Shown: piece after piece, positions 1 through 62,104 of the stretch | Position numbering within the stretch: position 1 is the stretch's first letter | How the letters are laid out: the number at the start of each line of letters is the position of its first letter | Assembly: GCA_018883245.1 (NCBI GenBank) | Contig: VEQL01000014.1 | Span: forward strand, 1-62,104 | DNA: 62,104 nt | Direction of reading: 5' to 3' | Source of the DNA: Chthoniobacterales bacterium | Lineage (GTDB): Bacteria; Verrucomicrobiota; Verrucomicrobiia; Chthoniobacterales; JACTMZ01 | Notes under the pieces: generated by a model | Database searches by the model: none | What the model was told of the DNA's origin: nothing | The model's input: the letters and a program-made list of their open reading frames with translations, nothing else | Program-made: the position numbers and the translations under genes

Positions 1-566
1 GTTTCGACTGTTTTCACACTGATCCCAAGTTTGTCGGCTGCCTCTTTGTTGGATAGGCCCTCGGCGAGCAACTGAATTAACTCCCTTTCCCGCGATGTCG
101 GCTGCTCGTCGTTAAGCTTGGCCGCGTGCGGAAGGTTGCCCATTCTCAAGCTTTCGAAGATAACCTCGGAGATCTGCGAACTGAAGTAGTGCTTGCCTTG
201 GAGAACGCACCTCACCGCGTCGAGCAACTGCCGACCAGCGTCGGACTTCAAAATATAGCCGTGGGCACCGGTGCGGAAGATCTCGACCACGACCTGTTCA
301 GCATCGTGGACAGTAAAGACCAGAACTTTTGTATCTGGGCAGAGCTTGAGCACCTGCTTGGCAGCCTCAATGCCATTCAACTCGGGCATGGTCACATCGA
401 GGATCGCCACGTCCGGTTGGAGCTGCTCAGCCATTTTAACCGCCTCCCGCCCCGTGGAAGCCTCCCCACAGCAACTGTAGCCCCCAGCCTCGATCAAATT
501 GCGCACTCCGGCACGCACGATCTCATGGTCGTCGGCAATCAGGACGGTGGGTTTCTTCTTAGCCAT
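1..566 (-). CDS. NarL/FixJ-family response regulator (C-terminus cut by window edge)
   Basis: Translating the minus strand from the ATG at 566 gives a protein starting MAKKKPTVLIADDHEIVRAG, a classic receiver domain. The acidic pair DD is near residue 12, the phospho-acceptor Asp lies in VAILDVTMPELNG (about residue 56), and the conserved Lys is in GYILKSDAG (about 106). After a linker comes the start of a LuxR-type HTH (TSREREL, GLSNKEAADKLGISVKTVE); the reading frame then leaves the window at base 1. Such proteins are DNA-binding regulators phosphorylated by HisKA_3 kinases. The likely partner is the sensor kinase at 2282-4039, which is on the same strand and separated only by small toxin-antitoxin-like genes. 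That pairing is inference from family and proximity. Confidence 0.93.
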   Translation of the reverse strand, partial: MAKKKPTVLIADDHEIVRAGVRNLIEAGGYSCCGEASTGREAVKMAEQLQPDVAILDVTMPELNGIEAAKQVLKLCPDTKVLVFTVHDAEQVVVEIFRTGAHGYILKSDAGRQLLDAVRCVLQGKHYFSSQISEVIFESLRMGNLPHAAKLNDEQPTSRERELIQLLAEGLSNKEAADKLGISVKTVE

Positions 567-736
567 GGAATCAATCTTTGACCACGGATATCACGAATTC
601 CACCGATACCGCAGTAAGTGGGTTAGAATACTCTTGCCGAAACATTATTCCTTGCTGACCGATAGCGTTTCGACTCTCGTCCCAGAAGATCAGTGCCATC
701 TGTGCAATCCGTGGTTAAATCTTTTCGGAATTGTGG

Positions 737-1096
737 CTATTCCTCCGCCACGGCCAGTTTTTCATCGACCGCCGAATACTCCACGCCGCGAAAAAGCCGT
801 CCGGCCAACTTCGAAGTCGTCCGCTCGTCCTGAACTCCCCCGGCTTCGCACCACAAGCGCAGCACATCGCCTCCGTAGTCCAAACCCGTCGGGAAAACGA
901 GCGATCCCGCCTCGAGTCTCACTTGACGAAAAACGTCCTCTTGCCGAAGTGGCTCCACCAAACACCCGGACAAACCGCGCAGATCCGGCCCCAGATCCAA
1001 TACGTAGTTCGCCCCGTCAGCGAAGCACAACCTTAGCGTCGTGCCCTCGACCGGCACTGCCTCAACCAGCCGCAGAGATGATAGTTCTCTTTGCAT
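737..1096 (-). CDS. DUF2442 domain protein
   Basis: A 119-residue protein with the DUF2442 pattern: an N-terminal stretch that reads out a value from its own sequence context (VEAVPVEGTTLRLCFADG, then YVLDLGPDLRG) and a C-terminal region (FRQVRLEAGSLVFPTGLDY) typical of the family. The function is unknown; DUF2442 genes commonly sit beside DUF4160 genes, and the pair has been proposed as a toxin-antitoxin-like module. Here the DUF4160 gene lies 10 bp upstream on the same strand, so the two are probably co-transcribed. The C-terminal 25 or so residues (from RTTSKLAG) are outside the usual domain. Confidence 0.75.
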   Translation of the reverse strand: MQRELSSLRLVEAVPVEGTTLRLCFADGANYVLDLGPDLRGLSGCLVEPLRQEDVFRQVRLEAGSLVFPTGLDYGGDVLRLWCEAGGVQDERTTSKLAGRLFRGVEYSAVDEKLAVAEE

Positions 1097-1106
1097 TTCT
1101 GAGCGT

Positions 1107-1370
1107 TTAGTTCAAAGGCTCGATTGTGGGTAGTGGCTTCATTTCGCGAGCCGACTGCCAACAGCCAACCAATTCATCTTCGTGCAGCATAGCCCACTCC
1201 ATGACCAGCGCAACAGCCCTCGGCGAAAGATCACCGTAAAGGTAGGACAAGGGCCGAATGGCAAAAACACCTTCGCACCCCGCATGCCAAGCGTGAAAGT
1301 GCGGCGGGTTGTGTTCACCCCGATAGTTGAAGGTGATCTGGATTCCAAAAAACTCCGAAACCTTGGGCAT
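1107..1370 (-). CDS. DUF4160 domain protein
   Basis: An 87-residue protein beginning MPKVSEFFGIQITFNYRGEH. The block EHNPPHFHAWHAG is the signature of DUF4160: a His-rich PPHFHA motif after a short beta hairpin. The family has no demonstrated activity. It is the first gene of a two-gene unit with the DUF2442 gene 10 bp downstream, the usual arrangement for this pair. The start is the ATG at 1370; no other in-frame start fits the domain better. Role as part of a small toxin-antitoxin-like cassette is inference from the pairing. Confidence 0.8.
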   Translation of the reverse strand: MPKVSEFFGIQITFNYRGEHNPPHFHAWHAGCEGVFAIRPLSYLYGDLSPRAVALVMEWAMLHEDELVGCWQSAREMKPLPTIEPLN

Positions 1371-1428
1371 GGAGCATTTCTAAGCCACGGATGAGGGAAG
1401 ATAAACGACAAGATTTTTTGGAAGCACC

Positions 1429-1458
1429 GTTTCCTCCCGTTGTCCAACGGGAGGAAAC
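1429..1458. repeat. Dispersed hairpin repeat, copy 1
   Basis: A perfect inverted repeat with 13-bp arms (GTTTCCTCCCGTT, 1429-1441, and its complement 1446-1458) and a 4-base loop GTCC. It is followed by a stretch ending AATCCGTGG (about 1470-1490) also found after the related hairpin at 2232-2263. It lies in the intergenic region between the hepT remnant and the DUF4160 gene. The stem could act as a transcription terminator or mRNA 3'-end, but there is no clean T-run beyond the stem on either strand. Confidence 0.8.
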
Positions 1459-1540
1459 AATCCTTCTTAATCCGCGTCAATCCGTGGCTAAGAACCTCCG
1501 TGCCTCTGCGCGCCTCCGTGAGAGATGTCCCAGCATCCCC

Positions 1541-1862
1541 TCACTCCAGCGCCTTCTCGAGCGTCTTTAGAAGAGCGGGAACGTCTCGCGTCGCCGTTTC
1601 CCAGACCCTTTCGAGATCTACCTCCCCGTAGTGATGAGCGATGATGTTGCGCATTCCGCGGATCTCCCGGAAAGGAATGCTGGAGAGTTCCTTTTGGACA
1701 TCAGGCGAAATCCGTCCTGCCGCCTCGCCGATGATTTCCAATCGACGAAGGACAGCATCCTGTTTTTCACCATTGTCGTAGAACGCCATCCAAGTATCTG
1801 TGTATCGCCGCAGCCGAATCCCGCATATCGACGAGCAAGCTCGTCTGAAACTTATCGCGCAT
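1541..1862 (-). pseudogene. HepT-like HEPN ribonuclease toxin, frameshifted
   Basis: Two reading frames together make one HepT protein. The first frame starts at the ATG at 1862, which overlaps the mntA stop, and reads MRDKFQTSLLVDMRDSAAAI followed by HRYLDGV before hitting a stop at 1767. The second frame (1541 to about 1789) supplies the rest, FYDNGEKQDAVLRRLEIIGE and the catalytic motif RNIIAHHY, which fits the HEPN RX4HXY pattern. The switch is needed near 1775-1790, close to a run of five T. Either a natural frameshift has inactivated the toxin or the base call is wrong. If translated only from an internal ATG at 1789, the protein would lack its first helix. HepT toxins are AMPylated and neutralised by the MntA partner encoded immediately upstream. 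Confidence 0.75.
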
Positions 1863-2172
1863 ACACTGGAACCGTGTGACTTAGGATAGACTCGCGACGA
1901 ATAGCGTTGCGGCTTCGCTCGACGGCTTTACGACTCACAAGATCGACATCTACCCCCAGCCGTTCGACTAAATTCTCGCGGATCGAACCCAACTCGAAGA
2001 GCCCGATCTTGGCATCAGTATCGAAATCCACCAACAAGTCCACGTCACTGGACCGATGAGAAGTTCCAGCCGCACGTGAGCCGAATAATTCGACGCGCCT
2101 AATCGGGCGCCCAGCACAGGCAGCCCCAACAGCTACTCGAATTTCCTCAAGACCGATTAACTGCGAGACCAT
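1852..2172 (-). CDS. MntA-like nucleotidyltransferase antitoxin
   Basis: A 106-residue minimal nucleotidyltransferase. The catalytic signature is clear: RVELFGSRAAGTSHRSSDVD gives GS followed by DXD (DVDLLVDFD) about residues 30-50. MntA antitoxins transfer AMP to a tyrosine of their HepT toxin. The stop codon overlaps by 11 bp the ATG of the HepT reading frame, the normal operon order antitoxin then toxin. Because the downstream hepT frame appears broken, this antitoxin may be a relic or may act on other toxins. Start ATG at 2172 (MVSQLIGLEEIR). Confidence 0.88.
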   Translation of the reverse strand: MVSQLIGLEEIRVAVGAACAGRPIRRVELFGSRAAGTSHRSSDVDLLVDFDTDAKIGLFELGSIRENLVERLGVDVDLVSRKAVERSRNAIRRESILSHTVPVYAR

Positions 2173-2231
2173 GATCTACCTCTGGAGCAAGAAGCAGGTC
2201 AGGGCAAGTCCCTATTCACACTGGGAAACAC

Positions 2232-2263
2232 TTTTTGCTCCCGTTGTCTAACGGGAGCAAAAA
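2232..2263. repeat. Dispersed hairpin repeat, copy 2
   Basis: A perfect inverted repeat with 14-bp arms (TTTTTGCTCCCGTT at 2232-2245, complement at 2250-2263) around the loop GTCT. The core CTCCCGTTGTC(C/T)AACGGGAG is shared with the hairpin at 1429-1458, and both are followed by a similar tail containing CTTAATC and (C/A)AATC(C/G)GTGG. It lies just downstream of the sensor-kinase stop and upstream of mntA, so it may help end the long pilus-like operon transcript; this is inference. Confidence 0.8.
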
Positions 2264-2281
2264 CATCCTCCTTAATCAGTG

Positions 2282-4039
2282 CTAATCGGTGGCCAGCTCT
2301 GCTGATTTATCCGCGGCCCGCACCCGACATTTCACCGACACCCCATACGGCGACGAATCCACCTCCAACTTTCCTCCCAACTGCTTCATCCGCTCGCGCA
2401 TACCGGCCAAGCCGACGCCGACCGATTTCGTAAACGAGAACTCCTCGGGCAACCCCTCTCCATTGTCCCGGACCTCCAGCAACACCTCCCCGGCGTCACT
2501 GCGTTGAAGCGTGATCCATACCTTCGTCGCGCCGGCGTGGCGGTAGATGTTGCTTAGCGCCTCCTGAACGATACGAAAAAGGGCTGTTTCCTCGTCGGCC
2601 TTCAGTCGGGGAAAATCCTCGGGCAAATCAAGAATTACCGGGATGTTATTTCGCTTGGTGAAGCCGTCCGCAAACCACCGCACTGCGAACACCAAACCCT
2701 CCTCTTCCAAAAGCGGTGGGTGCAACAAATAGGAAATATTTCGTAGCTCTTGGCAAACCTGCCGGCTGATCGATGCTGTATCCGAAGCTAAGCTGCGCGT
2801 CCTCTCGTCGGTCGCCGTGGACTCCAATAAGCTGGTGTTCATCTCCAAGGCTGACAGCGCCTGCGCCGTCGAGTCGTGCAAATCGCGCGCGATGCGCCGA
2901 CGCTCTTCGTCCTGAAGGCTCATGAGCCGCCCCGAAAGCTGTGCCAGTTGCTGTTGTGATTCCTGCAACTTTTTCAAGGCCAGCACTTCGGAGGTCACCT
3001 CTGCCGCGATCCATTGGCCACCGACTCTTTTACCCTTTGAATCGAAATTAGCTCTCAGCGTGTGCCGATACCAAACCGGACCAGCACCCCCTTTATTCAT
3101 TGCGTAAGTGAAAGAAGTCACCGGCGATTCTGGTGTCAGACCATCCAGGGTTCTGCGGATCAAACCAAAAGTTTCGGAGTCCAGGCAGTCACGCAATTGG
3201 GGGCGGGGACCGATCGGTGAATGCACACACAGCGCCTCGAACGCACGATTGGAAAACGTGATTTTCTCAGCTGCGTCGAAACGGCAAATGCTTTCGGTCT
3301 GATCCTCGACCACGTTTCGATACTCTCGCTCTGCTTGTTGCACCAACCGCGCCAACTCTTCAATGCTTCCGGCGAGTTGGGCAATTTCGTCGTCGCCGGG
3401 GACGTCGAGTTTGACAGGCAGTCGCTCCGACCGCTTCTCGTTCTCCACTTTGTCAGCGAGCAACTGGATCCTTCCTAACACTGTGCGATCAACAACAAAG
3501 AGCACAAGAAGCAGGGCCACACCGCCGCCGATCGCCAGCGCCACCAACACAAGACGGGCGACCACAACCCCAGTTTCGTAAAAGGGTCTGGCGCCTGCGA
3601 CCACAACCTCCGCGCTGCCGGACTTCACCGGAAAGACTGCTTCAACCTCCCCACCCTCGTGCTTCCGGATAAAAATCGGTGCGGCAGCATTTGTGCCATC
3701 GATCGAGCGAAATTCCCGATATTCCACCCTTCTTCCCAACAGGGTGCTCGCGTCGCCCAAGTCTTGCACAGACGGCTTCCCGGACAAGTTGCGCCCTTCA
3801 AGAAATTTCTGAACGTTGCGCGCCGTTTCCAACGCTTCCTGCCTGTCGGCCGCATCGAATTGCCGGAAAAGACCGAACCAAAGGCCGGAGATAACTAGAC
3901 CACCAAGCGCAAATAGCAGGAGAGTCAGCAGCAGGATAGCCCGCGAGTAAACAGTTTCGGACCGCAAGCCAAGCAGCTTGCCCAGACTCGCAAGGGCGCG
4001 GCCCGAGGGAGACTGCGCTTCGGGAACAAAGCGGATCAT
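2282..4039 (-). CDS. Membrane sensor histidine kinase (HAMP-PAS-HisKA_3)
   Basis: A 585-residue sensor kinase. Membrane segments flank a periplasmic sensor (about residues 35-60 and 155-180, VVARLVLVALAIGGGVALLL), followed by a HAMP region (RIQLLADKVENEKRSERLPV), a PAS-like domain (about 235-350), then a HisKA_3 dimerisation/phosphoacceptor helix with His in RRRIARDLHDSTAQALSAL (about 388). The ATPase part shows the N box (ALFRIVQEALSNIYRHAG) and G box (DNGEGLP, GVGLAGMRER). This is the NarX/DesK class that pairs with NarL-type regulators; a candidate is encoded at 1-566. It starts 1 bp after the GspF gene ends, so it is the last gene of the pilus/secretion operon and probably senses something connected with that machine. 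Confidence 0.93.
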   Translation of the reverse strand: MIRFVPEAQSPSGRALASLGKLLGLRSETVYSRAILLLTLLLFALGGLVISGLWFGLFRQFDAADRQEALETARNVQKFLEGRNLSGKPSVQDLGDASTLLGRRVEYREFRSIDGTNAAAPIFIRKHEGGEVEAVFPVKSGSAEVVVAGARPFYETGVVVARLVLVALAIGGGVALLLVLFVVDRTVLGRIQLLADKVENEKRSERLPVKLDVPGDDEIAQLAGSIEELARLVQQAEREYRNVVEDQTESICRFDAAEKITFSNRAFEALCVHSPIGPRPQLRDCLDSETFGLIRRTLDGLTPESPVTSFTYAMNKGGAGPVWYRHTLRANFDSKGKRVGGQWIAAEVTSEVLALKKLQESQQQLAQLSGRLMSLQDEERRRIARDLHDSTAQALSALEMNTSLLESTATDERTRSLASDTASISRQVCQELRNISYLLHPPLLEEEGLVFAVRWFADGFTKRNNIPVILDLPEDFPRLKADEETALFRIVQEALSNIYRHAGATKVWITLQRSDAGEVLLEVRDNGEGLPEEFSFTKSVGVGLAGMRERMKQLGGKLEVDSSPYGVSVKCRVRAADKSAELATD

Positions 4040-4040
4040 T

Positions 4041-5309
4041 TCAGCGGCCGGGCACAGCCGGAGCCGATGCGCCCGGAGGCCCTTTTTTCTGTGGCATTAG
4101 GACCTTGCCCAAACTGAACATCGGGCCGTAAATCGCATAGATAATGCCCCCTACCATTGTTCCCAGAATAACGAGGATGAACGGCTCGAGCAATTTGTCG
4201 ATTTGCGCCGCCATGGTATCGAGTTCCTCCTCGTAGTCCGTGGCCAGTTCATCAAGCACTTCGTTCATACTGCCCGTTTCGCTCGCCATCTGGACGACAG
4301 CGGCAATGTTCCGGCCGTCCGCTCCAAGCCGGTGCGACTCCATGAGGAAACTCTCGGGCATCGAGAGCCCGTCCTGAATGTGGTGTTTCACCGCGGTAAA
4401 AAACTCTTCGAATTCGACATGATTCGAACTTTTGCCTGCGATCTCGAGAGCGGTGGCTACGCGAACGTTGGCTTGCAACAAAAGAGCCAGGATACGGAAG
4501 CTGACCATTGCGGCGGTTTTGCGGATCAGGTTGCCGACCGTCGGCACCCTGATGAAAAACCGCTGCACCTGCGGAATGGCGTAGATTTTTCCCCAATTTT
4601 TGAACAGTGCAAGGAGAGCTACGATTGGAACGGCAGCCATGTAAGGTTGGTTGACCAAAAGGTCCGAAAAAGCGCTCATGACACGGGTGGCCAAAGGCAG
4701 ATCGACGTTCATCGACGAGTAGAGTTTCGACATTGACGGCACGAGCGTGAAGCTCATGACGATCACGACAACCACTGCCAGCATGATGACAATCACCGGA
4801 TAGATCATTCCCGAGCGGAGCTTGCGCAAAATCCGCAGAGATTTTTCGCGCCCGCTCGTGATCTGACGGAATACTTGGTTGATTTGCCCAGATTCCTCCC
4901 CAGCCCGGATGAGCGCCAAGACATCCTCGGTAAACAGATCGGGGTGCTGGGCAAAAGCGTCCCCCATTGTCTCGCCGGCCAGAATGCTTTGGTTGATATC
5001 AGCGACAGCGCCGCGATAGCGCGGGGACTTGAGACGTCCGGCCACCAGTTCAAAGCTTTTGTTCAGCGAGATATTGCGGTCCAGACACCGGGCCATGCTG
5101 CTGAAAAGAGCTACAGCCTCGTCCAGTGAGCCCTTCTTGAGACTTATACGGTGGACATACTCATCTGCACCCATGATGTCCGTGACTTCTGCCGTCTCGT
5201 TGGGTGCTTTGCCCGCGCCGAAAACAGCTTTGCCGTCGCTGTCGGTGTCGACAATAACCTCCGAGGTCTTGTCATTGTAAATATTAGTGAGCTTGACTTT
5301 CTTGAGCAT
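4041..5309 (-). CDS. GspF/PilC-type inner-membrane platform protein
   Basis: A 422-residue protein of the type II secretion/type IV pilus platform family. After an N-terminal region of about 60 residues come two GspF repeats: LFSSMARCLDRNISLNKSFE to LIRAGEESGQINQVFRQIT, and SFRILALLLQANVRVATALE to VQMASETGSMNEVLDELA, with the family's diagnostic E-(S/T)G patterns. Hydrophobic segments are at about residues 170-192 (VIVIMLAVVVVIVMSFTLVP), 220-236 and 378-396. It sits in the inner membrane and couples the cytoplasmic ATPase to pseudopilin assembly. It is preceded by a pilin-like gene and followed at 1 bp by the sensor kinase. Confidence 0.92.
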   Translation of the reverse strand: MLKKVKLTNIYNDKTSEVIVDTDSDGKAVFGAGKAPNETAEVTDIMGADEYVHRISLKKGSLDEAVALFSSMARCLDRNISLNKSFELVAGRLKSPRYRGAVADINQSILAGETMGDAFAQHPDLFTEDVLALIRAGEESGQINQVFRQITSGREKSLRILRKLRSGMIYPVIVIMLAVVVVIVMSFTLVPSMSKLYSSMNVDLPLATRVMSAFSDLLVNQPYMAAVPIVALLALFKNWGKIYAIPQVQRFFIRVPTVGNLIRKTAAMVSFRILALLLQANVRVATALEIAGKSSNHVEFEEFFTAVKHHIQDGLSMPESFLMESHRLGADGRNIAAVVQMASETGSMNEVLDELATDYEEELDTMAAQIDKLLEPFILVILGTMVGGIIYAIYGPMFSLGKVLMPQKKGPPGASAPAVPGR

Positions 5310-5320
5310 GATTAGATTCG

Positions 5321-5764
5321 TCAGCGACTAATGCGGATAGTCGGCTGGACGATGAAAACGGAGTTCGTCAGATATGCAACTTCGGCGCCTCCGGCCGCCG
5401 ACGCGTAGACCAGAGTGCATTGGGCCACCTCGTAGGCAATGGCGGCGCTCCCCCCATTGGTCAGACTCACGGAGTTGGTCACGATCGTGCTGTTGCTGAA
5501 ACTCAATGACGAAGCGCCGACAGAAGGCACTACCCCTGCGCTACAGGGCTCGGGCAGGATACCGACGAGGTCCGAGACGTTGGTCACGCCAAGCCGATAG
5601 AGCGCGACTGCTTGCTCCTGTAGGTTGGCTGCGCGCAGAACCCCGGCGCTCTGCTCGCCTTGGACGACAAGAGCGCTCATCAGCACCCCAGCAGCAGCAA
5701 CACCGACCGCCGCGATTGCGGCGGCGATCACTACTTCAACCAAGCTGTAACCCTCCCTATTCAT
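5321..5764 (-). CDS. PilV-like minor pseudopilin
   Basis: The start is set at the ATG at 5764 because it gives a textbook prepilin leader: MNREG then YSLVEVVIAAAIAAVGVAAA, with cleavage expected after Gly5 and Glu5 of the mature protein conserved. The hydrophobic N-terminal helix anchors the protein in the membrane before assembly; the rest (about 115 residues) is a small globular head rich in Ser and Val. A frame extending upstream exists but would overlap the neighbouring gene widely and bury the leader. The start overlaps the stop of the upstream gene by 8 bp. Confidence 0.85.
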   Translation of the reverse strand: MNREGYSLVEVVIAAAIAAVGVAAAGVLMSALVVQGEQSAGVLRAANLQEQAVALYRLGVTNVSDLVGILPEPCSAGVVPSVGASSLSFSNSTIVTNSVSLTNGGSAAIAYEVAQCTLVYASAAGGAEVAYLTNSVFIVQPTIRISR

Positions 5765-6980
5765 TTCGCACACGCTGGTCCTCAAGCCACATGAGACGGT
5801 CGGCAACGGCGTCATAGTCGGCCGTGGGAGCCATTTCAGAAACAAAAGTTGGAGCATTGGCGGACACTTGGACAAGCTGACCGCCGGTGCGGATGCCACC
5901 AGTGATGGTAAGTAGACCCGCAATATCAAGATTAGCATTACCCTCCAGCGTCGCGCCGAATCGCCAATTCCTCGTGGAACCGCTGGTTGTCCGAATGAGG
6001 GTGTTGACGTTGGTTCCCTTGCGAAACAGATAAACCGCCCGGCGGTTGTCGCCGCTCAACGTGACATTGGTCAAATTGAAGCTGCTGGCAGGAACATAGA
6101 CTTGGACCGGCGGTAAAGCGCTATTTGTGGTGCCGACCAAACGCAGCTGGTGAATGGCGTTGGCATTGGTGCCGGAGAATTCCCAGTTGGGAACTTCATA
6201 GAAAGCCAAAGTGTTGGCAATTTGCTCCAAATCCAACTGAATCTCGTTGTTTGATGTGGTCACGCCGGGCTCACCAATTTCGAGCAACTCGCCGAAAGCG
6301 GCTTCGGCCCTCGGAACATTCAAAGCACCGAGAGTGGCCATGGTCACAATCCCCGGCGCAACATTCGTATTGGTGATCGAGCTTACAGGCATCCTAGGCA
6401 GCGCGGAAAATCCGACCGCATAGTCTGCGTAGTCGTTGGTCCGCATATAGATCCGACGTTCGGGCGCCCATACATTGGTCGCAGGCAGATGATTTACAAA
6501 AGCGAAGCCGGCGACGATCGGGCTGCGCGTCCTTATTTGAAAGCCCCACGGCACGTTTTCGCTGGCCGCAACCAGTGATCCGGAGGCCCAAGCGGATTGG
6601 AATCCGCCTCTCTCGAAAATATTGAAGGGATTGATGCGGTTGGTCGCCGTCGGCTGGTCCAACGAAAGCCAGAACCCCAACTCAGGATCGACATTGGTAA
6701 TGGCGAATCCGCCAAGTCCACCGGTCGCGCTTGCACTGAGCGAACCGCTAGGCAGTTCGCCGTAACCGCGCCAGCACTGGGTTAGGATATACTGCCGCGC
6801 CAACGCACGGCTGTTTTCGAGTTGCACCCGCCGCGCGACGGCATCCCACTCGCTTTGGCTCGCCCTCACATGAGTGACTGCCACTTGGGTGATGCCGCCG
6901 AGAATCGTCGCACCGACCACCAGTAACAAAAGCGCAAAGACGAGCACCGCGCCTCGAGGATGGTTGCTCTTCGTCATCAT
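5757..6980 (-). CDS. PilX-like pilus assembly protein
   Basis: Starting at the ATG at 6980, which overlaps the upstream stop as ATGA, the 407-residue product begins MMTKSNHPRGAVLVFALLLL: a short basic leader and a single hydrophobic helix of the PilX_N/GspK-like class, lacking the canonical Glu5 of true pseudopilins. The remainder looks extracellular, rich in Asn, Thr and Ser, with a C-terminal part (RNWRFGATLEGNANLDIAGL) that may form beta structure like the C-terminus of the giant pseudopilin at 11750. Similar PilX-like proteins occur in pilus clusters of Verrucomicrobiota. Exact role unknown; probably a minor component or tip initiator. Confidence 0.75.
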   Translation of the reverse strand: MMTKSNHPRGAVLVFALLLLVVGATILGGITQVAVTHVRASQSEWDAVARRVQLENSRALARQYILTQCWRGYGELPSGSLSASATGGLGGFAITNVDPELGFWLSLDQPTATNRINPFNIFERGGFQSAWASGSLVAASENVPWGFQIRTRSPIVAGFAFVNHLPATNVWAPERRIYMRTNDYADYAVGFSALPRMPVSSITNTNVAPGIVTMATLGALNVPRAEAAFGELLEIGEPGVTTSNNEIQLDLEQIANTLAFYEVPNWEFSGTNANAIHQLRLVGTTNSALPPVQVYVPASSFNLTNVTLSGDNRRAVYLFRKGTNVNTLIRTTSGSTRNWRFGATLEGNANLDIAGLLTITGGIRTGGQLVQVSANAPTFVSEMAPTADYDAVADRLMWLEDQRVRNE

Positions 6981-7897
6981 TGACCGGGAAACATAGGCAC
7001 GATCGTGAATAAAGAGGTCCTGCCTGCCATATTCGTGTAGGCAGAACGCAAAGGAGGAGAGCCCGCAACTGGCACCGGCGCACCTCCGAGTCGCGTGACA
7101 AGAGGATCGGGCCACCAGAGAAAAGTAAACGGATGATTCGGAGCAACGTTGTAGGTCCCGCCTAGCGCAGCGCGTCCAAAATTCACGGCCAATGGCCGGA
7201 ATCCGCCAGTCCCATTGTCTTCCCCGGGATAAAAAGAGTGGTAATAGTCCGTCGGTTTCGCGTTACCCCCGACATAGCGGCGCACCGAAGCATAGGTTCC
7301 GGGCGGACTTGTGGTTGAAACAAAATCCACCTCGTAAGTTGCCACCACGCGCAGAGAGTTGGACGCGCCGGCGAGGATACTCTGTGACTCGAGCCCTCCC
7401 AGAACAAATATCGTAGCATTGGTCGCGGTGAGCGGGCCGGTCTGGTTGGTCAGGAATGTTGCCGCCCCCGCCATCCCCTCGCTCACAAGCAACTTACGAA
7501 ATCCTTCGGGAAAAGCCAGACCGCGCAGATCATTGGTGACGGTGAGGTTCAGAACGGCAATTCTGTTGTTGGTCCACTGCGCATTGCGGCCCAAGGCAAA
7601 CACGGCTGTAGCGGCGGAGACGTCCTCCATGAGTTTGTCGCGCAGTAGGCGCGCCTTGGCCGCCTCCGCGTAGTTCGGGTTGGGCCACATGGTGATATAA
7701 TCACCGGCGCCACCGAAAAGGTTGGCATGCGTATTCCCCGGCAATTCGACGTCAATGCGGCCCCCTCTGGTCACGGCGTTGGAGATGACGGCAAAACCGA
7801 TCGCAGTCGCAGCAATTACCACCGCACCTATGGCGGCGGCCACAAGCAACTCCACCAGGGAGAACGCGGCTTCAGGGTTGGGTCTTTGTTGTTCCAT
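6977..7897 (-). CDS. Prepilin-type pseudopilin (PilW/GspJ-like)
   Basis: The ATG at 7897 gives MEQQRPNPEAAFSLVELLVA, a type IV prepilin N-terminus: hydrophilic leader ending in Ala-Ala rather than the usual Gly, then FSLVELLVAAAIGAVVIAAT with Glu5 retained. The 306-residue protein has a mixed extracellular head (for example VVATYEVDFVSTTSPPGTYA). Its size and place between two other pseudopilins suggest PilW/GspJ. The start lies inside the end of the upstream gene (26-bp overlap) and the stop overlaps the next start. The atypical residue before the cleavage point (AAF) is worth noting because prepilin peptidases prefer Gly, although Ala is tolerated. Confidence 0.82.
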   Translation of the reverse strand: MEQQRPNPEAAFSLVELLVAAAIGAVVIAATAIGFAVISNAVTRGGRIDVELPGNTHANLFGGAGDYITMWPNPNYAEAAKARLLRDKLMEDVSAATAVFALGRNAQWTNNRIAVLNLTVTNDLRGLAFPEGFRKLLVSEGMAGAATFLTNQTGPLTATNATIFVLGGLESQSILAGASNSLRVVATYEVDFVSTTSPPGTYASVRRYVGGNAKPTDYYHSFYPGEDNGTGGFRPLAVNFGRAALGGTYNVAPNHPFTFLWWPDPLVTRLGGAPVPVAGSPPLRSAYTNMAGRTSLFTIVPMFPGQ

Positions 7898-8651
7898 CGG
7901 CACCGAGCACGGCGGGAGCGTTGAGCAATTCGACCGGGCGCTCGACCAGCGACTGCAGGTCTCGGTCACGTGCGCCCTGCAAGACATCCTGCACCGACTG
8001 CGGCATAAGGGGCGGCAACTGCACGGCCCCATCCCGTTTGACCGGCACGAGCTTGAGAAACGCTTCCCCGGGAAGAAGTGAGTCGACCCCCGGTGCCACA
8101 TTGTATGGAAGCTCGATCGTGCGCGCCTCAGCCTGCTTTTCCTGCTCTACGAATTCCAAGACTACTTCGCGCTCCGTGATGGAGCGGACCAGAAGCTTTT
8201 CAGCTTGGTTGGCAAAAAGGCGCGGCAGCTCTTCTCCCACACCGACATAGACAGAGCCTATGAGGATGCGGTAATTGCCGGGGGATCCGGCCCGGCCACT
8301 CACGCGCATTGTTTTGAGCACACGGATCAATTTCTCCGCAGCCGTTTCAGGCGCCAAGCTGGCCACACTGTCGAACATTTCTGTCACCATTCCGAAAGGG
8401 CTTGGCGCGTCGGTTTTGACTTCGGCGAATCCGGCGGACTCGCGGGCTTGAGGGGTGAGCGACGAGAGGTAGGATTCCTCCGGTGCGGGACCGCGCAGGT
8501 CACGTTCTTTTTGCTGCTCCGCACTCAACTGTGCGGCGGGCGGGGCAGTCTGCAGAGTGGCCGGGGCCTGCGCGGATGCCGGACTTTTGAACCAGACAAG
8601 CAGGCATAGAAAGCAAGCCAGTTGGCGGGCGGGCGCGTGGTGCGGTCTCAT
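7872..8651 (-). CDS. PilP/GspC-like periplasmic protein with signal peptide
   Basis: A 259-residue protein whose chosen start (ATG at 8651, overlapping the upstream stop as ATGA) yields a Sec signal peptide: MRPHHAPARQLACFLCLLVW followed by a cleavage-like PASAQA. The segment YRILIGSVYVGVGEELPRLF and later VVLEFVEQEKQ resembles the beta-rich homology region of PilP/GspC, the periplasmic link between inner-membrane PilN/PilO and the secretin. The family call rests mainly on position directly after PilM-PilN-PilO-like genes and on the signal peptide; direct sequence similarity is weak by eye. Confidence 0.6.
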   Translation of the reverse strand: MRPHHAPARQLACFLCLLVWFKSPASAQAPATLQTAPPAAQLSAEQQKERDLRGPAPEESYLSSLTPQARESAGFAEVKTDAPSPFGMVTEMFDSVASLAPETAAEKLIRVLKTMRVSGRAGSPGNYRILIGSVYVGVGEELPRLFANQAEKLLVRSITEREVVLEFVEQEKQAEARTIELPYNVAPGVDSLLPGEAFLKLVPVKRDGAVQLPPLMPQSVQDVLQGARDRDLQSLVERPVELLNAPAVLGADGTTKTQP

Positions 8652-9211
8652 TTCTTGCTTTTGTTTTTGTCGCGCAGCGGAACCTCGAGCATGAGTTCCA
8701 TCCTGATGTCGTTTCCACGAGCGCCGGCCGCCATGGCCACGCGCCCAACACGCATTGTCGGACGGATTCTCTCCATCATGCCCATCCAATTGACCAACTT
8801 GCCGTAGTTATCGTCGAAGAGCAGGGTCGCGCGCACGAGCAGCGGCAGATACTCGTTGGGCTTGTTGTTCATCGTGTGCGGAAGCTGCTCGTAGCGCTGC
8901 GACAAGTTCAGCATTTCGGACGCCCGGACTTTCATACTGATGCCGGTTTCTGCTTCGTTCTGTTCCTCGATCACCGCGAAATACGGGCGCCACAAATCGG
9001 CGAACTCGACCAAGCCCTTAACATCCCTGAGCTGCCCGTTGTAGTAATCCCTCTCGGCGTTGAGTTGGGTCTCCACCGCCTCCAGTTCCTTCGACGCGTC
9101 ATCCGCCTGCTTCGCGGCGGCCGTCGCTTTGCCGCGCAAGGACAGCCCGAACTGGAACATCAGCACGATGCCGATGACGACGAGCAGGGCTGCAACCTGT
9201 TTGGCATTCAT
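8648..9211 (-). CDS. PilO-like inner-membrane alignment protein
   Basis: A 187-residue protein with one N-terminal membrane helix (AALLVVIGIVLMFQFGLSL), then a long predicted coiled coil (residues about 30-60, KATAAAKQADDASKELEAVE) and a compact C-terminal domain. This is the architecture of PilO/GspM, which pairs with PilN/GspL in the periplasm. It follows the PilN-like gene with a 4-bp overlap. Sequence identity to known PilO is not obvious by eye, so the assignment depends on architecture and gene order. Confidence 0.65.
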   Translation of the reverse strand: MNAKQVAALLVVIGIVLMFQFGLSLRGKATAAAKQADDASKELEAVETQLNAERDYYNGQLRDVKGLVEFADLWRPYFAVIEEQNEAETGISMKVRASEMLNLSQRYEQLPHTMNNKPNEYLPLLVRATLLFDDNYGKLVNWMGMMERIRPTMRVGRVAMAAGARGNDIRMELMLEVPLRDKNKSKK

Positions 9212-9822
9212 AGCGGCACAATGCCCCGGCTTCGATCAGACGGCGTTTGCTCCAGCAGATCGGCGGCCGTCCTGTTGCGGAGAAGCACCGCCCGGTATTC
9301 CAAGTTACCCTTGATCTTTGTCTGAGTTGGCGAGAACTCAAGATAACCCATGTCACGGATCGCGGCCACGGTTTTGACGATTTGGTCGTCGGTCTTGCTG
9401 TTAAAAGTCAACGCAAGCTTGATCTGCGCGGGGTTGGCCGCATCTCGCTCCAGCGTAAGGTCCACGATAACTGAACCCGGATCCATGCTTTTAATGATTT
9501 TAAGCAGTAATGGCTGAAGAGGCACGGAAGATTCCACCCAAGAATAAAGCTGCGTGGCCTCCCGGTAATTTCTTTCGAGTTCGGAGCGCGCCGCCTTCGT
9601 GCTGGCGATTTCGGCCTCCAACGCCGAGCGCTGCTTCATGGTGTCTTGGTAGCGCATGGTGGCAACCCGCGCATGCCACATTGCCAGGGAACCGACGACA
9701 GCGAGAAAAACCAGGGAGAGATAAAAGACGATCGGTATCAAACGAAAAACCAGCGGCAGAGGCGGGAGCAGGTCCTTGCGCGGCGTCTTGAAGTCGTCGA
9801 TTTTTTGCGCGTCGATCAGCAT
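9208..9822 (-). CDS. PilN-like inner-membrane protein
   Basis: From the ATG at 9822 (2 bp after the PilM-like stop) the 204-residue product begins MLIDAQKIDDFKTPRKDLLP and has one membrane helix at about residues 28-50 (LIPIVFYLSLVFLAVVGSLA). A coiled coil follows (MKQRSALEAEIASTKAARSE), then a ferredoxin-like periplasmic fold. PilN anchors the cytoplasmic PilM ring through its N-terminal tail. The longer frame upstream of this Met has no domain character and overlaps PilM heavily. The stop overlaps the PilO-like start. Confidence 0.72.
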   Translation of the reverse strand: MLIDAQKIDDFKTPRKDLLPPLPLVFRLIPIVFYLSLVFLAVVGSLAMWHARVATMRYQDTMKQRSALEAEIASTKAARSELERNYREATQLYSWVESSVPLQPLLLKIIKSMDPGSVIVDLTLERDAANPAQIKLALTFNSKTDDQIVKTVAAIRDMGYLEFSPTQTKIKGNLEYRAVLLRNRTAADLLEQTPSDRSRGIVPL

Positions 9823-9824
9823 AT

Positions 9825-10691
9825 TCAGCTTTTGTAGATCAACTCCGCCAGCAGACCTGGAGATGTCAGATCGTTGATTTTTTGCCCGGGAAAAACAGAT
9901 GCCATCTTTTCGGGCAACCCGGGCACCGGCTCGTCGCAGGCCACGACAACATCCGCTCCTTCCGGCAAGCGTTCGGCAAATGGAGAGATCAGCTCCACCA
10001 GCGGTTGCAAGTCGTCGAAGAAGACATCGGGACGCGAACGGATCTCCACCCAATTGTCTTTGATCTGAAGGAGAGCGCAGACAGAGCCCGCGCAGGTGGC
10101 AAGGTAAAGAGCACTCACCGGATTCTCCGTTCCTTTTTTGGTATTGGTCGCACCCAGCGCGTAGCGCAAAAGCACGTAGACACCGCATAAAAGACGTCCA
10201 ACTTTGAGACCGCGCTCTTTGAGCGTGGCCTCGGTCTTCTTGATGAAGTCGGCGTCGTAGCTAAGGAGAAGGCTGGAATTGGTCTCCGGATTGTGGGTCA
10301 CAGCATAGATTTTCCCGCGCTCGAAACGCCCGTGCAGAATGCTCCGCGCGTCGATCTTGATCGCCTCTTCCGAGCCCTTCTTGCGCGAAAGATTTGTCTC
10401 AATACTGACCATGTAGCGGGTGTCGAGGGACACGGCGCACCATCCATCGCTGGCGTTTTCCTTCACGATGGGAAGGACGTCGACGAAAAGATCGCGCAAT
10501 TCGCCGCGGCGACGGTCGGTGAATTTCACCCTTCCTTTGGGGTCGATCACGGAGAAGCCCAGGCCCGCGCGCCCGATGTTGAGCAGCACGGTGTTTTTGC
10601 CGGCAAAGCGCGCTTTCCATGCCGCCTCCGGATCGTCCGGCTCCGGCCGGAAAATGGAGAAATTCAGGATGCCTTTGACGTAGTGCAGCAT
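9825..10691 (-). CDS. PilM-like cytoplasmic pilus assembly protein
   Basis: A 288-residue soluble protein immediately after the ATPase gene and before PilN/PilO-like genes, the position of PilM. It has an actin-fold flavour: a beta-hairpin nucleotide-site-like stretch (NTVLLNIGRAGLGFSVIDPK) and a later ALYLATCAGSVCALLQIKDN that resembles the second phosphate-binding strand pair of PilM/FtsA proteins. It is shorter than typical PilM (about 350 residues) and lacks clear ATP motifs, so it may be a degenerate or GspL-cytoplasmic-domain-like version. Its role would be to link the ATPase to the inner-membrane alignment complex. Confidence 0.65.
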   Translation of the reverse strand: MLHYVKGILNFSIFRPEPDDPEAAWKARFAGKNTVLLNIGRAGLGFSVIDPKGRVKFTDRRRGELRDLFVDVLPIVKENASDGWCAVSLDTRYMVSIETNLSRKKGSEEAIKIDARSILHGRFERGKIYAVTHNPETNSSLLLSYDADFIKKTEATLKERGLKVGRLLCGVYVLLRYALGATNTKKGTENPVSALYLATCAGSVCALLQIKDNWVEIRSRPDVFFDDLQPLVELISPFAERLPEGADVVVACDEPVPGLPEKMASVFPGQKINDLTSPGLLAELIYKS

Positions 10692-11753
10692 TTAGACGGT
10701 GATTTCTTTTTGCGAAGCGAGGTATTCCCTCGCTTCTTCCCATCCGAAGCCCGTCCTGCTCGCCATGGATTGGCTGGAAAAGCCCTCGTTGCGTCTTGTC
10801 TCGAGGCTCGCATCGAAGTTGAACATTCCGCGCTTCCATCCGGTCTCGAGTTCTTGGTCGAGTTTTTTGAAGTCACCTTGACGGATGATGTTGACCACGC
10901 CGTCGTATTGCAGCAGGACCTCGTGAATCGGGAAGCGCTTGCCCGCGCGGTCGTCGAGCAGAAGGCGTTGGCACATGATGAGTCGCAGCGAGTCGGCGAG
11001 ACTGGCCTGTGAACTGTCCAGTCGCTCGCTCGGGATGAGTTTGAGAAAACGCTGCACGGTCTGCGAAGCCGAGGACGTATGCAGGGTTGCCACCACAACG
11101 TGGCCCGTTTCGGAAGCCTGCAAGGCAATCTCCGCCGTCTCACCGTCGCGGATCTCACCGATAATGATGACGTCCGGCGCCTGGCGAAGCGCGGCGCGCA
11201 GAGCCCCGGCGAAATCCACCTCGTCCGATCCCATCTCCCGCTGAGAGATCAACGTCGGAAGATTTTCGGGATAGACGAATTCGATCGGGTCTTCAAAGGA
11301 GATAATGTGCTCGCGGCGTCGCTTGGCCCGGTGCAGAACCATCGAGGCGATGGTCGTGGACTTACCGCTGCCGGTAGCGCCGCAGATGAGGAAGAGGCCA
11401 TTTTTCGCTTCGAGAAAGCCTTTCAAGGCAGGCTCCGGAACTTTGATGGACTCCGGCGCAGGAATGTCCTGGGGAAGAAGACGCAAAACCCAACGAAGCC
11501 GCCCCTTGGTCACCATCTGGCTCACGCGATAGCGTCGTCCGTGCAGGTCGAGGGCGCTGTCCACACAGCCGGGCTCGAGATGCTGCGGCACTTCAACCGT
11601 ATGCACGATGTCCTCGTAAACCATCTGCCCGTTGCGCTTGTAAGCAAGCCGTTCGTTGGCCGTGAGGTAAAAGTCGCTCACGCGGCTGTCTTGGCTCAGC
11701 TCTTTGAAACGTTGGCCGATCGGCGACTCGGGTTCGAGGTGGAGGTAGTTCAT
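10692..11753 (-). CDS. PilT/GspE-family secretion ATPase
   Basis: A 353-residue hexameric ATPase of the type IV filament superfamily. Visible motifs are Walker A (ICGATGSGKSTTIASMV, about residues 118-134), the Asp box (HIISFEDPIEFVY), Walker B (VIIIGEIRDGETAEIAL) and the His box (ETGHVVVATLHTSSA). The length and absence of a GspE N1 domain make it PilT-like rather than PilB/GspE-like. It lacks the C-terminal AIRNLIRE retraction motif of canonical PilT, so whether it extends or retracts the filament cannot be said. It is the only ATPase in the operon. The stop is one base upstream of the PilM-like start; the start overlaps the giant pseudopilin stop. Confidence 0.9.
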   Translation of the reverse strand: MNYLHLEPESPIGQRFKELSQDSRVSDFYLTANERLAYKRNGQMVYEDIVHTVEVPQHLEPGCVDSALDLHGRRYRVSQMVTKGRLRWVLRLLPQDIPAPESIKVPEPALKGFLEAKNGLFLICGATGSGKSTTIASMVLHRAKRRREHIISFEDPIEFVYPENLPTLISQREMGSDEVDFAGALRAALRQAPDVIIIGEIRDGETAEIALQASETGHVVVATLHTSSASQTVQRFLKLIPSERLDSSQASLADSLRLIMCQRLLLDDRAGKRFPIHEVLLQYDGVVNIIRQGDFKKLDQELETGWKRGMFNFDASLETRRNEGFSSQSMASRTGFGWEEAREYLASQKEITV

Positions 11754-14272
11754 GGCGTGTTTGTGCTTGTGACGGAGTTGGTGTCGCTGCCGCCCGAGAC
11801 ATCGATGTATCCGTTCCCCGAGACAGCCACTTCGCTGGCAAATGCACTGCCGTAAAAGGCGCCGCCATTGCCGACCGAAATCGTGCTATCGCGCGCCTCG
11901 ACCTGCCCATAGACCGTGGCGCCACTTCCAATGGAAAAGCTGTAGTTGCTCATCACGACAAACCCGGTCTGGTAAATGGTGTTGCTACTTCCGAAAGTAA
12001 TACCGGACATGCTGACCGCCGAGTTGAAGTAAACCTGCACCGGACCGAGGATTTCAACTTTGCCGCCGGTCCAAGTGCTCCCGGCACCGAAGACGTAAGA
12101 CGTTAGTGTCCCCGGCGAGCCCATTCGCAACACGGAATTCGTGTTAGCCAAAGTGAGGGCATAGGATCCAGCAGCCAGCGTATTGGTGCCCGTGACGGTC
12201 ACGGCCGCATTGCTCAAGGCGATGCCCGAGGGCAGGCCGGGTTTATTGGTGCTAACCGGCGGCGGGTCGGCACGGCGGTAAACCTTGCCATCGACGCGCG
12301 AAGTTTCCGTGGCGCGAAACTCGTAGTTGCTCGTCGTGTTCGTGCCATAAAGATCGACAATTTTGCGCCTGTCCGCCTGCGGATCGGCAAGGACTCCCTC
12401 TGTGGTGTATTCGCGGCCGGTGATACGATTCGTGTCGATTCCGGCATCGTTGGCTTGGTTGTAGGCTTTGCCCTTTTGCGCAACCAATCCCCCGGCGCCC
12501 GGGAGGAAGACCTGCGGCAACCCAGGCAAATAAACATTTCCCTCCACAACGGCACCCGCGTTGAGCACAGCAAAATCGCCAGCCTGCATGTAGATTGAAC
12601 CTTTGACTGTTCCGCCGATGTTGGCTTTATACATATTCAATCCCACGTATTTGAGTGGGACGGTGGTGATCGCGATATAGGTGCGGCTGACTGGCTCGCA
12701 AGTAAACCAATGTTCCGTTCCAAGCGGACCCGTAGCTTGGGCTACAATCGTGTAGGTTTTGTCTGTGTAGAGGCTCGGTTGATTGGCGCTTGTGTTTGTT
12801 CCTCCTGACACCGGGTTAAGCGGAGCGGAACCAGCATTGCCAGGCGTGGACGTGTAAAAGATGCGGGCACTGGGATTTGTCGGATAACTTCCGACGATCT
12901 GTATGCTGACATTGTTGGTCTGAGGCAAACCGATCGGCTTGAGTGGGAGGATCTCTACCGTCAGCGGGGTGGTTTGAATTTCGGTCGTTTTATCCAGCGG
13001 ATCGGCCGCAACAAGAAAGTCCGGCTGCAAAGACTGCACGCTGGCGAAAAACCTTATCCGCTTGCTCGCACCGAATCCGGCGACATCGATGGAATTTGTG
13101 ACGGGCGTAAAGGTGGGCGCAGAGAATGCCGCGTTGGTCGCGACAGCCTGCACATCGGTATAGCGCGCAGTCGTTGTTCTGGTGTAAAGCGCTTGCAGGT
13201 AGTTGCTGGAGCGATATTTGGCCGGGACTTGGTCGATGTTTTCCAGCCTGACAACAATCGGTGAGCGAACCACCGGCGTCACCCCGACCATTTGCCCGCC
13301 GGCCTGCGCATAGGTCATTTGCGGTGGAATCGCGTCGCTCGCCGGAAAAATCGGCGTAACAGAAACGGGCCGCGCACGGAGAGTCGAGGCAAATGGGTCA
13401 CTGTCGACATAACGACTGGTGTCAGTGCTCTTGAATTTTGCAACAACGACCGTTTCCGGATCAAGATTGCGGATGACATACGGGTCGGCGAGGTTCTGAA
13501 ATTGCCCGCCATTGACCGATACCTGCACCGTATATTTCGGCAAAGCGAAGTCGCTGGCCACTCGAATTTCCAGCGGGTAATTCGTCAGGACCAACTGCTC
13601 TCCATTATAGACCGCATAACCACCCGAGCTTCCATCGGTGCGTTGGAGGAACTGGCCTTTGGGCAACTTGACTTTGTCCTTTTCCTTCCTCGCCGCTTCA
13701 TCCTGCACAGCTATTGCCTGCGGGGCTGCGGCACTGGCCGGAGCAAGAGCGGGACGATCGGTGTATGCGGTCAAGTATTCACCTGTCGGGGTATGCGGCA
13801 TGGGTCCCTGCCTCAATTCCGTAAGCAGCGGCGAGGCTGGACCGTTGACGAAGTCCCGTATGCCGGGATCCCCACCTCTGCGGACGTAAAAGTAGCCGGA
13901 GTTGTCCGGATAATCGGCACGCCAAGCTTCCGAGGCTGCCTCCTCAGCGTTTTGCAGGGCCATCTGCAAACCCGGATCGATGAACGGTCCGGGAAAACCC
14001 ATGGCAGTCGAATCGGGCGAGGCAACTGTCTTCAACTTAGCCAGAACTTCCGCGGGTGTGGCGTTTTCCGGAATCACACCTCCGGACGCGCGATATGCGT
14101 CGATGCCGTTGTTGAGCACAGCCACGTCGTTTTTCAAACGTGCCTCACGAGCGCTTTCGCGCAGACCACCGACCGCCACGACGCCTACGCCACCCAAGGC
14201 CGCGACCACAGCAGCCGCGATCAGGATTTCCACCAGCGTGAACCCGCGCCCCTCGCGTTGCTGACGGCTCAT
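11750..14272 (-). CDS. Giant pseudopilin with beta-rich C-terminal domains
   Basis: About 840 residues starting at the ATG at 14272 (MSRQQREGRG then FTLVEILIAAAVVAALGGVG): a perfect class III leader with Gly before Phe and Glu5 conserved. GGAG lies about 12 bases upstream; an in-frame ATG at 14290 is the alternative. After the pilin helix and a GspG-like stretch (LKNDVAVLNNGIDAYRA) come Ig-like or chitobiase-C-like repeats (about 260-520; for example ARIFYTSTPGNAGSAP). The last 250 residues are low-complexity Gly/Ser/Thr/Asn with repeated short strands (AGSYALTLANTNSVLRMG; GSGATVYGQVEARDSTISVG), which looks like a parallel beta helix or bactofilin-like stack. It is several times the usual pseudopilin size, so it may sit at the filament tip as an adhesin or substrate binder. 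That role is inference. Confidence 0.82.
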   Translation of the reverse strand: MSRQQREGRGFTLVEILIAAAVVAALGGVGVVAVGGLRESAREARLKNDVAVLNNGIDAYRASGGVIPENATPAEVLAKLKTVASPDSTAMGFPGPFIDPGLQMALQNAEEAASEAWRADYPDNSGYFYVRRGGDPGIRDFVNGPASPLLTELRQGPMPHTPTGEYLTAYTDRPALAPASAAAPQAIAVQDEAARKEKDKVKLPKGQFLQRTDGSSGGYAVYNGEQLVLTNYPLEIRVASDFALPKYTVQVSVNGGQFQNLADPYVIRNLDPETVVVAKFKSTDTSRYVDSDPFASTLRARPVSVTPIFPASDAIPPQMTYAQAGGQMVGVTPVVRSPIVVRLENIDQVPAKYRSSNYLQALYTRTTTARYTDVQAVATNAAFSAPTFTPVTNSIDVAGFGASKRIRFFASVQSLQPDFLVAADPLDKTTEIQTTPLTVEILPLKPIGLPQTNNVSIQIVGSYPTNPSARIFYTSTPGNAGSAPLNPVSGGTNTSANQPSLYTDKTYTIVAQATGPLGTEHWFTCEPVSRTYIAITTVPLKYVGLNMYKANIGGTVKGSIYMQAGDFAVLNAGAVVEGNVYLPGLPQVFLPGAGGLVAQKGKAYNQANDAGIDTNRITGREYTTEGVLADPQADRRKIVDLYGTNTTSNYEFRATETSRVDGKVYRRADPPPVSTNKPGLPSGIALSNAAVTVTGTNTLAAGSYALTLANTNSVLRMGSPGTLTSYVFGAGSTWTGGKVEILGPVQVYFNSAVSMSGITFGSSNTIYQTGFVVMSNYSFSIGSGATVYGQVEARDSTISVGNGGAFYGSAFASEVAVSGNGYIDVSGGSDTNSVTSTNTP

Positions 14273-14333
14273 CTGATCCGAGAGCTCCATACTGCAAAAA
14301 GATAGCACGCTTCCGCGGCGCGCCAAAAAGGCC

Positions 14334-16823
14334 TCAAGGGAAGCCCTCCTTCATCTGGAACTGATCCAACTGCGCGTTTGCCAAGACCTTGTTCAGTTCG
14401 ACAAGAAGCGCATCGGCCCGGGCGGAATTATCCAGAAGCGCAGTGGGTGCATAGCCGGCACCTTCCATGACTTGGGCCTGAAGATCGTTAGCAAGAGCAC
14501 GAGCGCGCTGGATAACGCCGCGAAGTTCCGCGTTGGTCTTGGCATCATCGCGCGCCTCTTTGTTGATCTGACGGTAATATTTCAGTTGGTATTCAAGCCA
14601 GCTGAACGCCCCGGGCAACGCCCCCGCGCCGCCGACGAGCGTGCCATCGGGAGCGAAGGTCGGCGCTGGCGGAGGAACCCCGGGCTTGATCGGAATCACA
14701 GCTTCAGGATTTTCAGAAATGCCGGGCGTGCGCGAAGGATCGGAAATCACGTAGGGCGTGATGAAAATGATCAAGTTCGAGCGACTGCGATTGCGTCCCT
14801 TGTTCTTGAAGAGGTAGCCGACACCGGGGATGTCCTTGAGAACCGGTATACCGCCGGTGCTGCGCAGATCGGTGCTTTTCTCGAGACCGCCAACCGCGAG
14901 CGTGTAGCCGGAATCAACCTGCAAAGACGCGTTGTAAACACGCTCGGCCGTCACCGGATATTGGTTGGAGCCAGTGCCTAGGTTGATTGGGACCTGATCG
15001 ATGATCGACGAAATCGTGATAGCCACTGTGAGGGCGATCTGATTTTTGCCGACGGCTTTCGGAAGGATGTTGATCTGCGTTCCGGTCGGCAAATAAGAGA
15101 GCGAACCGACATTCTGGCCGCCGACATTTCCGCTCGAGACATTCTGCACGCCGGCATTGACCGGTGTGTTTTCTGCCGAAGTAATCGCAACCTCACGGTT
15201 GTTAATGGTGAGAACGCGCGGGTATTGCACCAAGGAGCCTTCACGGTCGCGGGTGAACGCCTGGATGGCAAGAGTGGCATCCTGCACCGAGAGAACTGCC
15301 GAGTAGGGTGCATTGAACGTCACCGCCCCGTTGGAACCGCTGATTTGTCCGGAGGGACTGATGCTTCCGCCTCCGGTAACGCTCAAACCATCCCCGCCGA
15401 ATACCCCCTCCCAGTTGATACCGAAATCAGACTGGGGATTCTTGTTGGTCTCGAAAAATTTGACCTCGATGGCGATGAGGTCCTGCGGTTTATCCACCTT
15501 GCTAAGATAGTCGCCCACCCATTTGTGCTGCTTCCGCGTGGCCACAACCCAGAGGATGTTGGTATCGGAATTGTAGATGACCTGCGGTTTCTGCGGGGGC
15601 ACGTAAACCGGAAACAACTCGGGAACTTCGGAACCCGCCGAGGCCGTTGGCGCAGCAGATTGGCCCGCAGCGGAACCACCGCCCCCAACCCCGGTTAGAA
15701 GAGAAGCCAAGGCGCCACCTCCGCCAGACTGCTGGCCGGCGGAACCACTCGACGACGCCGATGACGACGGTGCGTTCTCGCCTACACCGTCAAAAGGCGG
15801 AACACGCATACTCTGCACCTCCGATCCCGAAGCAGCGTCGGGATCAACGACCGTGCCGTCGGCGTTGTATTGCAGAGGCTTCATGCCGAGCATGACGCGG
15901 ATCTCGTTCACGATACGCGGAGCCTTGGCCTCAAAAACGCGCTGTGAATATTGCAGTGGCAACTGCGGAGTGGTGGCCGAGATATTTCCCGTGCCGCCGG
16001 AGGTTCCCCCCGTGCCGCCGGTTTGCTGTGTCGTAATGCCACCTCCTGATGCATTACCGCGAAACTCAACCTGATCGACAGGATCGTGCTTCAACTGGTA
16101 GATCACGCCGATAAGTTCATTCTCTTTTTCGGCCATTCTCGCGCGGGTCAGATTGGCATCGCCGATACCCATAAACCACACGCCGTCCTCGAAGCGCAGC
16201 TTGATGTCATTCTGTCGCGCGACACTCTCGAGTGCAGCGAAGGGACTAGCGTTCATTTTGAAAGTCACCAAGCGCTGTGCCTTAGGCGAATGTTCGGGAA
16301 TGCCAACGTAGGGAATTCCCGTCTCTTCGGCTAACAAGCGAAGCACATCGCGCAAAGACGAACGATCGAAGGTGAAATTTTGCGGCGGCATAGAGCGCAA
16401 CTGAAGCGCGCGGCGGTTTCCCATATCGCCGTAGTTGGCACGCTCGGCCGGACGGCCGTAAAAAATCGCCGGACCTTCGGCGGGCGTCGCCTCAGGCGTG
16501 GGGAACACCACATCCGCAGCGCGGGGCGGCGGCGTTGGTGTTGCCGAAGGCTGGGATGCGGGCTGCGGAATCGCTTCGGGCGTGGGCGCCGGGACCGCGG
16601 GAGACGTTGCGGCGATTTCCTCGGCCACCGCCTTGGCTTCCTCCGCGTTGGGTGAAGCGGTAGGTTCCGACTGTTGCTGGGCCATGAGGCCGGTCGCCAG
16701 AAGCAGATAAGCCACCAACGCGAGGAAGCCCGCACCCCCGTGGGTTGCTGGCGAGCTAGACGCGCGCGACAAGCGCAAATATGGAGGAGCCTTCAGAGAC
16801 ACAGAGTAGCAGTAAACGGGCAC
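14334..16823 (-). CDS. Secretin (PilQ/GspD family)
   Basis: An 829-residue outer-membrane channel protein. It has an N-terminal hydrophobic signal (FLALVAYLLLATGLMAQQ), a long Pro/Ala-rich stretch, then secretin N-domains (FTFDRSSLRDVLRLLAEETG, an STN-like module; later IYNSDTNILWVVATRKQHKW as N-domain). The C-terminal secretin domain begins about residue 450 (DLIAIEVKFFETNK) and has the conserved end VPVLKDIPGVGYLFKNKGR followed by SNLIIFITPYVI. The stop is about 60 bases from the giant pseudopilin start, so this is the first gene of the operon. Gly/Ser-rich inserts around residues 245-275 and 330-400 are unusual. The start codon could lie a little downstream, nearer the signal peptide. Confidence 0.92.
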   Translation of the reverse strand: MPVYCYSVSLKAPPYLRLSRASSSPATHGGAGFLALVAYLLLATGLMAQQQSEPTASPNAEEAKAVAEEIAATSPAVPAPTPEAIPQPASQPSATPTPPPRAADVVFPTPEATPAEGPAIFYGRPAERANYGDMGNRRALQLRSMPPQNFTFDRSSLRDVLRLLAEETGIPYVGIPEHSPKAQRLVTFKMNASPFAALESVARQNDIKLRFEDGVWFMGIGDANLTRARMAEKENELIGVIYQLKHDPVDQVEFRGNASGGGITTQQTGGTGGTSGGTGNISATTPQLPLQYSQRVFEAKAPRIVNEIRVMLGMKPLQYNADGTVVDPDAASGSEVQSMRVPPFDGVGENAPSSSASSSGSAGQQSGGGGALASLLTGVGGGGSAAGQSAAPTASAGSEVPELFPVYVPPQKPQVIYNSDTNILWVVATRKQHKWVGDYLSKVDKPQDLIAIEVKFFETNKNPQSDFGINWEGVFGGDGLSVTGGGSISPSGQISGSNGAVTFNAPYSAVLSVQDATLAIQAFTRDREGSLVQYPRVLTINNREVAITSAENTPVNAGVQNVSSGNVGGQNVGSLSYLPTGTQINILPKAVGKNQIALTVAITISSIIDQVPINLGTGSNQYPVTAERVYNASLQVDSGYTLAVGGLEKSTDLRSTGGIPVLKDIPGVGYLFKNKGRNRSRSNLIIFITPYVISDPSRTPGISENPEAVIPIKPGVPPPAPTFAPDGTLVGGAGALPGAFSWLEYQLKYYRQINKEARDDAKTNAELRGVIQRARALANDLQAQVMEGAGYAPTALLDNSARADALLVELNKVLANAQLDQFQMKEGFP

Positions 16824-16887
16824 TTTATTCTGCTACGAACAGAAGAAGACGTCAAAAGCCAAAAGCGGCCTGACGGGAGCCCCAATT

Positions 16888-17565
16888 TCAGAAGAAATCG
16901 CTCGCAGCCAAGAGCTTGAGTCCTCCGCTGGCGCCACGGCCAATGACTTCGAACCCATCGACCGCCGGGGGCTTGGGGTCGATCAAGATCCGCTTCGCGT
17001 CGGCCGGCGCAAGGAAAGCCAGACTCGCCGCGGGATAAACCTGCAGCGACGTGCCGACGACGATCAGCACGTCCGCCGATGCCGCGATTTCCGCCGCGAT
17101 TGGCATCAAAGGCACTTCCTCGCCGAACCAGACGATGTGCGGACGCAATTGCGATCCCTTTTCGCAGAGGTCGCCTTCTTTCAGTTCCCAGCCCCTCATC
17201 GGATAAACCAAGTCCGGATCGGCAGTGGACCGCGCCTTCGTCAGCTCGCCATGCAAATGAATGATCCGCGTTGAGCCCGCGCGCTCGTGAAGATCGTCCA
17301 CATTCTGCGTGATGACCGTGACATCATGATCCTTTTCCCATCCGGCGATGATGCGATGGCCCTCATTTGGTTCCGCCTCGAGAAGCGCCTTGCGGCGCTC
17401 GTTGTAAAAGCGCAGGACGAGCGCACGATTGCGCCGCCAGGCCTCGGGCGTGGCAACGTCCTCGACACGGTGTTTTTCCCAGAGTCCGTCGTTATCGCGG
17501 AAAGTTCGCAAACCGCTCTCGGCGCTCATCCCCGCCCCGCTCAGGACCACGATATGCCTCTTCAT
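16888..17565 (-). CDS. cobB: Sirtuin-family NAD-dependent protein deacylase
   Basis: A 225-residue sirtuin. The ATG at 17565 (MKRHIVVLSGAGMSAESGLR) is preferred over an upstream TTG. NAD-binding motifs are GAGMSAESGLRTFRDNDGLW, TQNVDDLHERAG and the catalytic His in IIHLHGEL; VVGTSLQVYPAASL and ILIDPKP complete the Rossmann fold. The four zinc-binding Cys usually found between the two halves are missing; only one Cys occurs there (KEGDLCEKGSQLRPHIVWFG). Zinc-less sirtuins of this form are known in some bacteria. Acts on acyl-lysines, for example acetyl-CoA synthetase. Monocistronic by spacing. Confidence 0.9.
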   Translation of the reverse strand: MKRHIVVLSGAGMSAESGLRTFRDNDGLWEKHRVEDVATPEAWRRNRALVLRFYNERRKALLEAEPNEGHRIIAGWEKDHDVTVITQNVDDLHERAGSTRIIHLHGELTKARSTADPDLVYPMRGWELKEGDLCEKGSQLRPHIVWFGEEVPLMPIAAEIAASADVLIVVGTSLQVYPAASLAFLAPADAKRILIDPKPPAVDGFEVIGRGASGGLKLLAASDFF

Positions 17566-17635
17566 CGGGCGCAATCCCAAGTCTCCGGATCGGCGTTGAC
17601 AGAGCCCACGATCACTCGCATATTTGGAATCTTTC

Positions 17636-17708
17636 GCGGGTGTAGCTCAGTTGGTAGAGCACTTCCTTGCCAAGGAAGATGTCGCGAGTTCGAGTCTCGT
17701 CACCCGCT
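17636..17708 (+). tRNA. tRNA-Gly (GCC anticodon)
   Basis: A 73-base cloverleaf: acceptor GCGGGTG pairs with CACCCGC, D arm GCTC...GAGC, anticodon stem CTTCC/GGAAG around the loop TTGCCAA (anticodon GCC, glycine), T arm GCGAG TTCGAGT CTCGT, discriminator T. CCA is not encoded. The 3' part (17682-17708) is duplicated at 23685-23711, showing that an integrated element uses this gene as its attachment site while leaving the tRNA intact. Confidence 0.97.
17682..17708 (+). repeat. attL: 27-bp direct repeat at tRNA-Gly 3' end
   Basis: The 27 bases from the T arm to the discriminator base are repeated exactly at 23685-23711. The sequences diverge directly after (TTCCCCC versus CTCCCC), marking the element boundary. 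This is the expected product of site-specific recombination by the tyrosine recombinase encoded at 22344-23585. Confidence 0.95.
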
Positions 17709-17760
17709 TTCCCCCTAATCCCCAAGGGTTTACGCAAACGGCAGGGGGTCAAAAAGGCCA

Positions 17761-17781
17761 AAAGCATAAGAAAAGCATAAC
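17761..17781 (+). repeat. 21-bp element-end repeat, left copy (putative integrase arm sites)
   Basis: The sequence contains two tandem AAAGCATAA boxes 11 bp apart. The identical 21 bases occur at 23590-23610, just inside the opposite end of the element and in the same orientation. Arrays of short identical boxes at both ends are typical arm-type sites bound by the N-terminal domain of a tyrosine integrase. Confidence 0.7.
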
Positions 17782-17841
17782 AAACTTTCCCGCGCCAATT
17801 GCGTGTGCCGGTGTTTACCCGTGTGCAAAAAAGATCCCCGT

Positions 17842-17857
17842 GCATGAAGGCTTCCGC
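17842..17857 (+). repeat. GCATGAAGGCTTCCGC repeat, copy 1
   Basis: A 16-base sequence repeated exactly at 17962-17977. The core is a nearly palindromic GCATGAAG-G-CTTC; a third, fully palindromic version (GCATGAAGGCTTCATGC) lies at 21585-21601 inside the 277-aa gene, and GCATGAAGGC appears on the opposite strand near 22465. It looks like a protein-binding site used several times in the element. Confidence 0.7.
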
Positions 17858-17912
17858 ACGGATTTAACCCAAGTGGCCGTCACCAGCGCGAGAATTTCGC
17901 GTGTGTCCACTA

Positions 17913-17951
17913 GCGCGGAACGTGTCCCGTAAGCCGGCGCGGAACGTGTCC
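17913..17951 (+). repeat. Two 15-bp iteron-like direct repeats
   Basis: GCGCGGAACGTGTCC occurs at 17913-17927 and again at 17937-17951, 24 bp apart. A degenerate third copy (TTCGCGTGTGTCC) lies just before, around 17896-17908. Spacing close to two helical turns is typical of iterons bound by replication initiators, which fits the nearby primase/helicase genes. Confidence 0.65.
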
Positions 17952-17961
17952 ATACCCCCGC

Positions 17962-17977
17962 GCATGAAGGCTTCCGC
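17962..17977 (+). repeat. GCATGAAGGCTTCCGC repeat, copy 2
   Basis: Exact second copy of the 16-base sequence at 17842-17857, 120 bp further in. Flanked by CCGGCG-rich DNA. See copy 1 for the related palindrome at 21585. Confidence 0.7.
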
Positions 17978-18516
17978 CAGCCGGCGCCGCAAGTGTGCCC
18001 GGCAGGGCACATTTTTTGCGCGAGCTATAACCGTCAAACAAAGGTTGTAGCTTATACCCCAGCAGAGAGAACGGGCATAACAACCCACAACCAAGGTTAT
18101 AGTTTCGGACATTTTTCGGGGATTCGCTCATAAAATCGGGGCGGGCGACACTCCAACCGCAGGATTCAGCCCCCTTAAAAGATTGCTTCCGTCCCCCCGT
18201 GTCACCCATGAAGGCAAGGGAACCTTCTGGGGTTCTAGAGCCGGGGTCGGTAGAGACTCCCAGCGTTTGAGAGCGAATTTATTACGAATCTCCCAACTTA
18301 ACTTTACAGAGTAGAAGCCCCGTTTCGGCGCCTTAACTAAACTAAAGTGCCGTGCGTTTTCTGGGCATACCCCACACCCAGAACCCCCAATACCCCCAAT
18401 ACCCCGTAGGGAAGCAATCTTTTGCCCACACCCCGGGGCGGGGTTTCCCTGGCCGTCGCCTTCTCTGTAAGTGTTCACCGTGCGCGCAAACGGTGAACAA
18501 GTGAACGCTCCCGCTG

Positions 18517-20010
18517 TCATGGTGCCCGCATTACCACCTTGGAAGGCCGGCCGCCGTGTTCGTGTGTGCGTTCTTCGATTACCAGCGCGGCCGGCCACGC
18601 TGCACACAGCGCGCGTATTTCGGCTTCGGGGTAGCTGTGGGATTTCGCCGCGTCCCGCAGGGTGAGCGTGCCGCCGGCTTTATCAATCAGCCGCACGAGC
18701 CGTTCCAGGCGTTCTAGCTGCCGTTCGGCGCGGCCGGCGTGCAGGATTGTTAGTTGTTGTGCCACGCACCAGCGCGCAATCTGTATTGCCCGTTCGGCTA
18801 CTTCGGCGCCGATAATGCCCAGCGGTATGTCGGGGTCATCCCCTACGGCCAGCACAGCGCCAATCCGTATTGCGAGTTCGCGCGCGCGTCCCAGCTGTTC
18901 CTGTATGTCTGGCACCTGCCGGCGTAGCTCCACGGTTTCGTTGTGATATTCCCGGAAGGACACCCGCGCCCGATGGTCGAATTGGACGGGCAGGGGAATA
19001 GCTCCGGGATTTACCGGCCGGCGTTCGGCTACATCGGCTATGAGCGTGCCCCACCGTTCAAGTGCCGCGCGGTCTAGCTGCCGGTCATGGCCTTCATCTA
19101 GCTGAGGCGGTATGTCGCACACCACGGGCAGCAGGCGGGCACAGAATCCACGTTCTAGGAATTCCCGGTTGCCGTAGGTTTCGCGCATTACGGAAGGCTG
19201 CACCAGCAGCAGGGCCGCAAGGCAGGGGTGAGCATCCACGCTTCGCATCATGCGATCTTGTTGGATGGGTTCGCAGGAAAAGCCTTTAAGCCATATTTCG
19301 CAATCGGCTTTGCTGTCCCCGCGATACCGGCCGGCCGCTATGCGTAGAACCTCGCCGCCTTCCACTGAATAGACAAAGGCCGCGCCGTCCGGGTTGCGTC
19401 CGCATATCTCAATCAACTTTTGGCTGGTGCAATCTTCCACCATGGCGCGCGGTGGGGGTAGTTCGCGTTCTATCCGGGCTAGTTCCTGTTCTAGCTCTAC
19501 TTGCCGTTGTTCATCCTCTGCCGCAGAGCGTCCGCTGTTTTCTCGCCTTTTGGGATTGGCAAAGCGGGAACGTATGCCCTTTAGCTCGGATTCCAGCCGG
19601 CCTTTTAATGCGCGAAGATCGGGCTGGGTGAATTCCCGGAAGTGCTTTGCCCGCTGTTGGCTGAATTCCACCAATGGCCGCGCCATGATGGCCGCTGTGC
19701 CTTTACCCGTGCCGATGGGTGCCCCTATGGCCGCGTAAAGATTCCCGTGTGTCTCCTGCCCGTCTTTTGCTGCCCCGGTAAATGCCCACGTGCGCCCCAT
19801 CGCGCCCGAAAGCGTAGCCAGCGCGCACAGCGCCGGCATTTCCACGGGCACGTTGTGAACGTCTGCCACGGTTGCCGCCGCGTCCCGTGCCGCCGGGGGT
19901 AGCGCATCCAGGGGAAAGGTTGTGCCGTAGTTTCCAATCCAGATTGTTTCGGCGTTTTGCTGTTCGCCTTCATCGGATTGCCGCCATGTTTTTGCCTTTT
20001 GTTCAGTCAT
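18517..20010 (-). CDS. DUF3987-family helicase/primase-associated protein
   Basis: 497 residues from the ATG at 20010 (MTEQKAKTWRQSDEGEQQNA), which overlaps the primase-like stop as ATGA. It matches the DUF3987 pattern: an N-terminal block FPLDALPPAARDAAATVADV, then ALCALATLSGAMG, a P-loop-like IGAPIGTGKGTAAIMARPL (Walker A, about residue 95), and VYSVEGGEVLRIAAGRYRGD with LLVQPSVMRE later. A coiled coil lies near residues 125-180 and a winged-helix-like tail at the C-terminus (GGTLTLRDAAKSHSYPEAEI). DUF3987 proteins are found in phages, satellites and plasmids together with primases and are thought to be replicative helicases. Here it is the last gene before the putative origin. Confidence 0.82.
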   Translation of the reverse strand: MTEQKAKTWRQSDEGEQQNAETIWIGNYGTTFPLDALPPAARDAAATVADVHNVPVEMPALCALATLSGAMGRTWAFTGAAKDGQETHGNLYAAIGAPIGTGKGTAAIMARPLVEFSQQRAKHFREFTQPDLRALKGRLESELKGIRSRFANPKRRENSGRSAAEDEQRQVELEQELARIERELPPPRAMVEDCTSQKLIEICGRNPDGAAFVYSVEGGEVLRIAAGRYRGDSKADCEIWLKGFSCEPIQQDRMMRSVDAHPCLAALLLVQPSVMRETYGNREFLERGFCARLLPVVCDIPPQLDEGHDRQLDRAALERWGTLIADVAERRPVNPGAIPLPVQFDHRARVSFREYHNETVELRRQVPDIQEQLGRARELAIRIGAVLAVGDDPDIPLGIIGAEVAERAIQIARWCVAQQLTILHAGRAERQLERLERLVRLIDKAGGTLTLRDAAKSHSYPEAEIRALCAAWPAALVIEERTHEHGGRPSKVVMRAP

Positions 20011-20972
20011 AAAATCACCTGGGGGTTGAAGTAGTAAACGCGCTGCCGCTTCCCCGTTTTGGCGTTCAGCCCTTCGGGCAGGCGCACTAGCTGGCAGCGT
20101 GTGAAGGTGTGGTAATCGGCGCCCAGCCGGCACGCGCGCCGCATGAATAGACGTAGGGATTCTTCGGGCTGGCCGGCCGCGTAGAACCAGCCGTGCACGC
20201 TCTTGCCGCCGCTGTGCAGCGCCAGGGCCAGCGGGTAGTCCTTCGCCAGGTGCAGCAGAATTGCGGCTTGCTCGTCCGCTGTGCCGGTGTCCGCTTCAAT
20301 CACAATGTAGCGCCGCGCCCCGGTGTTTTGCAGACAGCGCGGGGTTTCGTCTCCGTCTTGATTCAGCCCCGTGCGCGTAATCATCGGGCTGGGCACTACG
20401 TATTGCAGCCCGTTCAGCCGGCCGCGCCATTCGCCCCGGGGTAGCGTGGCCGCGTTGCTGTTGGCCTTCGCCACGCACAGCAGAGCATCAGCAGGGAAAA
20501 GCGCATCAGCGTAGAATTCCGCATCCATGCTTTCATCGGGCCGCACGGGGCTTTCTTCCCATAAGTCGCAAAGGCCGGCGCCGCTGGCTGTGATTGCTCT
20601 CCGTGCCGTTTCGTCCGCTTCGGGCCACGGTTTGCGCTCTTGCGCGTAGGGCTGCCGCGTATTGGCTGTGCGTTGTGCGTTCTTTATCGCATCGCCAATT
20701 TCCCGCCCGGGCACATGGCGCCCGCAGGCAGCAGCCGCGTTTTCAAGAATCTGCCGTATGTCGCCTTCGTCGCGCCCGCAGGTGAATAGCGCCCTGGCGC
20801 AGCGGAAAAGCCAGCCGTGGAAGCCAGCGCCGGCCGTAGGGGGTGAAGCCAGCAAATCCCGCGCCCAGGTGGGAAGCTGTTTGACGCTGCCCCCTGTAGT
20901 AGTAGATTGGCTTCGTTCAGTCTTTACCCCCGGGGCGCCGCCTTGCGTCTCGGGGGTTTCTTTTGCCGTCAT
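20007..20972 (-). CDS. Primase-like replication protein (AEP-type)
   Basis: A 321-residue protein. The N-terminal third (FHGWLFRCARALFTCGRDEG to EIGDAIKNAQ) resembles the PriCT-like helical domain often attached to element primases. The C-terminal half has features of archaeo-eukaryotic primases: an acidic strand (RRYIVIEADTGT), a serine-x-His turn (LHSGGKSVHGWFYA) and a downstream basic strand (TRCQLVRLPEGLNAKTGKRQ). The match is pattern-level and should be tested with profiles. Together with the DUF3987 gene it would make an element-specific primase-helicase pair. Overlaps both neighbours by 4 bp. Confidence 0.68.
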   Translation of the reverse strand: MTAKETPETQGGAPGVKTERSQSTTTGGSVKQLPTWARDLLASPPTAGAGFHGWLFRCARALFTCGRDEGDIRQILENAAAACGRHVPGREIGDAIKNAQRTANTRQPYAQERKPWPEADETARRAITASGAGLCDLWEESPVRPDESMDAEFYADALFPADALLCVAKANSNAATLPRGEWRGRLNGLQYVVPSPMITRTGLNQDGDETPRCLQNTGARRYIVIEADTGTADEQAAILLHLAKDYPLALALHSGGKSVHGWFYAAGQPEESLRLFMRRACRLGADYHTFTRCQLVRLPEGLNAKTGKRQRVYYFNPQVIL

Positions 20973-21157
20973 GGCGCCGTGCCTTCGTGTTTGTGCACGT
21001 GGTCTTTCAGCCGCCGCACGCTTAGTTCGTGTTCCACCAGCGCGCCCAGCGCGCGGGCGTAGGATTCGCAGCAGTTGCGCGCGAGTTCAGCCTTGCGCCT
21101 CTCATACTCCCGGCGGGCTTTGTGCCGGCCGCCCTGCAGGATTTCCGCGCGTCTCAT
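20969..21157 (-). CDS. Small basic protein of the element (62 aa)
   Basis: A 62-residue protein very rich in Arg, Lys, His and Glu (MRRAEILQGGRHKARREYER then RKAELARNC), probably a single long helix or helical hairpin. Its stop overlaps the primase-like start as ATGA, and its start abuts the stop of the AlpA-like gene, so it fits the coupled chain and is probably real. No family recognised; small charged proteins in such positions can bind DNA or the primase. Confidence 0.6.
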   Translation of the reverse strand: MRRAEILQGGRHKARREYERRKAELARNCCESYARALGALVEHELSVRRLKDHVHKHEGTAP

Positions 21158-21456
21158 CAGTTCGCGCCTCCCAGGGTTTCAACCTGGCTGTGCAGGTAAT
21201 TCAGCAGGCTTTCCAGGTGAACGAGCCGTGCGCCTTTCGCAGCGCCAGGGCGCCGCAAGCAAACGGTTTTCACGTTCCCGCCTTCCAGCAGTTGCCACAT
21301 TTTGGAACGGGAAAGCCCAGTCCAAGGGCAGAGCGTGGAAGGCTTCGGAAGCCGGATGAATTCCGGCCGAAAGCCAGCCGGCAGTTGCGAGTTATCGGCA
21401 GCGCGGATTACTTCCACGGTGCCGCCGGTGTTGCTGTGTTTAGTTGTCACGGGCAT
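21157..21456 (-). CDS. AlpA-like HTH regulator/excisionase
   Basis: A 99-residue protein from the ATG at 21456 (an upstream TTG at 21477 would add 7 residues). The central segment WTGLSRSKMWQLLEGGNVKT followed by VCLRRPGAAKGARLVHLESL and LLNYL is the MerR-like winged HTH of AlpA/excisionase proteins: a helix-turn-helix beginning L-S-R-S, a beta wing with RRPG, and a final helix ending in LL. Such proteins activate integrase or act as directionality factors. The start codon sits inside a perfect inverted repeat (21448-21469), suggesting autoregulation. Confidence 0.75.
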   Translation of the reverse strand: MPVTTKHSNTGGTVEVIRAADNSQLPAGFRPEFIRLPKPSTLCPWTGLSRSKMWQLLEGGNVKTVCLRRPGAAKGARLVHLESLLNYLHSQVETLGGAN

Positions 21457-21469
21457 ATGATTGCCCGTG
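21448..21469. promoter_or_regulatory. Perfect inverted repeat over the AlpA-like start codon
   Basis: Arms CACGGGCA (21448-21455) and TGCCCGTG (21462-21469) with a 6-base spacer TATGAT. The start codon of the AlpA-like gene overlaps the left arm. A dimeric repressor bound here would block both transcription and translation, so it is a likely operator of the element's regulator. Confidence 0.6.
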
Positions 21470-21513
21470 CGTGTCAAAGCGACTATTTGCCGCGATTAGG
21501 TTTTGAAACTTTG

Positions 21514-22347
21514 TTAAGTGGCTCTTTTTTCGCCGCCAGAACCGTTCGTAATAGCCCATTTTACCGTGCTTCTGTGCTGCCCCAGCATGAAGGCTTCATG
21601 CAGATTGTCATAAAGTAAGAAAGCAAGCTGAATTCCTGCTTGTATCACTCGTTCGGCATTTTGGCAGGCGCGCGCGCGCTGAACGGGATTAGTCACCTTT
21701 CCAAGGCCACCGGCTTTTTGAAAAAAAGGGCGCATCAATTCAGCGGTTTCTTTCATCGTAAGCCCCGCGCGTCGCGCGCGTAGAGCAACCAGATCGCAAA
21801 GTAATGGTGCTTTTGATTTTGGGCCGGTGCGTTGCGGCACCTTAAAAAAAATGGGGCCACCTCTTTTTTCCTTACGTCCGTCAGCTATCCATTTCTTGAA
21901 ACCATTTAAAAGGGCGCCGTCTGTTGCGTTCCAGTCCACATCAAACACCACGCGCTCCGTCCAAGGGCAGGGTTTATGAGCAAGTAGGTTTGCCGGCCGA
22001 ACCTCTGAGAGCGGGAATAAGGAGCTTTGTGCCACATACTTTTTGGCTCCATTGTGGAAGGCCAATTGCGTTTTACGTATCTGGGCGTCTAACTCGCCCC
22101 ACTGGGGCTGATTAAGTGGGTGGGTGTCCTTAGGTAATGCCCGGTTTTCGAAGTAGTGATGCCAAAACGCCTTAGGCAACACTCTCTCTTTTTGTGTAGC
22201 TAAGGCGGTAGAAACTTCGCGGTGATATTCATACGAGCACGCCGCCTCCCACTCGTCCATGGGCACAAGGTGAAAGGCCCACTCCCCGGGCGGCGATAGG
22301 GTTTTGGGGGTTTTGGGGGTTTTGGGTTTTGGGGATTTAGATTTCAC
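21514..22347 (-). CDS. Unknown element protein, 277 aa
   Basis: No family recognised. The N-terminus is a Lys/Pro repeat (KSPKPKTPKTPKT), followed by an aromatic-rich region (PGEWAFHLVPMDEWEAACSY; FWHHYFENRALPKDTHPLNQ) and a helical C-terminal half with many Arg/Lys (LVALRARRAGLTMKETAELM). The helical stretch near residues 190-215 could be an HTH-like or HEPN-like fold but lacks a catalytic signature. It overlaps the integrase stop by 4 bp. Its long plain body in an otherwise replication-only element makes it the best candidate for the element's special function. The G-rich complement of its first codons is a potential G-quadruplex. Confidence 0.7.
   Translation of the reverse strand: MKSKSPKPKTPKTPKTLSPPGEWAFHLVPMDEWEAACSYEYHREVSTALATQKERVLPKAFWHHYFENRALPKDTHPLNQPQWGELDAQIRKTQLAFHNGAKKYVAQSSLFPLSEVRPANLLAHKPCPWTERVVFDVDWNATDGALLNGFKKWIADGRKEKRGGPIFFKVPQRTGPKSKAPLLCDLVALRARRAGLTMKETAELMRPFFQKAGGLGKVTNPVQRARACQNAERVIQAGIQLAFLLYDNLHEAFMLGQHRSTVKWAITNGSGGEKRAT
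22299..22334 (+). other. Potential G-quadruplex (runs of G separated by TTTT)
   Basis: The plus strand reads GGG-TTTT-GGGGG-TTTT-GGGGG-TTTT-GGG-TTTT-GGGG: five G-runs spaced by exactly four T. It is the complement of the PKTPKT codons at the start of the 277-aa gene, directly after the integrase stop. On the template side of a leftward transcript, such a structure could slow transcription or replication. Confidence 0.75.
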
Positions 22348-23585
22348 GCTTTTTTCTTCGCCTTCCGTTTTGCTTTGCCCTTCGGGCTGGGAGCCGGCGC
22401 CCCGGGCACGGGGATAGATTCCACGGCCGCCCGCAGGGTTTCGAGTTCGTAATGCGTATAGCCTTCATGCACGCGGTCATCAGCATGCCCCGTTAGGGCC
22501 TTGCGTGTGTCTGCCGCTACGCCGGCATTTGCCAGCAGGGAAGTTGCCGTGTGCCGCAGGCTGTGAAATGACAGCGTGCTAACCGTGCGCCCCGTGCGGG
22601 CCTTGTTTTCGGCCGTGTCCTTCACTTCATCGCCGGCGCCGTGGCGAATCACCACACCCATAACGCCGGCGCGTTCCATGATTTTGCGGAAGATTTGCGA
22701 CAACCCCCGGCAGCCCCCGGTTTTACGTCCGTGCAGGTGGGGGAATATCGGCGCCTTGCCTATGCCGCGCGTTTGATTTTTCAGCCATGCAATGAAGGCA
22801 GGGTGCAGCGGGGTAGTTTGCTCCGCTTCGGTTTTCGTGGCAGCCGTCCGCAGCACACGGGCCGGCATATCAATCTGCCCCCAGGTGAGCGCGGCAATAT
22901 CCCCCAGCCGCAGGGCTGTAGTGAGTCCGCAGAGTATGGCGCCGTGCCAGTCCGTGCCCTTCGTGGCGTCTAGCAGGGCTTCAAGCTGTTCGTGCGTGAA
23001 AGGCTGCCGACGGGCCGTGGATTTCGGCACGGTGTCCCGCACGGGCTTAATGGCAGCGCAGGGATTTACCGTCACGTAGCCCAACTTGCGCGCCGCTTCA
23101 AACGGGGCGCCCAGGGTTTTCCGTATGGCAAGATTGATTGTGCTCGCGGCCAGCCCGCGCTGCTGCAGCGTGTCGCGATAGCGCAAGATTTCCTTGGGGG
23201 TAATGCTCGCCAGCGGGGCACCATCCCGCTTGCCCAGGAATTCGCGGAAGTCATCAATCGTCCCCCGGTATTTTTCAAACGTGCCGCCCTTCACCGTGGC
23301 CTTCGTGTTCGCCAGCCATTCGCCCAGCCAGCCGCCGGCCGTGTGGAAATTCAAAGGCTCGCCCGTTGTGCGCTCGTAAAGTTCAGCCGCTACGCGCCGG
23401 TAGTGCGCTTCCGTGCTGTGCCCCCGGGCCATGCGTTCAAACTCCATTGCCACGGCCAGGGCTTCGGCGCGGTTCTTTTTCTTCGTGCTCTTGAAAAATG
23501 CTGTGCCGTCTGCAGATCGGAACGCTGCATACCAAAACGGGGAAGATTTGCCCTCCGTGCGGTGGACTTTGTGAACGCTTGCCAT
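22344..23585 (-). CDS. int: Tyrosine recombinase (integrase) of the element
   Basis: A 413-residue phage-type integrase. The N-terminus (MASVHKVHRTEGKSSPFWYA, AAFRSADGTAFFKSTKKKNR) looks like the arm-binding/AP2-like domain; residues about 75-165 form the SAM-like core-binding domain; the catalytic domain follows. Visible catalytic residues are Arg in GLTTALRLGDIAALTW, the H-x-x-R box HSLRHTATSLL, the third His in ALTGHADDRVHEGYTHY and the nucleophile Tyr in that same stretch. The C-terminus is a Lys-rich tail (GKAKRKAKKKA). It lies 100 bp inside attR, away from the intact tRNA, and is first in the element's operon. Confidence 0.95.
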   Translation of the reverse strand: MASVHKVHRTEGKSSPFWYAAFRSADGTAFFKSTKKKNRAEALAVAMEFERMARGHSTEAHYRRVAAELYERTTGEPLNFHTAGGWLGEWLANTKATVKGGTFEKYRGTIDDFREFLGKRDGAPLASITPKEILRYRDTLQQRGLAASTINLAIRKTLGAPFEAARKLGYVTVNPCAAIKPVRDTVPKSTARRQPFTHEQLEALLDATKGTDWHGAILCGLTTALRLGDIAALTWGQIDMPARVLRTAATKTEAEQTTPLHPAFIAWLKNQTRGIGKAPIFPHLHGRKTGGCRGLSQIFRKIMERAGVMGVVIRHGAGDEVKDTAENKARTGRTVSTLSFHSLRHTATSLLANAGVAADTRKALTGHADDRVHEGYTHYELETLRAAVESIPVPGAPAPSPKGKAKRKAKKKA

Positions 23586-23589
23586 AAGG

Positions 23590-23610
23590 AAAGCATAAGA
23601 AAAGCATAAC
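23590..23610 (+). repeat. 21-bp element-end repeat, right copy (putative integrase arm sites)
   Basis: Identical to 17761-17781 and in the same orientation, again with two AAAGCATAA boxes 11 bp apart. It directly precedes the integrase start codon (ends on the far side of 23585), so integrase binding here would also repress its own gene. Confidence 0.7.
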
Positions 23611-23684
23611 CGATACGGGTGTCAATCGTGTTTTCCGTGACAATCCTACAGAGAAAACGCCCCGCTAAACTTGATAGACTCGTA

Positions 23685-23711
23685 TCGCGAGTTCGAGTCT
23701 CGTCACCCGCT
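23685..23711 (+). repeat. attR: second copy of the tRNA-Gly 3' segment
   Basis: 27 bases identical to 17682-17708. Upstream of it the tRNA sequence does not continue, confirming that this is a duplicated attachment core and not a second tRNA gene. It lies 6 bp from the end of the terC gene, so the ancestral locus probably had tRNA-Gly immediately followed by the terC 3' end. Confidence 0.95.
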
Positions 23712-23717
23712 CTCCCC

Positions 23718-24464
23718 TCACCTGTCTGCGCCCCCCTCCCCGATGCGCCTGCGATTCGCATCGTGCCGCATTTGCAGCAATTCGACAGCGAGCGCGAAAC
23801 CCATCGGCAGATAAATGTAAGCCTTGGCCACGGGCTGATGAATTCCTTCCAGGAAAATGGTCACGCCGATCGTGACAAGAAAGGCCAAGGCGAGAATCTT
23901 GAGCGCCGGACGGTGGAGGATGAAGTCACCGATGGCCTTGGCATAGGCGAGGATGACGAGGAACGACACGATCACGGCAAAGCCGATGATAAGCAGGTTC
24001 GGCGTGAGCCCCACCGCGGTGATCACCGAATCCAGCGAGAAAACCATGTCGAGCAAAACGATCTGCACGATGGCCGCTCCGAAAGCGGAAGCTGCATGAC
24101 CTCCCGCGTGTTCGTCCTTCAACTCGACCACGTGATGGATTTCTTTCACCGCTTTCCAGAGCAGGAACAGGCCGCCGGCAATCAGCACCACATCGCGCCA
24201 TGACAGCGAAAAACCCGCGACGATCGGTTGCGTGAGCTGCACGAGCCAGAACGCGCCGGCCACGAAAATCAACCTTGCGACCAGCGCAATGACCAAGCCC
24301 AGCACCCGCGCCTTGTCGCGCTGATGCTGTGGAAGCCGGGAGACCACGATGGAAATGACCAGCACATTGTCGATGCCGAGCACCAACTCGAGCCCGATGA
24401 GCAGGCACAGCGTGGCAAGCGAATTGACCGTGAAAACGTCGGCAAGAAGAGAGGCAAAATCCAT
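23718..24464 (-). CDS. TerC-family integral membrane protein
   Basis: A 248-residue protein with about seven membrane helices. The family signature is in the first third: LCLLIGLELVLGIDNVLVIS (E and D-N conserved), repeated in the second half as QIVLLDMVFSLDSVITAVGL (D-x-V-F-S-x-D-S). These acidic residues are thought to bind metal; TerC proteins handle Mn(II) or co-translocational metal loading rather than tellurite as such. The stop is 6 bp from attR, so the integrated element has come very close to its 3' end without altering it. It is followed upstream by sufU 17 bp away, but a shared promoter cannot be shown. Confidence 0.9.
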   Translation of the reverse strand: MDFASLLADVFTVNSLATLCLLIGLELVLGIDNVLVISIVVSRLPQHQRDKARVLGLVIALVARLIFVAGAFWLVQLTQPIVAGFSLSWRDVVLIAGGLFLLWKAVKEIHHVVELKDEHAGGHAASAFGAAIVQIVLLDMVFSLDSVITAVGLTPNLLIIGFAVIVSFLVILAYAKAIGDFILHRPALKILALAFLVTIGVTIFLEGIHQPVAKAYIYLPMGFALAVELLQMRHDANRRRIGEGGADR

Positions 24465-24481
24465 GGCGAGAGAGACGACTC

Positions 24482-24925
24482 CTACTCGGTGGTCACATCG
24501 CGCTGCCCGTCCAGCGCGGCTTCAAGCGCGCGCCAAGGGAGCATGGCGCATTTGATGCGGGCGGGAAATTTGCGAACTCCCGACAGCGCGGCAAGATCAC
24601 CGAGGCCGGGCGGCGGCGATGCCTCCGAACCGAGCAGCATGTCGCGAACTTTCCCCGAGATCCCCCTCGCCTCGGCGGTCGTGCGGCCCTTCGTTTTGCC
24701 GGTCATGAGCGAAGCCGAGGCGCGCGAGATGGCACAACCTTGTCCCTGGAAGGCCACATCCGAAAGCCTCTCACCATCGAGGCTCACAAAAACTTTCACC
24801 TCGTCGCCGCAGAGCGGATTGCGTCCTTCTGCGCAGCAGGTGCACGAAGGAATCTCGCGGTAATTCCGCGGACGCTTGTTGTGGTCCAGGATAATCTCCT
24901 GATACAGCTCGGCCAAGTCGGACAT
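24482..24925 (-). CDS. sufU: SufU-type Fe-S cluster assembly scaffold / sulfur-transfer protein
   Basis: A 147-residue IscU-fold protein: LAELYQEIILDHNKRPRNYR at the N-terminus, then the three zinc/cluster Cys sites in EGRNPLCGDEVKVF, GQGCAISRASASLM, and FPARIKCAMLPWRAL. The insertion of about 18 residues between the second and third Cys is the mark of SufU rather than IscU. SufU receives persulfide from SufS. The start overlaps the sufS stop (TGATG), so the two are translationally coupled. No sufBCD genes are in the window. Confidence 0.93.
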   Translation of the reverse strand: MSDLAELYQEIILDHNKRPRNYREIPSCTCCAEGRNPLCGDEVKVFVSLDGERLSDVAFQGQGCAISRASASLMTGKTKGRTTAEARGISGKVRDMLLGSEASPPPGLGDLAALSGVRKFPARIKCAMLPWRALEAALDGQRDVTTE

Positions 24926-26154
24926 CAGGCGAACATCTTGGCGATTTTCCGGACTGAAGCAACCAAGGCATCAGCTTCCTCGACGGTATTGTAGAACGCG
25001 AATGACGCACGTGCGGTTCCGGCAATACCGTAGTGGCGCATGAGCGGCTGCGCGCAATGATGCCCGGCGCGGATTGCAATACCATCTGCATCGAGAATCG
25101 TCCCGATGTCATGCGGGTGCACTCCGTCCAAAGTGAACGAAAGCACCGGCACTTTGCGGTCCACGTCGCCGTAGAGCTTCAGCCCGGGAATTTCTTTCAA
25201 ACGCGGGGTCACATGCGCGAGCAATTCTTTTTCCGCCGCTTCGATGTGGCCGCTGCCGACCCGGTCGAGATAATCGCACGCGGCGGCAAGGCCGATGGCA
25301 CCCGCGATATCCGGCGTGCCGGCCTCGAACTTTTCAGGCGCATCGCGGAACGTCGTGCCATCCTCGAATGACACACGGTCCACCATGTCGCCGCCCGTCT
25401 GATAGACCGGAAGACGCGCCAGCCAGTCGCCCTTGCCGTAGAGAACACCGATACCAGTCGGCCCGAACACTTTGTGCCCCGAGAAAACCAGGAAGTCGCA
25501 ACCGAGCGCCGAGACATCGATGCGGAAGTGAGGGGCTGATTGGCACGCGTCGAGCAACACGACGGCACCGGCTTGCCGCGCACGGCAAATCATCTCCTCC
25601 GCAGGATGGATCGTGCCAAGGGCGTTCGACACGTGCATGAATGCGGCAATCCGCGTGCGCGGACCCAACTTGCGGCAAAAGTCCTCGAGGTCGATGCGGC
25701 CGTCAGGAGTGACATCGGCAACCACGATCCGCGCCCCGGTTTTCCGCGCCGCCATCTGCCACGGAACAATGTTTGCGTGATGCTCCATGCGCGTGAGCAA
25801 AATCTCGTCACCTTCGCGCAGCAGACATTCCGCGAGGCCATGGGCCACAAGATTGATTCCCTCGGTAGCCCCGCGAATAAAAACGATTTCGTGCGGATCC
25901 GCGGCACCGATGAAACGCGCAACGGTCGCACGGGCACAGTCGTAGGCATCCGTCGCCGCTTGGCTCAAATGATGCACGCCGCGGTGGATGTTGCCGTTGG
26001 TCGTCCGGTAGAATCCATCAACGGCATCGATCACCGCCTGCGGCTTCTGCGACGTGGCGGCATTGTCGAGATAGACCAGCGGATTGCCGTTGATTTCGGT
26101 GCGCAGAATCGGGAAGTCGGCGCGGATGCACTCGGTGTCGAACGGGCGATGCAT
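24925..26154 (-). CDS. sufS: Cysteine desulfurase SufS
   Basis: A 409-residue group II cysteine desulfurase. It has the PLP Lys in FLVFSGHKVFGPTGIGVLYG, the PLP-contact His in TRMEHHANIVPWQ, the substrate Arg region at the N-terminus (VYLDNAATSQKPQAVIDAVD), and the active-site Cys in IRAGHHCAQPLMRHYG near residue 365. It releases sulfane sulfur from L-cysteine for iron-sulfur cluster assembly and transfers it to SufU, encoded immediately downstream with overlapping start. The start ATG at 26154 matches the family length. Confidence 0.95.
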   Translation of the reverse strand: MHRPFDTECIRADFPILRTEINGNPLVYLDNAATSQKPQAVIDAVDGFYRTTNGNIHRGVHHLSQAATDAYDCARATVARFIGAADPHEIVFIRGATEGINLVAHGLAECLLREGDEILLTRMEHHANIVPWQMAARKTGARIVVADVTPDGRIDLEDFCRKLGPRTRIAAFMHVSNALGTIHPAEEMICRARQAGAVVLLDACQSAPHFRIDVSALGCDFLVFSGHKVFGPTGIGVLYGKGDWLARLPVYQTGGDMVDRVSFEDGTTFRDAPEKFEAGTPDIAGAIGLAAACDYLDRVGSGHIEAAEKELLAHVTPRLKEIPGLKLYGDVDRKVPVLSFTLDGVHPHDIGTILDADGIAIRAGHHCAQPLMRHYGIAGTARASFAFYNTVEEADALVASVRKIAKMFA

Positions 26155-26229
26155 CGGAGGAGCATAACATACCAGTTCCCCTTCCGTCGCGCACGGCGAT
26201 GATCCTGAGGCACGCGCAGTCCAAACAAA

Positions 26230-26247
26230 CTATTAGCATTGCTAATA
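26230..26247. promoter_or_regulatory. Inverted repeat upstream of pckG
   Basis: TATTAGC (26231-26237) and GCTAATA (26241-26247) form a perfect 7-bp inverted repeat with a 3-base spacer ATT, 32 bp before the pckG start. The octamer CTATTAGC (26230-26237) reappears as its complement GCTAATAG at 60233-60240, directly upstream of the carboxyltransferase gene. Likely an operator or promoter element. Confidence 0.5.
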
Positions 26248-26278
26248 AAAGAGCACGCGGGCAAAATTTTTGCCGAAC

Positions 26279-28078
26279 ATGAATCAAGCGCCTACCCAAA
26301 ACAAAGACCTGCTCGCGTGGGTCGAGGAAATCCGCGAACTCTGCCAACCGAAAGAGGTCGTCTGGTGCGACGGGTCCAATGCCGAGGACAAACGCCTGCG
26401 CCAGCTTATGGTCGATTCCGGTTCGGCCATCCGGCTCAACGAAGCCAAGCGCCCGAACAGCCTGCTGGTCCGCTCCGACCCACGCGACGTGGCCCGCGTG
26501 GAAAAGCGCACATTCATTTGCAGCAAATCGAAGGACGATGCCGGCCCGACCAACAATTGGGAGGATCCGGCGAAAATGAAGTCCACCATGCTCGGCCTCT
26601 ACAAAGGCTGCATGCGCGGACGCACCATGTATGTGATCCCGTTCAGCATGGGACCGGTCGGATCAAAGATCGCGCGCATCGGCGTCGAGATCAGCGACTC
26701 CCCGTATGTCGTCGTCAACATGCGCATCATGACACGCATCGGGAACAAGGTGCTTGATGCCCTCGGCAAAGACGGCTTCTACGTCAAATGCCTGCACTCG
26801 GTCGGCTTTCCTCTCGCCGACGGCAAAAAAGACGTGCCGTGGCCCTGCGATCCGGCCAACACCTACATCACCCATTTCCCCGAAGAACGCCTCATCATGA
26901 GCTACGGAAGCGGCTACGGAGGCAACGCTCTCCTCGGGAAAAAATGCCTCGCCCTGCGCATCGCTTCGGCCATGGGTCGCGATGAAGGATGGATGGCCGA
27001 GCACATGCTTATCCTCGGGCTCGAAACGCCCGACGGCAAAAAAAGCTATGTCACAGCCGCGTTCCCCAGCGCCTGCGGCAAAACAAATTTCGCCATGCTG
27101 GTGCCGCCCGCCGCGTTGAAGGGCTACAAGGTCACGACGGTCGGCGATGACATCGCGTGGATCCAACCGGGACCCGATGGCAAACCGCGGGCGATCAACC
27201 CCGAGGCAGGATGGTTTGGCGTCGCACCGGGAACGTCATACAGCACGAATCCCAACGCGATGGATTCCTGCCGCCGCGACAGCATCTTCACCAACTGTGC
27301 GCTGACCGATGACGGCGACGTGTGGTGGGAAGGAATGACCGACGAACCGCCGAAACATCTCGTCAGTTGGCTCGGCGAGGATTGGACGCCGGACTGCGGC
27401 AAACCGTCCTCGCATCCCAACGCGCGCTTCACCGCTCCCGCGGCCAATTGTCCGTGCATCGACTCCGAATGGGAAAATTCCGAAGGTGTTCCGATCGACG
27501 CGTTCATTTTCGGCGGACGCCGCATGAACGACATCCCGCTGGTCTTCGAGACGCGCGACTGGAACCACGGCACCTTCGTGGGCGCCACGCTCAGCTCCGA
27601 GCAAACGGCGGCGGCCGAAGGACAAGTCGGTGCGCTGCGCCGCGACCCGATGGCCATGCTGCCATTTTGCGGATACAACATCGGCGATTACTTCGCGCAC
27701 TGGCTCAAGATGGGCGAGAAATTCGGCGCCAACAAACCGCGCATATTCCACGTCAACTGGTTCCGCAAGGACCGCAACGGCAAGTTCATGTGGCCCGGCT
27801 TCGGCGAAAACCTGCGTGTGCTCGCATGGATCGTCGGCCGCTGCCGAGGCCAAGCCGGCGGCAAGGAAAGCCCGCTCGGCACCGTGCCGGAATACGGGGA
27901 TTTGCAATGGGAGGGCCTCGCCTATCCGGAGGCGCGCTTCGGCGAACTCATGGCCGAGGATCGCGGCAACCTTGCCTCGCAGGTGAAGTCGCACGACGAA
28001 TTCTTCGCCCAGATCGGCGACAAATTCCCGTCCGCCCTGAAAAAGGAAGAGGAAAAGTTGCTGCAAAAACTGGCCTGA
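26279..28078 (+). CDS. pckG: Phosphoenolpyruvate carboxykinase (GTP)
   Basis: 599 residues from the ATG at 26279, the usual length for the GTP-dependent enzyme (the ATP type is about 540 and unrelated in motif). The signature P-loop [19 protein letters not shown] is near residue 268, the PEP/oxaloacetate-site block [20 protein letters not shown] at about 210-230, and the guanine-binding Phe stretch FFAHWLKMG... near 480. It interconverts oxaloacetate and PEP. In an organism with a succinate-propionate pathway it may work toward oxaloacetate (PEP carboxylation) as well as gluconeogenesis. Monocistronic, ended by a stem-loop at 28096. Confidence 0.96.
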
Positions 28079-28095
28079 CGCAGATCACACTCAGG

Positions 28096-28130
28096 CACTG
28101 CGGCGCGACGACACTCCGCTGCAGTGTTTT
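28096..28130 (+). terminator. Stem-loop terminator of pckG
   Basis: CACTGCGG (28096-28103) pairs with CCGCTGCAGTG (28116-28126, one bulged base region), followed at once by TTTT. It lies 18 bp after the pckG stop and before the convergent hemB gene, the expected place for an intrinsic terminator, although the T-run is short. Confidence 0.55.
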
Positions 28131-28181
28131 ACGGACCTGTGTGCGTGAATCCGTCGCAGAAAGCGCGATCGAAAGCCCCCT

Positions 28182-29165
28182 TTATCCGTTCAACCGCTCG
28201 GCCACTTCGCGCGCGAAGTAGGTCAGGATCATGTCCGCACCTGCGCGTTTGATCGCCAGCAAAGATTCGTCTCGGCACTTGGCGTAATCCAACCAACCGG
28301 CTTTCGAAGCCGCGTGGATTTGGGCGTATTCGCCGGAAACCTGGTAGGCGGCCAAGGGAAGCCGCGTTGTTTCGCGGACGGCGCGGATCACGTCGAGATA
28401 CGGACCCGCGGGCTTGACCATCAGCATGTCCGCGCCCTCGCGCTCGTCGAGTTCGACCTCGCGCAGTGCCTCGCGGACATTGGCCGGATCGAGTTGGTAG
28501 GTCGCCTTGGATATCGGCGTCGCCTGCGTGCTGCCAACCGCATCGCGGAACGGACCGTAATAGGCCGAGGCAAACTTGGCTGCATAGGCCAGAATGCAAG
28601 TAGTGATCAGGCTTTTGCTATCCAACGCCGCGCGGATCGCACCCACACGCCCGTCCATCATGTCCGACGGCGCCACGATGTCCGCACCGGCCTCGGCTTC
28701 CTTGACCGCAAGCTCGCACAAAATTTCTACTGTGGCGTCATTGTCTACGTCGCGCCCATCCGCCGTCAGCACGCCGTCATGGCCGTGGTCCGTGTAAGGG
28801 TCGAGCGCAACATCGGCGATGAGCACCAGGTCCGGCACAGCCGATTTCACCTCCCGCAGCGCGCGGAAAAGCAGATTGTCGGCATCGAGCGCATGGGTTC
28901 CCCGTGCATTTTTGCGTCCGGTATCAATCACCGGAAAGATTGCCACCGCCGGGATCCCGAGATCGAACGCCTCGCGACACTCACGCACCAGATCCTTCAC
29001 GCTCCGCCGCTCCACCCCCGGCATCGACGCCACCGACTCATTCGCCGACCCCGCGCGGACGAACAACGGATAAATCAAATCCGCCACATCCAGGCGCACC
29101 TCTCGCACCATCCGCCGCAAACCCCCCGAGGCCCGGTTCCGCCGCATTCTTGTCGTCAATTGCAT
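28182..29165 (-). CDS. hemB: Delta-aminolevulinic acid dehydratase (porphobilinogen synthase)
   Basis: 327 residues from the ATG at 29165 (MQLTTRMRRNRASGGLRRMV). Catalytic features are the Schiff-base Lys pair in DMLMVKPAGPYLDVIRAVR and in FASAYYGPFRDAVGS (first Lys just before), plus the metal-site region DVALDPYTDHGHDGVLTADG, where Cys of the zinc site is replaced by Asp/Thr residues as in Mg-dependent enzymes. It condenses two 5-aminolevulinate molecules in heme and corrinoid synthesis; the B12 route matters here because methylmalonyl-CoA mutase is encoded at 55-58 kb. Upstream frame extension beyond 29165 is an antisense read of a direct repeat and is not part of the gene. Confidence 0.95.
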   Translation of the reverse strand: MQLTTRMRRNRASGGLRRMVREVRLDVADLIYPLFVRAGSANESVASMPGVERRSVKDLVRECREAFDLGIPAVAIFPVIDTGRKNARGTHALDADNLLFRALREVKSAVPDLVLIADVALDPYTDHGHDGVLTADGRDVDNDATVEILCELAVKEAEAGADIVAPSDMMDGRVGAIRAALDSKSLITTCILAYAAKFASAYYGPFRDAVGSTQATPISKATYQLDPANVREALREVELDEREGADMLMVKPAGPYLDVIRAVRETTRLPLAAYQVSGEYAQIHAASKAGWLDYAKCRDESLLAIKRAGADMILTYFAREVAERLNG

Positions 29166-29229
29166 ACGACTATTCCTACTACACCCAGCCCAACCGACCA
29201 AGACCGCGAAATCCATCACAACCACCCTG

Positions 29230-29288
29230 TTGACGTAATAACATTTGTTGCTACGCTGGACCCATTGCCTACGAACTAAAAGTCTGCA
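29230..29288 (+). repeat. 59-bp direct repeat, left copy, with truncated antitoxin start
   Basis: 57 of 59 bases match 30668-30726. The right copy contains the promoter and first eight codons of the AbrB-like antitoxin gene. In the left copy the start codon is ATT instead of ATG and, after the repeat ends, the frame stops at TAG (29291-29293). So the left copy is a broken antitoxin beginning (29264-29293) left upstream of the Fic gene. Such a layout arises if the Fic gene was inserted into, or brought in between duplicated copies of, the antitoxin promoter. Confidence 0.85.
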
Positions 29289-29429
29289 GGTAGCCTGGAA
29301 AAAGCGGAGGATCAGCATCTTCATTAATATCTTCGGATTTATGCGTTGTTTTTATGCCTTTTCATTGTTAATACGCTTACCATAAGCATATTATCTGCTT
29401 TATAAGATGTTCGGATATATTTTTGGAAA

Positions 29430-30635
29430 ATGGACGTTTGCCGCCACTTCAATGCCATGGAGCCGCTTATGCCGACGACTCACGGGGGGCGCCTGGCTGA
29501 GCTGACTTGCGAGATTTTGAAAGAGTCCGGGCGGCTAGGCGGCTTGGTGCATTGCCCCCATGTCATGAAGGCTGTGGAGGATTTGGTGCGGGAGATGAAT
29601 TGCTACTACTCGAACCTGATCGAGGGCCACAAAACGACACCGCGCGACATCGAGCGGGCGCTGAAACAGGATTTCTTCGCGGACAAGACCCAGCGCGACA
29701 ATCAACAGCTCGGTTTGGCGCACATCGCCGTGGACCAATTGATGGTGGAACGCGTCTCGGACAAGGCCGTCGATGTTTATGCACCGGAGTTCCTGTGCTG
29801 GATTCACCGGGAATTTTACAACCGCCTGCCAGCAGACCTGCACACGTCCAAAACGAAAAGCGGCCGCGCCTACCAGATCATTCCCGGAAAGTTGCGGGAT
29901 TTTATGGTCGATGTCGGACGACACACCCCACCGCATTTTTCCGTGCTCCCGGGATTCCTCGAGCGTTTCCGGCAATTCCACGTAAGCCATACCATTTTGC
30001 CGACAGACCGGCTGGTCGCCATCGCCGCCGCACACCACCGCTTGGCTTGGATTCATCCATTCGGCGACGGCAACGGACGCGTCGCCAGACTGCATTCGCA
30101 TGCGTTGCTCATGCGTCACGGCATCCCAGGCCATGGATTGTGGACGCTATCACGTGGGCTGGCGCGTTCCCGCTCGCGCTACTACGGCGCGCTCGATGCA
30201 GCTGATCAGCGGCGAAAGAGCGACCTGGACGGACGCGGAAATCTCTCAGACTCCGCCTTGGGCGAGTTTTGTGTGTTCTTTCTCGAGACCATGCTCGACC
30301 AAATCCGTTTTATGGGCAGTTTGCTTGATCTGGGCGGTCTGCGCGCGCGCGTCGAACGCTACTTCCAATTCGAGACCCGACACATCAAGCGGCACCGCGA
30401 GGCTTTGATGCGAATCGTGCGCACGCTCATCGACGAGGGGGAAATTCCCCGCGCCCGCGTGCAGGAACTAACCGGACGGCGCGCGACGGTGTGTGCTGAA
30501 ATCATCAAACTCGGCCTCGCCGAAGAATACTTCACGTCGCCCAGCCCCAAAGGCCCGCTGCGCATTGGCTTTCCGGCAGAGTTGCACGAATATCTGTTCC
30601 CGCAGCTATTTCTTGAACTGCCAGTCGGGTCATAG
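29430..30635 (+). CDS. Fic-domain protein (probable AMP transferase) with N-terminal inhibitory helix
   Basis: A 401-residue Fic protein. The active-site loop reads WIHPFGDGNGRVARL (about residue 207), matching HPFxxGNGRxxR including the catalytic His and the Arg that binds ATP phosphates. The inhibitory motif (S/T)xxxE(G/N) is present near residue 63 in CYYSNLIEGHKTT, so it is a class II Fic protein, self-inhibited by Glu. A C-terminal winged-helix-like part (RALMRIV..., ARVQELTGRRATVCAEIIKL) is common in this group and may bind DNA. Upstream DNA (29340-29430) is AT-rich and likely holds its promoter. It lies between two copies of a 59-bp repeat. Probably a stand-alone AMPylase or toxin; the target is unknown. 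Confidence 0.92.
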   Translation: MDVCRHFNAMEPLMPTTHGGRLAELTCEILKESGRLGGLVHCPHVMKAVEDLVREMNCYYSNLIEGHKTTPRDIERALKQDFFADKTQRDNQQLGLAHIAVDQLMVERVSDKAVDVYAPEFLCWIHREFYNRLPADLHTSKTKSGRAYQIIPGKLRDFMVDVGRHTPPHFSVLPGFLERFRQFHVSHTILPTDRLVAIAAAHHRLAWIHPFGDGNGRVARLHSHALLMRHGIPGHGLWTLSRGLARSRSRYYGALDAADQRRKSDLDGRGNLSDSALGEFCVFFLETMLDQIRFMGSLLDLGGLRARVERYFQFETRHIKRHREALMRIVRTLIDEGEIPRARVQELTGRRATVCAEIIKLGLAEEYFTSPSPKGPLRIGFPAELHEYLFPQLFLELPVGS

Positions 30636-30667
30636 CCCGCACGCATCGGCAATAAGGTCCACCACCA

Positions 30668-30726
30668 TTGACGTAATAACATTTGTTGCTACGCTGGACC
30701 CATGGCCTACGAACTAAAAGTCCGCA
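30668..30726 (+). repeat. 59-bp direct repeat, right copy: promoter and start of the AbrB-like antitoxin
   Basis: Partner of 29230-29288. It includes TTGACG (30668-30673) as a -35-like box and TACGCT about 16 bases downstream as a weak -10-like box, only about 7 bases before the ATG. That suggests a leaderless or nearly leaderless transcript. GTAATAACAT / TTGTTGCTAC across the spacer form an imperfect palindrome (7 of 10 positions), a plausible autoregulatory operator. Confidence 0.75.
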
Positions 30727-30932
30727 AAATTGGCAACTCCTACGGCATTGTGTTGCCGAAGGAAGCCCTCGCCACCCTGCGCGTGAAAGAAGGCGATACG
30801 CTAACGCTGACCGAGTCTGCACATGGAAGCATGAGCCTTAGCGCTTACCAGGCGGAGGTCTCACGCCAGATGGAGGCGGCCGAGGACATCATGAAACGCT
30901 ACAGGCACACATTGCGCGAACTTGCCAAATGA
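30702..30932 (+). CDS. AbrB/MazE-type antitoxin
   Basis: A 76-residue protein. The first 45 residues are a SpoVT-AbrB swapped-hairpin DNA-binding domain (ELKVRKIGNSYGIVLPKEAL, LRVKEGDTLTLTE), and the C-terminal 30 residues form a helix that would cover the toxin. Its last codons overlap the doc start (ATGA). AbrB-type antitoxins paired with Doc toxins are a known combination in several phyla. It would repress its own operon through the palindrome in the 59-bp repeat. Confidence 0.93.
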   Translation: MAYELKVRKIGNSYGIVLPKEALATLRVKEGDTLTLTESAHGSMSLSAYQAEVSRQMEAAEDIMKRYRHTLRELAK

Positions 30933-31321
30933 AAGAACCGGTCTGGGTCCTCCGCGAGGTCGTTTTTCTAGCCCACGAACAATCGCTGGCGCGATTCGGC
31001 GGCTCTACCGGATTGCGTGATGAGGGTTTGCTCGATTCCGCTCTCGGCAAACCGCTCAATCTTTTTGCTTACGGACAACCCACAATATTCGAACTGGCCG
31101 CGAGTTATGCGTTCGGACTAGTAAAAAACCATCCGTTCATTGATGGAAACAAACGAGCAGGTTTCATCGTCGCGCTGACATTTTTGCAAATCAACGGATG
31201 GCGCTTGGAAGCTGCAGAAGTGGATGCCACCTTGAGCACCCTCGCCCTCGCCGCAGGCGAAATGACCGAGGCTGCCTACGCCGACTGGCTCAAGACCAAT
31301 TCGAAGAAGGCAAAGAAGTAG
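30929..31321 (+). CDS. doc: Doc-type toxin (death-on-curing Fic fold)
   Basis: A 130-residue toxin with the Doc signature: LREVVFLAHEQSLARFGGST at the N-terminus, LDSALGKPLNLF, and the loop VKNHPFIDGNKRAGFIVALT (HPFxDGNKR, catalytic His at about 69). Doc uses this loop to phosphorylate EF-Tu, unlike Fic proteins, because GNKR replaces GNGR. Partner antitoxin overlaps by 4 bp. The C-terminus is Lys-rich (NSKKAKK), and a REP-like hairpin begins at its final base. Confidence 0.95.
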   Translation: MKEPVWVLREVVFLAHEQSLARFGGSTGLRDEGLLDSALGKPLNLFAYGQPTIFELAASYAFGLVKNHPFIDGNKRAGFIVALTFLQINGWRLEAAEVDATLSTLALAAGEMTEAAYADWLKTNSKKAKK

Positions 31322-31372
31322 CATCGGCATCTTGCCGATGACCTCCTGACATCATCGGCAGGAAGCCGATGC
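31321..31372. terminator. Large REP-like hairpin between convergent doc and valS
   Basis: Left arm 31321-31340 and right arm 31353-31372 pair at 18 of 20 positions around a 12-base loop; each arm is itself a small palindrome (GCATCGGCA-TCT-TGCCGATG). It begins at the last base of doc and ends 10 bp before the valS stop, so it probably serves as a two-way terminator. Its GCATCGGC...GCCGATGC form suggests membership in a dispersed REP family, which should be checked genome-wide. Confidence 0.7.
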
Positions 31373-31382
31373 CACCCTGCCA

Positions 31383-34019
<2,637 letters not shown>

Positions 34020-34058
34020 TCAAATTCCGGCCCGCCCTGTAAATCGCTTTCCCGCCAT

Positions 34059-35312
34059 TCAACGCCGTCGCAGGGCCATGAGCGTGATGTCATCTGATCG
34101 CTCGGCGCTGCCGGCAAAGCGCGCAACCTCTCCGGAGACAAATTCCACAACCTCGGCAGCGGATGTCGGAACCAGACCGCGCAGGACAGAAAGCAGCCGC
34201 TGACTCGTGAACAAGTTTCCCGATTCATCGAGCGCTTCCGTCACGCCGTCAGTGTAAACGAGGAGCACATCACCGCGATCTAGAGCAGGGCGCCACTCCG
34301 CGAATTTGACACCGGGATCGAGTCCCAGCGGCGCGCCACCCACGGGAGCGAATTCCGCTGCACCCGCGGATACAAGGACAGGCGGGTTGTGGCCGCCGAG
34401 ACCGCAGACGACTCCCCCCGAATCAACGTCCGCGATTCCAAGTATCATGGTAACGAAAAGGCATGCCTCGTTGTCGCGGCAGAGTTCGGCGTTGAGGCGG
34501 GCCAGAATCTCCAAGGGTGACAATCCGGGACGCGCCACCGCACGGAGCAAGGTGCGGGTCATGGCCATGAAAATCCCCGCTGCAATCCCTTTGCCCGAGA
34601 CATCCCCGACCACGAAGCACAGCTTGCCCGGTTCGATGAAAAAGAGATCGTAGAGGTCGCCGCTGACGACATTGGCAGCTTCAAGGGCCGCATGCAGATC
34701 GATGGCGGGAGACTCCCCGTGCGCCGGGAATTTGCGTGGAAGGAGCCCTTGCTGGAGTTCGCGGGCAAGATCGAGATCGCGCTGAAGCGCGGCACGCTCG
34801 AGCGCGGCATTCTGCGCGCGAATCCGGCCGAGAGCCGCCGCGACGAGTCCGGCGAAGTATTCGACCAGTTGCTCGTCCTCGCGGGTGAAGAACCCGCGCC
34901 CAACAGGGTTCAGAAACTCGATCACGCCCAGACATGTTTCACCATCCAGCAGCGGCGCGGCGAGCAGGGCACGCGTGGTCCATCCCGTCGCAAGATCGGC
35001 CTCCTTGTAAACACGCGGGTCGCTGGCGGCATCATCGACCCTGACCACCTGTTTGCGCGACATCGCCGCACCTGCAATGCCACGGCCGGCCGGGACCCGC
35101 AGCGCCGCAAGTTGCGGTGCGCTCTCCCCGTGCGCGGAGTGAATGAGCAGATCGCCCGTTTCTTCGTCCGGAAGAAAGATGGAACAAGCCTCGACCCGCA
35201 TCCACGGAAGACTGCGGGTGAGAATTTTCATCAACAATCCCGTGAGGTCCGATTCGCGGCTGATTTCGCCGGCGAGAGACAGAAGTCCGGAGTAATCCGC
35301 GTTGGCTGGCAT
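34059..35312 (-). CDS. GAF-domain PP2C-type (SpoIIE/RsbU) serine phosphatase
   Basis: 417 residues from the ATG at 35312 (MPANADYSGLLSLAGEISRE). A GAF domain covers about residues 25-165 (SIFLPDEETGDLLIHSAHGE, GRGIAGAAMSRKQVVRVDDA), then a coiled linker (AALERAALQRDLDLARELQQ) and a SpoIIE domain with the metal-binding motif IEPGKLCFVVGDVSGKGIAA and later LLVYTDGVTEALDESGNLF. Proteins of this type dephosphorylate anti-sigma-factor antagonists in partner-switching stress circuits; no STAS or RsbW partner is in the window. A longer upstream frame lacks domain character and overlaps the ClC gene. Confidence 0.9.
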   Translation of the reverse strand: MPANADYSGLLSLAGEISRESDLTGLLMKILTRSLPWMRVEACSIFLPDEETGDLLIHSAHGESAPQLAALRVPAGRGIAGAAMSRKQVVRVDDAASDPRVYKEADLATGWTTRALLAAPLLDGETCLGVIEFLNPVGRGFFTREDEQLVEYFAGLVAAALGRIRAQNAALERAALQRDLDLARELQQGLLPRKFPAHGESPAIDLHAALEAANVVSGDLYDLFFIEPGKLCFVVGDVSGKGIAAGIFMAMTRTLLRAVARPGLSPLEILARLNAELCRDNEACLFVTMILGIADVDSGGVVCGLGGHNPPVLVSAGAAEFAPVGGAPLGLDPGVKFAEWRPALDRGDVLLVYTDGVTEALDESGNLFTSQRLLSVLRGLVPTSAAEVVEFVSGEVARFAGSAERSDDITLMALRRR

Positions 35313-35350
35313 GGCGCAAGACCTAACGCAGGAAGCGCCGAGGGCCAGAT

Positions 35351-36700
35351 CTATTTGGCCCCCGGTTCGACAAGCATACCGGCCAAGCGGGAGTAAAACG
35401 GCTGCGGACAGACCCAGATGCTCGCAAACCGGGCGATGAACGCGGCCAACACGAGCGGCGGAAGAAATTCCCACGCCCCGGTCATTTCGACGAGCATGAC
35501 AACCGCCGTCAACGGGCTCCGGGCTAGCCCGGTGAAAAAAGCGGCGATGGACAACAGAACCACAGCGGAGGGCGCAACTCCTCCGAAGGGAAGCCACCTT
35601 GCAAGGATGTTGCCCAGCCCGGCGCCGCAGGAAAAAGCAGGATCAAACAAGCCTCCCGGCGTGCCGGTCGTGAGGACGAGCAAAGTGGCCCCTGCGCGTT
35701 GCAGCGCATACCAGGGACCGATCCGCGAATAAACTTCGGCGTCAATTTCGGAACTGACGGCGCAGGCGCCATTCGACATTCCGCGGCCAAAAATCAGCGC
35801 GCGCGACTGCAAATGCCCGGTTCCGAGCGTTGAACCGTCCGACCAGAGCGCCAAAAGCGCGCAGACAAGACCGCATACCAAACCGACACGGACAGGATGC
35901 CGAAAAGCCGCACGGGAAAACTCCGGAAGCACGCGCAGGACAATCCGGGCAAAAAGCGCGCCGGCTAATCCGGCAATCGAACCGACGGCCGCTGCCGAAA
36001 GCCAAAGTGCGCTGCAAGCGTAGCCGGACGGCAACAACTCGCTGCCTGCAACCCGGGCAAAGGAAAAGTAATCACCCAATACCCATCCGCATAAAACGCA
36101 CACCAGAGCAACCGTGAGAACGACCGGCACGAGATACCTGCGCACATTCCCTCGTCCGAGTTCCTCAACGGCAAAAACGATCCCGGCAAGGGGCGTGTTG
36201 AAAGCTGCAGCCAATCCCGCCGCCGCACCGGCCAAGATGAGGTTGCGCTCCCGGACCATGCCCGTCGCTCCCCACTTTCGCCCCGCCCACCGCATCAAAC
36301 CGGCACCGGCTTGGACCGAGGGCCCCTCCCTCCCGATGGAAAACAATCCAAAAAGCCCGACGATCGTGAGAAGCAACTTGCCGGCGATCGCGGGCAGGCC
36401 CAAGCAGCGCTCCCGGGCAGGATCCGCGGCAGCCTCCAGGGCCGCGATGGTTTGCGGAACCCCCGACCCGCCGCTTTCGGGAAACACATTCCGGCGCAAC
36501 CACAGGACAAGCGCCCAAAAGAGCGGCATCATGACAAACAACGCCCACCGTGCGTGCTGCCAGACCAGGAGCATCCAGCCGGTCGCGAGAGAGTCACAAA
36601 AGGCAAACAACAGAACCACGGCTGCCGTCGAAACGACCCCCACAAGCACGCCGGCAATAGCGCAGATCGACGGGCGCAGATTGGGCCGGCCGCTCGTCAT
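35351..36700 (-). CDS. ClC-family chloride channel/transporter
   Basis: 449 residues, about 10-12 membrane segments, from the ATG at 36700, which overlaps the upstream HAD gene stop as ATGA. The three selectivity blocks are visible: GSGVPQT (GSGIPQ-like, about residue 74), GREGPSVQAGAG (GREGP, about 116) and the later GGLFDPAFSCGAGLG (GxFxP). The gating Glu at position three of GREGP is retained, so proton-coupled exchange is possible. The tail has no CBS domains. It sits between the HAD phosphatase and the phosphatase genes with no evident functional link. Confidence 0.9.
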   Translation of the reverse strand: MTSGRPNLRPSICAIAGVLVGVVSTAAVVLLFAFCDSLATGWMLLVWQHARWALFVMMPLFWALVLWLRRNVFPESGGSGVPQTIAALEAAADPARERCLGLPAIAGKLLLTIVGLFGLFSIGREGPSVQAGAGLMRWAGRKWGATGMVRERNLILAGAAAGLAAAFNTPLAGIVFAVEELGRGNVRRYLVPVVLTVALVCVLCGWVLGDYFSFARVAGSELLPSGYACSALWLSAAAVGSIAGLAGALFARIVLRVLPEFSRAAFRHPVRVGLVCGLVCALLALWSDGSTLGTGHLQSRALIFGRGMSNGACAVSSEIDAEVYSRIGPWYALQRAGATLLVLTTGTPGGLFDPAFSCGAGLGNILARWLPFGGVAPSAVVLLSIAAFFTGLARSPLTAVVMLVEMTGAWEFLPPLVLAAFIARFASIWVCPQPFYSRLAGMLVEPGAK

Positions 36701-37410
36701 TTCCCGCCGATCAACGCCGCGAGCACAGCGGCTGTGTCGGCCAAGTTCCCGAAAAGAAAGTCCGGACGGTGCGCAGCCAATTCCTCGCGCGAATAGTTTC
36801 CGGTCGCGATCGCCACTGCCACGAATCCGGCCGCCCGCGCACAATCGATATCACGCGGCGTGTCACCGATGACAAAGACGTCCCTGGCATCGAAGGAAAT
36901 CCCGTGCTTTTCGACCGCTCGTGCATGGGCAACGGGCCCCAGCTTGTTGCGGTCCATGTGGTCGTCCGCATAAGCGCCGAATTCGAAAAAGTCCCAAACA
37001 CCGTAGTGCGTCAACTTCAACTCCGCGCCCTTTTCGATGTTGCCGGTGAGCAAACCAAGCACGCAATCCTCGCGGGCATGCAAAGCCTCGAGCAAGGCCA
37101 CAATACCCGGCAGAACCCGCCCTTCACGCCGCGGCAGCTCGAGCGCCAGGTGATGCACATAACCGTCGAGCAGGTCGGCGATGTTACCGGGGGTCTCAGG
37201 TATGCCGTGCGCGGCGAACATCTGCCTGACGATGGCCGAGTCAGTTGAACCGGCAAAAGAAATGGACGAAAGGTCGTCATCGACGCCGAAGCGCTCTTTG
37301 AATCCCGACCTCAGCGCGTGTTCGCCCGCGCGTCCGGTGAGGAGCAGCGTTCCGTCGATGTCAAAAAGGAAAAGCTTCTTTCGGCTGTCAGCCACATCTT
37401 TGCCGCTCAT
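36697..37410 (-). CDS. HAD-superfamily phosphatase (phosphoglycolate phosphatase-like)
   Basis: A 237-residue HAD hydrolase with motif I LFLFDIDGTLLLTGRAG (nucleophile Asp about 17), motif II in LGLLTGNIEKGAEL (Thr), motif III Lys in DRNKLGPVAH and motif IV VFVIGDTPRDIDCARAAG. The cap between motifs I and II is the helical C1 type of Gph-like enzymes. The substrate cannot be read from sequence. It overlaps the ClC start downstream and the small gene at 37407-37601 upstream by 4 bp each. Confidence 0.9.
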   Translation of the reverse strand: MSGKDVADSRKKLFLFDIDGTLLLTGRAGEHALRSGFKERFGVDDDLSSISFAGSTDSAIVRQMFAAHGIPETPGNIADLLDGYVHHLALELPRREGRVLPGIVALLEALHAREDCVLGLLTGNIEKGAELKLTHYGVWDFFEFGAYADDHMDRNKLGPVAHARAVEKHGISFDARDVFVIGDTPRDIDCARAAGFVAVAIATGNYSREELAAHRPDFLFGNLADTAAVLAALIGGK

Positions 37411-37601
37411 TGCCGCGCGGCCACTTCGACCATTCCGTCGGTGATGACGTTGCCCCGACCGACGCGGGAGCCTTCGACGGTCCGGGACGGAAGTTCAAAA
37501 ATCAGCGCGACGTCGCCGCCAATTTCTTCGTTTTCACCACGCAGCGAGGGACGCGTCGGGAAAAGCCCCGGACATATCGCGGTGGCAGGAATCCTTAGCA
37601 T
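37407..37601 (-). CDS. Small unknown protein, 64 aa
   Basis: A 64-residue frame whose stop overlaps the HAD start as ATGA, the same coupling used across this operon, which is the main reason to accept it. The sequence (MLRIPATAICPGLFPTRPSL; VALIFELPSRTVEGSRVGRG) is unremarkable and no family is recognised; it may be an unrelated leader peptide, or a degraded gene. A plus-strand frame of similar size in the same place has no better support. Confidence 0.35.
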   Translation of the reverse strand: MLRIPATAICPGLFPTRPSLRGENEEIGGDVALIFELPSRTVEGSRVGRGNVITDGMVEVAARQ

Positions 37602-37673
37602 CGGACCATAAAAGCCAAGCGCGCAGCGAAATCAAGATTGCGCACCTGCGGCACCGGGCCAAATCTATCCGGC

Positions 37674-38162
37674 ATGCCGACTGAACGCGTGCTGGCCGTG
37701 GACCCTTCTTTGCGTGGCACCGGATATGCCGTGCTGGAGCGCAGCGGCGGCAAGATCCGCGCCCTCACTTACGGCGTCGTCGTCAATCCCCCGAAACTTT
37801 CCGCCCATCTCTGCCTCCGCGAAATCCATGATGCGCTGACCGGGGTGGCGAGAGATCACTGCCCGCAGAGTTTTGCAATCGAAGGGGTGATTTATGTCCA
37901 GAATGTCCGCACGGCGATCATCATGGGCTCGGCACGCGGCGCGGCGTTGCTCGTCGCGGCGGTTCACGGGCTGGAAGTGCACGAATACGCGCCGCGCCTC
38001 GTGAAACAGGCCGTCGTCGGTCGCGGCGGCGCGCAAAAAGACCAAGTGGCATTCATGATCCGCGCGCTCCTCGGGCTCACCGAGACGCCGCCGCCCGACG
38101 CGGCGGACGCCCTGGCCATAGGCGTGACTCACTTCAACCGGCGCGCCACGGCGATACCATGA
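37674..38162 (+). CDS. ruvC: Crossover junction endodeoxyribonuclease RuvC
   Basis: 162 residues from the ATG at 37674 (MPTERVLAVDPSLRGTGYAV). Motif I holds the first catalytic Asp (VDPSLRGTGYAVLE); the second acidic site is in HCPQSFAIEGVIYVQNVRTA (Glu about 68) and the last pair in PPDAADALAIGVTHF. It cuts Holliday junctions with RuvAB, which are not encoded here. The stop overlaps the lipB start (ATGA), and lipB overlaps rlmH, so the three form a coupled unit of unrelated functions. Confidence 0.93.
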   Translation: MPTERVLAVDPSLRGTGYAVLERSGGKIRALTYGVVVNPPKLSAHLCLREIHDALTGVARDHCPQSFAIEGVIYVQNVRTAIIMGSARGAALLVAAVHGLEVHEYAPRLVKQAVVGRGGAQKDQVAFMIRALLGLTETPPPDAADALAIGVTHFNRRATAIP

Positions 38163-38800
38163 GTGCGCCGGAAGTCCGCTGGATCGGACGCATCGCTTAC
38201 ACGCATGCGCTCAAGCTGCAGGAGGAGGCCTCCTCGGCACGGCGTGACGGCGGAACGGGGGACCGCATTTTCCTTCTAGAGCACGATCCGGTTTACACCA
38301 TCGGCCGGCAGCGCGACCGCTCCAGCCTCGGCAACACGCCTTTGCCGCATCCCGTGCAAGAAATCAACCGCGGGGGACAGGCCACATTCCACGGCCCGGG
38401 GCAATTGGTCGGGTATTTCATTTTCGACCTGCAGAAACTCACGCCGGACCTGCATTTTTTCCTGCGTTGGATCGAAGAGACCCTCATCACGCTTCTCGCG
38501 GAATACGGAATCGTCGCCCAGCGACGGGACGGTCTCACCGGCGTGTGGATAGAAGACCGCAAGATCGCCAGCATCGGTGTCGGCGTGCGGCGATGGGTCA
38601 CCATGCACGGGTTCGGGCTCAACGTCGGCGGCGATCTCTCGGGTTTCGGCGCCATCACGCCGTGCGGCATCCACGGCGTGACCATGACATCCATCTCGCG
38701 CGAACTGGGACGCGAAGTCTCCGTCGAGGAGGCAGCCTCCCGCGCCGTGCGCATTTTCACCGCCGCCTACGCGCGGCTTCTTCCCCGGGATCGCCGTTGA
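38159..38800 (+). CDS. lipB: Octanoyl-[ACP]:protein N-octanoyltransferase
   Basis: A 213-residue LipB. Characteristic segments are LEHDPVYTIGRQRDRSSLGN (binding loop), EINRGGQATFHGPGQLVGYF (the RGGxxTxHxPGQ motif), GLTGVWIEDRKIASIGVGVR with the catalytic Lys in RKIASIG, and FGAITPCGIHGVTMTSISRE with the catalytic Cys at the CGI turn. It starts the lipoyl cofactor pathway by moving octanoyl from ACP to the E2 or GcvH lysine. Both ends overlap neighbouring genes. Confidence 0.95.
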   Translation: MSAPEVRWIGRIAYTHALKLQEEASSARRDGGTGDRIFLLEHDPVYTIGRQRDRSSLGNTPLPHPVQEINRGGQATFHGPGQLVGYFIFDLQKLTPDLHFFLRWIEETLITLLAEYGIVAQRRDGLTGVWIEDRKIASIGVGVRRWVTMHGFGLNVGGDLSGFGAITPCGIHGVTMTSISRELGREVSVEEAASRAVRIFTAAYARLLPRDRR

Positions 38801-39237
38801 TGAAATGGCTGGTGCTCACAGTCGGCAAACCGGCGCTTCCCTATGCGAAAGCAGGCCGCGACGAATATCTCAGACGCATCGCGCTCTACGCGAAGATCAA
38901 CCACGAGGCGATCAAGGCATCGGACCGCACCCGCGAGAGCGCGGAACTCCTCGAACGCAGCAGGAACAGCTTCCGGTTGGTTCTCGACGAGAAAGGCCGC
39001 GCCTTCACCAGCCGCGAGTTCGCACGTTTCGTGGACAGCCTCCAGCTCGGCGCGAGGCCGGTGACGGTGATTGTCGGGGGAGCCGACGGACACGATGAGG
39101 CTTTGACCCGTGCTGCCGATACCACGTGGTCGCTCGCCCCCCTCACCCTGCAACACGAACTGGCGCTCGTTGTCGCACTCGAGCAAATTTACCGCGCCCA
39201 CACGATCATCGCCGGTCATCCCTACCACCGCGATTAG
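38800..39237 (+). CDS. rlmH: 23S rRNA pseudouridine-1915 N3-methyltransferase RlmH
   Basis: 145 residues, the standard RlmH size, from the ATG at 38800 that shares one base with the lipB stop (TGATG). Family pieces: MKWLVLTVGKPALPYAKAGR, then DEKGRAFTSREFARFV, RPVTVIVGGADGHDEAL (the SAM-binding knot) and TLQHELALVVALEQIYRAHTI ending in the signature GHPYHR. It methylates helix 69 of 23S rRNA on assembled 70S ribosomes. An upstream frame extending to 38467 is a shadow of lipB. Confidence 0.95.
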   Translation: MKWLVLTVGKPALPYAKAGRDEYLRRIALYAKINHEAIKASDRTRESAELLERSRNSFRLVLDEKGRAFTSREFARFVDSLQLGARPVTVIVGGADGHDEALTRAADTTWSLAPLTLQHELALVVALEQIYRAHTIIAGHPYHRD

Positions 39238-39372
39238 AACCTATCCCAAAACCGCACGGGGGCCGCGCCGCAGCCACGGGCGGAAAGCGCCGCTATCGCG
39301 CGATTGCAGGGTGGCTTCCGGAAGCTTGTTGCTTTGCTTGGGGGCTCCGACCGTCTAAACACGGTATTCTTC

Positions 39373-40872
39373 ATGAGCAAAGACTTATCAGACATCGGGC
39401 TTGTCGGTTTGGCCGTGATGGGCCAGAACCTCGCTTTGAACATCGCCGATCACGGCTTCCGTATTTCCGTGTTCAACCGGACGACTGCGAAGACCGAGGA
39501 GTTCGTCAAGGATCACCCCGGAACACCCGGGGCGCTTCACCCCTCGCTGACGCTGGAAGATTTCGTGGCCTCCATCAAGCGCCCGCGCAAGATCGTCATT
39601 CTGGTCCAAGCAGGAAAGGCCACCGATGCGGTCATCGACAGTCTCATTCCGCTGCTCGACAAGGGCGACATCATCATCGACGGCGGCAATGCGCTTTGGA
39701 CCGACACGGTGCGGCGCGAAAAAGAACTCACGGACAAAGGCCTGCGTTTCATCGGATCGGGAGTATCCGGCGGCGAAGAGGGCGCGCGTTTCGGCCCTTC
39801 GCTCATGCCGGGCGGGGCGGAGTCCTCGTGGAACGAACTGGCGCCGATCTGGAAAGCCATCGCGGCCAAAGTTGATGCGGATACCGGCAAGCCCCTCGAG
39901 GGCGCGAAGCCCGGCAAACCCGTCGAGGGCGGCGTGCCCTGCACTGCTTACATAGGACCGAACGGCGCGGGCCATTTCGTCAAGATGGTCCACAACGGCA
40001 TCGAATACGGCGACATGCAGCTGATCGGAGAGGCCTACAACATACTGCGCCACGGGATCGGACTTTCCATCGACGAGACGCAAAAGGCCTTTGCTTCGTG
40101 GAACGACGGGGACCTTGATTCGTTTCTTGTCGAGATCACCAAGAACATCCTCGCGGTGAAAGATCCCGTGACGGGCGCGCCCATCGTCGATGTGATCATG
40201 GACCGCGCCGGGCAGAAAGGCACCGGCAAGTGGACCGTGGCAGACGGACTCAATGCCGGCATCCCGATTTCGACCATTTCGGAGGCTGTCTTCGCGCGCT
40301 GCATCAGCGCCCTCAAGGAAGAACGCGTGGCAGCGTCGAAGATCCTCAAGGGGCCCGGGGTGCGGTTCCCCGGCGACAAGAAGGAACTCGTCGATGCGGT
40401 GCGCGACTCGCTTTACGCCTCGAAGATTTGCTCCTATGCGCAGGGCTTCGCCCTGATGCGCGCGGTGGCCGCCGAGCAGAACTGGCCGCTGAATTTCGGC
40501 GAGATCGCCATGATCTGGCGCGGGGGCTGCATCATCCGCGCACGCTTTTTGCAGCGGATCAAAGAGGCCTTCGACCGCAACAGGGACCTGCCCAACCTCC
40601 TACTCGACCCTTATTTCAAGGACGTTATAGAGCGCACACAGTCCAACTGGCGCAAGATCGTCTCCGACGCGGTGCTCTCGGGCATTCCGACGCCGGCCTT
40701 CAGTGCGTCGCTGGCCTATTTCGACAGCTACCGCTCGGAGCGCCTTCCCGCGAACCTTCTCCAAGCCCAGCGCGATTATTTCGGCGCCCATACCTACGAA
40801 CGCACGGACCAGCCCAAGGGGGAATTTTTCCACTACGACTGGGTCGGTGACAAACAACAGCACCAAGTCTGA
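39373..40872 (+). CDS. gnd: 6-phosphogluconate dehydrogenase (decarboxylating)
   Basis: 499 residues from the ATG at 39373. The NADP-binding Rossmann motif is [20 protein letters not shown], the substrate block is [20 protein letters not shown], and the catalytic Lys and Asn lie in [20 protein letters not shown] (the 6PGDH signature). It oxidises 6-phosphogluconate to ribulose-5-phosphate, CO2 and NADPH, in the oxidative pentose phosphate branch. The 135-bp gap upstream contains a promoter-like GC-poor stretch only near 39345-39370. No zwf or pgl nearby. Confidence 0.96.
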
Positions 40873-40902
40873 GCTGCAATTCGGCGCGCCGCGCCGCTCC
40901 GG

Positions 40903-41202
40903 TCACAGCAACCAGACAGGCGTCTCCTCCGCCACGGGCGAGACCGAAGGCTCTTTCACCGCACGCACACGGACCGCGCGGCCCTGTGCAGGTGTGGCAC
41001 CTTCCGCCTGGATCCACGCCTGAATGCGAAGCGTGTGCTCGCCTGAAGGCTCCTGCGTGCCGGCCAGCCACGCGGATACATGCGGTTGGGCGATGCCGAG
41101 ATGCTTGGCAAGTTCGGTCACGCGCCCGTGCTTGGAACGGCAAAACTTTGCGAGATCGGCAATGAACGCGTCCATGAGGCGTCCGCTCCTTTTCGCTTTC
41201 AT
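40903..41202 (-). CDS. Small HTH (XRE-like) protein
   Basis: A 99-residue protein with a Cro/XRE-like helix-turn-helix in residues about 15-60: FIADLAKFCRSKHGRVTELA, KHLGIAQPHVSAWLAG, then a C-terminal Pro/Val-rich tail without domain features (RVRAVKEPSVSPVAEET). The spacing and the GxxQPHVSxWLxG pattern are good for DNA binding. It stands alone between gnd and the lut operon on the lut strand, 22 bp downstream of the lutC stop, so it may be read through from the lut operon or regulate it; neither is shown. Confidence 0.75.
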   Translation of the reverse strand: MKAKRSGRLMDAFIADLAKFCRSKHGRVTELAKHLGIAQPHVSAWLAGTQEPSGEHTLRIQAWIQAEGATPAQGRAVRVRAVKEPSVSPVAEETPVWLL

Positions 41203-41224
41203 GACAAACCGCGGGGCAGGCCCG

Positions 41225-41830
41225 TCAAATCAACAGGCACCCTTGGATGCCCGGGCCATGAACACCCTTGATAAGGATGCCCTCGACATCGGCGGTCTTC
41301 GAAGGTCCGGTGACCCAGACAATATTCGGATCGTCGGGCATGGCGGCGATCGCGTCGGCGATCGAACGGTGGATGCTGTCCTTGCGCAGCACCGCGATAT
41401 GCGTCCACGGCGCCAAAGCGGCAAGACGGTCCGGGGTGCAGTCGTCAGTCAAAATGATGGTTCCGGATTCCGCGATGCCTGCGGCTGCAGGGGTGATGGC
41501 GACATCGATTTCGTCCACGGCCGGGCGCTGGTATTCGGATGTCAGCGCGACGTCCGTCCCAAGCTGCGAGGCAATGGCGGACAATTCCGACGGGATGAAA
41601 ATCTTTCCGGGTTTTTGGCCGGAAATCCACGACACCAGTTCTCCGACCGAGGAGAAGCACAGCGTGCCGACGGCAGAAGCGCGGTCTTTGAAGAGCTTCA
41701 CGGTATCGGCCTCCGCCCCCATCCATTGCGCATCCGCAACACCGCGCGGGACGTCGGGGCGTGACTCGCGGTGCGGCAGCGGCGCCAAAGCACCCCGGAT
41801 GGCGGAGAAGATTTGCTCGCGGGCGCTCAT
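41225..41830 (-). CDS. lutC: LutC-like lactate utilisation protein (LUD domain)
   Basis: A 201-residue LUD-domain protein: IRGALAPLPHRESRPD at the N-terminus, then EIDVAITPAAAGIAESGTIIL and the Leu-rich WTHIAVLRKDSIHRSIADAI, ending with VTGPSKTADVEGILIKGVHG, the phosphate/substrate-binding motif GPSxTADIE characteristic of LutC/YkgG. With LutA and LutB it makes the iron-sulfur L-lactate dehydrogenase complex that oxidises lactate to pyruvate. The start overlaps the lutB stop (ATGA). Confidence 0.92.
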   Translation of the reverse strand: MSAREQIFSAIRGALAPLPHRESRPDVPRGVADAQWMGAEADTVKLFKDRASAVGTLCFSSVGELVSWISGQKPGKIFIPSELSAIASQLGTDVALTSEYQRPAVDEIDVAITPAAAGIAESGTIILTDDCTPDRLAALAPWTHIAVLRKDSIHRSIADAIAAMPDDPNIVWVTGPSKTADVEGILIKGVHGPGIQGCLLI

Positions 41831-43242
41831 TGTCCATTGCCTCCGTCAGGACGGCTGCGGGCTTGGCGCGATTTCATCCAAGACCGGAATTTTCCGCCGC
41901 GCCATTCCGGCAGCGTGCGCTTTTTCAACCACGAGCTGAGATAAGGCACGGGCATTTTATCGAGCGGAAGGTAGTCTTTCGCCACGCCGAAAGTCATGGC
42001 TGCGCGCCAGACGAGCGGATGGCTGCCGAGGATGGCGAAACCGGCCATGGGCGGCGTGCCCGGCGAAGGCACATGCTCTTTGTGGGCGCGGTCCCGAAGG
42101 CGCAGAAGCAGGTCGGGGATCGGAATATCGACCGGACAAACTTCGTTGCAAGCGCCGCAAAGGCTCGACGCCTTGGGCAAATCGGCGAGTTCCTTGAATT
42201 TGTCCCCGGCCAGAAGCGGGGAAAGGACGGCGCCGACCGGGCCGGGATACACGCTGCGGTAGGCATGACCGGATGCCTGGCGATAAACGGGACAGACATT
42301 CAGGCAGGCCCCGCAGCGGATGCAGCGGAGGATTTCCCTGCAATTCGAGGCAAGGACTTCGGTGCGACGGTTGTCGACGAAGATGACATGCATTTCCTCC
42401 GGCCCGGAAGGACGGTCTTTGCGCCGGGGACCATTGATGAACTCGGTGTAAACCGTGAGCTGCTGCCCGGTGGCGGAGCGACCGAGCAAATTGAGCAGAA
42501 CGGCGAGGTCCGCGTCGGACGGAACGACTTTCTCGATGCCCACGAGAGCGATATGAATTTTCGTCGGTGCGAGACAGAAGCGCGAGTTCCCTTCGTTGGT
42601 CACCAACACGAGGCGTCCGGATTCGGCCGAAACGAAATTCGCGCCCGTGATGCCCGCGCCGGCGGCGAGGTATTTCCCGCGCAAAAACTTGCGGGCGCGG
42701 CGCGTGATCGTTTCGGGATCGTCATTGTAGTCCCCCAATCCTTCCCGCTCGAAGCTCTTTGCGATATCCCCGCGGGTCTTGTGGATGATGGGGCGGACAA
42801 TATGACTGGGATGATCCCCGTCGATCTGCACGATGTATTCACCGAGGTCGCTCTCGATCGATTCGACACCTTGTTCGGCAAGGTAGTCGTTGAGATGGAT
42901 CTCCTCGGTGACCATGCTCTTGGATTTGACGACTTTGGTAATGCCGGCACTTTTGAGAATATCCCCGACCGCGCGCCGCGCGTCATCCGCCGTCACCGCG
43001 TAATGCACCTTGGCCCCTCGGGCAGACAGGCTTTCCTCGGCCTGCGCGAGATAACGGTCGAGGTGCTCGAGGGTATGCTGGCGGATCGAGCCCGCCAATT
43101 TGCGCAAAGAGTCCGCATCGGCGTAATCTTCGCCGAGCAACTGGTAGCGTTTGGAGGTGGTCGCCGCCGTGCTCTGGTGAACCGCGTTCCGGACCGTCGG
43201 AGCAAGCTCCGCTACGTAAGTGTCAATCGCCTGCCGTGCCAT
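41827..43242 (-). CDS. lutB: LutB-like iron-sulfur lactate oxidation protein
   Basis: A 471-residue protein of the LutB/LldF family. The N-terminal half is a LUD domain (SMVTEEIHLNDYLAEQGVES, GANFVSAESGRLVLVTNEGN, where the NEGN box is diagnostic). The C-terminal half carries two 4Fe-4S motifs: CIRCGACLNVCPVYRQASGH and CGACNEVCPVDIPIPD. Electrons from lactate oxidation presumably go to a quinone or another carrier. The start lies 20 bp inside lutA. The protein has the normal length. Confidence 0.93.
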   Translation of the reverse strand: MARQAIDTYVAELAPTVRNAVHQSTAATTSKRYQLLGEDYADADSLRKLAGSIRQHTLEHLDRYLAQAEESLSARGAKVHYAVTADDARRAVGDILKSAGITKVVKSKSMVTEEIHLNDYLAEQGVESIESDLGEYIVQIDGDHPSHIVRPIIHKTRGDIAKSFEREGLGDYNDDPETITRRARKFLRGKYLAAGAGITGANFVSAESGRLVLVTNEGNSRFCLAPTKIHIALVGIEKVVPSDADLAVLLNLLGRSATGQQLTVYTEFINGPRRKDRPSGPEEMHVIFVDNRRTEVLASNCREILRCIRCGACLNVCPVYRQASGHAYRSVYPGPVGAVLSPLLAGDKFKELADLPKASSLCGACNEVCPVDIPIPDLLLRLRDRAHKEHVPSPGTPPMAGFAILGSHPLVWRAAMTFGVAKDYLPLDKMPVPYLSSWLKKRTLPEWRGGKFRSWMKSRQARSRPDGGNGQ

Positions 43243-43996
43243 GATGTTTGTGCAGCGCGTCGCGCAGTATTTGGACGAAATGCAGCGTCTTGACCGGCCG
43301 TCCCTCGCGCTCGGCCAACCCTCCGAGGTGCATGAGGCAACTCATGTCGCCGGAGACGATGAAATCGGGGTGCGCGGCGCGGATGTTTTCCAACTTGAGT
43401 TCGCCCATGGCGGTGGAAACGTTGGGAAAGCTGACGGAAAATGTGCCACCGAAGCCGCAGCACTGCTCCCCTTCGCCGAACGGCACGATTTCGAGGCCTT
43501 TGATGGACTGCAAAAGTTGCAGGACGGCCGGACCGCTGGCCGTGCCGCGGGTGTGGCACGCGCGGTGAAAAGCAATCTTGGCGTTGAATTCACCCGGCCA
43601 CTCCTTGATGCCAAGGGCATTAACGAGGTAATCGCCCAGCTCCCACGTGCGGCCGCCGACTTGCTCGATTGCCGCGCGGTCTTTCTCGCCTTCGAATTCC
43701 AGCGTCGATCCATGGAACATCATGGCCGCACACGAACCTGAAGGGACGACTATCGGGTCGGTGCCGGCGAAAACGCCTGCAGTGTGGCGCATGACACTTC
43801 GTGCGGCGGGCCACTGGCCGCAGTTGAAAGCGGGCTGGCCGCAACACGTCTGGTTCTCGGGAAAATCGACCTCGCAGCCCGCGTGCTCAAGCACCTCGAC
43901 GGTTGCCTTGGCCACGTCATCGTAAAAGGCATCGCAGAGGCAGGTGGCCATCAATTGGACACGCTTTCCCTTGGGCCTGGCGGCTAGGTTGATCAT
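43223..43996 (-). CDS. lutA: LutA-like protein (two CCG domains)
   Basis: A 257-residue CCG-domain protein. Two cysteine-rich motifs are visible: ENQTCCGQPAFNCGQWPAAR and GEQCCGFGGTFSVSFP, each followed about 35-40 residues later by a lone or paired Cys (GSCAAMMFHGS; GDMSCLMHLGG). Such proteins bind [4Fe-4S] clusters of the heterodisulfide-reductase type and are the third component of the LutABC lactate dehydrogenase. It follows rhaB with a 4-bp overlap, which ties lactate oxidation directly to the sugar kinase transcript. Confidence 0.93.
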   Translation of the reverse strand: MINLAARPKGKRVQLMATCLCDAFYDDVAKATVEVLEHAGCEVDFPENQTCCGQPAFNCGQWPAARSVMRHTAGVFAGTDPIVVPSGSCAAMMFHGSTLEFEGEKDRAAIEQVGGRTWELGDYLVNALGIKEWPGEFNAKIAFHRACHTRGTASGPAVLQLLQSIKGLEIVPFGEGEQCCGFGGTFSVSFPNVSTAMGELKLENIRAAHPDFIVSGDMSCLMHLGGLAEREGRPVKTLHFVQILRDALHKHHGTAGD

Positions 43997-45462
43997 GAGG
44001 CAGAGAGGACTTTGTCGAACTTCGCCGCTTTATCGTCCCAAAGCGCGGTGTCGCGCGGCGTGAATTCACCGATTTCGAAAGATCTTCCGATCAAATCCCT
44101 CCCGTCGTCCAGCGAAGCGAGATCCCCGCAGGCGATCATCTGTGCGACGACATTGCCCAGCGCCGTGGCTTCAGACGGTCCCGCCAAAACACGCAGGCCG
44201 CCGGCATCGGCGGTCATCTGGTTGAGCAGCGCGTTGCGCGATCCCCCGCCGACGATATGCAGGGTGTCGGGAAAGTCGGGCATCCACTGTTTCATCGTGC
44301 GCAAGAGCAGACGATATTTCAGCGCCAAACTCTCGAAAATAATGCGCGTCGTTTCCGCGCGGCTGCCCGGCGCATTCTGCCCGGATTTGGAAAGCCACGC
44401 GGCGATTGCAGCGGGCATGTCGCACGGACGGGAAAACTCGGGAGCGTCCGGGTCGATGAAGCCATCTGTCTTCGTGCCCGCAGCCTTGGCCACGATGGAC
44501 TCGTATTCGAGCTTCTCGCCCCCGCGCTCCCAATTGCGCTTGCATTCCTGCAGAAGCCACATGCCGGCGACGTTCTTGAGGAAACGTGTTGTGCCACCCA
44601 GCCCCTGCTCGTTGGAAAACCTCGCCGCACACGTCGCTGCGGTCACGATAGGATCCGGAAGTTCGCGCCCGATCAGCGACCAAGTTCCGGAACTGATGAA
44701 CAAAGGGTTCTTCCCGCGGGCCGGAACCCCGGCCACGGCGGAGGCGGTGTCATGGCTGCCGCACAGGACCACCTTGATCTTGCCGGGCTTTCCATCATCG
44801 CCGCGCAGATTGCCCGCAATGGTGCAGGGTTCGCTCACGGGCGGGAGAAGGGCAGCCGGAATACCAAGTTTTTCCGCAAGTTCTTTGTCCCACTCCGCGG
44901 CACCGGCCTTGAGCAAACCCGAGGTGCTGGCGATGGTGCGCTCGACGGTTTGCTCGCCGCCGAGCCAGTAAGTCAGCAGATCCGGAACAAAAGCGAGACG
45001 CGTTGCCGCTTTCACCGCCGCCGGGTGCTGCCGCGTCTCGGCGAACAACTGGTAAATCGAGTTGAAGAACATCGGCTGGATGCCCGTGCGACGGTAAAGT
45101 TCGTCCGCATTCACCAAGGCATCCACCGCCTCCATGGCCCCGTCGGTGCGTGAATCGCGATACATCCACGGCATTCCCAAGAGCCTTCCACCCGCATCGA
45201 GCAAGCCGTAATCGACGCCCCACGTGTCCACCGAGACGGAGACAACATCGTTGCCGTGCGCCGCCACGGCTTTCGCGATTCCCTTGCGGATGTCCGCGTA
45301 AATCCGGAGCAGATCCCAGTGCCAACCGTCGGGCAAAAGCATGCCGCCGGTCGGAAACCGCGCCATCTCCTCCAGCATGATTTTGCGGCCGTCAAAAATT
45401 CCGGCCATCACACGTCCGCTGTCCGCGCCGAGATCGGCTGCCAGGTAAACACGTTTTTTCAT
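43993..45462 (-). CDS. rhaB: Rhamnulokinase (FGGY family)
   Basis: A 489-residue FGGY sugar kinase. The N-terminal ATPase fold starts YLAADLGADSGRVMAGIFDG, with VSVSVDTWGVDYGLLDAGGR (catalytic Asp and the GxDY motif) at about 75 and the C-terminal signature SGTWSLIGRELPD, IVGGGSRNALLNQMTADAGG. The DLGADSGR and WGVDYGLLD forms are those of rhamnulokinases. It makes L-rhamnulose-1-phosphate, the substrate for the class II aldolase in the BMC operon; fuculose is an alternative. Operon with deoR (3 bp upstream) and lutABC. Confidence 0.9.
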   Translation of the reverse strand: MKKRVYLAADLGADSGRVMAGIFDGRKIMLEEMARFPTGGMLLPDGWHWDLLRIYADIRKGIAKAVAAHGNDVVSVSVDTWGVDYGLLDAGGRLLGMPWMYRDSRTDGAMEAVDALVNADELYRRTGIQPMFFNSIYQLFAETRQHPAAVKAATRLAFVPDLLTYWLGGEQTVERTIASTSGLLKAGAAEWDKELAEKLGIPAALLPPVSEPCTIAGNLRGDDGKPGKIKVVLCGSHDTASAVAGVPARGKNPLFISSGTWSLIGRELPDPIVTAATCAARFSNEQGLGGTTRFLKNVAGMWLLQECKRNWERGGEKLEYESIVAKAAGTKTDGFIDPDAPEFSRPCDMPAAIAAWLSKSGQNAPGSRAETTRIIFESLALKYRLLLRTMKQWMPDFPDTLHIVGGGSRNALLNQMTADAGGLRVLAGPSEATALGNVVAQMIACGDLASLDDGRDLIGRSFEIGEFTPRDTALWDDKAAKFDKVLSAS

Positions 45463-45465
45463 CGG

Positions 45466-46233
45466 TCAATCTTCATTTGCTGCCTGCACGCGCAGCCCCT
45501 GGGCCTTGACCACTTCGGAAACCTGCGGGGGCAAGGGGCGGTCGGTGATCCATAAATCAATTTCACCCGGGCGCGCGAAAAAGTAGCTGGATGCCAAGCC
45601 GACTTTGGAGGAATCGGCCAGCAGGATGACTTCGTCGGACCGCTCCATCACCGCATGCTTGAGGCGGGCATGCACCTCGCCCGCGTCGCTCATGCCACGC
45701 TGGGGATCCACGCCGCGGCAGGAAAGAAACGCGGCATCGAGGTGATAGATGTCCAAAGCTTTCTCGGACGCCCATCCGCCGGTGGAGAGCGAACTGGCCC
45801 TGAGACTTCCACCGAGCAAAACGCAGTCGATGTCGCTTTTTTCCGCAAGCGCCATCGCGATCTGCAGGCCGTTGGTTACCACGGTGAGCGGTTGCTCGGG
45901 CAACATGAAAGCCAGCTGGAGCACCGTGGTGCTGGCGTCGAAGTAAACCGTCTGCCCCACTTTGATCCGCGCCATGGCGGCGGCGGCGATGGCTTGCTTG
46001 GCACCGATATTCTGCTCCGCGCGATCCTGAACGGGCGATTCGCGCCGGTTGGCGTCCAATCGAACGGCTCCTCCATGCGATCGCATGAGCATTCCCTCGG
46101 CTGCGAGCTTCTCGAAATCCCTCCGCACCGTCTCTTCGGTGACCCCCAGCGCTTGGGCCACCTGGGAAGTCCGGATGCTTCCTTGGGCGTTCACCCTTTC
46201 AAGCAGCCAGCGATGACGTTCTACAGCGAGCAT
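45466..46233 (-). CDS. DeoR-family transcriptional regulator
   Basis: 255 residues from the ATG at 46233 (MLAVERHRWLLERVNAQGSI), the standard DeoR beginning; an upstream GTG at 46269 is less likely. HTH: SQVAQALGVTEETVRRDFEK, then EGMLMRSHGGAVRLD. The C-terminal sugar-phosphate isomerase-like sensor has the typical YFDASTTVLQLA, VVTNGLQIAMAL, LLGGSLR and DEVILLADSSKVG blocks. It probably senses a sugar phosphate such as rhamnulose-1-phosphate or DHAP and controls both its own operon and the divergent BMC operon through the repeats at 46257-46289. Confidence 0.93.
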   Translation of the reverse strand: MLAVERHRWLLERVNAQGSIRTSQVAQALGVTEETVRRDFEKLAAEGMLMRSHGGAVRLDANRRESPVQDRAEQNIGAKQAIAAAAMARIKVGQTVYFDASTTVLQLAFMLPEQPLTVVTNGLQIAMALAEKSDIDCVLLGGSLRASSLSTGGWASEKALDIYHLDAAFLSCRGVDPQRGMSDAGEVHARLKHAVMERSDEVILLADSSKVGLASSYFFARPGEIDLWITDRPLPPQVSEVVKAQGLRVQAANED

Positions 46234-46256
46234 GGGGAAAAATGAGGCCAGTTTGT

Positions 46257-46289
46257 GGATAACTCCCACTATTATCCGACTCCATTATC
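46257..46289. promoter_or_regulatory. Putative DeoR operator in the divergent rhaB-lut / BMC promoter region
   Basis: GGATAA (46257-46262) and TTATCC (46272-46277) form a 6-bp inverted repeat with a 9-base spacer; a further ATTATC lies at 46284-46289, 13 bp after the ATTATC at 46271. The whole intergenic stretch 46234-46388 is AT-rich, in contrast to its flanks, and separates two divergent operons. It is the natural binding place for the DeoR protein. Promoter boxes within it cannot be fixed by eye. Confidence 0.55.
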
Positions 46290-46388
46290 AAACAAGAAAA
46301 AAAACAGTTGCGCAGGCAGAAACAAAGACATACACAACAAATCCTACTTTACACCGACAATAATTTTCCTTCTTCGAGCTAAACGTTA

Positions 46389-46826
46389 ATGCCACCTCAA
46401 ATTGCTTCCGAAAAGACAGTTAGCCGCCGGTTCGGCAAGTTGCCAACCATTGATCCCGAGGATATTCCCAACCGAGTTCGAGACATCGCCATGATGCGCG
46501 GCCTGGGTTATTCCTTCCGCGAGATCGCCCAGCAGTTCCACGTCACACCCCAAGCCATCTCGCTGATGCTTTCGCGGCACCGCCGCTCCCTCAAGTTGCT
46601 CAACGGCGCCACGGAACTTACAAATCTCTCCGCCCGCGCGGCCAACGCCCTCGGGCGGCACGGAATTTCCGGGCGAAGCGAGGCGCGCAGCAAAAACGTT
46701 CTGGAACTGCTCAGCAACGAGCGGAATTGCGGACGCAAAACGCTCGACGAAATCGAGCGCTGGCTATCCGAGCCCGGGGAGCAACCCGCTCACCGCATGA
46801 ACGGCAATGTTTGCGGCATGAGCTGA
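46389..46826 (+). CDS. HTH protein with RNA polymerase alpha-CTD-like tail, first in the BMC operon
   Basis: A 145-residue protein in two parts. Residues about 25-68 are an HTH of the sigma-70 region 4/DUF-like kind: VRDIAMMRGLGYSFREIAQQ then FHVTPQAISLMLSRH. Residues about 75-130 match the RNA polymerase alpha C-terminal domain: LTNLSARAANALGRHGISGR and a later NCGRKTLDEIERWL, which correspond to the L-S-x-R-x-x-N-x-L and N-(F/C)-G-x-K-(S/T)-L-x-E-I motifs. A protein that combines its own DNA-binding unit with an alpha-CTD-like module could recruit or mimic polymerase at the BMC promoter. It is the first gene after the divergent regulatory region. No characterised homologue is recalled. Confidence 0.75.
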   Translation: MPPQIASEKTVSRRFGKLPTIDPEDIPNRVRDIAMMRGLGYSFREIAQQFHVTPQAISLMLSRHRRSLKLLNGATELTNLSARAANALGRHGISGRSEARSKNVLELLSNERNCGRKTLDEIERWLSEPGEQPAHRMNGNVCGMS

Positions 46827-46889
46827 GCCTCGCAACGCCACACCAGCATCCCCGCACCTACTTTGACAACCCACCATCCCGAGAAACCC

Positions 46890-47555
46890 GTGTCTCATCC
46901 CTCACGTCAGACAGTCGAATCGCTGGTCCGGGAAATTCTGCTCAAGCAATTTGCCAACGCTCCCACGGGAGGCGCTGCCCCCACGCTCTTGGTCAACAGC
47001 TCCGCACGCCACATGCACATCTCCCCGGAGAACCTCCAGGTTCTGTTCGGCCCCGGCGCGGAACTCACGGTCCACAAATGGCTCTACCAGGAGGGCCAGT
47101 TCGCCTCCGAGCAAACCGTCACGCTCATCGGCCCGCGCAAGCGAATCATCCCCAACCTTCGGATTCTCGGCCCTTGCCGCAACCTCACGCAGGTCGAGCT
47201 TGCCCTCACAGATGCCATCCAACTCGGCATCGACATACCTGTGCGGATGTCCGGCGACATTGACGGCACGCCCGGCGCCTACATCATGGGCCCCAAAGGC
47301 ATGCTCGAGATGAAAAACGGCGTCATACGCGCCGCGCGGCACGTCCACATGTCCCCCGAAGACGCCAAATTCTACGGCGTGAAGCACCTCGACAAGATCG
47401 GCCTTCGCGTCACCGCTCCCGGCTGCACCACCGTTTTCGACGACTTGATCGTCCGCGTGGACCCCACCTTCAAACTGGAGGTCCATATTGACACGGACGA
47501 AGCCAACGCCTGTGATCTTGACAGGGCAAACAAGGTCGAACTAATTTCACGTTGA
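46890..47555 (+). CDS. pduL: Phosphotransacylase PduL
   Basis: The PduL family is shown by two zinc-binding blocks: NSSARHMHISPENLQVLFGP and RAARHVHMSPEDAKFYGVKH (H-x-H sites), between which comes VTLIGPRKRIIPNLRILGPC. The enzyme exchanges CoA and phosphate, here most likely lactyl-CoA to lactyl-phosphate, recycling CoA inside the shell. The start is uncertain: GTG at 46890 gives an N-terminus SHPSRQTVESLVREILLKQF, an amphipathic helix that acts as encapsulation peptide; a TTG at 46863 would add nine residues. No clear ribosome binding site precedes either. Confidence 0.93.
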   Translation: MSHPSRQTVESLVREILLKQFANAPTGGAAPTLLVNSSARHMHISPENLQVLFGPGAELTVHKWLYQEGQFASEQTVTLIGPRKRIIPNLRILGPCRNLTQVELALTDAIQLGIDIPVRMSGDIDGTPGAYIMGPKGMLEMKNGVIRAARHVHMSPEDAKFYGVKHLDKIGLRVTAPGCTTVFDDLIVRVDPTFKLEVHIDTDEANACDLDRANKVELISR

Positions 47556-47586
47556 CAACCCACACTCAATCCAACATAAAACCAAC

Positions 47587-47856
47587 ATGAACCAAGCAAT
47601 CGGACTCATTGAAACCCGAGGTTACGCCGGACTGGTCGAGGCAAGTGATGCCATGGTCAAAGCCGCGAACGTCGAACTCATCAAATCTATCCCCATCGGC
47701 GGCGCCATGATCACCACGATCGTGCGCGGCGATGTGGGCAGCGTCAAAGCCGCCGTCGAGGCCGGCAAGGAAACCGCCACCCGCGTGGGCAACCTCGTGG
47801 CCGGCCACGTTATTCCCCGCCCCGCGCCGGAACTTCTCGCGTTCTTCACCGCCTAA
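47587..47856 (+). CDS. BMC-H hexameric shell protein 1
   Basis: An 89-residue single BMC domain: [40 protein letters not shown] (the pore-lining loop), [16 protein letters not shown], then [16 protein letters not shown]. Hexamers of such proteins tile the facets of the microcompartment. The pore loop sequence IPIGGAM differs from those of the other two BMC-H here. Preceded by pduL (31 bp) and followed by the second shell gene (23 bp). Confidence 0.96.
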
Positions 47857-47879
47857 TCCAAACCAACCACACCAAAATT

Positions 47880-48173
47880 ATGTCCGGACAAGCACTCGGA
47901 ATGATCGAAACAAAGGGCCTCGTTTCCCAGTTTGAAGCAACTGACGCGATGCTCAAAGCCGCCAATGTCGAACTCGTCGGCTGGGAAAAAGTCGGCTCGG
48001 GACACGTAGCCACGTTTATTCGCGGCGAAGTCGCGGCCGTCAAAGCTGCCGTCGAAGCCGGCGCCACAGCCGCCGCCTCCATCGGCGAAGTGATCGCGGT
48101 CCACGTCATCCCCCGCCCGCACGGGGACCTCGCCAAGTTGGGCAAATTCGTTGCCGGCAAAGCCGCGAAATAA
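47880..48173 (+). CDS. BMC-H hexameric shell protein 2
   Basis: A 97-residue BMC domain: [40 protein letters not shown] (pore loop with GSGH), [36 protein letters not shown], plus a C-terminal Lys/Ala tail (KFVAGKAAK) longer than in paralogue 1. The tail could interact with cargo or cytosol-facing surfaces. Together with 1 and 3 it gives the shell a set of hexamers with different pores. Confidence 0.96.
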
Positions 48174-48180
48174 TCCGCCC

Positions 48181-49383
48181 ATGCCCGAAACCCGCCAGGT
48201 CTTGGTCGCCAACCTCGGCAGCACCTCGTTCAAGTTCCGCTTGTATGAGATGCCTAACGAGCGTTTGCTGGCCAAAGGCGGATTCGAGCGCCTCGGCTCC
48301 GACCGCGCCGCATGGAAAATCACCGTCGGCGACGGACCGGAAAAAAGCGGCCAGGGCGACGTGGTCACCCACGAGGATGCGATCCGCCTGACCGACAAGG
48401 AACTCGGCGGGCTTGCTCATCTCGCGGCCGTCGGCTTCAAACCTGTCATGGCCCGCGGAATCTCGGGCACGCAGTTCATGGACGGGCGCGTCCTTGCAGC
48501 GATGGAAGACATCGCCTCGCTGCTTCCCGCGCACAATCCGCCCTACATCCACGGCGTGCGCCTTTTCAACAAGTTGTATCCTTCCCTGCCATGCATCGGC
48601 ACTTTCGAGACGGCATTTTACGACCGGGTTCCGGAGCACAATCGCCGCTTCCCCGTGCCGCTGGAGTGGAAAAACAAATACGGCGTCGCCCGCTACGGCT
48701 TCCACGGCGCCAGCCACCGCTACATAAGCGAGCGCACGGCCGAGCTGCGAGGCTCGGATAAAACGCGGCTTGTCTCCTGCCACCTCGGCGGAAGTTCGTC
48801 CATGGCCGCGGTCAAAAACGGCGTCGCCATCGACTCGACTTGGGGAATGACCGCGCAAAGCGGCCTGCCGCAGAACAACCGTGCCGGCGATTTCGATTGC
48901 TTCGCCATGATCTATCTCGCCCGCGAGTGCGGCCTCGGCTGGGATGCCGTGGAGAAAGCCCTCGCCTCGGACTCCGGCTTGAAAGGTATGTCCGGACTGC
49001 AGACCGGCGACATGCGCGACTTGAGAGAGGCGGCCAACGCGGGCAACAAGGACGCCCAAACTGCCATCGCCGTCTTTGTCGCCGCCATCCGCAAATATCT
49101 CGGACAATTTTTTGTCGAACTCGACGGACTCGACGTCCTCGTTTTCACCGCGGGCATCGGCGAGAACAACCCCGACCTGCGCGCCGAAATCTGTGCAAAC
49201 CTCGACTGCCTCGGACTCAAACTCGACGCGGCCGCCAACGCTGCCTGCCGCGCGACGGAGGCCGTCATCAGCGCACCGGATTCCAAAGTCGAAGTGCGTG
49301 TCATTCCCACCAACGAGGAAATCGTGATCGCCCGCAACGCCTGGCGCCTCCTGCAGGAACATCCACAACAGCAAGCCGCCTGA
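48181..49383 (+). CDS. ackA: Acetate kinase family enzyme of the BMC operon
   Basis: 400 residues from the ATG at 48181 (MPETRQVLVANLGSTSFKFR). The ASKHA motifs are VLVANLGSTSFKF (phosphate 1), RYGFHGASHRYI (acetate kinase signature), LVSCHLGGSSSMAAVKNGVA and FTAGIGENNPDLRAEI. Normal acetate kinases have N-x-G-S-S-S; here Ser is replaced by Thr in GSTSFK. In this setting the substrate is probably lactyl-phosphate (or acetyl/propionyl-phosphate) with ATP formed. Its position between shell genes, 7 bp after BMC-H 2, is typical of the PVM-type locus. No encapsulation peptide is visible at either end. Confidence 0.93.
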   Translation: MPETRQVLVANLGSTSFKFRLYEMPNERLLAKGGFERLGSDRAAWKITVGDGPEKSGQGDVVTHEDAIRLTDKELGGLAHLAAVGFKPVMARGISGTQFMDGRVLAAMEDIASLLPAHNPPYIHGVRLFNKLYPSLPCIGTFETAFYDRVPEHNRRFPVPLEWKNKYGVARYGFHGASHRYISERTAELRGSDKTRLVSCHLGGSSSMAAVKNGVAIDSTWGMTAQSGLPQNNRAGDFDCFAMIYLARECGLGWDAVEKALASDSGLKGMSGLQTGDMRDLREAANAGNKDAQTAIAVFVAAIRKYLGQFFVELDGLDVLVFTAGIGENNPDLRAEICANLDCLGLKLDAAANAACRATEAVISAPDSKVEVRVIPTNEEIVIARNAWRLLQEHPQQQAA

Positions 49384-49416
49384 ATTTCTCCAACAAACCT
49401 CAAACCAACAAACCAT

Positions 49417-49695
49417 ATGCAACAAGCCCTAGGAATGATCGAAACGCGCGGCCTCGTCGCCCTTGTCGAGGCGACCGACGCCATGCTCAAATCCGCCAAC
49501 GTCGAGCTGGCCGGTCCCATGACCCAAGTCGGCAACGCCATGGTCACCGTCTGCGTGACCGGCGATGTCGCCGCGGTCAAAGCAGCCACCGAAGCCGGAC
49601 GCGCCGCGGCCCAGTCCCTCGGCGAAATCGTCTCCGTGAGCGTCATTGCCCGACCGAATCCCGAGACCTCGGTGATCCTGCCAAAGGCCAAATAA
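49417..49695 (+). CDS. BMC-H hexameric shell protein 3
   Basis: A 92-residue BMC domain: ALGMIETRGLVALVEATDAM, KSANVELAGPMTQVGNAMVT (pore loop with GNAM), VCVTGDVAAVKAAT, SVSVIARPNPETSVILPKAK. The Arg usually found in IVRGDV is replaced by Thr (VTGDV), which may change packing or permeability. It follows ackA by 33 bp and precedes the first BMC-P by 4 bp. Confidence 0.96.
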   Translation: MQQALGMIETRGLVALVEATDAMLKSANVELAGPMTQVGNAMVTVCVTGDVAAVKAATEAGRAAAQSLGEIVSVSVIARPNPETSVILPKAK

Positions 49696-49699
49696 CGCC

Positions 49700-50008
49700 A
49701 TGATCCTGGCGCAGGTCGAAGGCAGCATCGTCGCGACGAAGAAGAACCCCAAAATGACGGGGGCGAAATTCCTCTTCGTCCGCCCGCTCGTGGTGGACAA
49801 GCCGGATGCCGTGGAATTGCGCCCAGGCAGTTCGACCCTCGTCGCCGTGGATTCACTCGGCGCCGGCGAAGGCGAAGTCGTCCTCGTAGTGCAGGGCAGC
49901 TCCGCCCGTTTGGCCGGTCCCGACAAAGACTCGCCGGTCGATGCTGTCGTCGTCGGCATCGTGGACACGGTCGATGTCGCCAAACGCAAAATCTACCAAG
50001 CCAAGTAA
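49700..50008 (+). CDS. BMC-P pentameric vertex protein 1 (EutN/CcmL)
   Basis: A 102-residue OB-fold vertex protein with the canonical sequence: MILAQVEGSIVATKKNPKMT, GAKFLFVRPLVV, AVDSLGAGEGEVVLVVQGSS, ARLAGPDKDSPVDAVVVGIV. Pentamers cap the twelve corners of the shell. This copy is the most standard of the three BMC-P proteins here. Confidence 0.96.
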   Translation: MILAQVEGSIVATKKNPKMTGAKFLFVRPLVVDKPDAVELRPGSSTLVAVDSLGAGEGEVVLVVQGSSARLAGPDKDSPVDAVVVGIVDTVDVAKRKIYQAK

Positions 50009-50014
50009 AGCCCA

Positions 50015-51484
50015 ATGAGCGCCATCGACGAACAAATCGTGACCAAAGTGGTGAGCGAGGTGCTCAGCCGCCTCCGCCAACACCAGTCGGCCCCTGCATC
50101 AGCCGTCGCATCCTCCGGATCCCGCGCGTCCGGGGCATCAACCTCCGGATCCTACGGCGTTTACGAGGACATGAACGCGGCTTGCGACGCCGCACAGCAC
50201 TCGTTCGAAAAGCTCCGCGCTGCCGGTGTCTCAGCGCGCAAAAAAGCCATCGCCGTCATCCGCCGCCTCTGCGTCGAGAAAGCCGACGAATGGGGCCGCA
50301 TTGAATTCGAGGAGACCAAGATCGGACGCCTCGAGCACAAGATCGAAAAACTCAAAATCTGCGGCGACCTCGTGCCCGGCGTGGAAATGCTCGAGCGGAT
50401 GGCTTTCAGCGGCGACTTCGGGCTCACCGTCATCGACTTCGCACCGTGGGGAGTCATTGGTGCGGTCACGCCGTCGACCCATAGTGTCCCCACCCTCACC
50501 GGCAACGCCATCAACATGATCGCGGCCGGAAACACCGTTGTCTTCAACACCCACCCGGGTGCCGCGAAGTGCGCTGCGATCGCGATCAAGGCCTACAACG
50601 AGGCAATTGCCAGAGAAACCGGCATCACCGACATGCTTTGCACGGTGACCAAGCCCACCCTCGAGACCTTCCAGCAGATGTGCGCCAACCCGCACGTCAA
50701 ACTCCTCTGCGTCACCGGCGGCCCCGCCGTCGTCGCCGCGGCCATGAAGACCGGCAAGCGCGCCGTCTGCGCCGGGCCCGGCAACCCGCCGGTCGTCGTC
50801 GATGAAACGGCCGACCTTGCCCGCGCCGCCGCCTCGATCATCCAGGGCGCCGCCTATGACAACAATCTCCTCTGCATCGGCGAGAAGGAAGTGTTCGTGG
50901 TGGATTCCGTGGCGGACAAACTCATGGAGGAACTCCGCAAAGCCGGCGCCGTCCAGCTGGATGCGCGGCAAATCGAAGCTCTTGCGGACAAAGCATTCGT
51001 TTTCCCGCAGGGCAAAGGCGCCGGATGCCCGCACCCCGTGGTGAACCGCGACCTCGTCGGCCGCGACGCCGCCGTCTTGGCCAAAGCCATCGGCCTCGAT
51101 GTCCCCGCCTCGACCAAGCTCCTTTTCGGCGAGACCAAGGCGGACAACATCTTCGTCGATGAAGAGCAAATGATGCCCTTTATTCCCGTGGTTCGCGTGA
51201 AAAACGTGGACGAGGCCATCAAGGAGGCAGTCAAGGCCGAGCACGGCTACAAGCACACGGCCATCATGCACTCGCGCAATATCGACGCGCTCACGAAAAT
51301 GGCGCAAGTCGCCGACACCACGCTTTTCATCAAGAACGGACCCTGCATGACCGGCCTCGGGCTCGGCGGCGAAGGCTTCCTCAGCTTCAGCATCGCCACG
51401 CCGACCGGCGAAGGCGTCACCACGCCCATGACCTTCACCCGCTCCCGCCGCTGCGTGATGGTCGAAAACCTCAACCTTTATTGA
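50015..51484 (+). CDS. CoA-acylating aldehyde dehydrogenase (PduP/EutE-like)
   Basis: A 489-residue ALDH. The N-terminus MSAIDEQIVTKVVSEVLSRL is an amphipathic encapsulation helix, followed by a Ser/Ala/Gly linker to about residue 45. The catalytic Cys is in the block AAYDNNLLCIGEKEVFVVDS (about 288), with a NAD-site region GPAVVAAAMKTGKRAVCAGP and the C-terminal VKNVDEAIKEAVKAEHGYKH. It would convert L-lactaldehyde (or propionaldehyde/acetaldehyde) plus CoA to the acyl-CoA with NAD reduction. It is separated from the first BMC-P by 6 bp and its stop overlaps the second BMC-P start. Confidence 0.94.
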   Translation: MSAIDEQIVTKVVSEVLSRLRQHQSAPASAVASSGSRASGASTSGSYGVYEDMNAACDAAQHSFEKLRAAGVSARKKAIAVIRRLCVEKADEWGRIEFEETKIGRLEHKIEKLKICGDLVPGVEMLERMAFSGDFGLTVIDFAPWGVIGAVTPSTHSVPTLTGNAINMIAAGNTVVFNTHPGAAKCAAIAIKAYNEAIARETGITDMLCTVTKPTLETFQQMCANPHVKLLCVTGGPAVVAAAMKTGKRAVCAGPGNPPVVVDETADLARAAASIIQGAAYDNNLLCIGEKEVFVVDSVADKLMEELRKAGAVQLDARQIEALADKAFVFPQGKGAGCPHPVVNRDLVGRDAAVLAKAIGLDVPASTKLLFGETKADNIFVDEEQMMPFIPVVRVKNVDEAIKEAVKAEHGYKHTAIMHSRNIDALTKMAQVADTTLFIKNGPCMTGLGLGGEGFLSFSIATPTGEGVTTPMTFTRSRRCVMVENLNLY

Positions 51485-51747
51485 TGCGCACAGCCGTCAT
51501 CCAGGGCCACGTCACCTCGACCGTGAAGCATCCCAGCTTCCACGGCACTCGCTTGCTCGTCGCCGTGCCCGAATCAGGTGATGTTGCGCCGCAGATCGTC
51601 CTCGACCAACTCGGCGCCGCCATCGGACAGCGTGTCATCATCTCCAGCGACGGCGCCGAAGCGCGCAAAATGGTCAATGACGAACTCAGCCCCGCGCGCT
51701 GGAACGTCACCGGCATCATCGATCCGGAGGGAGCCCTCGCCGTATGA
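51484..51747 (+). CDS. BMC-P pentameric vertex protein 2
   Basis: An 87-residue EutN/CcmL-fold protein: MRTAVIQGHVTSTVKHPSFH, GTRLLVAVPESGDVAPQIVL, DQLGAAIGQRVIISSDG, NVTGIIDPEGALAV. The chosen ATG at 51484 shares a base with the aldehyde dehydrogenase stop (TGATG). It lacks the GAGxGExV(L/I) stretch in full (GAAIGQRVI) and is a divergent paralogue, as usual for PVM-type loci with three BMC-P genes. Confidence 0.93.
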   Translation: MRTAVIQGHVTSTVKHPSFHGTRLLVAVPESGDVAPQIVLDQLGAAIGQRVIISSDGAEARKMVNDELSPARWNVTGIIDPEGALAV

Positions 51748-52028
51748 GACTCGGCACCGTCATCGGCCGCGTCACACTCTCCGTGCGCAACCCCGCCTAC
51801 AACGGCGAGCGGCTGCTGCTCACGCTGCCGTGGCGCCGTGAAACGCTGAAAGGCGAACAGAAATTCGATCCGTCGATCGTCGTTTACGACCGCCTCGGCG
51901 CCGATGTCGGACAGACCGTCGCCATCAGCGAAGGCCGCGAAGCCGCCTGCCCTTTTCCCAAACCGACGCCCGTGGACGCCTATTGCGCCGCGCTCGTCGA
52001 TGAAATGTTCATCCAACCGCAATCATGA
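51744..52028 (+). CDS. BMC-P pentameric vertex protein 3
   Basis: A 94-residue EutN/CcmL-fold protein: MRLGTVIGRVTLSVRNPAYN, GERLLLTLPW, VVYDRLGADVGQTVAISEG and a C-terminal AYCAALVDEMFIQPQS. An insertion around residues 35-45 (RRETLKGEQKFD) distinguishes it from the other two. Both ends overlap neighbours by 4 bp. Confidence 0.93.
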   Translation: MRLGTVIGRVTLSVRNPAYNGERLLLTLPWRRETLKGEQKFDPSIVVYDRLGADVGQTVAISEGREAACPFPKPTPVDAYCAALVDEMFIQPQS

Positions 52029-53068
52029 AAGTGTTCGCCCACAAAGACGCTGCCGATTTCGTCAGCACCGGAGCCAAGGAATTCCGCCACAACCGCGAGG
52101 TTCTCCTCACACCCGGAGCGCGCGATGCGTTCTCCGAGGCCGGCATCAAAATCGTCTTCCAGGAAGGGGCTGCGGGCGAAAGCTCGGCCGTCACCGCCCT
52201 GACCACATCCGGGGACGCCGCGTTGTTCAATTCGCCTCTCGCGGAAAAGCTCAAAAAGGAAATCTGCGAGATCGGGCGGCGGATTTGGATCCGAGAATAT
52301 TCTGACGGCAACGGCGGCAACATTTCAGCACGGCTGACGGACAACCGCTTCATTTGCACGCCCACCGGCGTGAGCAAGGGTTTCATGACGCCCGACATGC
52401 TCTGCATGGTGGATGGCGAAGGGCGCCAGGTGGCCGGAACATGGAAGCGTTCCAGCGAGATCACAACACACCTTGCGATCTACAACACCACCCCAGAAGC
52501 CGCATCCGTGTGCCACGCGCATCCTTGCCATGCCGGAGCATTTGCCATCAAGGGCATGCAACCCCCGCCGCGGCTGATCCCCGAGCTGGAGGTGTTTGTC
52601 GGCACCGTCGCCCTTGCCGAATACAAGACGCCGGGCTCGGCCGAGATGGCCGAGTCCATCAAACCCCTCGCCCCGCAGCACCAGTCGATCATCATGGGCA
52701 ACCATGGCGTCATCACCTGGGGCAAGTCGGTGGAGGATGCCTATTTCAAAATGGAAATCACCGACGCCTACTGCCGCACGGTGATTCTGGCGCAGTCCAT
52801 CCCCGGCGGAGCGTCCATCCCGTGTGAAAAAATCGGCGAATTGCTCGACATCAAAAAAGGCCTCGGACTTCCCGACCCGCGTTACGGACTCAAACCCGCC
52901 GAACTTTGCGAGGTCGATCCGTGGACCCAAATGTGCGGGCAGCGCGGTTGCGCCACACCCGTCACGCCTTTCACCCCGCTCGAGGCACCTTCCTCTGCAC
53001 CGGCATCCGCAGAAATCGAAGCCCTCGTGCAAAGAATCACCGACGAAATCGTCGCCAACCTGAAATAA
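52025..53068 (+). CDS. Class II aldolase (rhamnulose/fuculose-1-phosphate) with C-terminal encapsulation peptide
   Basis: 347 residues, longer than standalone class II aldolases (about 215-275). Residues 1-70 are an added N-terminal domain; the aldolase core has the metal-binding pattern DGNGGNISARL, CVCHAHP-like VCHAHPCHAGAFAI (His pair), the catalytic Glu in LIPELEVFVGTVAL and the third His in GNHGVITWGKSVEDA. After a linker of Pro, Ala and Ser, the C-terminus SAEIEALVQRITDEIVANLK is an amphipathic helix that should target the enzyme to the shell interior. The products DHAP and L-lactaldehyde are inferred from the rhaB neighbour. Confidence 0.9.
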   Translation: MKVFAHKDAADFVSTGAKEFRHNREVLLTPGARDAFSEAGIKIVFQEGAAGESSAVTALTTSGDAALFNSPLAEKLKKEICEIGRRIWIREYSDGNGGNISARLTDNRFICTPTGVSKGFMTPDMLCMVDGEGRQVAGTWKRSSEITTHLAIYNTTPEAASVCHAHPCHAGAFAIKGMQPPPRLIPELEVFVGTVALAEYKTPGSAEMAESIKPLAPQHQSIIMGNHGVITWGKSVEDAYFKMEITDAYCRTVILAQSIPGGASIPCEKIGELLDIKKGLGLPDPRYGLKPAELCEVDPWTQMCGQRGCATPVTPFTPLEAPSSAPASAEIEALVQRITDEIVANLK

Positions 53069-53071
53069 ATC

Positions 53072-53995
53072 ATGAAAGTAGCCATCATCGGCGGCGGAGG
53101 CCGCGTCGGCAGTTGCGCAGCCTTTGCCCTGCAATGCTCGGGACTCGTCAAAGACCTCATCATCCTCGACGCCAACCAGGCTGCGGCCGAAGGCGAAGCC
53201 CTCGACCTCCTGCATGGAGCGGCCTTCTGCGCGGACCAGAACATTTACGCCGGCACCTACGCTGACTGCGCCCAAGCGGACCTCGTCTGCATCACGGCGG
53301 GACTTCGCCGCAAACCGGACGAGTCGCGACTCGACCTCATCAACCGGAACGTCGGGCTTTTCAACGGCATCCTCGACAGCCTGAAGCAGGCCGGGCTGAA
53401 AAAGAGCGCGATCATCTTCGTCGTTTCCAATCCGGTGGACATTCTCACCCAGCTCGCGGTGGAGCGCCTCGGCCTCCCGTGGCAACAGGTCCTCGGGCTC
53501 GGCACCATGCTCGACAGCTCGCGTTTCTGCTCGCTCATTGCTTCGGAACTCAAACTCCCCGCCACGCAGGTGCGTGCCATGATCCTCGGCGAACACGGCG
53601 ACAGCATGCTGCCCGTGTGGTCGTCCGCCACAGTGGACGGCTTCCCGCTGTTGAAGTTCCCCGGTGTCACGCCAACGTTCCAATCGAAAGTGTTCGAGCG
53701 CACGCAGAAGAGCGGGGCCGAAGTCATTTCGCGCAAAGGCGGCGCCGGTTGGGCTGTCGGAGTGACGATCAAGGAAGTAATCGACTGCATCGCCCTCGAC
53801 CGCCAACGCGTTCTTCCCGTCTCCAGCCAGATTCAGGGCTCCTACGGCATCCGCGGCATCAGCTTGAGCGTGCCCACAGTCGTCGGCCGTGCCGGCGTCG
53901 TGAAGCAACTCGAAATCGAACTCTGGCCGAAAGAGATGCAGGCGCTTCAGGCCTCCGCCCAAGCGCTCAAGGCGACCCGCGCAAAGATCAAATAG
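53072..53995 (+). CDS. Lactate/malate dehydrogenase family enzyme of the BMC operon
   Basis: A 307-residue LDH/MDH: Rossmann motif VAIIGGGGRVGSCAAFALQ, VSNPVDILTQLA, catalytic pair Asp in GTMLDSSRFCSLIA and His in ILGEHGDSMLPVWS. The substrate-discriminating residue before KP in ITAGLRRKPDESRLDL is Arg, as in malate dehydrogenases (LDHs have Gln there). It is the last gene of the BMC operon and overlaps the convergent galK end by 8 bp. In such loci it may recycle NAD. The acceptor substrate (oxaloacetate, pyruvate or another 2-oxoacid) is unknown. Confidence 0.88.
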   Translation: MKVAIIGGGGRVGSCAAFALQCSGLVKDLIILDANQAAAEGEALDLLHGAAFCADQNIYAGTYADCAQADLVCITAGLRRKPDESRLDLINRNVGLFNGILDSLKQAGLKKSAIIFVVSNPVDILTQLAVERLGLPWQQVLGLGTMLDSSRFCSLIASELKLPATQVRAMILGEHGDSMLPVWSSATVDGFPLLKFPGVTPTFQSKVFERTQKSGAEVISRKGGAGWAVGVTIKEVIDCIALDRQRVLPVSSQIQGSYGIRGISLSVPTVVGRAGVVKQLEIELWPKEMQALQASAQALKATRAKIK

Positions 53996-55103
53996 CTTGG
54001 TCCGGACCCCCGGCGGAACTGACCGATACCGCGGGTTCCCTGCCCCACACGGCCAGCACGCGGGTTTTCAGTTCCTCCACGAACGCATCGACCTGCGACC
54101 GGCCAACCAACGCGAGGATAGCGCCGCCGAATCCCCCTCCTGTGAGCCGCGCGCCGAGGCATCCGGGAATTTCCCGTGCAAGGCCCGAAAGAAAATCCAA
54201 TTCCCCGCAGGAATTCTCGAAAAGAGTGCGCGAACTTTCGTGGGACTGGTTCATCAGCTTTCCCACGGAAACCAGATCGCCTTGCTCCAGGGCTGCCACA
54301 GCGGCGGCAACACGCGCATTCTCACCGACCACATGGGAGGCCCGCCGCTGGGGCGCTCCGGACAGCCGCCCCTGATTGACCGCCTCCGCAATCATGGCAT
54401 CCGACGCATCGCGCAATTTGGACACCCCTAGCGCGCGGGCCGCTTGCTCGCACTCCGACCGCCGGGCATTGTAGGCGCCGTCCGACAGCGCGTGTTTCAC
54501 CCCGCTTTGGACAATGACGAAGCGCGCATCCGCAGGCACCGGCACGCGGCGCACATCGAGGCTTCGACAGTCGAGGAATACGGCGTGATCCCGCGTCGCA
54601 AAGAGCGAAGTCACTTGGTCGAGCAATCCGCACCGGACGCCGGCAAATTTGTGCTCTGCTTCCTGCCCGATCCGGGCCAATTCGAGATCGTCGAAAGCGG
54701 TGCCCCAAGCCTGCTGGAAGACCCGCGCCGTGGCGCATTCCAAGGCCGCGCTGCTGCTGAGACCGGCCCCCATCGGCACGGTGCTGCGGATCTCCAACTC
54801 GAGCCCGCAGGGCTTCGCGCCCCGTGAGAGGAAGGCGGCAGCGACGCCGATCGCGTAATTCGCCCAGGATCCTTCGCCCGCTGGCTGGAGGTTGTCCAAG
54901 GAGCATCCATGACTCTCGCCAAGATCCGCCGCATGAAGACGGAGAAGGTGATCCCTGCACACACGCGCGCGCACCGTCGCACCGACATCAAGCCCGATGC
55001 CCAGAACCAGTCCGTCGTTGTAGTCGGTGTGGTTGCCCAGCCACTCCGCACGGCCGGGCGCGCTGCCTGTTATTTCTTTTTCGTGGTCCGGATCAGTAAG
55101 CAT
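53988..55103 (-). CDS. galK: Galactokinase (GHMP kinase)
   Basis: A 371-residue GHMP kinase with the three family motifs: GRAEWLGNHTDYNDGLVLGI (substrate motif; Asn replaces the usual Glu of GEHTDYN), MGAGLSSSAALECATARV (phosphate loop) and LTGGGFGGAILALVG (motif 3). It makes galactose-1-phosphate for the Leloir pathway, though the Asn variant might shift sugar preference. It lies 72 bp downstream of mutB on the same strand, with an AT-rich stretch between (55125-55145), so it may have its own promoter. Confidence 0.88.
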   Translation of the reverse strand: MLTDPDHEKEITGSAPGRAEWLGNHTDYNDGLVLGIGLDVGATVRARVCRDHLLRLHAADLGESHGCSLDNLQPAGEGSWANYAIGVAAAFLSRGAKPCGLELEIRSTVPMGAGLSSSAALECATARVFQQAWGTAFDDLELARIGQEAEHKFAGVRCGLLDQVTSLFATRDHAVFLDCRSLDVRRVPVPADARFVIVQSGVKHALSDGAYNARRSECEQAARALGVSKLRDASDAMIAEAVNQGRLSGAPQRRASHVVGENARVAAAVAALEQGDLVSVGKLMNQSHESSRTLFENSCGELDFLSGLAREIPGCLGARLTGGGFGGAILALVGRSQVDAFVEELKTRVLAVWGREPAVSVSSAGGPDQAI

Positions 55104-55175
55104 TGGGCGCGAGGCGGGGATTTGATCATTTTTAATATTATATCCGGGGAACCGGTGGCGCCGCAGAAAACCGCG

Positions 55176-57320
55176 TCACGCTTTGACCTGCCCCTCAAGA
55201 TCGAGAATCAACCGCTTGGCGGCTTCCGGGATCACCGTGCCCGGACCGAAAATTTCCGCCGCACCGTGGCGCCGCAGAAAATCGTAATCTTGCGCGGGAA
55301 TGACACCGCCAATCACGACGAGGATATCCGGGCGTCCGAGCTTTTTGAGTTCCTCGACAAGTTGGGGCAGCAGTGTCTTGTGCCCGCCGGCCAGCGAACT
55401 GAACCCGACGATGTGCACGTCGTTCTCGACCGCTTGCTTGGCGGTTTCCTCGGGCGTCTGGAAGAGCGGGCCGATATCGACGTCGAAGCCGAGGTCCGCA
55501 TAAGCCGTGGCCACGACTTTAGCGCCGCGGTCGTGGCCGTCCTGTCCCATCTTGGCCACGAGGATGCGCGGACGCCGGCCGTGCCGCGTCTCGAAGTCCG
55601 CGCACATGCGCCGCACATCGCCGACGAGCTTTGTTTCGCCGTATTCGCGCCCGTAAACGCCGGAGATGGAACGGACAACCGCCATATGCCGACCATACAC
55701 TTTTTCCATCGCGTCGGAAATCTCCCCGAGTGTGGCACGGGCACGGGCCGCATCCACCGCCAAAGCGAGAAGATTGCCCTTTCCGTCCTGGGCCGCCTCG
55801 GTCAGCGCCTGCAGCGCCCGAGTCACCTTCGCATTGTCCCTCTCGGCGCGCAGCTTTTTGAGCTGGGCCACTTGCTCTTCGCGGACTGCGGTGTTGTCCA
55901 CTTCGAGAATTTCCAGCTCTTCCTCCTTCTCGAGCTTGTATTTGTTGACCCCTGCAATCACTTCACGGCCGGAATCGATGTGCGCCTGCCGCCGGGCTGC
56001 GGCCTCCTCGATGCGCATTTTGGGCAGACCCGTATTGATTGCTTTGGCCATGCCGCCGAGTTTCTCGACCTCGACGATGTGAGCCCATGCACGCTCCATA
56101 AGGTCGCGCGTGAGGCTCTCAACGTAGTAAGAGCCGCCCCACGGATCCACCGTGCGGCAGATGCCGGTCTCCTCCTGCAGGAAGAGTTGCGTGTTGCGGG
56201 CGATGCGCGCCGAAAAATCGGTCGGCAGAGCGATGGCTTCATCGAGCGAGTTCGTATGGAGCGATTGGGTGCCCCCAAAGGCGGCGGCCATTGCCTCGAT
56301 GCAGGTGCGGATCACGTTGTTGTAAGGATCCTGCTCGGTGAGACTCCATCCCGAGGTTTGGGAGTGCGTGCGCAGGGCCATCGATTTCGGATTTTGCGCC
56401 CCGAGACCCTTGAGCAGCTTCGCCCAGAGCACGCGAGCGGCGCGCATCTTGGCGATTTCCATGAACATGTTTTTGCCCTGGGCCCAGAAGAACGACAAAC
56501 GCGGCGCGAAGGAGTCGATGGGGATGCCGGCCTTGATGCCGGCGCGGACGTATTCCACGCCGTCCGCAAGCGTGTAGGCCATTTCGAGATCGGCCGTGGC
56601 TCCCGCTTCCTGCATGTGGTAGCCGGAGATGCTGATGCTGTTGAACTTCGGCATCTTCTCCGATGTGTAGGAGAAAATGTCGGCAATGATGCGCATCGAG
56701 GCGTCCGGCGGATAAATGTAGGTGTTCCGCACCATGTATTCCTTGAGGATGTCGTTCTGGATCGTGCCGGTGAGCTTCTCCGGCGGAACGCCCTGCTCCT
56801 CGGCGGCGACGATGTAGAAAGCCATGACGGGGATCACCGCGCCATTCATCGTCATGGATACCGACATGCGGTCCAGAGGGATGCCATCGAAGAGCACCTT
56901 CATGTCCTGCACGGAATCGACCGCCACACCGGCCTTGCCGACATCGCCCACCACGCGCGGGTGGTCGGAGTCGTAGCCGCGGTGCGTGGCGAGATCGAAG
57001 GCGATACTCAAGCCCATCTGCCCCGCGGCCAGGTTGCGACGGTAAAAAGCATTGCTCTCGCGCGCGGTGGAAAATCCGGCGTATTGGCGCACGGTCCAAG
57101 GGCGTGTGACATACATCGTGGCGTAAGGACCGCGCAAAAAAGGCGGAACTCCCGCGGTGAAACCCAAGTGCGGGCAATTCGCCAGATCGTCCGGTCGATA
57201 AACCGGCTTGACGTCGATCTGCTCCATCGTGGTCCAAGCAGACCGGGCGCCAGTTGCATGCCCGTGGCCTCTCGCATCAAGTTCCAGCGGAATATTCGAA
57301 AAATCCGGTATCTTGCTCAT
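55176..57320 (-). CDS. mutB: Methylmalonyl-CoA mutase large subunit
   Basis: 714 residues from the ATG at 57320, overlapping the small-subunit stop. The TIM barrel has the substrate-radical residues around [20 protein letters not shown] (Tyr near 89) and [20 protein letters not shown]; the C-terminal cobalamin domain shows [20 protein letters not shown] (the DxHxxG base-off motif) and [20 protein letters not shown]. It interconverts succinyl-CoA and methylmalonyl-CoA using adenosylcobalamin. Together with the following genes it suggests propionate formation from succinate. No epimerase or chaperone (MeaB) gene is in the window. Confidence 0.97.
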
Positions 57321-58750
57321 CCCGCGACCCCCAGTTTTTTTTGCCAATCGGAGAGGAACGCGCCGCAATCGGCTTTCAAGTGGATGAAGTCCGCGACACC
57401 CGCAGCCTTGAAGGATTCGACATGCTCCGCAGGATATCCCGCAAGGATCACCGGAAGGGCACGGTTCATTTCCCCGAGCACCGCGGGAACCAACCCCGGA
57501 TAAGTGTCGTCGGTCGAGCAGAGCACCGCGGCCAACGCTCCGGAAGCAACCGCGGCCTTGGCCGCGTCGCCCGGAGTCTCAAATCCCGACGGGTAGATCA
57601 CCTCGAATCCTCCCGGCTCGAGAAAACCGCGCACGAAATCCGCGCGGGCTTTGTGCTGCTTGATCGGTCCCATGGTCATGAGAAATATTTTCGGCGCACC
57701 ACCGGTTTTTTGCGCGTAATTCCAAGCATTGGCCCGCAGCTTCTCGAAATCGCAGGCCAGCCGGCCATCCGCGGCCTTGGCCTCCGCCGGTTTTTCGGCC
57801 GGGTTGGCGTATTGGTTGACTCCGACCATCGCACGGCGGCGCGTGGAGAGGGTCGCGCGCTGTTTCCGCGCCGAGGCACCGACATCTGCCGGCTCAGCCT
57901 TTTGGAACAGCGACCATGCGGCCTCGGCAATCTCCTTGGTCAAGGTCTCGACAAACCACGACCCGCCAGCGGGATCGGCCACGGCTGCAGCATGACACTC
58001 TTCGCGCAAAATCCGCTGCGTATTGAGGGCGATGCGGCGGGAAAAATCATCGGGCTCGCGAAAGACCTCGTCGAACGGTGCCACACCGAGGCTTTCACAC
58101 CCACCCAGCACGGCCGCGTAAGCCGCAGAGGCTGCCCGGAGCATGTTGTTGTGCGGATCGAGTGAAGACTGCTCCCAGCGCGATGTGCGGGCGTGGATGA
58201 CCATCCGCGCCGCAGCCTCCGAACCGCCGCAGGCTGTGACAATCCGCGACCAGCCGTAACGTGCAGCCCGTAATTTGGCGAGGATGACAAAAAACTCTCC
58301 TCCTGCCGCGAAAGAGAAACGGATTTTGGCCGCCGCGTTGTCGATACTTTCACCCTTGGATGCGAGTTCGCGCAGCGCCTGAAGGCCCCGCGTCCATGCG
58401 AGAGCAACTTCCTGCACAGCCGTCCCTCCGTCCTCGTGGATCTCGGCGACATCGATACGAACGCCTCCCACGGGAAGCTCCGGTTCACCGTCCTGAACCG
58501 TCTCCCAATCGGTGCCGCCCTTGCCGCCGCGCACGTAAGGAAAAACACCGGGGTCATGATCCGCTCCCGCGAGACGCGACGAGTTTTCCTTTTGGTAAAT
58601 CGGCTGGACGGCCAGTTCATCGGGGGTCCGTGAAACGAGCTTTTCAAGCGGCCTGCCCTTCAGCGAAGACTCTGCAGCCGCCTTCCATTCGTCCAAAGAC
58701 GCCGGCGCAAATTCAGCCAGGTCCAGCTTTTCGGAGAACAACCCGCTCAC
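57317..58750 (-). CDS. mutA: Methylmalonyl-CoA mutase small subunit
   Basis: A 477-residue mutase paralogue that lacks the cobalamin-binding histidine. It keeps the barrel pattern ([60 protein letters not shown]), but in the C-terminal flavodoxin-like part the loop that would contain DxHxxG reads [18 protein letters not shown]. Such subunits are structural partners of the large subunit in the heterodimeric enzyme. Overlaps both neighbours by 4 bp, so the carboxyltransferase, mutA and mutB are translated as a set. Confidence 0.93.
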
Positions 58751-60225
58751 GAGACCAGCTCCTCGATTTCGACGTTGTGGCTCTTTCCTTGGATTTGCAT
58801 CACATAACGCGCAGGCCGCCTCTTCGGTTGTGGCACTGCAGTGGCCTTTGATTGCGGGGCTGCAACCGCAGGAGGTTTTTCGCCGGGCTTTTCGCCGCGC
58901 AAAAGTTTTTCGGTCTCCACCGGGAACATGGCGTAGAGGACTGCCGTCTCGTCATCCTCGGGAAACCCTTTCTCTTTCAGCTTGTCGCGCAAGGCGGGAA
59001 GCCCCGGAGAAAGCAAATCCGCAGGACGGACCGTCACCGCTTTTTTGCCGCTTTGTTTTTCCACGAGTGCAAGCAGTTCCTTGTCCACGGGCCCCGGAGT
59101 GCGGCCGTATTTCCCCAAAACAACGTCCTGCGCGGGCTGCGAGATCATTTTCCACCGTCCGAACTTGACGTTGAGCATGGCCTGCGTGCCGACAATCTGC
59201 GACGTCGGCGTGACGAGAGGAATATAGCCGAGAGCGGCGCGCACGACCGGCATCTCGCGCAAGACTTCGTCGTAACGCGCCGCCATCCCCTGGTCTTTGA
59301 GCTGCGTGCGGAAGTTGCTGAGCATGCCCCCGGGAACCTGGTAAGTGAGGATATCGACATCGACGCGCTCGTTGGCCGGGCTGGTGAAGGCCTTGAGTTC
59401 CTCGTAAATTTTTTCGAAATGCGTGCGGAGACGCGCCAAGCGCTCGCGATCGTAATCGGGACAACGCGGGTGCCCCTCGAGCAAAGCCATCATTCGCAGC
59501 GTGTCGGGCTGCGCGGTGCCGTTGGCGAACGGAACGATCGAGGTCTCGACGATATCCACACCGGCGTCGATCGCGGCAAGATAGGCGCTGGCGGCCAAGC
59601 CGGCAGTGTCATGGCTGTGCAGAATGACAGGAACGTCGAAGTTCTTCTTGAGCGTGGAAACAAGATCGTAGGCCACCTTCGGGGTGATGAGTCCGGCCAT
59701 GTCTTTGATGCTCAGCGATTGGCAGCCCATTTCGACGAGAGCCCCGGCAAAAGTGACGAAGGCCTCGATCGTGTGGACCGGGCTGAGGGTGTAGCAAATT
59801 TCACCGCGGGCTTGTTTGCCGGCCTGGAGCGTGGCGCGGACGGCCGTTTCGAGGTTTCGCGGATCATTCAGCGCATCGAAAATTCGCAGCACATCCATCC
59901 CGCGACCGGCGGTGCATTTCACGAACGCCTCGACAACGTCGTCCGGAAAGCTCGTGTATTGCACGATGTTCTGCCCGCGCAGAAGCATGCTGTGCGGCGT
60001 CTTCGAGGCACCGGACTTGAGCGCGGTGATGCGCTCGAAAGGATTTTCCCCTAGGTAGCGCAGGCAGGAATCGATGGTCGCCCCACCCCACGTCTCCAGT
60101 TGCGCGAACCCCAGAGCGTCGAGATCGGCGAGGGCCGGGAGCATCTGCTCCGTCTTCATCCGCGTCGCCGCGAGCGACTGGTGCCCGTCGCGGAGGACCG
60201 TGTTGGCAAAAGCGACGCGCTTCAT
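58747..60225 (-). CDS. Carboxyltransferase subunit (PycB/OadA/transcarboxylase 5S-like)
   Basis: A 492-residue HMGL-like carboxyltransferase. The metal/substrate site is AFANTVLRDGHQSLAATRMK, with ETWGGATIDSCLRYL, the carbamoylated Lys in MGCQSLSIKDMAGLITPK and the second metal His pair in VPVILHSHDTAGLAASAYLA. A PYC_OADA region follows (LSNFRTQLKDQGM, GTQAMLNVKFGRW). The C-terminus is a Pro/Ala linker and [19 protein letters not shown], which resembles only the first strands of a biotinyl domain; the biotin Lys motif (MKM) is absent. It probably moves carboxyl groups between oxaloacetate/pyruvate and a separate biotin carrier, as the 5S subunit of methylmalonyl-CoA carboxyltransferase does. 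First gene of the mutAB operon. Confidence 0.88.
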   Translation of the reverse strand: MKRVAFANTVLRDGHQSLAATRMKTEQMLPALADLDALGFAQLETWGGATIDSCLRYLGENPFERITALKSGASKTPHSMLLRGQNIVQYTSFPDDVVEAFVKCTAGRGMDVLRIFDALNDPRNLETAVRATLQAGKQARGEICYTLSPVHTIEAFVTFAGALVEMGCQSLSIKDMAGLITPKVAYDLVSTLKKNFDVPVILHSHDTAGLAASAYLAAIDAGVDIVETSIVPFANGTAQPDTLRMMALLEGHPRCPDYDRERLARLRTHFEKIYEELKAFTSPANERVDVDILTYQVPGGMLSNFRTQLKDQGMAARYDEVLREMPVVRAALGYIPLVTPTSQIVGTQAMLNVKFGRWKMISQPAQDVVLGKYGRTPGPVDKELLALVEKQSGKKAVTVRPADLLSPGLPALRDKLKEKGFPEDDETAVLYAMFPVETEKLLRGEKPGEKPPAVAAPQSKATAVPQPKRRPARYVMQIQGKSHNVEIEELVS

Positions 60226-60232
60226 TAACTGT

Positions 60233-60245
60233 GCTAATAGTTAGC
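60233..60245. promoter_or_regulatory. Inverted repeat upstream of the carboxyltransferase gene
   Basis: GCTAA (60233-60237) and TTAGC (60241-60245) around TAG, 7 bp upstream of the start codon at 60225. GCTAATAG is the exact complement of CTATTAGC at 26230-26237 before pckG, the other C3/C4 carboxylation gene in the window. Possible operator for a shared regulator. Confidence 0.45.
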
Positions 60246-60283
60246 AGGTTCCCCTGGCCGGGGCAATCAAAAGCCGCAGCGGA

Positions 60284-62104
60284 TCAGCGAAAAACCGCAC
60301 CGGTGAGCGGCGGCAGCGAGACTTCGCAAGCTCCGGCCGAAGGGGAGACCCTCACCGCTTCCGGGGATCCGGCCGTGGTGAAAACCACTTTGGACGCCGG
60401 CGCCGGAATGCCCACGGTCTGGTCTTTGTCGGAGCGATTGATCACCACCACGCGCAGGTCGTCACCCGCGCCACGGCTGTAAGCAATCACGTTTTTGTCG
60501 TCGTCAGCGCGCAGCACGGAAAAATACGGTGTCCTGAACGCCGCGTTTGCCGCGTGCACGGCGATCGCGTCGCGGAAAAATCCGTGCAACTGCTTGTCGA
60601 AATTGGCGTCATCCGCAGGCCGCTGCCGTCCGCGCGGATCCTGCCGCTCTGGCGCCATGGAGATATCCTCCCACGGCATCGGCTTGCGGCAGTCCGGGTC
60701 GTCGCCGCCCCACACACCCGCCTCGACGCCGTAGAAAAACATCGGCGCACCGACGTAGGTGAGCTGGAAAAGGGTGACCAGCCGCTGGATCGCACGCTCT
60801 TCTGCGTTCGGCTTTCGCACCTCGTATCGCTCGTTGGTCCGCGCCGAGTTGCCCGGTTCGTCGTAGTCGAACTTTTCCGGATTCGCGTAGTTGCCGCCGC
60901 GGTTGCGGTTGATGATCATCTGTGCGACGCGGTCCGTGTCGTGGGAATCCGTGAGATTCCACATGGCCAGTTGCACGGGCACCGGCAGCTGTTCGCGCCG
61001 CCCGTTGAGCATATCGCCGAAAGCGGAGGGCCTGATGCTGTTGTCGATGAGATAGGCTTTCACCGGGACGGAGAAAGCGTAGTAGTTCATCGTCGCGGAG
61101 AATCCCGTGTGCTTCAGATAATCCGCGGCATTCGTCCAGACCTCGGCCACGGTGATGGCCCGGGGATTGATGCCGAAAACGTATTTGTTCCAATCGCGCC
61201 AGAATTTGTCCGGCAACTCCTCCGAGACATCGAGGCGCCACCCGTCGATGCCGTCGCTCGTGTCGCCGTTGCCGTCGGGATCCATCCAACGCCGCGTGGC
61301 GTCGAAGATGTATTGCTTCGGCCCGGGATGGAGGTCGCTTCCGTCGCCGTTGTTGCGGAATTCCGGCAGCGTGAAAAAGCCGGCCCAACCCGTGTAGCGC
61401 AATTCGTTGCGGCGCGTCGCGGGATCGTCGAAGGACTGGATGGTGAACCATTCGACATAGGGGGACTTCTCCCCGTTGATTCGGATGTCGCGAAAGGCGA
61501 AAAAGTCGCGTCCCGTATGATTGAATACGCCGTCGATGACAACGCGTATGCCGCGCTCGTGGGCCTTTTTCACCAGCTCGAGGAAAAGCTTGTCCGCGGC
61601 TGTCCACTTCCACGTGGCAGGATCGGCCGTCTCGCCGCCATTGCGGATGATCTCGAAATCGCCGGCGGGATCGGGGCCGAAGTTCGGATCGATATGGTGG
61701 AACGAGTTGCCGTCGTATTTGTGCTGCGAGCGGCCGTAAAAAACCGGGTTGAACTTGATCGCCGTGATTCCGAGGTCCTTGAGGTAATCGAGTTTGTCGA
61801 TCACACCCTGCAAGTCCCCGCCGTAGCGTCGGTGGAATATGCCGTTCTCGTAAAAGCTGTCGCCGATCGCTTTTTCCCACTCATCTCGGACGAAGTAGTC
61901 GCCGTTCCATGGCGTCACGCGCCATCCGCCCACGTTGGGGAAATGCATCTCGAGCGTATCGCGCGTGGGGTCGTTGGACGGATCTCCGTTGCGGAAGCGC
62001 TCGGGAAAAATCTGATACCAGACGGCGGACTTGCCCCAGTCGGGAACATTCGACGCCGGGGCGGCTACATCGCCGGCCCAGGCAGAGGCGGAGGCGAGGA
62101 ATGC
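60284..62104 (-). CDS. Secreted GH13 alpha-amylase-family glycosidase (5' end beyond window)
   Basis: The frame runs unbroken from 60284 to the window edge, so the start is not seen; the first residues (AFLASASAWAG) look like the end of a signal peptide, then SAVWYQIFPERFRNGDPSND, the GH13 entry motif. Conserved regions: DGVFNHTG (I), WRLDVSEELP (II, nucleophile Asp), ITVAEVWTNA (III, acid Glu) and TDSHDTDR (IV, transition-state Asp). An insertion with PYVEWF-like patterns matches neopullulanase/cyclomaltodextrinase-type enzymes. A beta-sandwich domain ends the protein. It probably cuts alpha-glucans outside the cytoplasm. A conserved block HHIDPNFGPDPAGDFEIIRN is present. Confidence 0.92.
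   Translation of the reverse strand, partial: AFLASASAWAGDVAAPASNVPDWGKSAVWYQIFPERFRNGDPSNDPTRDTLEMHFPNVGGWRVTPWNGDYFVRDEWEKAIGDSFYENGIFHRRYGGDLQGVIDKLDYLKDLGITAIKFNPVFYGRSQHKYDGNSFHHIDPNFGPDPAGDFEIIRNGGETADPATWKWTAADKLFLELVKKAHERGIRVVIDGVFNHTGRDFFAFRDIRINGEKSPYVEWFTIQSFDDPATRRNELRYTGWAGFFTLPEFRNNGDGSDLHPGPKQYIFDATRRWMDPDGNGDTSDGIDGWRLDVSEELPDKFWRDWNKYVFGINPRAITVAEVWTNAADYLKHTGFSATMNYYAFSVPVKAYLIDNSIRPSAFGDMLNGRREQLPVPVQLAMWNLTDSHDTDRVAQMIINRNRGGNYANPEKFDYDEPGNSARTNERYEVRKPNAEERAIQRLVTLFQLTYVGAPMFFYGVEAGVWGGDDPDCRKPMPWEDISMAPERQDPRGRQRPADDANFDKQLHGFFRDAIAVHAANAAFRTPYFSVLRADDDKNVIAYSRGAGDDLRVVVINRSDKDQTVGIPAPASKVVFTTAGSPEAVRVSPSAGACEVSLPPLTGAVFR

Follow-up and report, generated by a model that had tools for sequence, protein, structure and literature searches.

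A probable small accessory regulator: a genus-restricted helix-turn-helix–alpha-CTD protein at the head of a microcompartment operon

The first plus-strand gene of a bacterial microcompartment (BMC) operon from a Chthoniobacterales bacterium (Verrucomicrobiota; contig VEQL01000014.1 of assembly GCA_018883245.1, analysed here as one stretch of 62,104 nucleotides, the window) encodes a small protein in which a helix-turn-helix (HTH) precedes a segment resembling the C-terminal domain of the RNA polymerase alpha subunit (alpha-CTD). The original prediction saw in this arrangement a BMC regulator that docks on DNA through its HTH and offers the alpha-CTD to polymerase. This raises two questions: is the gene a dedicated microcompartment controller, and could its alpha-CTD recruit polymerase at all? 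The operon is of the PVM type, the fucose/rhamnose type of BMC, for which only a DeoR-family regulator has been described (PMC4207490). The open-access literature yielded no HTH-alphaCTD regulator at all and hence, as had been supposed, no characterised BMC regulator of this design.

The locus carries the gene set of a PVM-type BMC, namely class II aldolase, PduL, aldehyde dehydrogenase, AckA, an LDH-type dehydrogenase, shell genes and a DeoR gene (Table 1). The predicted placement as first operon gene next to a divergent regulatory region holds, with the divergent DeoR gene on one side and pduL, starting 63 nt further, on the other. The region between the divergent genes contains an A8 tract (46297-46304) followed by TTGCGC (46308-46313). 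Hereby, an A7-A8 tract immediately upstream of a TTGC hexamer forms a block common to the three BMC copies of the genus and is seen only in these orthologues. Neither a consensus promoter (-35/-10) nor a terminator was found between 46270 and 46388. Elsewhere in the window, a small YdaS/Cro-like HTH gene (40903-41202, minus strand; PF15943, E=2e-5, below the cut-off) adjoins lutC, and in genome G006 a divergent HTH-alphaCTD copy lies at the corresponding lutC end. A tRNA gene (17636-17708) is followed by minus-strand ORFs across 18517-23585, the last of which (22344-23585) looks integrase-like by eye, marking a candidate tRNA-integrated element.

Table 1. Coordinates of the features discussed; positions refer to the window unless a locus is given.
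Feature	Position	Strand	Evidence
HTH-alphaCTD protein gene, 145 aa	46389..46826	+	ATG-start ORF; PF03118 above cut-off; purifying selection
HTH domain, residues 28-67	46470..46589	+	AF2 model; Sigma70_r4_2; GerE/NarL/sigma4-like fold
Predicted recognition helix PQAISLMLSR, residues 54-63	46548..46577	+	Family alignment, column conservation, AF2 helix
Linker helix, residues 65-79	46581..46625	+	AF2 model
Alpha-CTD module, residues 76-128	46614..46772	+	PF03118; alignment to E. coli RpoA
Divergent intergenic region	46270..46388	.	Alignment of three BMC copies of the genus
DeoR-family sugar regulator, divergent	45466..46269	-	PF00455 E=1.6e-44, PF08220
FGGY sugar kinase, rhamnulokinase-like	43993..45462	-	PF00370/PF02782; syntenic in G002, G004, G006, G007
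LutABC-like lactate utilisation genes	41225..43996	-	PF02589, PF02754
PduL phosphotransacylase, next operon gene	46890..47555	+	PF06130 E=1e-69; NF011652
Rest of PVM BMC operon: BMC-H shell, AckA, EutN-type shell, aldehyde dehydrogenase, class II aldolase, lactate/malate dehydrogenase	47587..53995	+	
TAGTC-N6-GACTA sites	L031:3441, 9326, 12065; L033:1046, 3616, 9529; L036:2856, 3317		
TAGTC-N6-GACTA sites (continued)	L055:1334, 9826, 12518; L056:5445		

The C-terminal module matches PF03118 (RNA_pol_A_CTD) on residues 76-128 with E=6e-7 and 29.5 bits, above the curated cut-off of 23.8, and all 23 aligned family members match the profile at E<=0.1, some of them below the cut-off. The best PDB sequence matches of the window protein are likewise alpha-CTD chains (phmmer; 3gfk_B, E=6e-4). 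For the HTH half the best profile is Sigma70_r4_2 (E=3e-4), whose 20.7 bits stay below the cut-off of 25.7; it matches 21 of the 23 members, with a best value of 9.6e-8. The GerE profile gave a weak match in three members only (best E 0.07), the window member not being listed, and sigma70 region 2 found no match in the window protein. With region 4 below the cut-off and region 2 absent, the protein does not belong to the sigma70 family. Nor, on profile, is it a LuxR/FixJ (GerE) HTH regulator, although the fold is similar. It is no RpoA either, having 145 residues, an N-terminal HTH and no alpha-NTD, and a separate rpoA lies at G000:C21. A sensor or ligand domain is absent.

An AlphaFold2 model calculated from 20 family members (mean pLDDT 77.7, pTM 0.46; relative domain orientation uncertain) shows a tri-helical HTH (residues 28-38, 43-50, 54-63) and an alpha-CTD of four helices (82-90, 96-101, 104-109, 116-127). 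In VIA-align, residues 69-129 match the Streptomyces alpha-CTD 7vpd_S over 57 residues (middling Z of 6.1, rmsd 2.1, 32% identity), and the HTH resembles GerE/NarL/LuxR proteins and sigma region 4 (3n97_D, equally middling Z of 6.0, rmsd 1.4); a Foldseek search with the whole model gave no significant match and no E below 0.27. The fusion of HTH and alpha-CTD, originally seen by eye, is thus borne out both by a significant profile match and by a model that displays the helices of either domain and matches known folds, if with modest Z values. Within the family the recognition helix is near-invariant and the N- and C-terminal tails vary. For the HTH, dN/dS amounts to 0.03-0.35 and for the CTD to 0.08-0.27, while constraint on the N-terminus is relaxed; both DNA-binding domains are under strong purifying selection.

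The alpha-CTD of RNA polymerase contacts the minor groove of UP elements through R265, N268, N294 and K298 (PMC5101437; PMC11434276). In the window protein R83, N86, N113, G115, K117, T118 and E121 take the places of E. coli R265, N268, N294, G296, K298, S299 and E302. According to an alignment with E. coli RpoA and RpoA of the genus and order, the R265 equivalent is present in all 23 members, that of N268 in 22, and those of N294, G296, K298 and E302 in all 22 members covering these positions, with S299 replaced by Thr. The family therefore possesses the DNA-binding (265) determinant. Seven of the eight DNA-contact columns are among the 18 of 53 columns conserved at >=95% (p=0.0013), a conservation which is partly due to the fold and therefore counts as support rather than proof. 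A different picture emerges for the sigma4-contact (D259/E261) and activator-contact (286/287/317) determinants of RpoA. Here, the window protein has L77/N79 at the former (in the family Leu, and mostly Gly, Asn or His) and V104, L105 and a gap at the latter, which are lost or variable across the family. The missing 261 and 287 residues concern the polymerase function, not membership of the fold family.

With the DNA-contact residues retained and the sigma4 and activator contacts replaced or variable, indirect evidence disfavours the idea of a surface that the fused alpha-CTD would present to polymerase or activators. In its full form, this idea makes the protein a local activator, with the HTH on an operator and the alpha-CTD recruiting polymerase by sigma4 or activator contact. 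LuxR/GerE-type HTH proteins are often activators, the alpha-CTD fold is retained and a position in sugar operons would fit such a role. However, the alpha-CTD is the polymerase's own arm, and a free copy without these contacts would recruit nothing, so that we regard recruitment as unlikely.

To place the protein, we compared it with other occurrences of the alpha-CTD. The family shares with the polymerase domain the sequence family (PF03118, above the cut-off), the four-helix fold and all DNA-contact residues, but lacks the alpha-NTD, is detached from polymerase and does not keep the sigma and activator contacts. It reads NCGxKT where RpoA of its own genus reads NFGKKS, and NCGxKT is common to some non-RpoA alpha-CTD proteins. 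In a tree of 57 columns with long branches the family alpha-CTD forms its own clade (support 98/98). A recent origin from the rpoA of the genus was rejected, since a grouping of the CTD with RpoA alone was disfavoured (AU p=0.013, again on only 57 columns); joining the BMC copies and the rhamnose copies in a single clade gave p=0.34, which speaks neither for nor against it. As in LuxR/GerE/NarL-type regulators, the HTH fold has a fourth helix, whereas the family has no receiver or ligand domain and carries the alpha-CTD at its C-terminus.

A class-wide survey returned extra PF03118 matches in several genomes, several of them being one or more alpha-CTDs followed by sigma70 region 4, both over the cut-offs. 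These verrucomicrobial proteins (L150, L151, L155, L157 and L158) combine alpha-CTD and sigma4/HTH-type domains in one non-RNAP protein. They differ in being 205-470 aa long, with one or two alpha-CTDs first and a true sigma4 helix (TRERVRQI), and belong to other families of the class. L131 from a viral contig (179 aa, 2542-3081) has the same HTH-then-alphaCTD order, NCGKKT and a sigma4-like HTH, its matches lying below the Pfam cut-offs. Small stand-alone alpha-CTD proteins are found in the viral L132-L134 (137 aa) and L130 (103 aa), and L130-L134 are unrelated to the window family outside the CTD. These small alpha-CTD genes on IMG/VR contigs (L130:192-503, L131:2542-3081, L132:2788-3201) are possibly phage tools for host transcription. 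PglW of BREX type 2 also carries an RNAP alpha-CTD-like domain outside polymerase, together with wHTHs (PMC12839542), but is a kinase of 1400-1600 aa from a defence system; two PglW-like kinase proteins with an alpha-CTD, L152 and L159, were encountered in other Verrucomicrobiota. An alpha-CTD outside RpoA is hence not unique to the window family, and fusions with sigma4-type domains exist elsewhere. The novelty of the window family lies in its minimal HTH-first form, its near-invariant recognition helix and its multiplication through the sugar operons of one genus.

These relatives bear on a further explanation, in which the protein imitates the upstream reader of the holoenzyme, laying a sigma4-like HTH and an alpha-CTD over the -35 and UP elements and thereby blocking the promoter or handing it over. 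Sigma70 region 4 is indeed the best HTH match across the family, the sigma4 structure 3n97 ranks among the top fold matches, and true alpha-CTD and sigma4 fusions over both cut-offs occur in other Verrucomicrobiota, with a weaker one on a viral contig. Compared to the verrucomicrobial fusions, however, the domain order is reversed and the recognition helix (PQA.S.ML.R) is unlike TRERVRQI; moreover, the HTH of the window protein stays under the sigma4 cut-off and the BMC operon shows no consensus -35/-10. Such a decoy seems distinctly improbable to us.

The family proved to be restricted to a single genus of Chthoniobacterales. Among 213 genomes from 45 genera of the order it occurs in 10 of the 11 genomes of the window's genus (the eleventh is 65% complete; G009 is an incomplete genome) and in none of the other 202. 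Beyond the window's genome, 388 sampled genomes of the phylum gave nothing but RpoA-like matches, and a search of 84,980 species genomes with patterns seeded on the alignment of the family retrieved only Chthoniobacterales/Verrucomicrobia MAGs, whose contigs are those of the same genus. About 26 intact or near-intact copies (the aligned copies and three further open ones) were counted, with up to about seven per genome, and at least four decayed fragments; these numbers are approximate, every genome being a MAG or a draft. One decayed copy, in the window's own genome (L049, G000:C6:108573-108734), retains the alpha-CTD part only, and the neighbouring reading frame resembles, by eye, a Gfo/Idh-type oxidoreductase. 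In the search for mobile carriage the window protein had no plasmid match and no relevant phage match; an apparent 'phage' match, MT839913, is an ordinary rpoA contig instead.

With this distribution at hand, the link to microcompartments can be judged. Only three of the approximately 26 copies lie at BMC loci: those of G000 and G004, and that of G007, where the assignment relies on synteny and contig ends. No other genome of the genus has PduL, the remaining eight of 11 giving no PduL match. G002 and G006 have the same DeoR-kinase-lut neighbourhood without a BMC, and there the HTH-alphaCTD gene comes after rhaD; the contig of G006 continues further and shows it between rhaD and rhaI. Other copies accompany genes for GH3 beta-glucosidase, GH65 phosphorylase with HAD hydrolase, GH16, galactokinase, CstA, 2-hydroxyacid dehydrogenase and others, so that the carbohydrate contexts include rhamnose and galactose operons. 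Many copies overlap or abut the stop of the preceding gene (gaps 0, -1, -4, -8), and DeoR, AraC, GntR, LacI or NarL-type regulators lie near copies in many loci, a raw co-occurrence.

Conversely, seven genomes of the order outside the genus contain PduL relatives but none contains the family, and the DNA upstream of pduL, where read in other genera, holds no HTH-alphaCTD gene. The gene is thus no conserved component of PVM BMC loci across genera, and the suggestion that other Verrucomicrobiota BMC loci might hold it at the same place did not survive the comparison with the other BMC-bearing genera of the order. As only three copies lie at BMC loci, the gene is mostly found far from them, the very outcome that the original prediction had named as its refutation. 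Its leading position in the BMC operons of G000, G004 and probably G007 would speak for a BMC-specific regulator, but given the BMC-free neighbourhoods in G002 and G006 and the BMC-bearing genera without the gene we consider this scarcely credible. As a general rule a BMC-specific role is refuted and the association is incidental; a local role is possible. The spread over many sugar-use operons points to an accessory regulator rather than a dedicated BMC controller.

We searched the DNA upstream of non-orthologous family loci for a shared operator. The EM motif scores (widths 12 and 20) equalled those of control intergenic sets; another width-20 run scored higher, its top sites being mostly BMC and rhamnose orthologues. 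Should the conserved recognition helix mean that a single site is read, this site is not present in obvious form at the promoters of the family's own operons. An inverted repeat, TAGTC-N6-GACTA (core CTATAGTCCGRARTGACTAG), was found at 12 sites in four genomes of the genus (three per genome). Every one of them lies in the intergenic DNA of a GH3 polysaccharide cluster, and the 11 genomes have none elsewhere. It was rejected as the family operator, all 12 sites being tied to GH3 clusters while G006 and G003 hold several other paralogues without sites there. The NarL-type response regulator in these clusters accounts better for the repeat, which is probably its operator.

The lack of a common operator, along with several decayed copies indicating birth and death, might also suggest a protein with a general DNA-bridging or helix-hairpin-helix role in place of a transcription factor, or else a gene that spreads passively. 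The strong purifying selection acting on the two DNA-binding surfaces, the placement within catabolic operons with overlapping starts and the fact that neither a transposase nor an integrase caught the eye next to the copies inspected speak against this, and we hold it to be very doubtful.

Considering these data together, we give about even chances to a sensorless two-module DNA-binding accessory regulator, which would act beside a ligand-sensing regulator and tune promoter access via upstream A-tracts. The domain architecture, the family, its genomic contexts, the conserved DNA-contact residues and the purifying selection are the parts of this account that the data show. In the proposed mechanism, the HTH would bind the major groove and the detached alpha-CTD would read the adjacent A/T-rich minor groove. 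The family, which is confined to one genus and has copies in many carbohydrate operons, would provide operon-encoded accessory autoregulators, accompanied by DeoR at the BMC locus and elsewhere by AraC, GntR, LacI or a NarL-type response regulator. Because the protein has no ligand or sensor domain, its concentration would be the only input, which would depend on expression of the operon and, in many cases, on translational coupling. Most likely, it would occupy upstream A-tract DNA that the polymerase's own alpha-CTD would otherwise use; at the BMC operon, the A7-A8/TTGC block (46297-46313) is a place where the alpha-CTD could bind. The effect might be repression, by covering upstream DNA, or activation. 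DNA binding, autoregulation and competition with RNA polymerase are, like the sign of regulation, proposed here from sequence. An extension to a genus-specific network, in which near-identical sensorless regulators share one DNA site, read by a common recognition helix and a polymerase-derived minor-groove module, and each operon reports its own activity by adding another copy of the factor to a pool whose level sets a common regulon, strikes us as quite improbable.

In conclusion, we see in the HTH-alphaCTD protein a probable small accessory regulator of gene expression and not a dedicated microcompartment controller, which corrects the reading of its gene as that of a microcompartment regulator. 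The DNA-reading arm of RNA polymerase would hereby have been reused as a detachable module in a compact regulator, multiplied across the sugar operons of one genus. If the paralogues do have one target site, the family would serve as a natural experiment on regulation governed solely by how many copies there are and how strongly they are expressed, without ligand sensing.
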